Positions 1 to 64,000 of a stretch of 64,000 nucleotides of DNA are shown one piece after another. Position 1 is the stretch's first letter. Every line of letters starts with the position of its first letter. The stretch comes from Pomacea canaliculata (Eukaryota; Mollusca; Gastropoda; Architaenioglossa; Ampullariidae). The position numbers and the translations under genes are program-made. The stretch is taken from assembly GCF_003073045.1 (NCBI RefSeq), contig NC_037602.1, positions 7,922,464 to 7,986,463 on the forward strand. Reading direction: 5' to 3'. The notes under the pieces were generated by a model. That model made no database searches, had not been told where the DNA came from, and saw only the letters and a list, made by a program, of their open reading frames with translations.

Positions 1-890
1 TGATTAAAGGACTACAGTCACTAGAAATTGCGTAAACATGTGTCCATATTTTATTTTGGCAATGTAATTCAATCACAATAAAATGAGGTAGGGACAGTTC
101 TCCAGGCCTGATTTATCTTCCTGTCATGTTTTTTTTTTTTTTTATGACTCATGAAAATTCTTGTCTGCACCTAGCAGAGTCAAAGGTTAAGGTTCATAAC
201 TAAAAGATAAAGAAACAATCCAAACAGTCCTATTTTATGACAGGCATGTATTAATGTACCATATACACACACACACAGAGTCAAATATTTAAATCCTTAC
301 CCTGAACTGTTTGTAAAATGAAGGGTGGTTCTTGAGTCCCATTGAAGTTGTAAGATCAGGCCAACTCAGTTGAAAATAGCACAGATAGAATGCCCCTCAC
401 TACATGCTTTAATGTGAAGCCCGACGCATCACCGAATGGCATTCCTGAAAACAGACAAAAATAAATACACATCATTTAAAAAAAAATTGCAGTGGGCAAC
501 ATTATAATACCTGTTATGACAACTAGTATTTAAAGACACCCCCCCCAAAAAAAAAGACAGCAACAATTCAGGAAGTTTTCATACAACCAAGCAAAAAGTG
601 GGTACAGAAAATTTACTATCTGCTCTAATCAATGCCACCATAACAATGCCTTTATTACTTTTTAGTACTGCAAACATGTCATTAGTTTTTATACAATGAA
701 TGGTATGGTATGGAAACCTTTAAAGGGAATCAGATAAAAAGATTTGACTCCTCCTACTAACAAATCAGAATAAAGCACATACCAAGCATGTCCTTTTTTT
801 ATGGGTCTGTCTTCATATCTCCCTCAAGACTCTCTACATCTTCTGGTGATTGTTAAGCGAGACTGGAACCCCTCTGGCAGATTTCCCGTG

Positions 891-1890
891 TCATTTGCCT
901 TTCCTGTTCTTGTTCCTCCATCCATGTAAACATCCTTTAAGGTTGTTTGTATCATTCTTCATCTCTTCCAGAAGAGACAGTTGTTGCATCCCAACTTTCT
1001 CTAGTTTAGTTCTAACCTAAGAAACACAATAGCAGAAAACATGTAAAATAATGATCTTTTCTAGCTTTGCTATAGTTCACAATGCCTGGAAAATACCATT
1101 AATTTTGGTTAATCTTTACCATTTGTCATATCTATCTGATATGTGATCCATATTTGTTTCAAATTTTTTCACTATGGCAAAAGGCTGGATTTTCCGCTTC
1201 CAGTTTAACTCATAAAAGCACTGTTCATAACTCTTGGCCAAGGGTAAGAAGAAAAAAAAGCTAAAATGATTATAAACAAAATGGCTTTAAATTACCTTCC
1301 AAGGGGTTATGGGTCTTTATGCTGGCAGGCTGAAAACCAGACAATGGAATCGGAAGGCGCTGGGGGTGTGAAGGCAAAGGTGAAACAGTCCTTTTTTGAA
1401 AGCTGCTACTTGGGGACACCCTTGAGATGGTGCCAACCACTAGTGGCAAAGAGTATGGCAATGGTGGTGGACATTGCTGCATAACTGAATGGTCAGCATA
1501 TAGTGATTCCTCGGCATCCTTCTCTCCTTCGCTGTTAGCTGTGCATCCCTGTGTCAAATGAATACATTTGCATAAACTTTTTTCAGCTTAGTACATTTAA
1601 AACTGTCAGCTGCTGATAGGTTGTTAAAATTTTTTAAAGAACATTTTATTGTTATTGTACAAACTTGTTTATCACTGTATGCTATTTTACCAGAAAGAGG
1701 ACACAGCCTTGTGTCCCTACATGATGTCCACCAAAAAAATTCCCTAAAAATTAAGCAGAGGAAATGAAAACAGACCGAAATCTAATCGGAGTTATCCGTA
1801 TCCTTTTTGGTTGAGTGGGAGCATTTTTGTCATCACTCTCCACCTCCGACATTTTTGTCCCTTGCAGATTCAGCTAGATTCTTGGTAGTT
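891..1890 (-). CDS. Unidentified gene, 3' exon-like blocks
   Basis: Three or four blocks on the minus strand look like coding exons but I do not recognise the protein. The block from about 1890 to 1770 holds an ATG at 1852 that starts MSEVESDDKNAPTQPKRIRI. The block 1548-1296 is open for 84 codons, is Ser/Pro-rich in its middle (for example SRVSPSSSFQ) and ends at a GTAATT donor. A block near 1232-1120 reads YELNWKRKIQPFAIVKKFE and ends at GTAAAG. The block beginning 1016 after TTTCTTAG reads RTKLEKVGMQQLSLLEEMK, a short heptad-like stretch, with a stop at 891-893 and a further donor GTATGT near 783. I could not make all joining phases agree, so an exon may be missing or some borders are wrong. 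Probably a small nuclear or coiled-coil protein; function unknown. Confidence 0.4.
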
Positions 1891-2856
1891 ACCTGCATGG
1901 AAATAAATATAGAAGGCAAATAAGATTTCACAAATCAAGATCAAAAGTATAATAATAACACACTCTTATAGTGCAGCATCACAACAAAAGCTACACTATC
2001 TGTGGTGTAATGACTGTGTTCAAACAGTTCAGGTATTATCTTTTTCTCCTCCTTAAATCTGCAGCACACAATAACATAGAAGTCATTTTGACCATTAATG
2101 GTCACATGCTTCATAAATTTTCTTTCTGCACAAGGATTATGAATATTATGAATCAAAAAGTAAATTGCACTTACTTAATGACTTGTGCAGGAGAACTGGA
2201 AGCATAGGACATGAGGAATCAGCTTTATAGCTCTAATTAATGAAGCTTGCATCTGGTTCAATAGATTGTAGTGGGAAGTTTGCACACCCTGTGACCACTT
2301 TCATCTTAAAATGCCAGCAGCCAGCTATCTAGAATAACAGTAAAATAAATTATTGACCATTATGCAGTTATTATGATTTGTTGTTGAAAAAGACCATTAA
2401 AGTTGTCTGAAATGATACTTCCAGTCACAATCAGTTGTCAATGGGGCTATCTATATAAGTTTTTTTTTTGGTTCACCACTGGGAACACAATCCTTATGCT
2501 GCTCTTTGACAAATATTCTTAATTAGCTGCTGCAGTGGAAAGTTTGGTGTTTGAAAAAGTCGTTTAAGCTAGCCTAAAAAAATATAAAATTGAGAGCAGA
2601 GTTAAGAGTCCAAAGGACCAAATCTGTCAACATTATCAGCAATATGTGACAAAGCAAGTACATTTTACACCAAAAATCCTTTACCATACAAACACTGCTT
2701 CTTGAACAAATAAACATGAAAGGTTATGAGCCTAATAATCAGCATAGTTCACACACAGCCCAGGACTTGCAAGACAAAAAAAAAAACAAACCCACAATAA
2801 ATAAGAGAAAAAAATATTATACTGCCCGAAGAAACCTGGCATTTTAACGCTATCGT

Positions 2857-3297
2857 ACCCAGTAAACAGACGGAACTGTCGAAGCTCTGTTACGTTCCAC
2901 TTTCGTAATCGCAATTTGAGGAAATTCTGACAGCTCCAAATTCTCTCCATTGCTAACGGCTAAAGAATTATCAAATGCAAGCGTTCAGAACTGCTGAGCA
3001 CGATTTCTACCTCTGTCTGGAAAACTTGTGCATTTATTGCGTTAATGTGTACTCTTAATCTTTTTTTCTCTTAGAATGATATTCTGCATTAAATTTGGAC
3101 ATTTCTGTAGTTAAAATCTCAATAACTATGTTAATATAGAGTATAAAAATTATACGTACTGTTATCGAAGCGTCGAACACATGTATCAGTATAGAAATTG
3201 ACCGCTTGAGAAGCTTTTCTGTTGGGAAAAGTGTAGACTCACACATTTGAAAATGGCGGCTTTGCCTGCACGCATGTGGTCGTATGTAGCACGCCAT
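2857..3297 (-). other. Possible 5' exons of the same minus-strand gene
   Basis: A block starting with ATG at about 3290 (MACYIRPHACRQSRHF) runs to a strong GTGAGT donor near 3240 and contains GCCGCCATTTT, a sequence common around animal first exons. After TTCTTTAG near 2962 a second open block follows and ends at a GTACGA donor near 2857. Reading the two blocks together gives an open frame containing SNGENLELSEFPQIAITKVE. These may be the promoter-proximal exons of the unidentified gene at 0.9-1.9 kb, but the link across about 1 kb is not demonstrated and part may be 5' UTR. Confidence 0.3.
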
Positions 3298-3819
3298 GGC
3301 GAAGAGTCATTGCCATTGTTAGGGGTCACGACCCTATATGTGGGCATGATCTCCCACACTCTGTTTTCGCCTCGGCGAGCGTGGAGCTTGGCTTATGTGC
3401 GCATGCGCTGACAGCGGCATGCAAGACGAGTCAAGCATTGCGATAGATTGACCCCCTGTATCACAGTCGGATCAAGACAAACTTGGTGGACCCCTTGAGC
3501 TTATGGTTTCCGATGCTGCTAGGGTAGCTACACTGCTTTCTTATTCAACGCTCTGAACCTTTTTTTTTTATTTATTTAATTACTCCTTCCCGAGTGCACC
3601 TAATGTGTCTGTTTTGTTTGTTTGCAGAGGTTATTTTCATTCTCGGATTGTAAACATAGTAATACTCACTTCCCAGTTCCCCCTTTCCTTCCTTCGGTGG
3701 TTTGACCGACAGCTAGGACTTCCTTGATACGAATTCTTCTGTTGTTAGTCGTTACCTGTTAGTTACCTGACTCACCTGGCAAGGATTAAGTTTTTATGGG
3801 CTAGTGTTTCCGTCGCCAG
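3298..3819. other. Intergenic or promoter-like stretch
   Basis: No open frame or repeat is recognised here. It lies between the presumed 5' end of the minus-strand gene and the first visible exon of the GalNAc-transferase. It contains GCGCATGCGC, a possible NRF1-type site, which would fit a promoter. No exon for the missing upstream half of the transferase was found in it. Confidence 0.3.
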
Positions 3820-6200
3820 GTGTGGTTGTGTGGTGGCTCCCTGAAACACATCCCCTGCTCCAAGCTGGGTCACATCGCCAGGGCACAACCCTACTCCTTT
3901 CCCGAGGGCCGGCGGCAGATCGAGGTGCACAATTACAAACGCGCTGTGGAGGTGTGGATGGAAGCCAACCACAAGAGTTTTATCTACGACTTCTTTCCTG
4001 AGATGAAGGTAAACGCCGAGTGGACAGTCCAACGTTGCAGCAATGCAAAGAATCGCGGGTTGAGGGTTCAGATCTCGCCTCCGGCGCACATAATTATTGT
4101 TTGTCCTTTAGATATTACGATTGCTTACAGGGTGGACGTCAGTTTACTGGACTAGTTTGCTCTGATACAATTTATTAAACAGCTGCTAACTTGGCATAGA
4201 ACTCTAAAAGCCATCTATATTGCACTTAAAGTTTAAAAGAGGATGGTGTGGATTTTTGGTTTGAAAGGAGTGTAGCCTTGCTGAAGGTTGGGGTGGAGGT
4301 TGTAGATGTCGCTTGATCCTCTTAGTGGCCTCCACTGCATTATTTTGTTAGTGTTTATTTAAGGCTTGTGGCGGCCCGTGATAAAGTAATATTCTTTTCT
4401 GTTGTGAAGACAGCGGACCCTGGAGACCTTGAAGAAAGAAAAGAGATTAAGAAGAAACTTAGGTGCAAATCGTTCAGTTGGTTCATCGACAACATTTGGC
4501 CGGAACTGACTGTCTTCGACAAAGATGCCAGGGCTTGGGGGGCGGTAAGCTGCGTTCCTGCCTCATCTTGTATGTCACCTGACGACAATGACACCGGCTG
4601 TTCCGGTGATCATGATAATGGCAATGTGTTTGAAGAATAGTAATGTCGAAATTAAAAATTTGTACTGATAATTTTTTTAAAAAAAGGCACAATAGATGAT
4701 GATTCTCGGACTACTTCTCTATGGCTGTAAATAGATATATATAAGCGAACATTTGTGACGTCAGGAAGTTTCAGCATCTATCTTTTTAAAGATGACGTTT
4801 GTAGACCTAGTCTCCAAACATCTGGCCTTTTTTTTTTTGGGGGGGGGGGGTGGTGGCTGGGGGAAATCACTGATAGTCATAGCTACCAGACAGTTTACCG
4901 GGACGATAAGTCGACGGACGATGATGCACGAAGTTGGTGATTCTGCAGTCGTAACATTTTCTATGCCCGTTGTTACCATTTCAGGTACGCAACACGGCCA
5001 CCGGGCTGTGTCTCGACAACCACAGCTACCTGTTCACCTATGAAGAAGCCCTTTATGCAGACCCATGTCACGGCAAGTTAAACACTCAAGTAAGCAGAGC
5101 TTGTCTCACGCCTTGTATCGCTGCACAGATTATCGTTTTGCACATTTCCAACGTCGTCTTCCGCCAAGGAGACGTCGCCGATGATTAAACAAAACAAACT
5201 GCTTGGGGCTGAAGAGAAAGATGTGTGTTGTTGTATCAGGCAGTGACCTTTAACCCAGTTCCGCGTGTCGCTGAGAACTAGAGTGGGAAAGGTAGGAAAG
5301 AAGGGAGGGAAGAAGGAGAGCGAGAACAAAGGCTCTATTTTTTTATAACAGGTCTCGCGGTTTCAAGAATGCAGGACTTAACAGCAACACAACGCATGAA
5401 AAGTCTCACAAATTTATGATGATAGAATACGGAAACAAGGACACAAAAAGGAACAATACAAGAAGGGAAAGGGGCCAGAGAGACATGGATCCTTAGTTTT
5501 TAATTCCAGCAGGGTACAAAGCCCTTTAGTATCAGTTGTTTAAAAACCAGCATGAACATACACGTACGTTCATACTAACGACTAGAGGCAACATGGTCGA
5601 CTGTAGAGTCCTACCCTGGCAGCAAGGACTAGTACATTAGTAAACACAACAATCTGAAAACATTCATCGAGCAAAATGCAGTTTTCATTATGTATAATCG
5701 TGTATTATTTCTATGACTCATATTCTGCTCCCTTGCTGTTTCTAGGGGTTCACCCTGACAAATCAAGGCTTACTGAGGTCTAGTCTTCAGTGTGTGGTCA
5801 TCAAACAGAACTACCCGGGTGCGCCGGCGAGGCTGGAGAGCTGCGTCACCGGTCCAGCAGACAAGTGGTCGTACCCTAAAGTACGTGGCCAGTTCGTGAT
5901 GTTAACGACAGGATCGGGATTAAACGAAAACCACCTTCCTGTTCTTTAAAGCTCAGTAAATAATCGTTATTAACATTAAGAAGTACAGCTTACATAGTAT
6001 AAGAGAGTATACTCGCAGTTGGCGGGAGGTACCTGTGCTGTGTAACTGCAGAAGCTCACCTGTTGCAGGTAAACGAGCATCTGCGCCACGAGAGGACAGG
6101 TCTGTGCTTAGACCTGTGTGATGGCCTTCCATGCGTCAAGACGTGCACAACTGTCGTCACTCAAATGTGGACGTTTGAAACACCTGTACTCACAGTGTGA
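3820..6200 (+). CDS. Polypeptide N-acetylgalactosaminyltransferase, C-terminal exons
   Basis: GalNAc-transferases of this family start mucin-type O-glycosylation in the Golgi by moving GalNAc from UDP-GalNAc to Ser/Thr. Five exons join in phase 0: 3820-4008, 4410-4544, 4985-5089, 5746-5880 and 6069-6200 (stop TGA 6198-6200), 231 residues in all. Exon 1 opens [18 protein letters not shown], the conserved stretch after the Gal/GalNAc-T motif, and continues [17 protein letters not shown]. Exons 3-5 form a ricin B-type lectin domain: TGLCLDN, a weaker middle repeat ([11 protein letters not shown]), then [10 protein letters not shown] and QMWTFE. Two CLD motifs suggest at least two sugar-binding repeats. 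Each exon has clean AG and GT borders. Exons for the N-terminal anchor, DxH and UDP-binding half were not found in the 3.8 kb upstream, which holds a minus-strand gene; either the previous intron is long and contains that gene, or this is a partial copy. AATAAA at 6615-6620 could be the poly(A) signal. Confidence 0.85.
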
Positions 6201-8097
6201 TCGCAGTCCTGTCGATTACTTATTTAAGCTAGATTTTTTTGGTTGTGATAGCACTTGCAACACCCACCTGGTGATGTTCTTTCTCGCCCCCCCCCTCTCT
6301 CTCTCTATTTTTTTAATAATTTTTATTATCCATTTATTTATTTTATTTATTTATTTTTTACTTTTCTTTCATATTCATCATTTTCTTCCGTTTCCCCCCT
6401 CTATTATTTTCGGTAACTTTCTTTCGTTCTTTTAATATTTATTCATTTCCCCCCTGTGTTCCTTTTTCTTTAATTTTCTTTCATAAATGGTAAACTTGTG
6501 TTCCCGCATGCTTTGCGTGAGGTGATCAGGCGCTAGAGACTTCATCGGATTCTGTGTGCTCTAACAGGGTTCTAATTAACGGCATTAGTAAATAAGAATG
6601 AGTTGCGATAATTTAATAAACTGACTATTATTCCTAAAAAAAGATCACTGATGATTTACTTTGTAAATGATTCCATTTTGTGTTCAGTCGTCATGTTAAT
6701 TTTTCATGTTGTCAGGTTGTGAAACTGCATGTTTGTTCGCCTTATTTGTCCATTTTCCATTTTTGTCGTCCGCCTAGCTTCACGTTTCAATAAGTGCCTA
6801 TAAATTTGTTTTGCTGTCCACGATCTCTTTTGGGGTATCCATGCACGTCTGCACGGGTATCTGGACGCAGTTGTTGAACATTTTCCCGGCCTTTAGGCGT
6901 AAATCCTTGCACTTTTGCGACGATCTTTGACTGAATGCTTGAGACAAATTGACGAACTACCGACGAAAACTGAACGCAAGCGCGCAGGCCAGGAAGAAGA
7001 AATCCTTCCACTCGCGTATTCGACATTTGGTCTCGCGGTTTAACGGGTGTACATTTGCATGTACGTTGGATGCATTCCTTGAACATTTGCTTGGACTGAT
7101 AGATTAACTTAATTCCTGTACCTTTTGTTCGGAATCATGAATTAATAATTTCTCCTTGTGCGTGATTCGTGCGATGACTTAAAAATGTTTTTTTTTAAAA
7201 ATGTTCTGTCCAGCTACGACAGAGAATTAAGAGTGAATGCTGCACTAGGCTTCACACGAATAAAAACTGAAGTAATTTCTTAAGGTCTTCTCGTTCCATC
7301 AGAATGGATGATGAAAAATGATCCCGTGATGTGTGTGTGTGTGTTTTATCTTATCACAGCTGTCACTGACTGGTTTTCAACGACACTCACCACATCACTT
7401 CAAACTGAGATAATTTTCTCAAGACATGTAACATTTTATTGTGACACACCATGATCATAAAAACTCTTCTCTAAATATTCACAGTGTAGTAACCATGAAG
7501 ATTTTACATTTGGCTGTTAACTCTTTAGAAAAAAAGGTTTGTCGGTCAAGCCACTAGAACTTTGCTCTGTAGTACTGTGACACAGCGGGAAATGGCGTCC
7601 TTTTCTTGGTCAGAGGCAGAAACGAAGGACCATGTACCCAGCAAGAGTTTAGCATGTCCTGTCTCAGAGCAAGCAAAATTCTAAAAGTATGGGTACGTTT
7701 GCCTCTCAGGTAATAGACGATAGACTTAGACTTAGACCGACTTCTGTAACATATATATAATTATAAGAATTGTATTTCAGCGTATTACCAGTGTGGATGC
7801 GAGCTCGATGAACTACCTACACGAAGGTGTGTGTATAGGCGAGCGCGCACACACACACACACAAGCACGCTTTGGACTTCTCATAGCAGAAAACTGTGTA
7901 AGATGAACAAAGAGATAGAAATACAGTGTCCCTGTCACATACGGCGGTATAAGAAGTCCTGTCTGCATGGCGCTTCAATTCAATGTTTTATGAGGACAGA
8001 CACGACTGACGGCAAAAAAGAAAAGTAAAAAAAGGTAACTCTCTTACCTGGTTTCGGCGGGCGGGAACAGAAGACTACGTCTGTTGTGATTGTTTTG
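6201..8097. other. Intergenic region with two 3' UTRs
   Basis: This holds the 3' UTR of the GalNAc-transferase and, from the other side, that of the EGF-DUF885 gene. T- and C-rich low-complexity sequence lies at 6280-6480, a short TG run at 7331-7344 and a CA run near 7848-7862. A minus-strand AATAAA at 7435-7440 is a candidate poly(A) signal for the EGF-DUF885 gene. No coding exon was recognised. Confidence 0.4.
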
Positions 8098-11000
8098 TCA
8101 CCACGGATCTCTAATGACGCTGGTCAGGGAAATCTGGAGACCAGGTATCACGTCCAGTACTTTCTTATGGAACTTCTTCAGGTTGAACTTGCTCTCTGCC
8201 AGATTCAACAGTCACATTAACACCTTAAAGGACTAGTGGGGAAATTTGTCTTCAAATTACTAGATTAACTACTCGGAGTGTGATGGTGGTGGAAGCAACA
8301 GGTGTTTTACAGCGAGCGAGCAAATCTAAATCACGGCAAAGTGGCCGGCCCTGTAAACAGGTGCCGCATGCAGAGAAACAACAGTACACCTGAGACGAAA
8401 TCTGAACCCAGGACAGCCAATCTTGACTGTATTAGTGACAGGCGGTAACCGTTGCTCCACCTAACCGTCCTGAAAGTTCAATGCGAAATATTTTTGTTTG
8501 GTCGGGCGTGCGATAGATAGAGATACGGAGGATAGAGCGAACAATACATTTTGCCACGGATTGTTGCCAAGCAGGGACTTGACTGGAATCTACAGGGGAA
8601 GAAGAGAGTTGGGAGACCAAAGCAGACTTGGAAAAGAACAGTAGAGAGCGAGGCAAAAGACGTGGGAACCACATGGGCCCAACTGAGGGGGGCTGCCGAA
8701 ATCGGCTGGTGCTGATGCAAGAAAGTGCTGAAAAAAACTGCGGATTTTGAAATATAGAACACTGGAGAAAACATACCGTGTCTTACCTAGTGTTTAGTGC
8801 ATAACGCTGTAGCTGTAGAGTATCTTACTATTTGTTAATGTAACTATAATACCGTATTCCATCTCTGCAATCTGTCTCAAATCCTGCAGCTTGGATTGTC
8901 CCATGAGGGCCGCAGTTGCCTCCCCAGGCAAGCTGATGGCGCTGTCGAGCACTTGAGCCAGAAACTCTTCAGGAAAGCTGTTGTGATCGTACAGGTAGGA
9001 AGCCGCTGTACTACGTGACCACCTACACAACACGTGGTGCCGACGTTTAGATAACGTGAACATCAAAATGCCTTGCCCTTCGACAAAATGCATTTCCCCA
9101 AGAACAAAGCAAACGAGAGTGCATGCGCATAAGCATTCTAACGTGAAGCTCCCAGCTCATGCATTCAGGTCACAGGTCGATTCGATCATTTGCCAAGTTG
9201 ACCATAAGACGATTCTACTACATCTATGATCAATTCGACATAGAATATAAAGGAACTTTTCTGTAGTTTCTTTTATTTATCTAGAGATTTTTTTTTTAAA
9301 TTTTCTCCTTATCTCTGCAGATAAAAAAATGTAATTATTGTTTTTGGTGTGCGATTATCTTCTCTCTTCCACTGTGTGTGTCTTAGGGGGTGAGTGGATT
9401 TAATGATGCTGATCTTTCTCGCTGATGATTAACTTGACTATAGCCACTTCCATTAAATGTCATTGAGTCAACCTTTGGCTGTGGTCGAGTCGACTTGGTA
9501 AAAGTAGTAAATGGTCGAAATGATTTTTGAAATTTTTGATTTTTGAAATGATTTTTTTTTCGAAATTTGACCGCAGCTTTCTGGATCTGAACGTTGACAA
9601 AACGGAGGAGATGGCCTTTGGAAGAGCCTACGAAGGAAGAGATGGCACAACCCCTCTCTCCCCACCACTCCAAATCAAGGGACAGCAGGTGCAGAGGGCT
9701 GCTGTGTTTAGGTACCTTGGTACAGTGATCGACGGAAAGCTCTCATTTAGTGATCACGTGAACCAAGTGTACAAAAAGGCCCAGCAACGGCTGTACCTTC
9801 TGAGGAGACTTCGCAGCTTCGACGTCAGCTCTGGGGTGCTGGAGACTGTGTACAGGTCTCTTGTTGAGAGCATCCTCTCATTCAACATCGCTGCCTGGTA
9901 TGGTCATCTACTAGTCAAAGACAAGGCAAGGCTGGCCAGAATCATCCACCAGGCAAATAAAATTATTGGTCAAGCACAGCTGCCACTTTCTGACTTGTAC
10001 CTTCATGCAGTCAGAAGGATGGCACATAACATCATTTCGGACCTGAAACACCCTCTCCACACTAGCTTCCAGCTGTTGCCCTCAGGCAGGCGCTATAAGG
10101 TCCCACGCATAAGGAAAGCTGCCTACAGAGGTCCTTCGTGCCAGCAGCCATCACCATCCTAAATAAAGGCACAAGGACTCAGGAGGAATCAAACAGAGAC
10201 TGAAGAAGAGTGAGTGCTGACATCTATTGTCAGCCATCACCTCGTGTGTCATTCTTGTCAATGACATTTTCTGGACGCAGCCGCGGTAAAGTTGAAGAAA
10301 AATGAACAATTAGCAAAATAAACAACTGATCAATGCGTACGTGTCATCTACGGTGTCACCGATCACCGCAACTAAAAAATATATCCATGGTATTCATATT
10401 GCCATGGCATAGCGTCGCACGAACTGTTTCATCCTACACTTTGTGCGAGTTTGTTGCCTGTCTCGCGGTAAGTCGCTGCGATCTGCGCGGTTCGGACACG
10501 ATAGGGACTCATTTCTGGTACTGTCATCTGACACCACAGACACTGTTACTTCTGGCACCACAGGCATGTCACAAGAGTTTCTGTGGTGATGGTTTGGAAG
10601 AGTAGCATACCACCCTGGCGTTTCCTCTTCACTGTCGTCATCCTGAAGGTATGGCGCCTCCCGCAGTTGAATGTCCTTTATCTTGGAGTATACCAAATGA
10701 TCGTCTAGGTACACAAGAAGGACTGAAATTAAACAGTTCGGCATGGTGGTCTGCATTAACCTCTGGAAAGTGGCTGGTGTGGACGTCAGACCCATTGGCA
10801 TCCTGGAACGGGCGTGTTGCCAGCGGCCCTAGCCAGTCCTTTTGTTGACAATGTCTTCTCAAGATGAGCTTCATGCACGGCTGCCTGTACTGCCTGCGCC
10901 ACATCTTCGGTAGAGTCCATTATCTGATCAAGGACGTTCTTCCCTAGTAGAAGCGACACGCGCCTCCTGCGCTCACTTGTGACCACATCGACCAGGTCCT

Positions 11001-14000
11001 TGACCACCAGGATAGGAACGTCCTCAGACGCTGGCCGTAAACATGTCCACCACCGCCACTCCTGAGTTTGTTTTAGCTGTAAGTCCTGTATGTGCCCTCG
11101 TGCCCATCGTCAGTGACCGTCGTTACCTCACTGCCGGTGTCGAGCAACGCCCATCACTCAACTGCCATAAATGACAACCTCCGCGCGTCGGACACTTTCC
11201 AGTCAGGCCAGCTACACTTTATTTCCCTGTCATCCTGTTACGGATGACGGGGGCAGTCACTTTCCCTGACCGGTCGGGCTGCAGTCCTCCGAGATGGTGT
11301 CAATCGCCGCCACTTCGACGCTCTGCGCGCCTTCTACCTCGCCTGCTTAAATTCTGGAGCTTCGCGGCGTATTCGTCGACCACCTCATCACGTTGCTGTG
11401 GCACTGATGTCGACATCCTTCCGTTCGCCGTACGCCTCCACTAGGACACCAAGATCTTTCTCGGCGTATCTCTTGCGTCATGCGGAAGCATCAACACTCG
11501 ACGTCTGGCAGGTCCCTCCAGCGAGCTCAAGATGTAACCACGAGCCGCATTCTGACACATCGGGTTTATGGCGAGAGCTCACTCGACCTCTGTTTTCAAT
11601 CTCGTCGACACTCGTTGGTCCACCGGCAAACTACTGAAAGCGGACTAACTAGTATGCTCGTAGAGCCTCTGCCCACCCAACGGATAGCATCATGGTCCTC
11701 TCTATGTACTAATCTTCTGTCGTGGGCTTCTGCCCGTGATGAACAAATGTTTCTTTTTGTTCAGCAGTGCTTTTAGGCCCTTGGTCACCCAAGGTTTGTT
11801 GTTAGGATAAACATACACTGCCTTGATGGACTGGTGCAATCAACACTATTTTACTCCTCACTTTTACTCCTAACTGTTTGTTAAATGTCTGTATGGGTAT
11901 GTGAGCAAAGACAAATTTCTGTCCTCCTGGGCAGACAATAAAGTCTGTTTTGATTTGATTTTGATTTTGAATCGACCGGTCCCTCCTTCTCCCTCCACAT
12001 TTCTTAGAATTTACTCTTTTTTTTTTTTTTTTTTTTTGGCGGTCGGACACACGGACAATGAGGATATGCGCAAAGGCGATACGTTACATACACCGTGCAA
12101 AGTATTACTGCCTGCTTCGTCACTACAGCTACTACTTTTAAATGTATTTTCTTCGTCTTTTTTGGCACGAGAGCTCATCCAGTCTCCTGAACAATCGAAA
12201 CGTTTCCATAGCACGTTATGGAAACCTTGTTAACATATTTCGTGACCTATGTTCAAACCAGGGGGACCCGAGCGGTATTTTATCTAGTTAAGAACGAAAC
12301 TGGGGTCAACTGTGATCGCTGATTCTTCTGAACCAAGCTCAGACCGGGAAAGAGAGTTTGCGCACGACGGCGCTCGGCTGGTCACGTGACTTACTTCTTC
12401 CAGTGGATGCCCACGTCGACGGCGGCGGCTGTAGCACGCAACATCCTTTCGGCGTAAAAAGCCAGACTGCCGACCAACATCGAAGACATAATTTTACTGG
12501 CCGCAATTATTGAGTATTATTTCTCAAACTATTTCAGTCTTAGCTATTCCACACACAGCGGAAATCATTTCCGTCCTATTAAACATGCAGCACTTGATTC
12601 GAAAAGTAGCGAATTCGACTATAATTAAGTTGGCTTTAACTGCTTGGTTTTATGCAGACTGCTTTTTAAAATGCCTCTCATCATGCTTACTGAAGTATTT
12701 ACATCAAAACCTCATGCCAACAAGAAACTTTCACTAAATGTTGTGACTCAAGGAACATCTTTTTGCTTGTGTGAGATCATGCTAATCAGACTTCCAGTTT
12801 CGTTGTTATTACGAAGGTAAAGGTACATCGACTCTTATAAATATATACCCAGAGTATAATCACTTCTACTATATTTTCGCTAAATTTTTCATGCATGTTG
12901 TTAAAATATTATTATAGAATTTAACAAATTATTTCCTGTCTTTGGGGCGAGTCATTGTCATAAATATTGCGATTCAACGACACGAAAATGTTAGCATTAT
13001 AACTCCCTAGTCTCACTCTTTCTTCCTATTTTACCACACACACACATAAACAGGTAAATAAGTACATTCCTCCGCATAATTATTTCACTCACCGATTCAA
13101 TTTAGACCTTTGTAACCCCATCTCCAGGCTGAGAGCTTCAGCATAGGCGCCCCAGCCCTGCACGGTACCCGCAGACACCTTAGCTCAGACGATTCTCTTA
13201 CCATTCCGAAGACACTACCACCCGAAACCCTCGTACTAAATCTGATATGCAATTTGTCTTTTGTTATGTACCCCCTCTCTCTCTTTTCCCTCAGTGTTAT
13301 ATCCCTTTAACAGACGTGCAAATGCCTATGATACATTTCATGATAATGTTATTTAATGATGTGATATGATGCATATGATAATCTATTCATAAATTTTTTG
13401 AGTGATTTTAACGGCGCTAGGAAGATGTAGTTCCTGATTCCAAATTCATGACAATATCCAGTCATGAATGTAGGTAGTACATGCTGCTGCTCCTAAAAGT
13501 TAATATCATGATTAATTAAACCTCCCTCATGACACAGTGACAGTAAAGTGGGCCAGAGTCAAGTCTCTGTGTGTGATACAGGGCTGTATGCACGCATGTG
13601 TGTATGTAAAAGTGTGTATTTATTACTTTCTTTGGTCGTTGAGTTGGATGGTTATTTGACTGATTACAAACTTGCATGTAAAGATTTAGACATAAAAATC
13701 ATTCATAATATGTTTTCACGCCTATGCTCGTATCGTGGGCATTCATTTTACTGACTGATCAACTGCCACATTTAAAAGTCGTTATCTTTATAGATTCTAA
13801 CTACAACTTTAAGTGGAATCTTTGACTGCTCTTCTTGCTGGATGACAAAGAAAACGATTTACCCAATGAAAAGCTGGAAACGGAGTCTGAGGAATTGTAG
13901 GTACGGCACCTCTTTTTAAAACGGGCCACTTCAGATACTCCGGAACGTCGGTCCGATTTAGTAAGGTAGCAAACTGCAGAACATAAAAACGTGCATAACA

Positions 14001-16221
14001 TTCCTGCTGGCAGAGATGAGAGAGAATAAAGCTACCGATGAAATGCTACAGTAAGATAAAGCCAGCTTCAGAAACAGTAAAGACTGAATCAAAACCTTGC
14101 GTTGCGTTTGAAGATCCACCGTGAGAGGCAGGCATGTCCATTCTCCTCCTGCTCATCATATCATCATGTTCATCGTCGTCGTCGTCGACGACATTATCAT
14201 TGGTGATGCACGAGCAAATATGTCAGATTACATAAGAAAGAGAACATGAAAACCTCATGCAAGTGGAAGCTAGCAGACGTTGTAAGAGTTCTCACCCGAA
14301 AGTGCTCGCCAGGTATTCCGTATCTCATTGCCATCGGAAGTAGCCTGTGTCTGAACCTGCGGAGCAATACAGATCGTCTTCTGCCTGTCTTGACTGATAA
14401 CAATAGCTATAAATCCTGACAACTATGGCTATAATAGACTGATACGGTTATAATGTCTTTCTAACGATTTATAATAGCATGAACACTGTGGCAGATTATG
14501 TGATAACCGATCTGTGAATACCAGATAATCATTTCAAAACACACCGATCACTTTGTACTTTAGCCTGATGACTATGATACTCAGTCCGAAAATTAAAATA
14601 TATATGAAAACTTGGTAGATATCGAAAGTGTGATAATTGTAGTAATCGCTCCTTTTCCTTAAATATATATTCATAACGCGGTTTACACTCACGCATTTCG
14701 GGGGTTGATGTACAGCGTGCCTCTGTCGTAGAAGGTTCGATCCCACCAGTGCTTCAGTAACACAATTCTGCAATCGTAGGAAATAATTGTGAATTATCAG
14801 GCTCATTTATAGTTCAAAGCCTTAGATTCACACAGTGAAAAGCTGGCCTCAGCAAACTGATATGAGATGGGCTCATCATTTGAAGAGATTCAGAAGCCAG
14901 GTCTTCAGTATGACTAATTTCATCTTTACCTGAAGGACTTCAATATTTGTTAAATATCGTCAGTGTTATGACTACAACCTTGGGAAGTGGACAAAGACAT
15001 TTTCCCAAATCAAGGCAATCCTGTGTTTTGCTGCTTGCTTTTTCTTCTTTGTATTTCACTAAAAGTTCGACTCACTTCGGGTTAGGCGGTAGCTCTACGT
15101 CCATCACTTTCGACAGTTTTGGCTTGATTACTTCATTGAGAAGTCGGTGCATTTCTGTAACGATCTCACCCTGAAAGCATGCAAAAGAATATCAATCCGT
15201 GGCAAAATGTATTGTTCGCTCTATCCTCCGTATCTCTATCTATCGCACGCCCGTCCCCATTGACATTTTAGCTTGAAGACTTACATCAAACTTCCATAAC
15301 GAATAAAACAAACTAAACTGTGTGAATACGTCAGGATCATAAATCCATATACATTTTGTAAATATGCAGAAATATTAGACTTGCTTCCTCTTGTACATTA
15401 TTATCGGTAAAGGTTTAGAATTTTTTTTAAAATCATGATTTTTGTCTTAACCGATCACTCTCGCTCGTAAAGATCACACACACACACTCTTTAATATCGG
15501 CGTACGATCACAGACAAACGTTACAACAGTAAGCTGCACAACGAGCGACATACCGTGGAGATTGGGGTAACTTCTCTCTTCAGTTTTTGAAAATATGTCG
15601 TCATCTCATAGTCGAAGAAATCAGCTTCCATCATCTATAACCGGAAACAAAAATATTCAGCTGTTTCCAATGTCTAAGGATTTTAATGAATGTGATTAAT
15701 CCTTCCCCCCTTTATGTCCCTTCACCTCACAACACTTAGCAATTAAGTTCGTTCTTTTTTATCTACTGCCACATAGCAAAAATAAGATTCCTTCCTAGTT
15801 GTCTCATGAATCCCTGCACTTCTTTGTATAATACTGGCTGTCAACAAATAACCAAGGCTCTTACATATGAAAGTTACTGAATTTCCCAGCAACAAAAGCA
15901 AAATTGTTTGTGAACAGATTAGTACAACCTAACCTCTTCTACCGCCTCTGATATCTTCAACACCTCCCACTCGGCATGATCCATGATTCTGTCAGGGTCT
16001 GGACTTGGTTCTCCAAGGTACCACTCGAGACAGGCGATGTAAAACTCTTTGCCATCCGGTAGGGATACTACACTAGGGGACGGCCGTAGATTCTTCCAGT
16101 AAACCTATAGCGAAGACATGATATTAGTTGTACTCAAGAGGTTCAGGCTAATTTGTCATGTTTCACTCATCCTGTCATCCTACAGATTTTAAGGGGTGTA
16201 ACTACGGAGAATTGATTATTC

Positions 16222-16288
<67 letters not shown>

Positions 16289-19200
16289 ATGGATGATGGA
16301 TGGTGGTGGTGGTGGTGGTAGTGGGGGTGGTGCTGCTGCTGCTGGTGGATGATTTTGATGGGTGAATGGATGATGATGACGATGACTATTCAGCTACTTC
16401 AAGTCGATGTCTTGATCTACACAAGTCGAGACTGTGACCATGTATCAAAGCGATGACTTACGTGCTTCAAGAAAGACTTCATGGCGCTCATCTGATATCC
16501 CAGGGCTCGCCGAGCTTTGGGTAGTATTTTTGTCACAGGGTATCTGAAACCAACCACAACAAAGGATTTCACAGAGGCCTAATGGACTGAGGATAAGCAG
16601 TCTGTCCCACTTTAAGAAGAAAAAAAAAGGGGGGGGGGGCTACATGAGGAGCCAGATACAAAGAAAAGCAAAGGAAGTAAGGAAGAGGGCTTTTGTAAGC
16701 GGCATATATTCCAGAAAGGAGTAGTAGGCAGAAAAAGAACACAAAAAAGAACAAAAAAAAAAAAATAGAAAAAGCAAGAAGATAAAACAGTCCAGGAAAT
16801 AGCAGAGGGTTCCAACGATATTTTGCATGACAGGTACTATGTACTGCCCGACAATGGACTAAAGAGTTGTGGGATAATCTCTTGTATCTTACCTCTCCAA
16901 CGGATGAACGAGCAAGTTGTCGTAAAAACCATCAGGAGATGAACCGTCATATGCCCTCAGGAGAGACTTTATCTTATAAATCTCCGCCGGCGTCATAAGC
17001 TCATCGAAGATTTTTGGCAACAGGTACTGATGACAACATCTTTCTTTAGTCTCTCATTCTCCCTCTCTCAGGCACACACACACAATCTCCCTCTCCTCCT
17101 CCTCCCTTCGCTTTACTATACACCAGTGTCAGTGCAATAACAAAAAAACATGTAAATTTTATCTTTTGTTTAAATTTGCAAGCCTAATACATTGTAATTG
17201 TTACACATCCATCAACAAAATATCTATCAAATATACATAGTATCACCTTCACTTGAAAAGAACTTTACAGTATACTTAACATAAATTTCAAGTAAAAAAA
17301 TTTTTTTACAAATTGTAGGCAAGATAAGCTTGAGCTGAAGTTGCCCAAGATTTGATACTTTTCTGCCGTCTGTGTGTTGATATTCTGTTTATATCATGTC
17401 AGTTTTTACCGGTAAAACGCCATACAAACTATAGATAACATTTAATATTTACAACATCAGGTTTTTCCAAACACTTGAACTTACATAAGTGTGTGTGTTT
17501 TACATAGAGTACTAATAATACACCCACATATACACTTACTTTTAATTCTCTCATTGGCTCGTTTATTCCCGCATCTTGTTTCACAGACACTTCATAGTTA
17601 TGTTTCTTGAATATGTAAGCAAGCCCCTAGAGTATTTTATACACATTTAGCCTCCTACAAAAATGCTGCACAAGAATATGAATGTACTTACAATAGAATA
17701 GAGACTAGTTGCAATTTTTCTTTTCATGGCATGCTTCAAGGTGTAGGTTACGTTTAATACCTGGCAAAAATTTAAATATGACAAAAAATTATTGCAGTTA
17801 TTTAGCGTGTCTCGTTATCATCATATGTTTTTTTTTTTCATTCGTTACTTCTCTTTGTTATTTCTCTGCATTTTCTTTCGTTTATTAGGTCGTGGAACCT
17901 CATTAACATAATAATAGCAATCCCCCCCCCAAAAAAAAAAAAAATAGAAAAACAAAATGTTACATGGAAACAAGATGATATTTACCTTATATATGTTATT
18001 ATATGCACGAGCAAAGCGGCGCACACACACATCTTTCTCTCACACAAACGCATAGAGAGGGAGAGCGAGATCGCTAAAGTGTGTGTGAGAGAGAGAGAGA
18101 CCAATAAGAATCCTCAACAAATATTTGTCAGATTTCCCCTGATGTCTGATGCCACAACCTTTATAGCAGCTGGACTTGTATGTAGTATGTAGAGCCATGA
18201 GCAGTCATCAACTGCTCACATAGACTTAATCGTTCGTACGAAAAGTGTTTTCGCCTCGAGGCGATTTCGCACTATGAAGTGGAGGAAAAGGGTGATAGGA
18301 TAGCCTCGGCCAACGAGTACACGTGTACGTGTGTATATATATATAGTAATAATCTATAGGGGACCTGGAGAGCTGAGAAGTTAGAGAACTGACATCTGAA
18401 CCCGGAGGCGCATCGGTTTAACGGTTGTCAACACCACTATGGCGCAGCGAACTTTCCCAGTCAATCCAGCTGTCGGGAATGAGTATCTGAGTCCGTAGAT
18501 AACGAGGTAGGCCGGAGAGGAAGAAGAAATGGGCACCGCCCTCACACACACACAAAAAAAACAAAAACAAAAAACTGGACTCCAGAAAAGTGCAATCTTT
18601 CATACCTCACTCCCCAAGAACAGAAAATTTTTTTAGAAACGCACTCTACCTTTCTCACTTTTCGCATGCGTAGATATGGCTAATAAATACATGCACACAT
18701 TATGTACATACCATGCTTTGGAGAAGATTAAAGGTCAGAATTATGGTATGGTTGGTCCACTTAGTCCAGTGGCGCTGCATCTTATGAAGAACGTAATGCA
18801 TATCGTGAAGAAAGAAACCCTCGTAATTGCTCAGCCTTGTGATACCTACAAAACTGTATGTTTACACACACACACGCATGTAATGCAGTAATGGCGAAGA
18901 CATTCCACTAGCTAGTATTAATTTAAAAATCAGGCATAAAGACACCCTGCTGGCTACTGGCTTTCTTTCTACATTCCCGCCAACAATTCTTCAATATTAG
19001 TCATACAGTCGCATGTGTACATATCCGCTAACTACTGGCTTTACTTTAGCGCCAATAATACCGGACATCCCCACTAACTTTTGGCTTTCCTTTTAAAATC
19101 AGAAGTACAAGTATATTCTGGCATCGCTGCTAATGGCTTTTCTTGACGTTCAGTAGTCAAGCCCTATGCCGACATCCCAGCTAACTATTATTTTTCCATA

Positions 19201-21885
19201 AAAATAATTAAAAAGTAACAGGCATAGGTGGAAATCCCCACTAAATATTAGCCTTCCTTAAAAATAAGTCGTACATGTGTGAGTATAAATCCATCAGTTG
19301 ATTAGTTCTTTAGACTTTGTCGTAGTTACTGGCGTAAGATAAAAACGCTGTGTAAGTGCGAAAGCTAGCCAAACTGCCAAACGCAGAGGCTGACACAGAC
19401 AGGAAGCCAGCCAGACAGACAGATAGACAGTAAGGAAAGGGCAGCTGTGCACGTACTATTTCCACTTCTCCATGTTCTCAATGTAAGTCGTCAGGATGTA
19501 GTGCAAGGTAAGGTAACGAACTTGAAGTTTGGGGCTGAGGACAGATTTGTTTGCCGACAGCAGTGCCTTCAGGAACATGAGCATCGTGGCCTGCGGGTAA
19601 ACAGCATTTACACCTGTCATTCCAATGAACTGCTACTGTTCGCATAAAATTGTCGTTCCAACAGGCTGACAATGGACATCATTTACAATGTCATTCCAAT
19701 AGGCTTTCGTCTGTTCATACAATGTACACCTATCATTTTTGACGAGGCTGATAACAGATTGTTCTCACCTGTCATTTTAATATTCTGAGAGTGTAAAGCA
19801 CTTTTACATGTCCCGCTCATGCCTTTAACCCTCTCAACCCTCACCTAACCTGCACGTGGCATTTCAACAAGCTGTGACGAGAAACAGGAGCTGAGGCCTG
19901 TTAATCAAAACAGCCTTGCGTGTGTTTACTAGGCTGCGTGTTCACTTCATTTATTCAAATGAGCTTTCTCCAAAAACACAAATACCTGGCTATAATTTTA
20001 TCTTGCTGCGTGTCGTCGATGGGTTTGCCATACTTTTATCGTTAAATAAGACATCGCAATGAACAACCGTTCACACAACCGTTACAAAGGCTCCGATTTG
20101 GGAATTGATGAGTGAGTGAGACGGGAATGGGGTGGGTGTTTTACACCGAGCCAGCAACTGAGGCAAAACGGCCAGCCCTGTAACCAGTCTACATGTAGAG
20201 AAAGAACAGCGTATCTGAAACGAAATCTGAACCCAGGACAACCAATCCTCACAGTAATAGTGACAGGCGCTAACCGTTGCGCCACCGGACCGCCCTGAGT
20301 GAGTGAGAGCTCGAGTGAGTAAGAGTGTATAAAATGTAATAGAGACATTATTTTGGAGTGTTGCCAACTATTATTGTATCTCCGACTTCTTTTATGTATA
20401 TGCTTAAAATATGTATGTACTGCCAGTTGACACTTACCTTTCTGCATTCAATAACTTCAAAACCCCAGTCATACAAAGTTGGTGGGTCGGGGGAAGACAT
20501 GTTTGGAAATGAGTCCGGAAAATGGATGAGGATGAACCTGTAGAACTCTTTCTCAATTAACGTCAGTTTTTGCTCATCCGTATAATTTCCTTCCTTAAAT
20601 GGGTCCTCTACGTCCCCTTCCTTCAAGAACGCCCATTTCCAAATGTAGCCAGGACAGTTCCTGACTGTAAACATTTTATCAAAAACAAAACATTTAGCGT
20701 TTTGCAAGCATGCTTTGTCTTTCGTAACCACCCAAAACATGTCTGGCTCCAGTCTGGGTCTCAGCGTAGCGATCACGGCTGTCTGGGCATTCCTGACCGA
20801 CTGGGTGTCGTCTGGGCATGGGGTGTAAGGTTAACTCGTGAACATGCATTTGAGCAAAATTAACAGATATCTGTGTATTGTTGGTTGTGAGTATAGTTCT
20901 TCAAACCATGGCCGGACTCACTCGCGCTGTGCTTTCGAATGATTATTCGCCAAAACAAGCTCAGACACTCTTGCCCGCTTCAACACCCATGCATGCGTGG
21001 TTGGTTAGTAATGCCCAGGCATTCACAATTGTCATATCTTGGCTTGCTTACTGAGGCAGCCGGAAATAACGCAGAACACTTTGGCATCGCACCATCTTCT
21101 TTTCAAATTATGTGCCGAAGCAGTTTGTTTACCTTTGTCAATCAATGGGGAAACTAAGCGGTTTCCACAAAACGAACTGTGCTAAAGATGCTATTGTAGG
21201 TGAAGGATCATTGTCTAATTCTTTTTTATGACATAATTCAGAACCTCAGCACCTATCAGTTATGGTTATTACTGATTAGACATGTTTTTCTATCTTCGAT
21301 TTGTCCGGTTTGTTTTTGACTTTTTGTTTTTTCGACGATGACTAGTAAACCAAATCCACTCATTGATTTCAACAACGATTACAAGTGAGAACAAATAAAG
21401 TATCTTACCAATTTCACAATGTTTTCCAGTGAATATGGGGTCATTGCATACGCAATGAGTAAAGTTCTGTGCATAAGCGCTATTTAGGTCTCTTCCCGAT
21501 TGGCAGTAGCCACCATTTCTGCATATGGAGCGGGGCAAGCAGCGGTCGTAGACATCTGTAAGAGGAGGTGATTGTAATGACAGTCTGACGAGACCGAAAC
21601 GGGAAAAGGTGTGTCTGTCAAAACAAGGCTGTATTCAACCCGAAATAACCTAAATCTTATTACAGTGAGAAAGGACGATAATTTCGTAGATGGCCCCAGG
21701 GCGATGATAATGATGATGATGATGTCTTAGCATACTCGACAGCAGCCATACTAACCAGCATTTCTTTCGTCGTTCATTAAGTCCTCTATCGGCGTCTCTT
21801 CTCTCCTGTACCTCTTAAGATTGAGAGTAGAGGTTAATGTTACCATCGCAAGAGCGATTAACAACAATGGTGTCAACCCATCCAT
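8098..21885 (-). CDS. Secreted EGF-like plus DUF885 domain protein
   Basis: Nineteen minus-strand exons join into one frame of 776 codons including the stop: 21885-21756, 21555-21409, 20811-20438, 19590-19457, 18853-18712, 17760-17692, 17626-17540, 17026-16893, 16543-16462, 16104-15934, 15634-15554, 15170-15076, 14767-14693, 14356-14296, 13973-13863, 13157-13093, 12496-12395, 9022-8853 and 8195-8098. All borders are AG/GT and all phases agree; the donor at 8852 is weak. Residues 1-20 are a signal peptide (MDGLTPLLLIALAMVTLTST). Residues 49-90 are an EGF-like module with six cysteines (C49, C55, C61, C78, C80, C90) and an NFT glycosylation site. The rest matches the DUF885 fold in order: EFYIACLEWYL, RGTLYIN, YGIPGEHF (585-593), GWGAYAEAL (632-640), RATAAAVDVGIH (673-684), WSRSTA, LRQIAEMEY and FNLKKFHKKVL. 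Bacterial members, as I remember them, carry HEAxPGHH and EGWALYAE and are thought to be metallopeptidases. Here the first motif reads RYGIPGEH and the Glu before GW is Trp, so metal binding is probably lost. Likely extracellular; function unknown. Confidence 0.85.
8301..8473 (-). mobile_element. tRNA-derived SINE, copy 1
   Basis: On the minus strand this begins with a tRNA-like head with an A-box-like stretch (GGAGCAACGGTTACCGCC), continues through a B-box-like GGGTTCAGATT and ends in a body with GTAAAACACC. The same order and wording recur at 20122-20295. It lies in the last intron of the EGF-DUF885 gene, in the same orientation as the gene. Confidence 0.7.
8504..8716 (+). mobile_element. 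LINE fragment, end of reverse transcriptase ORF
   Basis: From about 8567 the plus strand reads WNLQGKKRVGRPKQTWKRTV followed by TTWAQLRGAAEIGW and a stop. This is the familiar carboxy tail of non-LTR reverse transcriptase ORFs (GKRKRGRPRxTWRR...). The fragment is 5'-truncated. The 61 bases at 8504-8564 recur almost perfectly, inverted, at 15192-15252. Confidence 0.65.
9576..10190 (+). mobile_element. L2-like LINE fragment, 3' end of reverse transcriptase
   Basis: An open stretch reads NVDKTEEMAFG, then FRYLGTVIDGKLSFSDHV and RLYLLRRLRSF, the C-terminal part of an L2/CR1-group reverse transcriptase. Near 10130 the reading shifts frame: the expected ending SFVPAAITILNK is present in the next frame and runs to a stop near 10203. 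The element is 5'-truncated and lies antisense in the 3.4 kb intron of the EGF-DUF885 gene. It is a dead copy. Confidence 0.8.
10394..11640 (-). mobile_element. Ty3/Gypsy-type LTR element fossil, pol fragment
   Basis: Minus-strand coding remnants resemble the protease and reverse transcriptase parts of a Ty3/Gypsy-type pol gene. No long terminal repeats were recognised, so the ends are approximate. It is broken in several places and looks old. It sits between LINE pieces in the same host intron, so it either inserted into them or was inserted beside them. Confidence 0.65.
11690..11825 (-). mobile_element. LINE ORF2 fragment
   Basis: The minus strand reads NNKPWVTKGLKALLNKKK followed by LFITGRSPRQK, the linker between endonuclease and reverse transcriptase in L2-like elements. 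It is short and in opposite orientation to the LINE piece at 9.6-10.2 kb, so this intron holds at least two LINE insertions or a rearranged one. Confidence 0.5.
11850..11985 (+). mobile_element. LINE 3' tail
   Basis: The sequence AGACAAATTTCTGTCCTCC, then GGGCAGACAATAAAGTCTG and TTGATTTGATTTTGATTTTG has the short inverted repeat, AATAAA and TTGATT-type tail seen at the 3' ends of L2-like LINEs. It probably belongs to the plus-strand element at 9.6 kb, separated from it by the intervening fragments. A T-run follows at 12019-12038. Confidence 0.55.
15192..15252 (-). repeat. 61-bp copy of the 8.5 kb LINE segment, inverted
   Basis: The stretch starting CAATCCGTGGCAAAATGTAT and ending CTATCGCACGCCCG is a near-perfect reverse complement of 8504-8564. 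It lies in an intron of the same gene. Flanking bases do not match beyond it, so it is a small dispersed piece rather than a full element. Confidence 0.7.
16222..16318 (+). repeat. (TTG)n microsatellite followed by TGG/TGC repeats
   Basis: About 22 uninterrupted TTG units lie at 16222-16287, followed by degenerate TGG and then TGC triplets to about 16345. It lies in an intron of the EGF-DUF885 gene. An apparent valine/glycine-run peptide here is only the translated microsatellite. Confidence 0.95.
18365..18475 (-). mobile_element. Possible second tRNA-derived SINE family
   Basis: On the minus strand GCGCCATAGTGGTGTTGACA is followed about 20 bases later by CTCCGGGTTCAGATGTC, spacing like A and B boxes of a tRNA-derived SINE. 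Only one copy is visible in the window, so the assignment rests on the box-like motifs alone. Confidence 0.35.
18920..19275. repeat. Degenerate ~60-bp minisatellite
   Basis: Five or six diverged units share a core like CATCCCCGCTAACTATTGGC followed by a T-rich tract and an AAAATCAG-type end. Examples are TGGCTACTGGCTTTCTTT, CCGCTAACTACTGGCTTTAC, CCACTAACTTTTGGCTTTCC and CCACTAAATATTAGCCTTCC. It lies in the intron between exons 5 and 4 of the EGF-DUF885 gene. Confidence 0.65.
19605..19860. repeat. Degenerate ~60-bp tandem repeat, second type
   Basis: Four diverged units share CACCTGTCATTCCAAT or similar followed by a GGCT-containing stretch: ACACCTGTCATTCCAATGAA, ACAATGTCATTCCAATAGGC, ACACCTATCATTTTTGACGA and TCACCTGTCATTTTAATATT. 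It lies just upstream (in gene sense) of exon 4 of the EGF-DUF885 gene. Confidence 0.5.
20122..20295 (-). mobile_element. tRNA-derived SINE, copy 2 with target duplication
   Basis: The minus strand starts GGCGGTCCGGTGGCGCAACG with an A-box-like GTGGCGCAACGGTTAGC, has the B-box-like GGGTTCAGATT about 45 bases on, and ends near GTAAAACACCCACCCC. The copy is flanked by TGAGTGAGTGAGA on both sides (about 20109-20121 and 20296-20308), a likely 13-bp target duplication, though this tract is itself repetitive. It matches the copy at 8301-8473. Confidence 0.75.
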
Positions 21886-22200
21886 CTGAAATGAAAAAAA
21901 TCTACTCCTCACCGATCCAAGCGAAATATTAATCCGTGCCAGTTGTTAACGCTGCTGTTGTCAACGGAACAAAATATTTTTCCTTTATTTGTACTTCTAC
22001 GCTAATATATTCTTAATTTTACCTTGGATGTAAGTTAACATTCTAGTTTTCGCCATCACTATCGTTTAAAAATATTTTTGAATCTTTAAATCCGGTAAGG
22101 TCGCAGACAATAATTATTAATTAACCTGTTTACTCCATTATTACAAGATCAACGATTAATCTAATTTCGTTTAAAACAGAATAAAAAAAATAAAGTTCTC

Positions 22201-22330
22201 ACCTGCAGGAAAGTATTGACTGCTGTTCGATACGTTCTGAGCAAGTAGATAAGTGTCGTTCATGACGATCGAACTTTCTAGAGATCGTTCCAGACTAGCG
22301 CCGTTTAATCTTTTATCCTGTCAAGAGGGC
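22201..22330 (-). promoter_or_regulatory. 5' UTR exon and core promoter of the EGF-DUF885 gene
   Basis: The coding ATG at 21885 directly follows a TTTCAG acceptor, so a non-coding exon must lie upstream. A good candidate ends at a CTGCAG/GTGAGA donor at 22201. A TATA-like GGATAAAAGATTAAA lies at about 22303-22320, roughly 100 bases before that donor. The exon contains an ATG whose frame does not match the signal-peptide frame, so it would be a short upstream ORF. Confidence 0.5.
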
Positions 22331-23896
22331 GTCATATATCTCTCTACACGATTGCTAAAATCTGACTTATGACGAGAAAATGTGTCTAACCCTTCCCTCC
22401 TCACCCTAACTTTTAAAAGATGAAGTTCAAGAGAGATATGTCACTTTGTACTGACTTCGACATCGGCATCCATGGCGGTGTGAATGTTACTGTGTGCGAA
22501 TAAATGCAGCTGTCTGAAACATGAATCTGTTTAGTCGACATAGGTTATGGTATTGTTTAGTACTTTCATAATGAGATTGCCCCGAATTGTCTTCGGGGAT
22601 AAATAAAAAGTTGCCTTAAATATACTTTCAATTGTGGAATGATGTAAAATACATATTATAAAGACTAAAATTCCTCCATCCGTCACCAGCCGTGATAGTC
22701 TAGTGGTTAGGACCTCGCGTTGTGGCCGCGATAACCCCGGTTCGAATCCGGGTCACGGCAACTTATGATTTTTTCATTCTGTACGAAGTTTTTGGCAACG
22801 TTGATGAAAAGAATGTGTTGTTTAGGCGCGGATATAAACTGCTTTTCAAATAAAGTTCTATGTGGGCATACGTGCAGTATTGAGCTCACATAAAATACAG
22901 AATCGAGACTGTTACTGTAACATTCCTATAAGTTTTAGCACGTTAGGAGTCAGTAATATAATAGTAATAATGAGGATTTCAAAAGATTTGCTCATAGTTT
23001 TTTACGTAAATCATACATAGACTCAATAATCAACAACCAGAAAGGGTGACCTAACATATTCCTCACTCTGGGCCTAGACGGGAAAACTATATAAGCAGAA
23101 AATGGCTTTCCTGCTATATGCATCTTCATGTTAGAATTGAAAATGAAATTGACATTTATATTCCGTATATAGCATGTCAAAATTCAAGGGGGATTGTAAA
23201 CCCCCAAAAATTACAATCCAAAGATGGATAAAGAAAAATGTTAGTATTTTTATAATTATTTTTTCGTACTATGCCATGTAGTGTTTCCATCCGCATCTCC
23301 ATGTGCATATATTATATGATGTGTGCATTTATATTTATAATTGGTGTGACTTTAAAATTGTGATTATGTTGTCTGCAGACATTGAAGTTGACACAGCAGC
23401 AGCAAAGCATTGCCATGCACCATATACCTCTATTTTTTCGTCAGTGTACAGTTCTCTCCCAGCAACCTTATTTTTTTCCATGACATAGTTTTAATATTTT
23501 GGATTATGTATACATATCTCTTGTATTTGCTTCACCACTGTATTTTGTTTTTATTCGTGTAAATTGAGGAGTGTGCATGTCTTTAATTTGTGTCACACTA
23601 TGTACTAGGCTGAGAAAGACTTTTTACTACTCGGGTTTTATTGCCTGTAATCTCCACCCTGCCTCAGGGTCAGGGTAGCAATAGGGAAAACTGACCGCTT
23701 GTAAAAGTCAGCACTAGTACTTCTACTTTCCCTCGCACGGGCTAAACCATTTTTTAAAAAAAAAACGCATATAAGAAGTTCCGTGCCCCCGACACGAGAT
23801 GAGTCGGCCCCTGCCGCTGCTGTCTCTCTGGAGAGTTATCGTCAATTCTTTTGGAGAGTTCATTCCCTTGCTAAACTCACGCTACACCACACCAAA
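22331..23896. other. Intergenic, upstream of RBM8A
   Basis: Apart from the tRNA-His gene this region is AT-rich and I see no exon. From about 23765 it becomes less AT-rich and includes the presumed 5' UTR of RBM8A (CCCCTGCCGCTGCTGTCTC region). Confidence 0.4.
22689..22760 (+). tRNA. tRNA-His (GTG)
   Basis: A 72-base cloverleaf is complete. The acceptor stem GCCGTGA pairs with TCACGGC and the discriminator is A. The anticodon stem TCGCG/CGCGA encloses the loop TTGTGGC with anticodon GTG, and the T arm is CCCGG-TTCGAAT-CCGGG. The A box TAGTCTAGTGGTTAGGAC and B box GGTTCGAATCC are intact. There is no genomic CCA, as expected in animals, and no intron. It is a lone gene between the EGF-DUF885 and RBM8A genes. 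A SINE origin is unlikely because all stems pair perfectly. Confidence 0.95.
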
Positions 23897-26800
23897 ATGG
23901 CGGACGTTCTTGATCTCAAAGATGGCGAAGAATTTGAAGTCGACGAAGAAGGAGATCGTGAGTACAGTGTTTATTTTTTTTTATACGAATAAGTACAACG
24001 AGATTACCACAGGTCATTTAATCCAATACAGATTATGTTCATTCCGCAGTCTGTAGTTTGCAATATCCATACACTAAATTACTAGTCAGTGGTAGTTAAA
24101 ATATTATTAATGAATTATTTTCCTTTTTTGAGCCTCCTGTCTCCGACCAGTACACGAAGCTGGTTATGTTTAGTAGTCAGTGATGCCTAATCTTGGTTAA
24201 TTTCGTGTAATTGCAACAATTTCAGTGTGCTGTCCAGGTAGAAGATAATGAAAAGTGGACAAAGGGAAGCATTTTGGATAGAACTGGTTGGAAAAAGATA
24301 ATCAGTTTCTGTTGATTACTGTATTTGGAATGCTTACTGTAATTATAAATAAAGCGGCATCTCAAACTGATTGATTAGATTGTTTATATTTCACAAGTCT
24401 TGGTAAAACTGTATTTCTCTCTTTTTAGAGGGGCTGCAGAAACTGAAAGAAAAAGCTAAAAAAAGGAAGGGTCGTGGCTTTGGCGGAGGTAGGTATCACA
24501 ACAAATAGTTAAATATGAATTTCATATATATGATCCTTGCACATGTTGTACATTGCAGAATGATTTCTCATTATTGGCTTGAGGGTGTGATGATTGCTGT
24601 ATTCTTATTTTTTTAGTGGCGTTTTCCTTTACCTGCCTATTTTCTGTCAGCAATTCTCACTGAAATCCTTATTGTCATCCTAGTTTTTTTCCCTTGCCTG
24701 TAGCGTTTTTGTTTTTTCTGTACAGTTTTCTACTTTCCCATTAACTTTTTTCTCTGCCTATGGTGATAGGTCAAGCTATCTAATCTCAAATGCATATATT
24801 ATTTTTACAGATAAAATAATGAACTGTCTGAACTGTAGATCCAAACTATAGAGTCATAAACTTTTTTGACTGTAAAAACAATGTACAAATTTATTTGCCA
24901 AGTGACACCTTGCTAGGAACATGTCTTAATGATGGCCATCACCTTATCAACAATCACCATTAATGCACTTGTAGATGTCACTATATGCATTATTATATAT
25001 ACAAATGAGTACAAAAAAGAAAATTTCTCACCTTGTGCCCGTGCATTTGTGTACTCACCATCTCTGAAATGCGTAAATGGCCACTTGACAAAACAGTCAA
25101 AGAATGTATCTTGTAATAGCAAATACAGTGATCCCTTGTTTATCGTGGGAGATGCATTCCAAAACCACCCACGATAACCGAAAATCCGCAAAATAGTATT
25201 GGTATATTTATTTATGCATTTATACACTATATTAAGGCTTTATAAACCCTCCCCCATACTTTTACGCTACGTAAACCTTTCCCACTTACTTAATAGTCAC
25301 TTCTCCAGCAACAAACCAATTGTGTTTTGTTTACAAATGTGAATAGGCATGTAGCATCTCAGGCAAGTGATGCTGGTTCTCGTTTCAGAGTAAATACATG
25401 CACTATTTACTGTAATTCATATTAATTTTATTTATAATATTTGTTTATTGTTAGAATTAATATTAGTAATATATTTTTATGCACTTTGGGCTTTTTTCAT
25501 CTAAAAATTCATAAAATATTTATATTTTCCACTGATTGAATTTCGTAGAAAATCCACGAATCTTTTTTCCCATTAATTTCTTATAAAAAACCCCGATAGG
25601 TGAAGCCCAAAGTGGCGAGAGATTACTGTAAACATGATTTTTCTCTTTAAAATATCTAGATTATATCATCATGTATTATTTTATTATCTCCCTACTGTTA
25701 CAGGTAATAAGTATTAACACAATGAGCAAAATATTCACATGAGATAGAGCCAATATGATGGGTTGGTGTCACATAAGTACTAAAAATATGAAAGTGCAAA
25801 TCAGTGATATATAGCATATGCGGTTTGGTAAATTATTCAATCCAGGGACAGAATTTAAGTCCTGAAAGTGCATGGAAGGAATGACAAATAATCTTGTGTT
25901 AATCCTCAGTAAGGCTTAAAAGCAAACCCTTCCAAAGCTATATTTGATGCCCACAAAAAAGCTCATCCCTCTCTTGCATATGAAATGGAGCTCATTCATG
26001 CAAGCATCATCTTGAAATCAGAAAGAGGCCTTATGGGCCGTGTAGTGGCTGCTGATCTAGGTATCATGTGAATCTGGAATTCACTCTATGCTCCCACATT
26101 TACAAGTAACAAAGAATTAATGTCCTTGCCTATTTTTTATGTTTCGTTATGTAAAGTGCCATGAGCCATTTCTCATGGTTTGGTAAAGTGTTTTGTAAGT
26201 AATAATATTCTCATTTCTTGCTGCTTACGAATTTTATATGTGGAAACAGAGGGACCTACACGGAGTGGTGTTGAGCAATATGAAGGAATGGAAGTGGATG
26301 AAGAAACTTTGGGAGATGGCCCAGGACCCCAGCGCTGTGAGTATTAATAACATGGGAATACATATATGGATCTTTATTTTGGCGCATTGTGGAAAAGGAT
26401 CAATAACTTTGCTGGCCAAAAATTAAATATACCCATGATCCCAACAGCTGTCTGATCTATAATAGTAGTATAAATATTTGTACTTTTTTTTTTAAGCTGG
26501 CACCACAGACATTTCTCAGTTGATAAAAGATTAAAATAATGATAAATTAAAGACATTCATTGGTCCAGGCTGGACCACTAGCTATATGTCCAAGTATGCC
26601 TGATCAAATTCTTTAGTTATCACAAGTGAAACAACTTCTTAACTAAAGAGTGAAACATTTTTACCATTAAAACTGATCAGGTGGTTGGTGATGTAATGAC
26701 ACTCTGCCTCCTTGTTTATATGCTGTTTAGGGATGTGTGCATGTAACATGACACACAAAAAGGAGTAAATATTTTATGTAACCAGTTGCCATGTCTTATT

Positions 26801-27970
26801 AAGATGTTTTATTTCTTTACAGTTGAGTTGAGTGTTTTTAGTGAAAAGGCCACTTGTATGATGGTTGAGCACAGAACTGTACAGATTTGATAAATTATTG
26901 TACTCATTTTACAGCTGTAGAGGGCTGGATCTTATTTGTTACTGGGGTGCATGAAGAGGCACAGGAAGAAGACATCCGTGATGCTTTTGGGGAGTATGGA
27001 GAAATAAAAAATCTGCATCTTAACCTTGATCGACGCACTGGTTTCCTCAAGGTATAAATTTGTTTGTGTAGAAGTTTGGGTTTTGGGAGGGGTGGGTTTT
27101 TTTTTTAAACTTGTAAGAATCTCTAGCATTCATTGCATGGAAATGGATTCTATTTTATTTCACTCAGAGACCTTGAGATAGTTTAATAATTAATAATAAC
27201 AAACTTACTGCTGTAGCTTTTCTTTCAGTCAATTTTAATTCTGACCTGAACCAGTGTTATGGATATAATGTCCTTTTTTTGGATTGCTGATTAGAGCTAT
27301 ATATTTATGGTTACATGCAATCTGTGTGATATATTGCCTTATATTTATATTAATGTTAGACTTTGTATTGATTTGTTTACAGGGTTATGCCCTTGTGGAG
27401 TATGAAACATTCAAAGAAGCCCAGAGTGCTATGGACAACCTCAATGGCACAGAAATCCTGGGTCAGAAAATATCAGTTGATTGGTGTTTTGTTCGAGGAC
27501 CAAGGCAAAATAAGTAAGTTATTAATCCTTTTTAGCAGCCTGCTTTAAAATGTATGGGGTTTGAAATGTTATTCTTTTACCGGTATAGTAATCTCATGCT
27601 ACAAGTCCTGTTGAGAGCATGATGTCACAGCAGATATTTTCTTGCACCACTTGTAATGTTTTGATAACCCAGGAGCAGAGAATATGCAATGGAAAATGTC
27701 TACAAATTCAAATCTTGACTTGTAGTATTTGTTATTGTAGACTGTTTACAAGCTTGATAGTTCATGCTCTTTCATCCCAGTTACACACATATAAACCCTT
27801 TGATCTTGGTGACTTCACACCCATGCATGAAAGAATTTTATGTTTTAAAAGTGTTCACGAATCTAAAGAATTAAACATGCAAACACTATTATAATGATCC
27901 ATACTAAAATTTGTTCCCTCATATCTTCATTTTCAGAAGCCGCAGTAAAGATGACAGGAGGCGACGTTGA
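23897..27970 (+). CDS. RBM8A: RNA-binding protein 8A (Y14), exon junction complex
   Basis: Y14 pairs with Magoh in the exon junction complex, which marks spliced mRNAs for export, localisation and nonsense-mediated decay. Six exons join in frame to 169 residues: 23897-23957, 24429-24488, 26250-26336, 26915-27051, 27383-27513 and 27937-27970. The start [20 protein letters not shown], the basic stretch [15 protein letters not shown] and [20 protein letters not shown] match animal Y14 closely. The RRM spans about residues 78-156, with RNP2-like ILFVTG and RNP1-like KGYALVEY. As known for Y14, this RRM face binds Magoh rather than [14 protein letters not shown] follows and the tail is a short [10 protein letters not shown]. 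Length and order agree with the human protein (about 174 residues). A mariner-type MITE sits in intron 2. A poly(A) signal AATAAA lies at 28657-28662. Confidence 0.97.
25126..25628 (+). mobile_element. Tc1/mariner (pogo-like) MITE, full length
   Basis: The 503-bp element is bounded by TA dinucleotides and has imperfect terminal inverted repeats: CAGTGATCCCTTGTTTATCG at the left against CAGTAATCTCTCGCCACTTT read inward from the right. It has no transposase ORF. It lies within intron 2 of RBM8A. A 5'-truncated relative is at 61060-61307. Confidence 0.8.
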
Positions 27971-29029
27971 TTTTTTCTTCTCTTTCTATTATGGTTATCA
28001 TCCTCGCATTTTCCCTTTACATAATTTCCTTTTATAATGCACAGTTTGTTAGTGTTTGCTCTACCATAGACGCTTATAAACTTAAGATATGTGAAAATGG
28101 ACTGTAGAGTGAGAAGAAAACTTGGGTGTGTATGTGTAGAAATTTTTGAAGAATGTGTGTTGTGTGATAGAAAACTGTCAGAAAAAAGTAAGGCTTTCTC
28201 AAACAACCATGTCATGTCAAGTAAGTTGATTAATAACTATATATTAATCTGTGCTCTAGCATTTGTGAGAGAGCATGTTGAAATGATGGCGTCTTGAGAA
28301 TTTTAAATATAAATGTATTTGTCTAGCTTCCTTTTAGCAAGAAAATTCAACTTTTATTTGCAATTTAAATTTTCAACTCAACTCAGCAATGTAAATTTTC
28401 AACTCAGACTAGGTAGAACTACACTGTGTTGCTGAATTATTATAAGGTGATTTGACAGCTGTTCTAGTATTCTCATTGACCTCCCAAAGTGTTCTTTATT
28501 TAGCCTTTTGTTAGAATTGAAAATCAGTAGAATAAATACAAAGATGTTTTGAAAATATTTGTGAAGTTTTGACATATCTGAATGCATTTGTGGCTTTGGC
28601 TCCAATTCAACAGTCTAAACCACTTACATCTGTTATAATATTTACTGCATTGAACAAATAAAATTCAAGCAAGTGCATGGACACATTTTCATAAAATTTT
28701 GGGTACATTTACATGAACAGAAGAATATTGCTGAGAAGTGATTGGTACGCTGTTGGTCAGCACTGGAATGTTCCAATTCCAGATGTTGATGTTAAAGATC
28801 ATTTGCTTTCAAATTCACCCTACCTATTGCCTTTTTCCCTGCACCTCTGTTCTGAGACTGTATATAAATAAAATGAATTAAGACAGTGTTTCATGCTTTG
28901 GATACCCTAAAGATTGAGGAAAATAAGCAATTTTTATGCTTTTACATGTTTTTAGTGACAAAATAATTCTACAAATATGTAAAAACTGTTCAAATTTTGT
29001 GGTACTAACACATGTTCATCAAAATCCAA
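27971..29029. other. Convergent 3' region of RBM8A and SPAG8
   Basis: This 1.06 kb stretch holds the 3' UTRs of two convergent genes. RBM8A has AATAAA at 28657-28662 and another near 28866. On the minus strand TTTATT near 28492-28497 could serve SPAG8, in which case the two transcripts would overlap. No coding exon was seen. Confidence 0.45.
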
Positions 29030-32000
29030 TCACATTTTAGGATAATCTTCCAATTCATAGGGCTTGGGTTCATTCCAGTATTCTTCAATGGGTTTAGTGA
29101 AAGCATCATTTCGACGAAAAACTGTATCTCTTGTCTTTATTTGAGTTACACCCTGAAATCAAGAAATAATCAGTAAATAGCTTGCAATTTCTTGAAGCAT
29201 GATGTTAGACATAAAATGACCCCCTTTGCCACAAATGTCTCTTTATTCAACTCCCTTGGATTCTTATCTCGAGGTCACATCATTTAAAGAGATGTCTAGC
29301 TGGGATGTAAGGGAAGAGCAGTTCAGAGAAATAAGGTAGGTGCCAGCGAAGAAATTAAAACACACCAGGGACAGTTTGTACTGGATGCAAGAACCAGATG
29401 GGAAACCAGTGTAGAAAACAAAGGGGAGGGGTGACAATGTGTACAATCAAAAGGGTTTATTAAAGAGTAAAGCATATATTTTACTCTAAAAGAAATAGGA
29501 AGTCAGTAAAATGATATTTGAAATAGAAAATTTTTTTGTGAACAGATTGGAAAAGCTGTCTTAAAGTCTATTATCTTGTGACTGTCCTGCTACCTTAGGG
29601 CACTTGATATTTGCTCAAATTTTTTAAAAAGTTATAATAAATGATATGGGTAAACAAACAAAAAAATAAAGTAATGATTATAGATCTAAATAAGCAAAAA
29701 TCAATTTCTACCATGAATCCCTCTTGAAACACCACTTTTTTCAGGTCAAAAAGAAATTAGTTCTTTCCAATTAATTTAAAAATGCATATTTCTGTACACA
29801 ACATTTTCTTTTCCTGATATTGATGCATTTTCATCTTTGTCTTCATTTGCTTTTTGGTCAAGGAGAGCTGTTATGTGAAGGTTAGGGATTGTGAAGTAGC
29901 ATTCTGTTAGAAATCAATGTTCTTGGTGGTTTTTGCACAAATATTGTTGATTCTAGCAGGCATAAAATTTAGTCTAATACAGACCAAAGCACTAGTAAGT
30001 ATAAGAATGTACACAACAAACTGAAGAAATCTACTTTTGTTGAACAAGGTCAAAGTAGAACATAAATGTTAAACATACATGTAGTTTATCCTTGTGCTCA
30101 GTCCAAAATGTCACTGGTTGTTCTGTTCTGTAATTGTGATCCTGTAACACAAACAGTGTATTGTGAAATGGGCAGCTCAGTTTTGGACATTCACATTCTA
30201 AGCTTCTTGATGGTATACACATAACTGTATCTCACACACTTAATGCTTGTTAACTATGACAGCAACTTCCGGCAAGTCACCATCAAAAGCTTTCTATACC
30301 TTCCATTGCCAAAGAGGGAGAGGTAGTGTTTTTCAAATAACCCTTTGAACATAACAGCTGTAAAACCTGCGTGCGAGAGAGGTAAATTATTTTTTGTGCT
30401 TGAAATACAAAACTAAACAGGAAATCATGCAATTTTTGTAAGATTTTGTTTTGGCCATCATCTGAGTCTTTAAATCAAAAGAAAATGTTTCTGGAACAAC
30501 CAAGTAATGTCAGGATTACCTAGATTTCCCAGAATGGCTGAAGAGTTCTAAGTTCAAAGGATTAGTAAGTAACCTGTGTATTAACCTAAGTTATTTAATC
30601 TTGTGTATTATGCTTAAACTATAATAAGTTCATTTAAACATCAAAATAACATACATGACTGTTTGTATGCAAGTCAGAAATATTATTTAGGGTATGTACA
30701 TGTATATGTGTGTGTGTGTGTCTGTTGCAAATCAAAATGAAGGATTACTCTTGTGGGTGCAGGTGGCTTTGATTCAAATTCAAAGTCATAGTCGACCATT
30801 TTCACAGAACGGAAGTCAGTCGGTTCTGGTTCTGGTTCTGGTCCCACTTTCTTCTCTTCACTGCATATATAAAAACTAGGATCAGCATGACACAGGATTA
30901 GGGTTAGAAGAAAGAGAACAAAAAGCTGACAGTCTTGCTGATCAAATAAAACTATTTTAACCACTGCTGTTCTTTTAGCTTTCAAACTAAATACATAAAT
31001 CTATAAAATTAACTTTGAATTATACTGACAATGGAAAAAAACATATACATCTGCATAAATTGAACATCTTGTAAGTCTCTGTAATGTACCATAGGTTTTT
31101 TCAATATATTTCTCAAAGAGCAAATATGAAAGCTTTGACTACCTTATCTTTTGATAAACAGTTTCATGATTTTAAATCTATGGGCAGCTTTGCATGTCTT
31201 TGCTCTAGACAATGTAGTTTCTATATTTATTTTGCTATTTTAGTAGCATGTCTCTCAGTTGAAGCTATACAGATGTGTATAGGTGGACTGATGGTCTGCC
31301 GAGACCAACACTTATCCTCTTGCGAAGTTCCTTGCTGTTAGTCTCATCAAGCTTAAACCATGAATGTGACTAAATTAGAAGCTGTTTGCTTTAGAGCCTT
31401 GTTATAGTAGTTAAATGAAATAAATCGCTTGCATGCAACCCATTAATACAAGTTGAAGAGATCAATGTAATTAATACATTATTAATACTCATCAACTACT
31501 TACCATATTTGGGCAAACAGCATTCTCCTCATTAGTTCTTTTCTTCTTCCTGAAAAGATTATTATCATCTGTTATTGTCATTGTTACTCAGTGACAGTGG
31601 TGACTACTGTGGTTTGGTCTGTTTGCATCAAAGTAAATATTAAACAGCTTGCATGTGTAACTTGTAACATCTTTTTACATGCATGTTTTTTTGTGTGAGT
31701 GTGTGTGGATGAGTGTGTATGCATGTGATGAGTGATCATTTTTGCACATCCAACAGACTGTTGCGCAATGTTCCTGTGTTTCTACTACTGTAGGTACATC
31801 ACTTTGAACCTTGCTGATGCTGAGGAATCATGTTCAGTAAATTTTATTTTATTATTTTATAAAATAATAGCACAATAACTATACAGTCATATAAACTATA
31901 AAGACAAAAATATTGTTGATTCAGATAGTGATAACCGAAAAGACAGACTTAAAAAAAGTGAAATAATAGGCAGTATTGTCCAGCAGAAAAAACGTTTTCT

Positions 32001-33007
32001 TCAAGCATGCCATTCATTTCTGGACCTTGTATTTAAAGCAGTACAAAAAGTAACAATGATGAATAAATCTGAAGCAGTCTACACTTTTTCATCAGAAAAA
32101 TTAGACTTTGACAATGAGACCACTTTTTATAAGTTTTTATAACGACAGTGTAAAATCTTCAAAATATGGTCTTCCACGTACCCATTACGTGTAACATTGA
32201 ACTATACCTGTCTGTCTGACAGATGTAATTTCTGGTGGTGTATAAGAGATACGGTGAATAGTTTTGTTTTCACATCTGGCATTGAAGTCTGCAGATAGGA
32301 CTCCTCGATGACCATGGCGTAGCTCTTTAGCTAGGCTGGTGACTTCTCCTCCAATTTTGACATCTGGATCGATGTCTTTCACAGCTCTCTACAAAAAAAG
32401 CCAATAGATAAACTACAGTATTGCTGTCTTTCTGAAAATATCTCCAACATACCTCTTCCTTCATAAAAAAAAATAAAAATAAAATAGAATAATTTCTCAA
32501 AATTAAAAAAAAAAAGTTGTACTTGTATGTATCAGTGCCTGTGTATGTTAATATCTGTTTGTGTGTGTATGTGTCTCCACTCGCATACCTGCTTATTCCT
32601 TATGGTGTGTTAAAGCCTTTTTTAAAAAAATTGTCACTATTTGACATCTTCTAAATAATTATTAACAAAGACCGCTGCTTGGGCATCACGCTGTCAGCTA
32701 AATTGTCTCCAACCCGTGGGCAAAAGGAGGCTTTTTATCTCATACATTATCTCACATATTGTACACACAAGAACACAAGACTATATATAGGGTATGATTT
32801 CCTTGGGTCAACATTGGTGTGTGCTTGGGCAGTGTAATCTAATAGGGATGGACAATGATGAACGTAGACAGAAGCTGTTGTACCTTTGTATCTTTTTCTC
32901 TCTTCAAAAACTATCATACTTACTTCCTCCACCCAGTTTTCCAGAAGACATTTAGCGTTTGAATTACCGACAGGAATTTCGTTTCGGCCATCGCTTAGCA
33001 CGCTCAT
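29030..33007 (-). CDS. SPAG8: Sperm-associated antigen 8 (SPAG8)
   Basis: SPAG8 is a microtubule inner protein of sperm and cilia axonemes. Six minus-strand exons join in phase: 33007-32924, 32388-32208, 31549-31504, 30860-30749, 30141-30079 and 29152-29030, giving 202 residues from the ATG at 33007. An in-frame ATG at 33085 would add 26. Matches to human SPAG8 as I remember it run in order: KCLLENWVEERAV, HGHRGVLS, RRKELMRRMLFAQICEE, PPAPTRDHNYRTEQPVTFW and RDTVFRRNDAFTKPIEEYW, ending YELEDYPKM. The human protein has a long Gly/Ser-rich amino half that is absent here, so this is the compact conserved core. A short Glu-Pro repeat (PEPEPEP) lies in exon 4. Confidence 0.9.
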
Positions 33008-34298
33008 GTTTGCTTTTTCACTAGCATCAACAACGGTAGAGTCAGGACGAGCAGCACAGCGGAAGTAAGCGTTACTAAGCAGCATAAGGGAAACTACTCT
33101 CTGTAAGGATTTTTTTCCGTTGCCTCCCTTAGAATACAGTTCACCTGTCCTTCCAAAGGTAAAATATTCCAAAAGATGCTATGGTTGATGTTAAGATGGA
33201 AGAAATGCCAATGTAAGCCGTTTTTAATTTTAAATATAATTATTTAGTATCGTGACTTAAAGGAAAAACAAACTTCTTTTAATAATCTTTACTATATATT
33301 TTTTAATTCTCGCACGACGTGTGTCGTCTGCTAGTATAAGTACATTCGTTTGTATTGTTTTGCAGCATCAGGTGATCGACGAAGCTCATAAATATATAGG
33401 ATCTTTTTTTATTTAAAAAAAATATTAAAAAATGATAATGATCATGATGATGTAAAATTTGTAAAGCGCATACTCACACTTCTAAAGAGCATGCTTTAAA
33501 CACCTAAAAACGAAACATGAACACCATACGAGGGATAGGAAAACAAACAAATAACATATGAACTATAAAAGAATAAACAAGAGTACTAAAGAAGAATACA
33601 ATCAAATACAGAAAACGCAAAAAGGAATCAAACAACAAGAACAAGAACTGACAATAACATGATATTACAGAAGGAAGACAAGCAGATAAGGGTATGAAAA
33701 AGAACTAGCTTTGTGGGGAAAACACTTTTTAATTACATCCTTCTGTGTATGTTAAACTGTCGAGTCATCTGTAGACTTGTAAGTACAGCGCATGGAACTC
33801 GTATCTACACTGGAAAGGTGTTTTATCAAATCGTCATTGGCGGCAGCAGGAACGGAAGAAGTAATAATGACAACGAATATGAAGGCGTCATAGACTTGAT
33901 ACTTGATTATTCTACTTTTCTACGAGGATTTCCTAGCTGCATACACGTGATTTGGGGGGCAGTCAGATCAGATCCGGACAAATCACCCGTAAAGTCTTCC
34001 TAGTAAACGATATTAAGATGCGTCACCTAGGATCCATGCAACTGTGGAGAGGGAAACCACGACACAACAGGTCCTGGGCTGCAGACTCACCTTTACCTCA
34101 ACCAGCTACTTATCCACACCTTGCCAACTAGTTTTGGGAAATGACCAAGGACATGGGAAGAAAACAAAACTGCCCAGTTGATGACAAGATCAGGAGTTTA
34201 GACACGAAGCTACCCGTCGAAAAAATAAATATAAGAAGTATAAAGCAATGTTTTCTGCGAGGCTTGGCTGAAGTGGGTGGGTGTGGGAAGGGGATCAC
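33008..34298. other. Intergenic, AT-rich
   Basis: The SPAG8 promoter should lie in the first 200 bases (to about 33200). Beyond this the sequence is AT-rich. A small block at about 34090-34125 on the minus strand is bounded by AG and GTGAGT and could be the last exon of the unknown gene that follows; it contains stops in every frame. Confidence 0.35.
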
Positions 34299-36655
34299 TT
34301 GTAAACAACAACAGGAGCAGTGGATCCTCTTCACGATCGAAGGCTTAGTGATGGCCAGAGCACAGCTCTTGACGGTTGTCTTATCAATCACGCCCTGCGC
34401 CATGGGTCCCCCAGTTTTTTTGTCGAGCGACCGACGAGTGGGTTGGAAGCAATGGTTCATGCGCTTAGCAGCAGCGAGGGCTCCAGCACTGGCAGTCTGT
34501 GGGGCGTAACCATTGGTGACGGCCTGCGACCGAAAGGAAAAGAACGGTCCGGCTAAAGATCTTGATTCCGGGTCAGCAGCAAAGCGTGAGCGGGTCACAC
34601 GAAAGGTACTCGTATTATTTGCACCACTCCAGAATCAAGCTGATAATGTGTGAGTGTGTGTGAGTGAGTGTTCGTGCGTGCGTGCGTGCAAACATAAATA
34701 CAAACACGCGGGTACATGTGGGGAAAAGGGAGTGAGAGAATCTATGAGGGAGGCACGTGTAATAAAAGGATGAATGCCATCATAGCCATGTGTGCTGTAT
34801 AATGCGTTTATAATTTTTGTAACTCTCACATATCTAACTTATCCTACAGAAAACGCTTTGATAAGCAGTTGAACACTTTTTCAAATAAACCTGCAACAAA
34901 GCCACCCAGCTCCGTTTTCTTTTCTTCTTCTTAATTATTCACGGGAAAACAGCATCTTAAAACGAGATACAATTACGTGTACTATAGTTAAAAGCTAGAC
35001 CAAATGATACTGAAAAATGTATTAATTTTCTAGTGAAATACTTCTTCCAATTTTCTTGAAAAAAATGTGATTTTTCACATAGTATAAATAAGCAAACTGG
35101 TCAAATTTTGGCTTGTCATGTTAATGCATTACAAAGATTATTAACATCTTGGCTATCCTTATTATCATTGTTATTGTTTTCCTTTTTATATAATGACACT
35201 CTTATATTTACTTTTATTCAAGCTTTACACGAGGAAAGTGTATAGGGGGGGGGGGGAGTGCTAATTGTGTATAATGTCAATTTTTACATACCTCTCAAGG
35301 AGTAAATGTCTAAAAAAATAAAAAATAAACAGAGAGGTATCGTCTTTTTGCTCTCTATTTGTAACTTATCACATCATCATAGGTCACATAATTTGCACGA
35401 ACAAGTCCCAAAAGGATTAAAACCTTAATTAGAGGCAATTTTACAACTGCACAGCTACTGATCTTAATTTGCTGCTAAAACATTCGTGGGGGGTTCGGGG
35501 TACTGTGCGACATACGAGGGTATGGATGGGGTTGGGGGCGGGGGAGTCTGATCTTTGGGTAGCTATTAGCTCCGAGGGTCATATAATGTCTTTTCCACGG
35601 TGCGTGTGCCAGACAACGACGACAAATACAATGAGCCGTCGTCACGACCACACGCGCCTGTTGGTCGACCTCTGACCTTTTTATATCGATCGGGAGGATC
35701 GATTCTGCAATGTCTTGGACAGAACGTCGTTTATATAAGAGCGGCAACCGCTCCTCCACGACTTGCGAGATTTTCTCCCCTATCTCTTTTGCTTGCTTGC
35801 ACTTGCACTGTTCTTGTATGGTGTGATGCACCTTACCTGCTGCAGCAGCATGGAGAAGCTACGGACTGCCTCACGTCTCCACGGTGTCGCGTAGCAAAGA
35901 CGATGAACGAGGGATGGATCGACCACGTGACTAGAGTGAGAGACTATGCATGAGATTCCTGTTGTCTAGTGCAGTTCGTACGACTTAAAATCTCAATCAT
36001 CCTATACTGAGCCCTCTTCTTTCTTCGTCCTGCATGGCTCTCCATGAAACGAGCAACCTGACATAACCGACGATGCATTCGGTTGTTTTTGTTTTGTTGC
36101 ACCGGAGCTTATAATGACAGCTCGACCGGAACGTATGGAGACTTCTCAACTGGAAGACTTGTGTCAGAGGATAAGAGTGGTTAATAACGATGAAACCAAA
36201 AGAGTGATCTGTGTCGTGTGCAAAAATTTTTAAAAAGTATATATGAAGCAGTAAGCAATCCCATCGTGATGCAGTTTTCTCTCTCGAGGTAAGACCTAGA
36301 CGACATCTGGTGACGAGAAGGTGAATCTCCTCAATGTTGACGCAAAGCCAAGACAAAGAGCTGATCTCCCAATCCGTCATGTTTTTTTTTTTTCTTCTTC
36401 TTCTTTTCCTAGACAGTTGCCTTAGCGTGAGGGTCTTGCTAACTGTTACCTTTTGAATATTTTCTTTCTTCACGAAAACAGTTTCTCTGTGTGGTCTGAT
36501 CGCGCGTGTCTTCAAGACAACGAGGAGCGGAGGCTGTGAGTTCGCATCTTGTTCTGGAAGAGGTGGGATGTTTACTGGCCTAGACTTGTAGACAGTCGAC
36601 TTAAATTGCTTCTTGTTCGCCGCAAGACCTCTGTCAAGAACATCTTCCTGTGGCG
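34299..36655 (-). CDS. Unidentified gene, two exon-like blocks
   Basis: I do not recognise this protein. A block at 36655-36450 follows TATTTCTAG, is open (EDVLDRGLAANKKQFKST, SRPVNIPPLPEQDANSQP, HRETVFVKKENIQK) and ends at GTAACA in phase 0. A second block at 34523-34299 follows a pyrimidine tract and GTCGCAG, reads VTNGYAPQTASAGALAAA and KRMNHCFQPTRRSLDKKTGG, and ends at GTGATC. Both are phase 0 and could join directly. Another candidate exon lies near 35930-35837 with a good GTAAGG donor. No start or stop exon was identified. Composition is basic and Pro/Ser-rich with no known domain. Confidence 0.4.
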
Positions 36656-37196
36656 CTAGAAATACAACGAAAGTGAGGCGAATGCTGGTGAACTACAAAG
36701 TGTGGGGATGTTTTAGAAATGCTGTTGAATCCCGAACCTTATTGCCAAGTGGAGAAACGTGAAGGAAAAAATATGAAAAGTATTTCAGAAATTTTTTTAA
36801 TGACTTATTCAAAAATAGAAATATTGGCACTAGTATATCTCCAGAATATCTTCATAATTTCGGAGAGTCAAAGTGATTGAATGACCACACCCAGCAGCTG
36901 ACATACGCGTCTCCAAGTTGTTTTTTTCAGATGACATATGTGTCTTTAGGTTAGTTTGAACGAATGGTATATTTTGTTTCTACCTACGTCTTGCGTACCA
37001 CCACCACCAACAATATCTCCACTACGAAAATTTAAAAAAAAAAGTCGTTTGATAGTTGCCTGTGATAAGAGAGAGAAGCAGTCATTGTCATTTTAATTCA
37101 CGCAGCGTTCCGACACTGTCCCGTGAATGCCAGCTTGACTTTAATGAGGTTAGTCTTCAACTCGTTAAACCGTTCAGTGATTGAAAATTCGCTTCT
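36656..37196. other. Promoter side of the FAM184-like gene
   Basis: No exon or repeat was recognised. This is the region between the unknown minus-strand exons and the first plus-strand ATG, so it may carry a divergent promoter. Confidence 0.3.
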
Positions 37197-37337
37197 ATGG
37201 ACAAGGAAACCAAATGTCTGTGTGCGTACTCTGGTCTTGATACTGAAGTAGATGACTGTCACCAGCTGACGGCCGGGTTTTCACCAGTGGACATGAAAAG
37301 TGAAACAACCCCTCTGGGTGTGCTGTGGGCTTACTGA
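37197..37337 (+). CDS. Upstream ORF of the FAM184-like gene
   Basis: A 46-codon ORF (MDKETKCLCAYSGLDTEVDD...) ends with TGA 21 bases before the ATG of the FAM184-like coding sequence. No splice site separates them obviously, so if the transcript starts upstream this is a uORF that could lower translation of the main frame. It has no known domain and may not be translated. Confidence 0.3.
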   Translation: MDKETKCLCAYSGLDTEVDDCHQLTAGFSPVDMKSETTPLGVLWAY

Positions 37338-37358
37338 AGTAAGCAGAGATTTGTTAAC

Positions 37359-40300
37359 ATGTCTTCCAAACAACGCCTTCAGAAGGTGGCGCTGCACCTG
37401 AGTGTTTACAGCGTGGATCCGGAGTCTTTGGGACTCAACAACAGCCCGACGCCAGAGCAGAAAGGTAAAAGTTCATAGGCGTTGTCACCGTGAACTACAC
37501 TCATCCCCGCTGTATGTTCAAGTACATTATATTTCTGTGATACCGTCATTTATCCACATTTTAAGATTAGTGTAGTACTTCTATCTTGCTTTCTTTTTCT
37601 CTCTCTCTCTTTTTTTTTTTTTTTTTTTTTTTTGCTTTATCTTTCTTTTCCCTTTTTTAAAAAATCAAGAAAGCTTAAGTTGTCATTTCTTCTTCATTAA
37701 CTTTCGACACCTTGATTTTATATTTGCTGGGCATATCAAAACTTAAGCGCGATAGCTTAATTAACTCCACCCCCAAAAAGCGAAGACAACAGGTTTTCTT
37801 TAACAGCAGCCGAGTGATGTTCTTCTGCCCCTTTCCTTGTTTGTTTTTGTTGTTTGCTGTTGTTTTTTTCTGCTTTATTATGACCGAGTGATTGTACAAG
37901 CTGTTGCTAGGAGAGACAAGGAGAAAGGAGAAGTATGCCTGCATAAGTTACTCGTTGCCCCAATTCGTTTGAGGCGGCGGTGGCGACTTGCGAGGAGAGC
38001 CAACAGTAAAAGTACAAAAAAAAAAATAAGGGCAGGAACAGAAATGTTGCAGGTGTACATACGGACATACTGGTCTCCCCGTGATGCATACTGTTTTATT
38101 CGCCTTGTGATGTATAATGATAAGCTACACGTGTGATACATACTAGTGGTGTCACAAGCGACGTGAACTGTCTTTTAAACTCGTGAAATAATAATAATAA
38201 TGATAATAATAATAAGTATAAAATGCGTGATTTATCTAGCTCATGTTCATGCCAATGAAGGAACGTGCTCTCGGCGCTTGCGACAACAACGAGAGCATAT
38301 GAAGGACGGAAGGATAAACAACCGTACCGATGAAAGACAAATATAGAAAATATAAGAGGAGTAGGGTAACAAGAAGTTTGGCGAATCTGCCGAGAAAGGC
38401 GAGTAAGCAAACTAACTAGAAGACTAGAAAACAAAACTATTATAACATAGCACACATCCCCTATTATTTTATTCACCCTGTGATCTATCCAGCCTAGGAA
38501 ATTCTGTACTTCTGTTTTACTCGCTTGTTCTAGCAGCAACAAGAAATGTCAGAAAACGTATGAAGAAAGATAAACCTACGTCAGTTTTATAGTTTGAATA
38601 CATTTTCTTTGCAAGTTTTTTTTCTGCATTAGTTGTAGCTAACCTGACCCAGGGCAAGTAAAGGCAAGTTTTGCAAAGCAACAGAAGAGTGCACCTGTCA
38701 GGGCGGCGTCGACCGCTGGAGGATCAAATGAGGTCACAGGTAAAAACAAGCGTGCCGACAGGACGCCCTCCGAGGTCGTCAGGAGATGAGCTGGTGAATG
38801 TACAGCTGCCAGTCCCCTCCCACCTCCCCTTTGTCTCAAGTTGTCCACTGGGACTGGGGTTCCTACCCTCCTCCCTTCCACAAACACACACCTGAGTGTG
38901 TTAACCTGAGGAATTTGATGTATGTCTAGATCGGATATTAACTTACCCGAAGAAATTAAATGTGACGGGGGTGAGGGGAGAAAAAAAAAGAGAGGAAGGG
39001 GGCGTGAAAGGGTAAATGGGAAAATGAAGTGGACTAAAATTAGACCGAGAGCGGGAGGTAGTCAAAACTTCTTGTCTGGCCGCACCGTTTGACACAGTTC
39101 CTAACGCCGACAATATCTGTGGTGTGTACCTGTTGGAGCAGGTAACGAAGCGACCGAACCTGACACCCAGTTAAGCGTGGACTGAGTGGCTTAGAGGGGG
39201 AAATCGGTTCTAACAGTCATAATCTCTGTGCATTGAATATTAGAACACTTGCTATACGTCTCTAGAACATACAGGTACAACACCGAACATAATCAGTCAC
39301 GGAGTAATCTTGATATTCGATTGTAATTTGGAAAGTAACAAACAAACGGTGGAGATAAAGATCGCCAGTAGAAAAATATTTAGATAATTAACATGAAGTG
39401 TAAAGTCTTTAATTACAATGATATACTTGACTATCATGTCAGATTTTGTTTGTGCGAGGATTCACAATAAGAATGTTAACCGTTGAATTAATTTTCGCTT
39501 TTGAGGGGTTGAGGGGTAGCGTACCTGTTATTCTAAAAAAAAAATTTTGTGAAATGCCGAAGTGTTTGCGACACTAGGTAAGTGTCGCATGTTGAAACAC
39601 GCCAAGGCTGCGATAAGGGTCTGTATTGTGACAGCATTCGACTGGCGTGAATGTCTTTTGGCACTGTGTCCTGTAGCCTGCTGTCTACCTGCTGTCTACC
39701 TGCTGTCTACCTGCTCACCCGGGTTATGACTGGAGGTGCACGTCGTCACGCGCGTGACTTCACGGTATGCATGTCGTGACGGTGTAGTCTAGAGAACACA
39801 GTGTGTCACCGTCGTTTTTGGCGGTTAACCTCGAAAGAACCTGCATGGACTTCGCGGATGGCATGTTATTTCGTAGCCACGTTTGAAGTTCAGAAAACAT
39901 TAAGTACATGTGTGCTGACTGCAAAGGTGAGTGTGGAGTAGAAGTTTTGTTTGTGTGTTTGGGGAGCAAGGGGAGAGCTTGCTGATACTGCTGTTTCTGT
40001 AATACAAATGCAGAAATAATAATAATAATCATCATCATCATCGTTATCATCATCATTATCATCGTTCTATATACAGCACTGTCTCCTTAAAAAGTCATCA
40101 CAATTAGAAGTTACATTCATTCAAGAGTCTATACTGTGGGGTGCGAGCTGAAGTACACAAGAAATTGAAGACTTCTACTTTGGTTTGTCTTTTAGAGGGA
40201 GACGCTCAACGGATCAGGAGCAGTCTACAACTACCACCATCATCTGCCAGACCTTTAGCGACGAGGACCAACGCATCTGGATCCTCAAGGGAGTCATCCT

Positions 40301-43300
40301 CCCTTGCCTCCCAAAGGACACAGCGAGCATCTGGAGGTGAAGAAGGCAGTCTCGCGTGCGGTGGTTCTCTTCCCTCGAGCGAGAAGAGGAAACCTTTCTC
40401 AGGGAACAGCGCGAAGAAGGTACGGTTTTCTGGGAGAGAGTTGACCAAAGTCCCAGTCCATAAAGGCGACCTTCGTGGTTTTTATCTCGGACGCTTAGCA
40501 GAGAACCCCTCGCACAAAACCCAACTTCCGGAACCTTTCCCGTCACGTGACCTCATCAAAGATCTCATTTTCGGATATCGGCCCCTATCTGAAAAATGCG
40601 CGGGGTCTTCAGGAGGTCAAGTTGGGGGACCAGGTGACAGCGAAACAGGCGGCATTCGTTTCCCTGGGAACGACCCGAGGAGTAAGTCTTCCATGGCTGC
40701 TAGCGGCGACAAAGGCAAGAAGAGCTTCGAGTTGCGCATGTGCAAGAAGGTAGCGGAGCTGACGCAAGTGGTTCACATGCTCTTCACTCGCAACCATGAG
40801 AAGGAGGTGGAGCTGGAGGCACTGAAGGACGCCTACGAGAGTGAGATCAGCGATGTCCTGGCGGACGCCCAAAGCAGAATCGCGAGGCTGGAGAAACAAC
40901 AGGAGGACGCGTTGAAGGAGCGAACCGGCGAGACGGACCGGATCCGGAAGCTGCTGGAGGGAGCGTTCCATGAACGCGAGGAGGAGTTTAAGAGACGGCA
41001 GGAGGAGAGCGAGCGGCAGCTGCAGGAGGAGCGAGCCGAGTGCCAGAACCTTCGGGACATGCTGATCCACGCGCAGCGCGACATCGAGAAATTGCGGCAG
41101 AGCGTGGCGGACCAGCTGACCGGGAGGGCGGGCGAGATCGCTCGCCGCGAGCAGGAGATGGACAGGCTGCACAAGCAGGTGGCGGGGCTGGAGCAGACCC
41201 TCAGGGACGTCCGCAAGGACAGCGGCGAGGCGCTGCGGGATCTGCAGCGCAGCAACGACAAGTTGGAGAAGGACGTACTGCAGCTGCACACCTCGCTGGA
41301 TGAGAACCAACGAGGGCGCGAACAGCTGGCTGCGCGCAACAAGCAGCTGGAGATGGACATCAAGGCTCTCAAGAGGGATTTTAACCGCAGGGTGGCGGAG
41401 ATCATGAACAACCAGGCCAGGATGCAGAAAAGTGCGCCTCCCCTGTCTCAGGTCGGTCGTTGTTGTGATAAGCAAAGACATGCAAGCGTGGTATATCACA
41501 CACCAAAGTATTTTATTTCTCAGTACTTTTCTAAGACCAAAACGAGACATTAAATTTTTATATCCAGGAACTTAGTGGGGAAATGTCACATTTTTCCCTA
41601 CCAAGGACTTAGGTGGTACAGATTTCAATACACTCATGTCAATACACTCATGAATACATGTATTCAAATGTGGTCCACTGTGTCAAAGTGTTCCGCATTG
41701 ATAATAGAAAAGTGTGAAGAAAGGAAAAGCTTTTTTGTTTTGAAAGTATTTTGAGTTATATTTGGTATTAGTAAGAAAAAAATGTGCAGGAAGGACAGAT
41801 TTTTGGTTTCTTGAATAATTTGAATTTTTATTTGGTTACCGTTCAATCCGCTCTTGTTGTTGCCGTTAGGCTGGTGTTGGTATTGTTGTTATGATAGTGG
41901 ACGTATTTTACAATCTTCATGTTAGACCACAAGGATTTCTAGCTTGTATACATTTATTGTTAAAAAAAATATCTAACCCCTCAAGTAAGTTCTGAGCCCT
42001 CCTAGACGCAGGCCTGACGAGAGGGGGGGACAGGGGGGTCTGGTGTACCCGGGCCCGCGGTTGTCAAGGGGGCCCGGCCTTGGTCAGTGGATTTTTTTTT
42101 TCTTCTTCTCCTTTTCTTTTTCTTTTAAAGAAAGGTCTAAGGACAGAACACTCAAGCATTACACATGCAGAAGTTGAGTTTCAAGTCTGTACAATACAAT
42201 TTCGGGTTGCTGGGGCCTGTCGTGAGAAGTGTAGTCAGCGGGTATCATATTCTCGCTGGACAAGCCAAGAGGTGACGGCCGCTGGACACCAAAGATTTTA
42301 TCGCGTGTCAACCGCCCTGAAGAACGTTCGTGCCATGAGATTGCTGGCTACAGGTGCCACTACAGGAGGGGGGAATGGAGGAGGGGGCGGGCACTGCAAG
42401 CAAATCGGAATTAACAGTGGAGATCAGGCAGGTATGTTACTGATGTGTGCACTGGCCACTCTGTGAACCGACATGGTGGGGCCCGCCCCTGGCGCTGCAG
42501 CCTGTAAGCGACAGACATCAAGGCTGCTTTTTTTCGTAGTTACTAAGCAACACTGAGACTTTCCTTAACCGTATCTCCATCACCATGCAAACAACTACAT
42601 TAGTCTACATAGTAGATCCTTGATACAATGAGACTATATTATCCTGTAATACTATCGCAGCCAGCAAAATAGAACACATCATTGCAAAACATTTTAAAAA
42701 CTGCCGTCCCGCAAATATTAGGTTTATAAATTGATCACGGTGGTTCTTTTGCTCTTTGCCGACAAAGCTCCCGGTAAAAAGGAGGTACTATATACCCGCC
42801 ATCCGTCCCCCAAAGCCACCTCGGAATCTTTCTTATTGTGCGCTAGTTGTCTTCAAGGAAGCTGTCATATATGGTGCTGTATATTGAGTTTTGCGGTGGC
42901 TGCGACATTTGCTTTTCGAATTATCACATATATTTGAATGTGTTTTTAAAGGAGCTTCGTGTAACGTATATTTGTTTCACGATGAAGAATGGAAGGAAAG
43001 AAAAGTTTACAGATGTGTTATGAGTTATGACATAAGTGTTAGTTTGTCCACGTTTTCATGAAATTTCTCCATGTCTTGAACCCCACAATCAAGGTAGAGG
43101 CAAATTATGTTTTAGTTTAGAGGCCAGTGACTAAGATGACAGCAACTTCCACCCATGCCGGCCATCGTGGGCCGTAATGCATTGTTGCTGACAACACGAC
43201 AAAAGGGAAAGGGGGCGGGGGTGTGATAGTTTCTGGAAGACTCCACCGACTGGACTGGGAATTAAATGCTCGGGGTTTGGAGCAATTGGAGGTGTAGACT

Positions 43301-46300
43301 GATATTTTTATGAGATAGACGAGTCAGCGGTAAAGTCGCCATGTGTTTGACCTGACACTTAATTTTCCCATCCATTTCGATCGGAGTCATTGGACCAAAG
43401 AAAGCTTGGACAGTTGGACCTTAGAGATAGCGATAGTCACTTCATTTCACACCGCACTCTCCTGCCTGTCGCACGCTGTCTTCTAGACTCGAAAAGCCGA
43501 GATACGCGGCACTTTGTTATTACGGTAAGTACACTAGTTTTTTATTTATGCTTCTATGATTTTCTGTTTATTGGCAAATAGCATTTGACAAGGCAGGAAC
43601 ATCAGTGTCAATGAGAGTGACTGACAATAATGAAGTTTGTGAGAAAAGCTCATAAAGTTTTTAGTCAGCAGGTAAAATGACAATATTAGTACTGTATAAC
43701 TTTGTTCTATGAACTATTACGATTCAGCTAAAATATGCTAAACATTTCTATTTTTCTGTCATTTTTACAAAACCTTCTAATCTCCTTAAATATTAAAAGT
43801 ATTAACAGTTACTAGCTAACTAGTCTTTAAAACAGTTGCTTTGTCTTCTAAAACTGAGCAGGTATTTTAACGGCTAGTGACTGATGGCGGTTGAAGTTGA
43901 CCGAGTTTATGCTTCGTAAAAAGTTGGATGAATTCAAAATGTGTGTGTGTGTGCGCGCGCGCGTGCGGTTTTGCTAAAGGAATAATATAGGAAGGGACTT
44001 TCGATAGGTGCTGCGTGTTTGTTATGTAAGTTGATAAAAATGATAACTGATGTGCTCTGCTGTTCGTCGCAGCAAACACTTTTTTAAATGAGGTTATTAA
44101 CGACACTCGATGAAGACTTGTTTAGGCATTTACTTCTTTGGTTCTTCCTCTTTACATGTAGAAGTATAAATCACTTACATAGAGAACATTTCCTTGCACG
44201 TCAGTGAGCTTAGTACAAAAGCGCAGGACTTAGAACAAAAGGCTATGTGATACCAAAGTGTTGGGATAGACAGAAGACAATTAGAAGAGGTACTAACGAG
44301 ATTACGAGAGAGATACGTCTTAGCCCTAGGCAGTTTTTAAAAGGTGATTATTGTATGACACTACAGTCAAATCTCGCTACTATGCCACCTACCGGGACCG
44401 GGCAAAAGTGGCATAGTAGCGAGGGTTCGTAAAAACGGCTTTATTTGCTCAAGTTACTTGTCAGTTCAAAGCTCTCAAGAATCGTCGGCTGGCGCTAGCT
44501 GTCTCCTCTCATTCTCCCCCTCACCTCTTCATCCTCACCCCTCCCAACCACATCGCACACCTGCATCCTGTCGCTAGTCGACCCCATCCCGCTCTCCCGC
44601 TGTCACCCGCCAGCGACCACCACCCCCACATCGCCAGCCTCCACCCTCCCTGTGTGCGTGCTAGGTCCATCCCCACTAACTGCCATGTCCCACACTACCG
44701 TACAGTATAATAATCGAGCACTGCGTGGAATTTCACAACTTGTGTCTTTTAACAGTCACACAATAGTGGCATAGTAAATTTTGTTTTACATTGAATTTAT
44801 AAATGACCAGTCCGTGCCTCCTTGGTTTTTTTTGTGGCAATTGCGCCTGAGTTTGGTGAAAGGAAATGGAGGGGAGCGGGTGGCGTAGCCAGCCCTGTGT
44901 GTGTGTTGCCCCTCTGCGATGGACAGTCAACGGCGTAATTAGTTGACGGATATAGAGGTCGTGAACCCCACGTGAGTTTCGGACCTCACGTGCGGCTGAA
45001 AGAATGCGACACCTGGTCTAGGGACTGGGGGTGAAAATTTAAGGCGGACCGTAGCGTCGGTCGGGGGGGGGGAGGGAGAAACGAGTAACAAGAGGGAGTA
45101 TCGAGTAGCGAGTTGAGGGGGGGGGAGAGAGCCATCCAGCGATCGAGAAGCTGATTGATCCAGCGGCGGCTGTTAATTGTGTTAATTGTGAGTGGAGTGT
45201 ATTGATGACGGACTTGCTGTACCGTGTTTGCTACGGAGCCGCTGCTGTTGCTGTGTTTTGGGGATCGCAACTTCAGTAGAACTGCTGCTGAAGTTCCTCG
45301 CCGAATCTGCTACTGGGAGCGGTGGACATCGCCGAGCTGAGAAGTTCCAGAGAAGAACAACCGAGCCGACGACTATAGGCGGGCAGCATCTCATCACAGC
45401 TGGGGAGTGTTGAGCAAGTGGGCTCCACTCTCGTACCTGACAACGACGACGACACACCGACCGCGTGGAGGGCCGTCGCTGTCGTCTTTAAAATGTCGTG
45501 CAATGGAGTGTCGAGGACACTGACGATTTGATTGTCCGCTGGTGCCGACAACTCAAAGTAAGACTTTTGCCTTTTGAGTTTACCTCCAGAGAGCGAGGGG
45601 GGGAAGGTCGTACCCCCCATTGTTTATCTCCACCGTCAACGTTAGAGGGAGAATAAGACGGTTTACACGGACTGTGTGTGATGAACATTACAGAACACAC
45701 GGACATTGCTGGTGGCTAGAAAAGTGCTCGGAGAGACGTATCGTTAGGTGTGGATTGAAACGGACATATGTATGAGAACTGTTGTAGCAGCCTGCGCGCT
45801 GCCGTAGTGTCGGTGTTGAACCAACCTAGGATGTATACTTTCTGATTTAGAACGGATAACAGTGAACTTGTGCTGTATGGTTTAATTTTACCTGCTGGAA
45901 ATTCTTGTATTACAATTTATGTTTTTTTTTAGTATTTTTTTCTTTTTGGTGTATAATAAATAACAGAACGTCTCAATCTGAAGTGATCTCTTGTAAAGAA
46001 TGCGCAATGTCCGACTACCGGTCGTGACACTGAATGAAGTGTAGATATTGAGATTCGAATTGTAAACATACATTATATACTGGGAAAATAATTTACGATT
46101 ACAAGTACAAGGGGCCCGGAGAGGTCGTCTGTCCCGGGGCCCGGGCTGGCTCTCGGCGGCCCTGCCTAGACGACGCATGTCAAAGGCTGCGAGGTTTCTG
46201 CGAGCCTTTCAGGGGCTTGTAAGGTCGAGCAATTCTCTTCACAGGTTATCATAGCTGCCAGTCACTCAGGGTTTTTATCTCGCAGACAGTCTGTTCCGAC

Positions 46301-48645
46301 TTTTCTTGCGAAGGATTAAGAGGGATTATATTTCTCGCAAGTTGACTTTTCCTAATTTGTGTTGCTTTCTCGTGTTTGCAAAGTCATGACAATTTGCAAG
46401 AATTAGCCAGCTCTCGTGTTTAAACGAAACTTCATCTTCGTCAGTCCTGTCGGATCTTTCATTTTTGTTATCATTACCACATCGGGACACCTTCACGATG
46501 TGAGTAAGTGATTTTTGTACTGGAAGACTGAAATTTATTTATTCACGCAGTATTTTCAAATAAGTGATTGACAATTCCCTTACAGTTTTTAAAGCTTCCC
46601 ATAGGTTTGAACTCCCATAGTCAACCAGCAACCACAACCAGGGGCACAAGTTCTTTATAACACAGAGGCTTTCCTGTAACCAGGAACCCTGTCGGACTGT
46701 GGCAAAGTGCACAGTGTGTCGCCAAGACCCTGGGTGGATGGTTAAGACAAGGTAATCAGTTAAACCGGTAACATTTAAGGGGTAGTCTAGAAAAATGTTT
46801 GGGCTAAGGACGGGCTGTGCACCTTGGCCACGAGTGCTTGACATGCCTCCGTTGATGTCGCCCAGCGAAATAAAACTTATTTCTCACCTGCCCACAGGGT
46901 TTGCAACATATTTCCCAAACTCGTCCGTTACTTAGCAGCAAAGCATATCCTGTAACAAAAGTCTCTTCTAATTTCTGTTATACGAACTTTCATTTTTAAT
47001 TATCTGATCATGAGAAGTTAGTTGTCTTCTTTTCAACTACGACCCTTTATGCAGGCAAATGGAAGTATCTTCGACCTGTTTATTCAGTTCTGTTACCAAT
47101 CGAGCTCGATCGATCATCATTCGCAATTTCTACGCCATAGATCGATACGCTCGCGCTGATGATTGTCAGAAGAAAAAGAAAGTTTACCGGAGTGTTAGTC
47201 CACAACAATGAAGAGTCTGATTACTTCCAGACTTTTATTGGCGGTGAAACCGCGGGGTACTTACTTTGGGGGAGGACTTTCAGTACAGTATGAGTATGGG
47301 TCATTAAACGCCTATGAGTTTTACACCGCTCCATAGCTTGTGGATCAGGATAATTATTCATATTTAGTGGCCACGGATTTCCGGTGTCATCCAAATCATT
47401 CCCACCTTTACCCTGTAGTTTCTTCACCCTTTTGATGTAGGACCAGAACGAGGAGCTGGAGAAGCTGAGGCGCGAGGTCCAGCGGTACCGCCTGGAACTG
47501 AGCAACCGTGACGTCAACTTCAACCGCATGTTCACCAACAAACAACCGACCTACGTCAACCGTTCAGGGGGAGGCGTTCTCAAGCTCTACGCTAGTCAGC
47601 CAACAGGTCAGTGCACGTCTCGAGTTCTGCTTCCTGCTCACTACTCTCTCGAAGTCACTGAAAAAGCGAGCAGTGGAAGGTGCACAGTACACAGGTTGAT
47701 GGTCAGCTGTATGTGTTGCTTGTATTTGTCTGTGCGTGTTTTGTTGTTGTTTGTGTGTGACAGAGAGAAATTATTGTAAACTCGATGATTGCTATATAAA
47801 AGTGTTTTATCTTTATTATCATTACTTTATTAAATAGAATATATGGCAATATTTTACGTTTTTTTTTCAAAGCAACAGTGCTTCTAGGACCTGCCAGAAT
47901 TATGTATTATGACTCCTTCCAATGATGCAGGAAACATCCAATCAAACAGCAATGCAATCACGATGAAAAAAGAGAAGACGATGTTGCAAGGACCCGTTAT
48001 CCTTTTTGAAGAACCATCCGAGTTGCCAGGAGACCGACAGGTAGTATTTTCTTCCACAAGCGTTCCAAACAAAAATCCAATACACATGAAAAAAATTCTC
48101 CAACAAGAATCTGTTCTCTTTTTTAGTGAAAACCGTTTAGAGTTTTTGCCTATAGTGTAAGATTACAAGCTGCGTGAATTGTGTGTCCATGATAACATAA
48201 AAGATTGAGCTTTGTGAAGTCTCTCAGCTTTTGTGTCGCTGGGTTATTGAAAGGCTGACAGAGAAATGTTCATCTTGTTCCCGTTACTAGATGGATTTTT
48301 ATCACATCAATTTTACATATCCGTACAAAATAAGTTTTAGTCTCAGTCGGGTAGCTTTTAATGATTCAGAAAGGGCTATAGATGTCCTTTATGCGACCGC
48401 TCTCTTTCTCTCTCGAGATAGATAAAATAAAGAAGATAATCTGAGATGGCGGAAAGTTTTTTTTCTTTCTAATCATATTTTTATGTGTCTCACACCAACA
48501 GAGACCGGTCAGCACCCCCGCAGTTCATGCTGAGCACGACAGTCGACTGCCGTCCATCTGCTCCACACCAGAAGCGAACCAACGTCCCGGCACAAAGTTG
48601 GCCAAACCCAAGCCGCTGCCAAAAGAAATGCTGTTCGGGAAGTGA
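37359..48645 (+). CDS. FAM184-like coiled-coil protein
   Basis: Six exons join in phase to 622 residues: 37359-37464, 38653-38739, 40196-41451, 47441-47606, 47931-48040 and 48502-48645. Residues 1-240 are Ser/Arg-rich and probably disordered. From about residue 242 the text LRMCKKVAELTQVVHMLFTR and EVELEALKDAYESEI matches the amino end of the FAM184 family (human: KKIAQLTKVIYALNTKNDEHE). A continuous Glu/Arg/Leu-rich coiled coil follows to about residue 470. After the long intron, YRLELSNRDVNFNRMF matches the FAM184 carboxy motif (FYQLELVNRETNFNKVF) and the protein ends KPKPLPKEMLFGK. Human FAM184A and B exceed 1,000 residues, so most of the central coiled coil is missing, or exons in the 6 kb intron were not found; the direct join is in phase. 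The function of FAM184 is poorly known. The coiled-coil exon is far GC-richer than its surroundings. Confidence 0.8.
39677..39716 (+). repeat. 12-bp tandem repeat
   Basis: CCTGCTGTCTAC is repeated just over three times without change. It lies in the intron before the coiled-coil exon of the FAM184-like gene. Confidence 0.9.
40014..40062 (+). repeat. AAT/ATC microsatellite
   Basis: AATAATAATAATAATCATCA is followed by further ATC triplets to about 40062. It is intronic, with no coding meaning. Similar ATC/ATT arrays lie at 38186-38215, 21704-21724 and 49268-49302. Confidence 0.9.
42009..46164. mobile_element. Non-autonomous hAT element, 4.2 kb
   Basis: The element is flanked by a perfect 8-bp duplication CCTAGACG at 42001-42008 and 46165-46172, the length typical of hAT. 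Its ends are imperfect inverted repeats: CAGGCCTGACGAGAGG at the left, against CAGGGCCGCCGAGAGCC read inward from the right, followed on both sides by GGGCCC-rich sequence. I found no transposase-like frame inside. A mariner-type MITE is nested at 44364. It lies in the long intron of the FAM184-like gene. G-runs near 45060 and 45117 are part of its interior. Confidence 0.75.
44364..44785 (+). mobile_element. Mariner-type repeat, copy 1, nested in the hAT element
   Basis: It starts after TA with CAGTCAAATCTCGCTACTAT and stays close to the copy at 56904-57283 for roughly 300 bases, including TTCAAAGCTCTCAAGAATCG. The right part diverges and no clean right terminus is seen; AGTGGCATAGTA near 44766 may be its remnant. 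The right end is approximate. Confidence 0.6.
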
Positions 48646-50410
48646 CGAACCCGCAGCATCTTTCGCCATTTTCTTACACAGCCACAGGGTAGCTGGAAGT
48701 CAGATGGCTCACTTCAAGATTAGCACACCTTCTGCAAGAAGCTGCTGCACTTCAACACTTAAAAGTCTGTCTGGAAGTGTGTGTCCAGAAACAATTTTCA
48801 AGCGATCTCGAGTTTGGGGAATCATACACTGTTATAAACATTAGACTTCTTGTCGGTTTGATTGGAAGCGTGACTGGTGTCAAAGGTCAAAATCGGAAAC
48901 CGCTCCTTTCTTTTACTTTGTGGTGAAAGCATTAAACTCGCAACAGCCTTGGTTAGAACCAAGAAAAAACTCTGGTTTTATATATGAAGTGAACTGTGTT
49001 TAGGCAGCTGTTGTCGACTTCCCACGATCGCAATTTGGTAACGTTTGAAGTTGTTTGTACATAACACAGTGAGAGTTTGTAAAATCGTGCGACATGATAT
49101 GTTTGATTGCTGACGGATGAAGATTCTGAAAGGCGGTGCTTTGTTGTTTTTGTTGATTTATCCTATTTATGATAAAAAATTTTCTCACTATTTTATTGTT
49201 TAAAATGTAAATGTCTGTGATACATGCCACACTGTTATAAACAATGATTTATATTTCGAGTGTCGTTCTCATCATCATCATCATCCATCATCATCATCAT
49301 CTTATATATCGCCATATCCCATCACCAAGGGCAAGTTCATGACGCTTTACAAATAAAGAAAAACTGTAATCAAGGCTGCAGATGTTACTATTCACATTAT
49401 GCACCCAGTCATAAAACAGAGCACAGGTGCGAATGTTGTTTTTTTTTCTTTTTGCTGCTCATAGGGTAGTGTTAGGAAAAAAACTTTCAAAAAAAAAAAC
49501 TATAATAAAATCAATTAATACACAGAATATTCTCGTCTGTAGATTAAATCATCCGTAGATTACTAAGATTGACATGATCACACCACGGACGTGTACAAGT
49601 TCGTGAGCACACGGAGAGGACTACCAGCACTGTGTGACCTCTCAGATGAATTTCGCAAAAGAAACTGTTATGGCATAGCACAACAACATTCGTTCAAAAA
49701 TAAACGCCAAAAACTTATCCGCCCATACATAGCTACATTCTATTGACAGGGAGGATTTGTATAAACTCTGTTATTATATGTAAACACGATACACATGTGC
49801 AAACATACCCAAGCGCGCCATCAAGATTGTGTCTTTCAAAACGCAGTGACTTTCCCAATGTTCTATCACCGATGGGATTAAAAAATTTTGCAAATAAAGA
49901 AAATTATCGAAAACTCTTTTACTCAGCTTGAACAAGGGTGCTCTTGAGGCATGCGAAGTTCGTTCACAGTTTACCAGCATATTAAAACACTCGATTGTAT
50001 GTACATTTGCACTTATACAATAAAAACAGAGCCTTTAATATTAAAGTACCTCGGAGACTACGTGCTAGGTCTTATTATTATTATTGCTGTTATTATTTGT
50101 GAACAACGGAGTCAAAAATACTCATCAAATGAACTCCAGGGATAACATGTTTTCACTTCATCCTTTATGAGGTAGGGGATTGAATTCTTCTTGTCTGAAA
50201 AAAATATGCTTTTTGAAAAAAGAAGCGTTTAGCAGCAGTACCATCAAATCATCTGGGAATTGTGACAAGCGCTCCATATGTGCTAGGTTCACTAAGTGTG
50301 AAACACATTTGATGAATTCTCCATGTGCAGGTGAACACAGGCGAGAAAGTGTGTCAGCTATCTACCTAACATGAGGTTAGGTGATGTTGTTTACTTCTAA
50401 AATCTTGGTT
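48646..50410. other. Intergenic region
   Basis: This contains the 3' UTR of the FAM184-like gene (candidate AATAAA at 49352-49357), an ATC-type microsatellite at 49268-49302 and short ATT repeats near 50071. No exon was recognised. Confidence 0.4.
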
Positions 50411-50586
50411 GGCAAGGAGACCATCACGTGACCGTCCTGCCACCCGTCATGTAGTAGACGTCAAAACTAGTTTACGTCACGCTCTCGAGTGTGACGTCGG
50501 CAAGGAGTCCATCACGTGACCGTCCTTCCACCCATCATTTAGTCGACGTCAAAAATATTTTACGTCACGCTCTCGCGTGTGACGTC
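50411..50586 (+). promoter_or_regulatory. 88-bp tandem duplication with E-box and CRE-like sites
   Basis: Two units, 50411-50498 and 50499-50586, are about 90% identical. Each holds the E-box CACGTG in ATCACGTGAC, a GACGTCAA site, TTTACGTCAC and GTGTGACGTC. Together they give several CREB/ATF-type TGACGTC or TACGTCA sites and two E-boxes in 176 bases. The block ends about 290 bases before the ATG at 50877, so it is likely the promoter or a proximal enhancer of that gene. Binding is inferred from motifs only. Confidence 0.65.
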
Positions 50587-50876
50587 AGAAGCCCTAAGAA
50601 ACATAGGTAGAGACGGGGCGACCAAGTGGGAAGTCGAGTCTGGGAGGAGTGAAAACGCCGCCGGAAGTCCATTTCCCCGCTCACCTGAGCGGTTGCGGCC
50701 GCTTGTTCCCGACTGACTCGCACGCCGTTCTCACGTGCTGTGACGCCATGCCACCATTGCTGATGGCCAGAGACTCTTCTTCGCTCTCCACCCCATGCCG
50801 GGCGGTAAAGACAACTTCTCGCTCTCCACCCCACGTCCGGCACGACATCTGGCGTCCATAGAAACGGTGACAAGAA

Positions 50877-53800
50877 ATGGCCATGCCCATCCTGGCAGCC
50901 AGTCTGTTCATTCCCATCGTTTTCCACGTCTTGCGCAGACGACTGCTGAGCATGGGACAGCACTGGTGGTGGGAGGACTATTTCACGCCGCCTGTTGAGG
51001 ATCAGCCGGAACTCATGCCAATGTCCGATTTCCTGCCCTGGGAGTCGGAGCGAGATTTGATGAGGGTGCACCCGGCCGTCTGCGCCTCCGGCGGCTGCGG
51101 CAGCGACATCGATGGAGATGGATGCGCACGGGAGGCTGGATGGAGTGAGTCCGATATATTCAAAAAAGATCTGCGCCTGTCTCTTCCCTCGCCGTTCAAT
51201 GTCTCGGAAGCTTCTCTGCCGCCTTTTCGGGAAGTGACAAAGGAGGTACGTGAGCACGTTTCTAGGCCGCTAAGGTGTGGAAGTTGAGTAGCTGACCTGG
51301 AAGATTGAAAAAATAATAATGAAGGGTATGCACCTTAACCGTGCTTTAAAAGTAGGTGAAGAAATTCAGTCCCCCTGTGCATGATCCAAGTGTGTTAATA
51401 TTTATTTCAATCGCCCTCTCAGTTTCAACAATATAAGACATGTTGTTTTTTGAAAGAGAAAAGTTCTGAGGTATACGCCTTATTACAGAAGTAAATGGTC
51501 ATAAATGATTTACAAGCCATAAACGTAAATGTTTTACCGCAGGTGGAAGCCATTCAACCCTTACTTGTCCTTTTATCTTGCCTGCTAATATCAGTTACTT
51601 CTTGGCTCAGTAGCCACGAGAGGTTACCCAAGTCATAGGCAAGGGCATGCCTCGAACAGACGATTGTGCACCAAACCCGAGGACTACTGTGCCTGTATAG
51701 AACTGATTAACCAGAAAATGTCTTCATTAGATTATGCCAATCCAGACACCTACATCGGATACTATGTTTGAATGAGCTGGGGAATGCCAAAAACTCCAAT
51801 GGACAAGGAAACAGTGTTAAAACTACAGAATCATTGTAAGATAACCTCATCCTGAAAGTAATTCAGAATTGCATCAGCTTTACTGCTGAAAAACAGGTTG
51901 AACTACGCGAGGAACCTCCACTGCCATCATACTTCGTTATCCACTGGTGGGAGGCCTCTGTACAACTTGCAGACGACAAGGATTTTATGGCGGGCATCAA
52001 CAACAAAGTGCAAGACCTTACCAACATGCTGACATGCATGTGAAATGGAGGTAAGTACTGTTATAGGCAAGGTCGTGGTTAACACCAACGCAACAACAAC
52101 GCAGAGATCTACACGGAGTACAGCTCGAGGACGTGAACACCTTGAAGTATCTACGAGTTACCCTTTTCAAACATGGCAGCCTCATTGCAGACATGTGCAT
52201 CAGTACTGCAACAGCGCCAATGGCCATCCTGGAGAGCATGCAGTGCAGCAACACCATCAAGTTTGCTACTAAGCACAAATTGTACAAGTGGACTCTGCTT
52301 GCCGATGCAAAGAGGAGAATCCAGGATTTGGAGACCAAGTGTCCGAGGATGCTGTTACGAATCTTCTGCATGGAACAAAAAACTAATGCCCGCCACCCTC
52401 GTGGGTCACCGGGAAACCACTTTTGCAACAGTGAAGCGGTGCAAGTTGGTCTGGTTCTGCAAGATACCTGGTACGACACTTTAAGTAATAGTGCCTAGGC
52501 TGGAAAAGTACACCAACGACAAGGTGGACAAAGGAAGAACTGGCTTGTATACATGAAGGAGTGCACTGGTTGTTCCTTGCAGAACCTGCTCACCACCAAG
52601 ACAGGCCCGAATGAGCAGCCTAACCGCTGCATCTATTCAGTTATTTGCCACAGCGACCAATATCGGCGGGCCAGCATAAACGTTTGTCAAATGGTACCCA
52701 GTAAATAAATGAATGGTCACTAATGGTTACTTTCTTTCTGTTTTTGACAGATCCTACGGGCAGACTCTCAAAATGCGCCGGACAGACATGGTGCTTACGA
52801 TTTATTCTTCGAGTCTTCTTGCGAGAGCTTTCAGACCTGCACCATTGCCCCTTCGCTGTCGACCGAGTGGAGACCTAAGTCAAGGCTGCCGATGGATAAC
52901 TGCATCAAAGATAAGAGCACATCGCCACCACCCTTATCACGTGGACTCTCGCGTCCAAGGAAAAAAACACCGGATGGTTGCAAGCAAACCCTACCGCAGC
53001 AACTTGGGGGTCTGGGTGACGTTCACGACCAAGAGGTCCCGACTAAATCTCCTGAACTGGATGACTTTCGGATGTGGATGGCCGATGGAGTTACCTCCCT
53101 TCGACAACAATGTGTAACGAGTTACTGCATAATTCAAGAAATAGATCCCCGGAAAAAAGGATTCAACAGAAGCCGAGTGCAGAGAAGAGCTGTTAAACAC
53201 AGAAAGTTAGAAGAGCCTCTGCCGCTATCCCAGAAGAAGGCGATGACCACAGAGCTGCTGAATTCGTCTGCGACTGCCCCCAGTGTCCAGTTACCCGAAC
53301 CTGTTATGCAGCTTGAGCAGATGAGAAGCACCACGGCCTTTTTAATGGGCTGTGACATGAGTTTCGATTCTGATCGTTTTTCAACCGGATCTCCAAATAA
53401 AACATACCAGTTACCTTCCAGCCAAGAACAGGCAGAAGAAAACGAATGGAATCCTCTGCAAGGTGAACATTTCGAGCAGGCGATACCACCAGACCATTTC
53501 AGCTCGACTGGCAGCCAGCAAGGACATTATTTCACAACAGATCAGTTCGACAGGGGCAAGCCTGCTGAAGGGAACCCTCTAACCTACCCAGGGGAAGCAC
53601 TGCGGATCCAAAAGCAACATTCCAATGGCGATGTCTTTTATCCTCACGTCGAGCTAGCTCCAACTGATAACACTCACACTTTATCAAGACATGCCATTTC
53701 ACCTTCTGCGTTGAAATACTGCCTCCCGTGGCATGCAGAAGCGGAACTCGGAGCGCGCCCCAAAGAACAAGGGCACTATGTGGTGGCGGGTAATAGTAAT

Positions 53801-55789
53801 TTCATCAATGTGGAAGAAATATGCGATGCTGACCAGCTTGCGGGATCCCTGATGATGCCCATTTCTTGCCACGTCCGCCAGGACACTATGCGAGCCCCGA
53901 TTCCAGCTAGATGCAGACTGAAGAAGCACGTGGGGTGGACTTGTGTCGACGCGTCACAAGGCGATGATTTGGGAAATGACATTCAAGACCAGCCGGGAGG
54001 GCAGATGGAATGGGAAGGTGAAACGCGTCAAACTAAAAACTTGGGACCCACGTTTACTGACCAAAGTGTCAGATTGCAAGAGAATATTAAAGGAAATGAC
54101 GTACAAGAAAAAGAACAATTGGAAGCTGGCGAATTAATGGAAGTAAAAATGAGTCTTATAACACATTCAGAAAAGCCGATGTGTGAGAATGTCATCCGTT
54201 TAGACGCTACTCCAGTCAAAAAGGTAACAACGTCTGAAGAGAAAGAGTCTCTTAGCTGTGGAACCATACTGGCTCTATCTTTTGAAACCACTCCTACTTC
54301 AAATGTCCTGAAATTACAAATTGTTCCTGCAACCAATTCACAACCGCTGCTTGGTGACATCGTTGCTAGTTCAGATACCAATTCAACCAAACAAGATAGG
54401 CTTGTCTCTGTATCCGAATCGACCTTTCAAAATCCTCCTCCTTCAAGAATTCTGGAAACAGAAATTGGTCCTGTACTAAATTCGGAGCCGATGCTCAGTG
54501 ACAGAGCCATCAGTTCAGATACTACTCCTGTCGAAAGCAAACAGAAAAGTGAAGAGCAAGATAGTCTTATATCCGGATCCGAATCGGCAACATCGTTGCA
54601 AGCACCCATCTCTCCAAGAATCCTGGAAAACGCGGTGCAACAGTCAGAGTACACGGCAGCAGAACCACTAGAAAAAAATGCCTCTCTTCTTTCTCTTCAA
54701 GACTCTTCGTCTACGATATTGCTGGAAGTGTCGTCCGAGGGGATAGAACAAAGGGCAGTGGAGCAACTAGAAAAAAACAATCTTGTCCATTCACGACTGC
54801 TGGAAGTAACGTCACCACAAGAGCAGATAGAAACACAAAGAGAAAATAAATCAAAATCTCAATTGCAAAGCCTGCTCCCTCGCATCCGGAAGAACAGTCG
54901 TTCCTTGGGCAAATACGCCCTGCGATACCTGGAACACATCGAGCATCAACTCGTGTCCTCGGCACTCCCGCACAAACTTTCTCATGACAACTGTGACAGC
55001 CCGCAGCCTGCCGAGTCGATCTGCGACCAACGGAGTGACTCGGGGCTCGCTTCTTATTCGCCTGCGTGGAGAGATCGCGAGCGACAGCAGCTACACGAGA
55101 AAAAACACGACTGGGAAGGCGAGAGATGTGAAGACGTCGGCGTAGAATCGGATGTGGCCGTAAAGCCAGGTCACGACCTCTCCTGGACAGACGTGGTAAA
55201 GCTGGCTGACTCCTCAGCCTCCGAGGAGCTTCGGCAGGATGTAGCGACCCCCCTTTCGGGAAGTTCCACCTCCTCTCTGCTTGAAATCTTCTCCACGACT
55301 ATGAGTATTTCGGAGGCCTTCGATCAGCTTGAGGTCGTCGTCGAAAATCTGTTGGGACTTTTGAACGCTCCTAACGAGTGCTCCGTCTCTAATAATCCTT
55401 CCTGCGAGACGATGAGCTCGGACGATAACGTGGATCGTTCCAGAAGCGGTGTACTTACCGAAAGCGTCTGCTTTTTATGCGTGCACACGGCCTCGTCTGC
55501 TGATGTCTTGCACGACCTTTCTGGCGATGACGTGCTTGGGGAAAACGTCTCCTTTAGTAATGAGAACGTGTCCTCGTCTGTTGATGGCCTGCACAATAGA
55601 GTGGAAGCTTCTGCAAGTTATCTGCTTAGCGAAAACGCCTGTTCCATTGATGAGAACATGGCCTCGCCTTTTAGTGATGTGCACGATAACACTGACTGTT
55701 CTGGCAGCGAACTACAAATTGCCTATAGCGAAGAGAATACTGCATCTTCGCCCTGTTTCAGTGACACTGCTCTTCTAAATTCTAACTGA
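50877..55789 (+). CDS. Unrecognised 1,135-residue protein with N-terminal anchor
   Basis: Two exons, 50877-51245 (donor GTACGT) and 52751-55789 (acceptor TTTTTGACAG), join in phase 0. I chose the ATG at 50877 because it begins MAMPILAASLFIPIVFHVLR, one hydrophobic segment followed by RRR, suggesting a membrane anchor with the rest on the cytosolic side. A Trp-rich stretch follows (GQHWWWEDYF, then SDFLPWESERDL). The remainder is Ser/Glu/Gln-rich, apparently disordered and without a known domain. It has degenerate internal repeats: PPPSRILETEIGPVLNSEPM and QAPISPRILENAV in the middle, and SENACSIDENMASPFSDVHD versus SFSNENVSSSVDGLH near the end. A LINE fragment sits in the intron. The frame of 1,013 codons in exon 2 is far too long to be chance. 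It could be a rapidly evolving lineage-specific gene. ATTAAA at 56335-56340 may be the poly(A) signal. Confidence 0.75.
51700..52660 (+). mobile_element. LINE fragment, reverse transcriptase C-terminal part
   Basis: Plus-strand text LKYLRVTLFKHGSLIADM, then FATKHKLYKWTLLADAKRRI, LETKCPRMLLRIF and, in another frame, VKRCKLVWFCKIPGTTL matches the 3' half of RTE/I-type non-LTR reverse transcriptases (YLGSTLSKDG..., KRRKLAWFGH). The piece KYKW lacks the segment expected between KLYK and WTLLAD, so it carries an internal deletion, and it is shifted in frame near 52410. It is a dead copy within the intron of the 1,135-residue protein gene. Confidence 0.75.
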
Positions 55790-56903
55790 AGGGGGTTCAC
55801 CATGTCGCCAGATAAGTGAAAACCATCTTCAGATTATAAGGTGATCGCACTGGACAGACTAGTGCACACCGAAAATTGGCAGAGCGAAGCGAAAAGAGTA
55901 AGATTACCCTGTGGTCTTTGGTGGGTTGGTACCAACGTCTGTTTGCTGCAGATAGGATGCAGAGGGGGGAGGCTCGATAAACTACCAACTGGAAGAAGAG
56001 GGATGGGCTCTACCAAGATAGACACTTTGTCACTTCTCCTATCATATTGAGGCTAATCACGAGCGACAAGCAGTTGTAACTGCGCTTGCTTGAAGCCAGT
56101 GATTGTGTAAGGCCCAGAAAAAAATAACACCATATATCCATACTATCTGCAGAGCTTATTTTCAAAACTTTTACTTCTGTTATTGTTGTGCACTGCCTAC
56201 TAACTTGGCGTGTTCAACTAACCCCAAGCCTGCCTGCGGGGAAAAGTCTTACAGTCGTAAGTTTTGTCTCTGTTTTATTTCTGTTTTGAAAATGTGCTTA
56301 AAATCGGAAGCAGCACTGGTGGTTTTTGAAAACAATTAAATAATACCTGATGTGTAATGTGTCATAGAAATTACTGTACTAAAGGACGAATGTTGTGCTA
56401 GTTTATTTTATGTTCGGCCCCAGTACCCCGTTTCAGCTTGCGCTACTTAAAGTCACGTGTAATTAATTTTCGCTGTGAGATGGACAATATAACTCCTGTC
56501 CTGTTCACCCAAAACCAAACGTAAATACGCACAAATTTCAGGTGCTGCCTGAACTGTGGTGACAAAAACTGTGCTATGTTTTTAATAATGATAAACTAAG
56601 ACGACTTGTGCAGTCCACGCCACAGAAAGCATGTGTGTATGTAAGAAGGAGAGACAGGGAGAGAAAGTATTCGGTCGTTGTAACTGTATCTTTTTTTCGG
56701 CGCGTTATAAAACACCCGCACACAGTCATCAATATCACTGGGTTTCTCGACTACTTTCTTACTGCGACTGAAAAATGAAAGGGCGCAGCCAAGACATGCC
56801 ATCGAAGAAGAGACCAAACAAAGTTTTCGCCAAGCGCTGCTGCGGGTCGCTACAAGTTCTTCGGCAACACGCACGGGCCCGTCGCCAGAGAAAAAGGGAG
56901 ATA
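55790..56903. other. 3' UTR and intergenic sequence
   Basis: This includes the 3' UTR of the 1,135-residue protein gene. No further exon or repeat was recognised before the MITE at 56904. Confidence 0.4.
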
Positions 56904-57283
56904 CAGTCAAATCTCGCTACTATGCCACCTACCGGGACCGAGCAAAAGTAGCATAGTAAGCAAGAGTGGCATAATAACGAGGGTTCTTACAAACGGCTTT
57001 ATTTGCTCAATTTACCCGTGAGTTCAAAGCTCTCAAGAATCGTCGGCTGGCGATAGCCGTCACCTCTCATTCTCCACCTCACCTCTTCATCCTGCACCCC
57101 TCCCAACCACATCCGCGCACCTGCATCCTGTCGCTAGTCGACCCCGCTCTCCCTCTGTCACGGGGCTGTCACCCGGCCAGCGAACATCCACCCACCCTCA
57201 TTGCCAGCCTCCACCCTGCTTAAAGTGGTATAATATCGAGAGTGGCATATAGTAGCGGGGTGGCATAGTAGGGAGATTTGATG
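56904..57283 (+). mobile_element. Mariner-type MITE, copy 2
   Basis: The 380-bp element is bounded by TA and has near-matching ends: CAGTCAAATCTCGCTACTAT at the left and CATCAAATCTCCCTACTATG read inward from the right. It has no transposase ORF. Its right end overlaps the target duplication of the hAT element that follows. Confidence 0.8.
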
Positions 57284-57288
57284 TAACT

Positions 57289-59597
57289 CAGGGGTATCAA
57301 ACTCAATTTACCCGGGGGCCACTGGAGGCAGAGTCTGGATGAGGCCGGGCCGCATCAGGTTTTCCACAAGAAAAGCTCTTACAAAAACATTCCAATGTTA
57401 TCAAATGTCTTATTTTTTCATCTGATTTTTGTGTTAAAAATTAAAAATAAATTAACAAATTCATAAGAAAAAAATAAATCAATCAGTAATAAATGAATAA
57501 ATTGAAAATGAAAATATAATAATAATACAGCAGACATAGAAGACTGAAGAAAATATAGTTGCTGAACAGAGAAATGTAATTATTATTATTCAGATTCAAA
57601 TGTCTGTATTAGCATTTCTTTAACATTTAACTTTCTGAACATGAATGGAACATTGAACATAAACTGTTCTGAACATGGCTTTTTCTGCCTACTTCCTGCT
57701 GCTAGAGATCTGGCAGCGCTTACTCTCACATAGCCAAGCCACATTTGGCTTAAGGGAGGAAGCAGTTGAGACCCTCAGTACGGCTTGAAGATGCTCATCA
57801 GTAAGTCTGGATCTGTACTTGGACTTATTGCAGTTCAAGGTAGAGAAGAGCTTTTCGCACAAGTATGTGCTCCCAAAAGACACATGGTCCGCTTGAACAT
57901 TCGGGAAAGCTCAGGGAAGCTAGGGGGCAATTCTCTCAAAAATTGCCCGAGCTTGTCTGCTTTTCCACTCACCTCCCTGAACTTGGCTTTGAGTTCAGAG
58001 TTGCACTGCAGGTCAATGAGCTCCATTTGAAGCACAGGAGGAGCATCTTGTACATAAAAGGAGTAGGGTCCTCAAAAATTTGAAATGTGGTGCTGTGCGT
58101 CTTGAAATCCGCAAATCTGTGATCGAATTCCTCCTGTAGCTTCAAAATGACATCCACATTCTCTTCACCACTGAACGGTGTGCCTGCATCCATGAGTGCC
58201 TTGCATGCTGGGAAATGGCAAAGGTCTGTCTGAAAAAGCTGGGCTTTCCATAACAAGTTTTGTAGAGAATGCTCTCACGTTGTCATAGGCAGCACTGACA
58301 AGTTGCCCCTGACCTTGTAGCTTCTTGTTCAGTACGTTAAGCTCATGTGTCATATCAACCAAAAAAACTAAGTCCATGAGCCATTTTGGATCACTTAGCA
58401 CAGGAACACCAACCCCATCTTTCTCCATGAAGGCTTTCACTTCGGCTCTCAACTCAAAAAATCTCTTCAATATGTTTCCCCTGCTGAGTCAATGTACCTC
58501 GGTGAAGCAGAGCACATCCCCATATTCTGACTCCATTTCCTCTAAAAAAAGCACGAAACCTTCTGTGCTTTAAGCCCCTGGATCTGATTTGGTTGATACA
58601 TTTCACAACGAAAGACATCACATTGTCAAACTTCAGGCATTTGCTGCAAAGGGCCTGCTGATGAATAATGCAGTGCAGAGCAATGGCCTCCTCCACACCT
58701 TCCTCTTCCAGTTTGTTTGGTTTTTTTTTTGTTTGTTTTTTTTTGAACAAGTGCCACCAGTCCTCCCTGTCATTGATGGCGCTCCATCAGTTGTTATTCC
58801 AACAAACCTCCTCCAAGGCAAACCAGCATTCTCAATGGCATCACACAGCTGGTGAAATATCTCCTGAGCTGTGGTCTGGCCATGCATTGGAATCACTGTG
58901 AGCAACTCCTCTATGACTTCAAAAGTGTCATCAACACCGCGGACAAAGACTGCGAGTTGGGCAGTGTCGGTGATGTCTGTGGTCTCATCAAGAGCGACTG
59001 AGTATACAATATGAAATAATATATATGAAACATTTTGCTTTCTCACACAGTTGATCATAAATGTCACTTGACATTTCAGAAATGCGCTCTGCTACGGTGT
59101 TGGCAGAAAGGCTGATGTTGCTAAACTGACCTTTCTTTTCTGGACAGACAATACATGCAGCCTGTAATATGCACATTTTTAAAAATTCACCTTCTTTGAA
59201 TGGCTTTCCTGCTTTAGCAATCATCTCACTAACCACGTAGCTAGCTTCGACTGCTGCGTCATTCTCTTTGGTTGCTTTCTTAAAGAAATTTTGTTGCCTC
59301 AGTAGATGTGTTTTAAGATTAGCAACCCGGCTGACTCTCTCATCTCCCTGGTATTTTGCATACTCCTCAGCATGTCTAGTTGTGTAATGACGTTTCAAAT
59401 TGTATTCTTTGTGCACTGCAACTTTCTCTGTGCAAATAAGACACGTTGGGCTGCCTCTGTGGGAGCGAGAGAGGAGAAGATATAACAGTATCAAACTCGG
59501 GCCGTACTAACATGAAACTTTGATATTGAGGTGGGGGCCGCAAACTTTTGTCCGGCGGGCCGCAGTTGGCCCGCGGGCCGCGAGTTTGAGACCCCTG
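57289..59597 (-). mobile_element. hAT DNA transposon with decayed transposase
   Basis: The 2.3 kb element has terminal inverted repeats CAGGGGTATCAAACTC and CAGGGGTCTCAAACTC and an 8-bp target duplication ATGTAACT at 57281-57288 and 59598-59605. The minus-strand transposase is of the GTF2IRD2/ZBED-like hAT type. It has a zinc-finger-like start (CLICTEKVAVHKEYNLKRHY), SVALDETTDITDTAQLAVF, GLPWRRFVGITTDGAPSM with the catalytic Asp context, and the C-terminal dimerisation-like GSTYLCEKLFSTLN. The reading is broken by a T-run insertion near 58722-58745, an extra segment near 59010-59030 and frame changes near 58215 and 58500, so it is not functional. Confidence 0.85.
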
Positions 59598-59605
59598 ATG
59601 TAACT

Positions 59606-62412
59606 GATCATAAAGGGAGGCAAAACGCGCAGCTTCCGAGATGAACGTCTTAATGGCCGGTTGCGCCGCGTGGCCAGACATACGACATCGTGTTGGTATT
59701 CTCGAACGATGAGAGCTTCTCCTCGACTGCAGATAGAAGATGACAGTTCGGATCACGTTCCATTGTGCTAAATATATCTTTGCGCTCAATGATACTCTAT
59801 ATCTGCTAGGCACTCATTACAGCTACTTAACGGAACAGATGCATGTGTCAGTCACCTTACACCCAGCAGTTCGTGGCGGAAAGCTGTCAAGTTCTTGAAA
59901 TGGTACACAGTGGATGTTATATATACGCATCAAAACGTAAAACGTGTTTGTTCATCGGTTCTTCTGTCAAGGGACGTAACCGTTCACTGCTCCAACATTA
60001 GTAACGTTAGTCTCCCTTTCAACATCTTTATTCGCGCAGAGAGAGAGAGTAGATTTACGCTCTCTGATTCGCGTACACTTTACAAAAATCGGAGAAGCGG
60101 GTCAGTCAGTGTACCGGACGCCTGTTTTATTATGAATAATCATTTTTCGCCAACGAAAGTGAGAAGTCTGACTAAAACAACATTTTTAAAACGCCTGCAA
60201 CATGTTAAGAATTTATTTCTAAAAATTACTTTTTAGTACTTTTACAAGAATATACAAGTAGTTAATATCAAATTTTATGTCACTACAAAATGGTGAATAA
60301 AAACATAAAAAAATCAAGAGGACCTGAACCTAGCTGAAATCGCACAATTTTCAATGCACAAGACCAGAGGCACAAAAGCACTATCAGATGATGCACTAAT
60401 GGATTGAACTTGTTCCATACTCAATAAAGAAATATTCTTGATTTCATGCAAAAATACATGTATGATGTTACGTATATACATATGTGCATGTATCAATTAT
60501 CCACATTATTTAGAAGGTTGTTAAATAAAATATTCCTGAGGCTTATCTTAGAGTTTTGTTTGCTTTTACCAGACAATAAGCATGATATTCTGAGAATATT
60601 AGGCAGTTTTTATTACACATTATTTTGAAAGCAATCAAATATATAGAAAAACAATGCTCATTAAACCACCTTGACACAAAGTTAAGATTGCTTAATCACA
60701 TGCATCACAGTACACCTTTATTTATATCATCACTGAAAAAGTATCTCAGTTTATGAAATATATGATGCAGTTCTCGATTTTTTTCCATGTGCTATAAATA
60801 GTGTGTATGTTCTTATTTTTACTAACAAACATACATAAAATAGATAACTGCGCTCTTCCACTAGAAACTGGCATGTGCTAAACAAAATGTATGTTTGTCA
60901 TGGTTTTCTATTTTGATCAATTTGTGGAAATATAAAAACCAGGTGCAGGCTGCCTAGTGTTCTTAAATTAAACAAAAAGTTATGTACATTGGAGTACAGA
61001 GGGAGATAAATGTAAATATCATCTTCCAAAAAAGTCTAAACAATTCAATTTGCTGTTAGAGTAAATACATGTACTATTTACTGTAATTCATATTAATTTT
61101 TGTTATTTATAATATTTCTTTATTGTTAGAATTAATATTAATATTTTTATCCACTTTGGGCTTTTTTTCATCTAAAAATTCACAAAATATATATATATAT
61201 ATTTTCCAGAAAATTCGTTAATCATTTTCCCATTAATTTATTATTAAAAAACCCCGCAAAATAGTGAAGCTGCAAAAGGTGAAGCTCGAAGTGGCGAGGG
61301 ATTACTGTATATACTAGTAATAGTATTACTCTTTAGTTAACTGAAAGCAAGCCAGTTTAATGTTCATTTCTACTCCAGCTAAACAACGCAGAAATTATGA
61401 AAGAAATAAAAATTTTTTCTGCTTTTGCTCATATATTTCACAGAAATACTAATTAAAGTGACTGAGGAAAAGTAATGTCGATTAGGCTTTTTGTGATAAA
61501 GAACAAGTCTTGTCAACTGATGCAATCTAACCACGAACTTGTATTACTATGCATGTCCATGATGTAACACGTACGGTTGTTACATTCTCAATGTACCGTA
61601 CTATGCAATGCTTTAACACATATATTATCAAACTGTTATTTGAACAAGCAGATGTTATTTTTTTATTTCACAATATATCGGACTCTGGTATCTTATAGTA
61701 AGTAGAAAGGTAACTAATAATTATAACTGCGTTGTTAGGCTCATCACTAGCATCCACGACTCAAGCGGGTACCATGCTAGCTCTCAGCAGCTAGTAGTTG
61801 TTTCCAAATGCACCGATACAGAAGCTATTTCTCAGTCATTAATTTTTAACTTAAAATATCGTCAGCTATTTTTATTAATATGATTACATTCTCAAGATCA
61901 CATTCACCTTTCATCGGTTTCGCAGGGTTCATCGTAATTCGCGCAATATTATTTTTCTTTCTTTAAAAATTTTGACCAATCAGAAAGATAGTCCGCGCGC
62001 CTAACCAAACGTCACTTCCGATTCGAAAGAAGGCACGCCCACAGCGCAGCACGCGGCGCAAGCGAAGTGTATTACTCGTTGTCCTGCGGCAGCCTCAAGC
62101 ACATCTCCATTGCTGGTGTGCGCGATCAGCTGTGATTTTGTGGAATAACCTTCGTTTGTCCCGTGGTACCTAGTGCCACCTTGAGATGGTTCAGCTTCTT
62201 TGATGAGCTTCTGTCGAGCAAAAACTGATTCAAGATTGGAAGTACAGAAAGGCTTGACCTATCGACGTCAGAGTCGAGCTTGGCGCGCGGAACACGAGGC
62301 CAGCAGACGTGAGTAGAACGAGGATTTGCTTTGTGTAACTCTACCGTTTGGTTCCCCGCCCATTCGCCAGTTTCGCGTGTCCTTGGCGCAGACCGAGCTG
62401 CTTCCACCAAAG
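59606..62412. other. Intergenic, upstream of the KLF gene
   Basis: This is AT-rich with a truncated MITE at 61060-61307. No exon was recognised. From about 61990 GC content rises with GCGC-rich sequence, which fits the promoter and 5' UTR of the KLF gene. Confidence 0.4.
61060..61307 (+). mobile_element. Truncated copy of the 25.1 kb MITE
   Basis: From GTAAATACATGTACTATTTA to GTGGCGAGGGATTACTG this matches the right half of the element at 25126-25628 and ends before TA. The left half with its terminus is missing. Internally it contains a short (AT)n run. Confidence 0.8.
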
Positions 62413-62899
62413 ATGACATTACTAACGGGGAACCGAGCAGATTTTGAAAGAAACATGGCAGCAGAAGGTTTGCTTGCCATGTCCAATTTGACTCCCGACG
62501 GTGGTGCCATAAAATGTGAAGAGCATGGCGCGGATGAAAATGCGAACTATACTGCTGCCCCAGAAAATAAAGCCTTAGAAAGAAGCCAGCGACAAAATTC
62601 TTTGTTTATGCTGGCGAGAATTCTGACTGATCTGAGCAGATATCAACAGGAACCTGTGTTGGACGATCATTCAGAGGACAAAGACCGTGCCACAGATTTG
62701 CACAATTACCATTCTCTCAGCGGCACCAAGGCCAGGAGAGGCAAAGGACCAATGACCACGCCTACCTGCAACTGGCCGTCAAAAAGAGACAGACAAGGCA
62801 AGAACGATGGCAAAAAAATGCACAAATGTCAGTACAAAGGTTGCGATAAAGTGTACGGCAAAAGTTCTCATCTCAAAGCCCACCAGCGAACACACACAG
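62413..62899 (+). CDS. Kruppel-like factor (KLF9/13/16-type), first coding exon
   Basis: KLFs are nuclear transcription factors that bind GC/CACCC boxes. The ATG at 62413 opens a frame of 162 codons ending at a GTGAGT donor in phase 1. It reads [14 protein letters not shown] and then [12 protein letters not shown], close to the FAAECLVSMS helix of the BTEB group (KLF9, 13, 14, 16) that recruits Sin3 corepressor. It ends in the first C2H2 finger: [20 protein letters not shown] then HQRTHTG. The exon break right after finger 1 is what I remember for this KLF group. Fingers 2 and 3 must lie beyond the window. The frame is open further upstream but without ATG, so 62413 is the likely start. Confidence 0.9.
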
Positions 62900-64000
62900 G
62901 TGAGTTTTCTCGACGCCTACGTGCGTTCTGTACTGTCTGCAAGTTCGTAGCGCGCCATTTCTTTGTTTGGGGTTTGGTGGGGGGGCCGACCGCATGGCAT
63001 GGTCTTCGCTCAGCGAACTGACACTCACGTTGCCCCCTCGCTTACCTCCAGAACAAAGGTGACTGCTTTTGGTCTAGAAAGAACGGGGAATATTTTTTGC
63101 CTGGGGATAAGAGTGAAAGTTGTGTTTAGGCGTTACGTGAATGAAGTAAGCGATGTTGCGGATCGGTCTAGAAAAATCGATGGCGTGTGCTTTGCTGTGC
63201 CATCAGCTGTATGCTCGGCGCAGGACTGACCTCTATCTTCCCGCTTTGTGTGAGGAGAGCGCTAATTTTAGCCGCCCTGTAGTCCCTCGCTACCGTAACA
63301 GGGTAGTAGTACCCCACTTTGCCTTCAAAAGCTACTTTCTGTTCTGAAATCGCTCGTGAAATACATAATTTTATCTAGAGTTTGTACCACATTTTCCGAA
63401 AAATACTGTAGGGGTGCGACCAAACGTGAGAAGACCAACTGCATGTTCGACACGCCCTTTTTTTTCGTCGTAACCACAACGTTGGACTTTATTAATAGCC
63501 GCGAGTTGCTACGAACCATTTCTCAATGTTGATGCAATTCTCGGGAAGCCTTTCATACATTGTTTACCACCTTTTGTATTCACCTTCAAGTAGCAATACA
63601 GCACAATCACCGTTCTCTTGATTTTTGATGGATTTTTAAATTATTATTTTAAGGTTTTTTTTTTGTTTTCTTCTCTCTCGGCCCATCCCACCACATCATC
63701 CCGAAATGATTTAGTAAGATTAACCTGGTAAAGAAAATGTCAAATGTTTTAGAGTGTGACAATTGCATAATTTCTTTGTATTCACCTTCAAGTAGCAATG
63801 TCTTGTGGGGTTATTTTCGTGCATTTAGACACATTGGCTTAAAGAAATGAGAATACTGTCAACGTAGCATCTAGACTGGAAGAATATCTCTAGGTAGACA
63901 ATAAAAGACACTCGCGTCCTTCCTTTGTCAGTCTGTTGCCCTTCCATCACATTGAAAGCTCGTTCAAAAATCGAAATAATGAAAGCATGCTTGTGAATAA
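62900..64000. other. First intron of the KLF gene
   Basis: No further zinc-finger exon, repeat or RNA gene was recognised up to the end of the window. Confidence 0.5.

Follow-up and report, generated by a model that had tools for sequence, protein, structure and literature searches.

The window, a stretch of 64,000 nucleotides from the snail Pomacea canaliculata, holds a gene in which an EGF-like module precedes a DUF885 domain. The Pfam entry for DUF885 is still that of a protein of unknown function, and the locus raises the question of what such a protein does in an animal, and whether it can act as an enzyme at all. Two points that the sequence-only reading of this DNA did not contain came out of our analysis: the loss of the active site, which is the main point, and the presence of at least seven further DUF885 genes with intact motifs.

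Gene model and domain content

The EGF-DUF885 gene is real. It runs on the minus strand from 21885 to 8098 in 19 exons whose phases agree throughout, all 18 introns are GT-AG, and the joined frame contains no internal stops. The sequence-only reading had likewise proposed one gene of 19 exons with the same outer coordinates, which stands; the 775 residues it had counted become 772 in the revised model, with 2319 open bases. The parts of the gene are as follows.

21756-21885, minus strand: exon 1, with the start codon, a hydrophobic N-terminal stretch (candidate signal peptide) and then KRYRR; ends in phase 1
21409-21555, minus strand: exon 2, EGF-like module with six cysteines, symmetric phase 1-1
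20438-20811, minus strand: exon 3, a 77-residue orphan stretch, then the start of the DUF885 fold (KEFYRFILIHFPDSF...RK)
19466-19590, minus strand: exon 4, DUF885 fold
18712-18853, minus strand: exon 5, DUF885 fold, within a poorly aligning stretch
17692-17760, minus strand: exon 6, poorly alignable stretch
17540-17626, minus strand: exon 7, whose 3' intron is common to the paralogues
16893-17026, minus strand: exon 8
16462-16543, minus strand: exon 9
15934-16104, minus strand: exon 10, with the conserved DUF885 segment LPDGKEFY
15554-15634, minus strand: exon 11
15076-15170, minus strand: exon 12
14693-14767, minus strand: exon 13
14296-14356, minus strand: exon 14, holding the former metal-binding motif
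14302-14325, minus strand: residues 582-589, RYGIPGEH, a degenerate version of the catalytic motif HExxPGHH
13863-13973, minus strand: exon 15, end revised; last codon Trp, against Glu in relatives
13093-13157, minus strand: exon 16, start revised; GWGAYAE
12395-12496, minus strand: exon 17
8853-9022, minus strand: exon 18, C-terminal DUF885 segment; LPGEATAALMGQ, against WPGQA.AYK.G in relatives
8098-8195, minus strand: exon 19 and stop codon

The junction between exons 15 and 16 was revised in two steps, first a spliced alignment for which relatives served as guides and then a comparison with the seven paralogues. It was shifted to 13863/13157 because all seven paralogue models split there, right before Gly-Trp and in phase 0. 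An initial junction at 13910/13183 (765 residues, Gln before GW) was dropped on the strength of this paralogue intron position and a strong donor at 13863. The two alternative frames of the joined coding sequence hold 54 and 40 stops. Over the whole coding sequence the in-frame codon score is 0.176, compared with a mean of -0.117 (SD 0.079) and a maximum of 0.077 for 1000 intron windows. Taken individually, the scores of exons 1, 2, 6, 7 and 15 are close to zero or negative, and exons 1, 2, 6, 9, 14, 15 and 16 score higher in a frame other than the one used.

Other features lie in and around the gene. Intron 17 (9023-12394, 3.4 kb) contains retroelement remains. One fragment, on the plus strand, matches ALKBH8_N, which accompanies non-LTR reverse transcriptases, and another, on the minus strand, matches RVT_1 below the cut-off. 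A tRNA-His (GTG) gene at 22689-22760 stands just upstream of the EGF-DUF885 gene on the opposite strand. It is followed by a plus-strand gene at 23897-27517 with an RRM domain in the frame 27269-27514, which resembles RBM8A/Y14, its name and start being set by eye. Further along are a coiled-coil-like open frame at 40108-41553 with a weak FAM184 match below the cut-off, an open frame of 1013 codons at 52748-55789 with no Pfam match at E 0.01, transposase-like remains on the minus strand at 58636-59506 (zf-C2H2_12 over the cut-off, DUF4371 below it) and, at 62317-63018, a partial C2H2 zinc-finger gene that is KLF-like by eye, with zf-C2H2 below the cut-off.

Membership in DUF885 (PF05960) was confirmed by the profile search that the sequence-only reading had set as a check. 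The first model scored 128.3 bits (E 9e-37) and the revised model 122.5 bits (E 5e-35), both far above the cut-off of 32.4. The domain had been called complete, which holds for its length: BLASTP aligned nearly the whole domain with the rebuilt paralogue C14a at 147 of 586 identical columns (25%, E 1e-35). It does not hold for the profile match and the active site, as only the C-terminal part (mainly residues 572-755) passes the Pfam cut-off, the region before residue 572 scores 24.4 bits when searched by itself, and the active site lacks its catalytic residues. Among known structures the protein resembles two DUF885 entries in sequence, 3o0y (2.3e-12) and 3iuk (5e-5), and the same PDB sequence search gave no match to angiotensin-converting enzyme (ACE) or oligoendopeptidase F. 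A third DUF885 structure, 3u24, was matched by fold only, and only to the model of a prokaryote protein described below.

The N-terminal part of the protein departs from its relatives. Exon 2 encodes six cysteines in EGF-like order, with C4-x-C5 and a Gly before C6, and is flanked by phase 1 introns. The cysteine pattern is judged by the usual criteria for EGF modules, and phase 1 flanking introns are the class used by shuffled EGF modules. The EGF module of the sequence-only reading is therefore upheld by cysteines and exon symmetry, but not by the profile score: searched alone against PF07974 (EGF_2), the exon reaches 20.7 bits (E 5.5e-4), below the cut-off of 22.1. A genome search with the EGF exon and the orphan stretch matched the window alone, and one cysteine-pattern scan of 14 fetched paralogue stretches found no EGF exon. 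Among the relatives examined, an EGF module before DUF885 was seen in the window protein only. Because the exon is symmetric (1-1) and the genome search brought up no second one like it, it fits exon shuffling and looks like an add-on of the window copy. The 77 residues between EGF and DUF885 matched no Pfam family. Their 5' acceptor is uncertain, 20811 being the best of four same-phase options, and an AlphaFold model of exon 3 alone (pLDDT 60) was uninformative on this stretch.

As for the proposed signal peptide, a hydrophobic stretch in exon 1 is recognisable by eye, but the charges around it are atypical, with an acidic N-flank and a basic C-flank (KRYRR, furin-like as judged by eye), which is unusual for a signal peptide. 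Since a good splice acceptor sits immediately 5' of the start codon, a further 5' exon is possible; a possible upstream donor lies at 22202. When the stretches upstream of the seven paralogues were scanned for signal exons, only C13_1 had a convincing candidate, ending in phase 1 as does exon 1 of the window gene, and a weaker one in C13_2. Acceptors compatible with phase 1 precede the first DUF885 exon in C13_1, C13_2 and C14a, more weakly in C13_3 and C13_4, and none was found in the stretch scanned for C14b; a signal-bearing exon is thus expected upstream in paralogues. The EGF-like exon, taken with a first exon that is hydrophobic, makes the EGF-DUF885 protein a likely candidate for secretion.

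The snail DUF885 family and its introns

A search of the genome for the DUF885 family returned 15 exon matches that resolve into at least eight genes, the window gene and seven paralogues; eight is a lower bound because the search scores its best candidates only. The paralogues lie on three contigs: C13_1 to C13_4 in tandem near 1.6 Mb of C13, C14a and C14b, and C3. They were rebuilt with a purpose-written spliced aligner, so that some junctions are approximate, and the models lack some terminal exons, namely the last one in C13_1 and the first ones in most. Mean identity between the window protein and the paralogues is about 22%. HE..PGH and the Glu before Gly-Trp are intact in all seven, which share the domain with the window gene and differ from it in keeping the four catalytic columns and in the absence of EGF by the scan above.

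We compared intron positions between the window gene and these paralogues. Twelve of the 18 introns match one in a paralogue in phase and within two alignment columns, ten of them exactly. The twelve include the one after exon 3, whose end (RK, phase 0) is found in all seven models; the match of intron 15 is partly by construction because the paralogues guided that junction. Random placement of 16 introns in 2000 trials gave a mean of 0.75 shared positions and a maximum of 5. The six unshared introns lie at the EGF end (1 and 2) or in poorly aligning stretches (5, 6, 8 and 13). These shared introns indicate that the DUF885 family is old in the snail lineage, in agreement with the long residence in the animal genome proposed from the sequence, and together with the seven paralogues they identify the window gene as a divergent copy within an animal family rich in introns rather than a recent bacterial insert. 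In a tree with the best 80 of at least 593 prokaryote rows, the eight snail genes fall on one side of a branch with weak support (73); the window gene has a branch of 6.04 changes per column and is poorly placed.

Some paralogues show features of their own. In C14a and C14b the last exon, read to its stop, continues past DUF885 as a hydrophobic C-terminal tail that may be a GPI or membrane anchor. C3 has an in-frame ATG (MTETADDQ...) in its first DUF885 exon, no signal exon was found in the scan of its upstream stretch, and it may be cytosolic.

DUF885 proteins of other eukaryotes are on record in the accessible open-access literature. The only animal's own DUF885 protein reported there is PVC-83 of the marine snail Raphitoma purpurea, a 606 aa transcript from a salivary gland/venom transcriptome with its role unassigned (PMC11359391); it is a gastropod DUF885 protein like the one in the window, and the available part of that paper lists no EGF for it. 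This fits the statement of the sequence-only reading that no animal role had been described, as none is assigned in the portions available to us. Elsewhere, DUF885 is reported in Dictyostelium, in a table of horizontal gene transfers (PMC3188802), and in a Talaromyces fungus (PMC8478523). Two reviews assign a DUF885 domain to the C-terminal region of Pseudomonas ExoU and tie it to activation (PMC5127104, PMC4331484). The remaining reports, as far as their text was accessible, are bacterial gene or protein lists and assays.

Substitutions in the predicted metal site

DUF885 belongs to the Pfam Peptidase_MA clan, and a zinc site of two His and one Glu has been predicted in a DUF885 model, according to one paper (PMC12572635). 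We modelled a prokaryote DUF885 protein (locus L066, 47-row alignment) with AlphaFold at a mean pLDDT of 93. Foldseek matched this model to 3o0y, 3iuk and 3u24. After these came oligoendopeptidase F (E 2.4e-4) and human ACE (E 1.3e-3), both matched only loosely, with a TM of about 0.3 and an rmsd of 17-18 A over long alignments. ACE (M2) and oligoendopeptidase F (M3) thus show a distant fold likeness to the prokaryote DUF885 model, and they differ from the window protein in being active zinc enzymes. Intact DUF885 members are presumably zinc peptidases as well; "peptidase" remains a prediction for the family because the accessible open-access DUF885 literature reports no peptidase activity for any member.

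We compared the window protein with 87 relatives: the seven paralogues and a further 80 from prokaryotes, chosen as the best among at least 593 matching stretches. The pattern used to find the prokaryote loci spans Gly-Trp and accepts either Glu or Trp at the preceding position, and the HE..PGH columns lie outside this pattern. The window protein carries H582R, E583Y, H588E and E628W, where all 87 relatives (prokaryotes again the best 80 of at least 593) have H, E, H and E, although the Glu column is partly selected because the search pattern fixed Glu or Trp before Gly-Trp. For the H, E and H of HE..PGH, the prokaryote proteins are uniform (80 of 80, with the same scope), in contrast to RYGIPGEH in the window. 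In one plasmid relative the residue before Gly-Trp is Asn. The substitutions at 582, 583 and 588 are identical in both gene models, and the fourth is Gln in the first and Trp in the revised one. Also lost are Gln591, Arg673, Glu708, Arg711, Tyr712, Gln718 and Tyr722, and residues kept near the motif are Pro586, Gly587, His589, Gly629, Trp630, Tyr633 and Glu635.

Identity reaches 97% or more in 47 columns among the 87 relatives (prokaryotes as the best 80 of at least 593). Of these the window protein retains 28, mostly Gly, Pro, Trp, Tyr and His, and has lost 19, compared with zero to five lost in each of the seven paralogues. Measured against 15 relatives (seven paralogues and eight bacterial proteins encoded on plasmids), the window protein has lost 23 of 50 near-invariant columns, and the four catalytic ones are all among them (hypergeometric P 0.038). 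For columns invariant in the seven paralogues the corresponding numbers are 46 of 91 and four of four, which is not significant (P 0.061). The enrichment of catalytic losses is modest because the whole window protein has diverged, and an enrichment of polar residues among the lost columns was unconvincing by eye. The argument for active-site loss rests on the identity of the lost residues, not on enrichment.

The window protein has neither the HE..PGH motif nor the Glu of EGW, the presumed third ligand, that mark a zinc metallopeptidase of the Peptidase_MA type. The loss of the predicted metal-binding and catalytic residues is well supported by these alignments, and the window protein is very probably not an active enzyme. 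The replacement of the catalytic residues also bears out the earlier suggestion of a change of function.

Function of the window copy

The explanation that we favour, with a probability of roughly 0.7, is a functional gene for a secreted pseudo-metallopeptidase that arose by duplication in an old animal DUF885 family, was tagged with an EGF module, and binds rather than cuts. It builds on the gene structure, homology, substitutions and shared introns observed here, and adds to them a putative secretion, a putative binding role and the predicted peptidase activity of the family.

Its main rival is a decaying gene, that is, a duplicate that recently became non-functional and whose frame is still open by chance. 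The very long branch (6.04 changes per column) fits relaxed constraint or decay too, as does the loss of 19 of the 47 near-invariant columns (seven paralogues and the best 80 of at least 593 prokaryotes). However, neutral sequence so diverged should have many stops, such as the 54 and 40 in the other frames, whereas here 2319 bases are open over 19 exons and 18 of 18 introns are GT-AG despite the mean identity of about 22% to the paralogues. The codon usage of the whole coding sequence is coding-like in frame, and 28 of the 47 columns are kept among the same relatives. We therefore regard decay as unlikely. Somewhat less probable still is a misjoin of two genes, with EGF exons 1-2 from another transcript and DUF885 starting separately. 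The agreement of phases, with exon 3 starting in phase 1, argues against it, as do the phase-1-compatible acceptors before the first DUF885 exon of C13_1, C13_2 and C14a and the candidate first exon of C13_1, also of phase 1; the low codon-usage scores of exons 1-2, the alternative acceptors for the orphan stretch of exon 3, and the one EGF cysteine pattern that found no match in 14 fetched paralogue stretches are what speaks for it.

A further rival is that the protein is still an active peptidase whose metal site has moved or changed. It would draw on the retained H589 and E635, and atypical metal ligands are known in other proteins. Yet the two His of the motif have been replaced, as have the general-base Glu and the Glu preceding GW, and so have Gln591, Arg673, Glu708, Arg711, Tyr712, Gln718 and Tyr722, which makes this reading very improbable. 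Recent transfer from bacteria is the least credible of all and was rejected because of the introns shared with the paralogues: relatives are abundant in prokaryotes (at least 593 stretches), but the gene has 19 exons, 12 of its 18 introns are common to seven paralogues on three contigs, and the eight snail genes group against the best 80 of those prokaryote rows, with weak support (73).

Under the favoured explanation, a functional pseudo-metallopeptidase, the window copy would have been duplicated within the old animal DUF885 family, whose seven other members known in the snail keep HE..PGH...EGW, the site expected of an M2/M3-like zinc-peptidase fold. In the window copy the predicted zinc ligands and the catalytic Glu, along with several further invariant residues, have been lost, and the symmetric EGF-like exon lies between the first exon and the DUF885 exons. 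With the fold kept and the metal site gone, the protein should therefore bind without cutting. Its target may be a peptide, or else a partner, for example one of the active paralogues; natural candidates are these intact paralogues and the substrates they act on, and the EGF module might give docking at the cell surface or matrix. A more specific version, in which an EGF-tethered non-catalytic binder acts as a decoy or regulator that holds peptides or the snail's own active DUF885 paralogues outside the cell, is possible, and we put it forward only tentatively.

A precedent from a different family (M2) is ACN-1 of C. elegans, which, going by the title of Brooks et al. 2003, is reportedly essential for moulting. 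ACN-1 is a relative of ACE in which the active-site residues are not conserved, as stated in the accessible part of one paper (PMC4769152), and both it and the window protein are animal members of zinc-peptidase families without the active-site residues. This precedent shows merely that dead peptidases can matter.

Reuse of peptidase folds for binding is known from the ADAM family. It is also known from the ACE family (PMC4769152), and the window gene is a candidate case of such reuse outside both. If the tentative reading as an EGF-tethered binder is true, no DUF885 pseudoenzyme would have been recognised, and no EGF-DUF885 protein described, before this one, to judge by the open-access literature. 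The interest of the gene lies in the active-site loss and the added EGF exon, rather than in the presence of DUF885 in an animal. The presence in one animal genome of a dead copy with an EGF tag beside at least seven intact genes makes a built-in contrast, and Gln591, Arg673, Glu708, Arg711, Tyr712, Gln718 and Tyr722, together with the metal site, are candidate pocket residues for the whole family, including its bacterial members.
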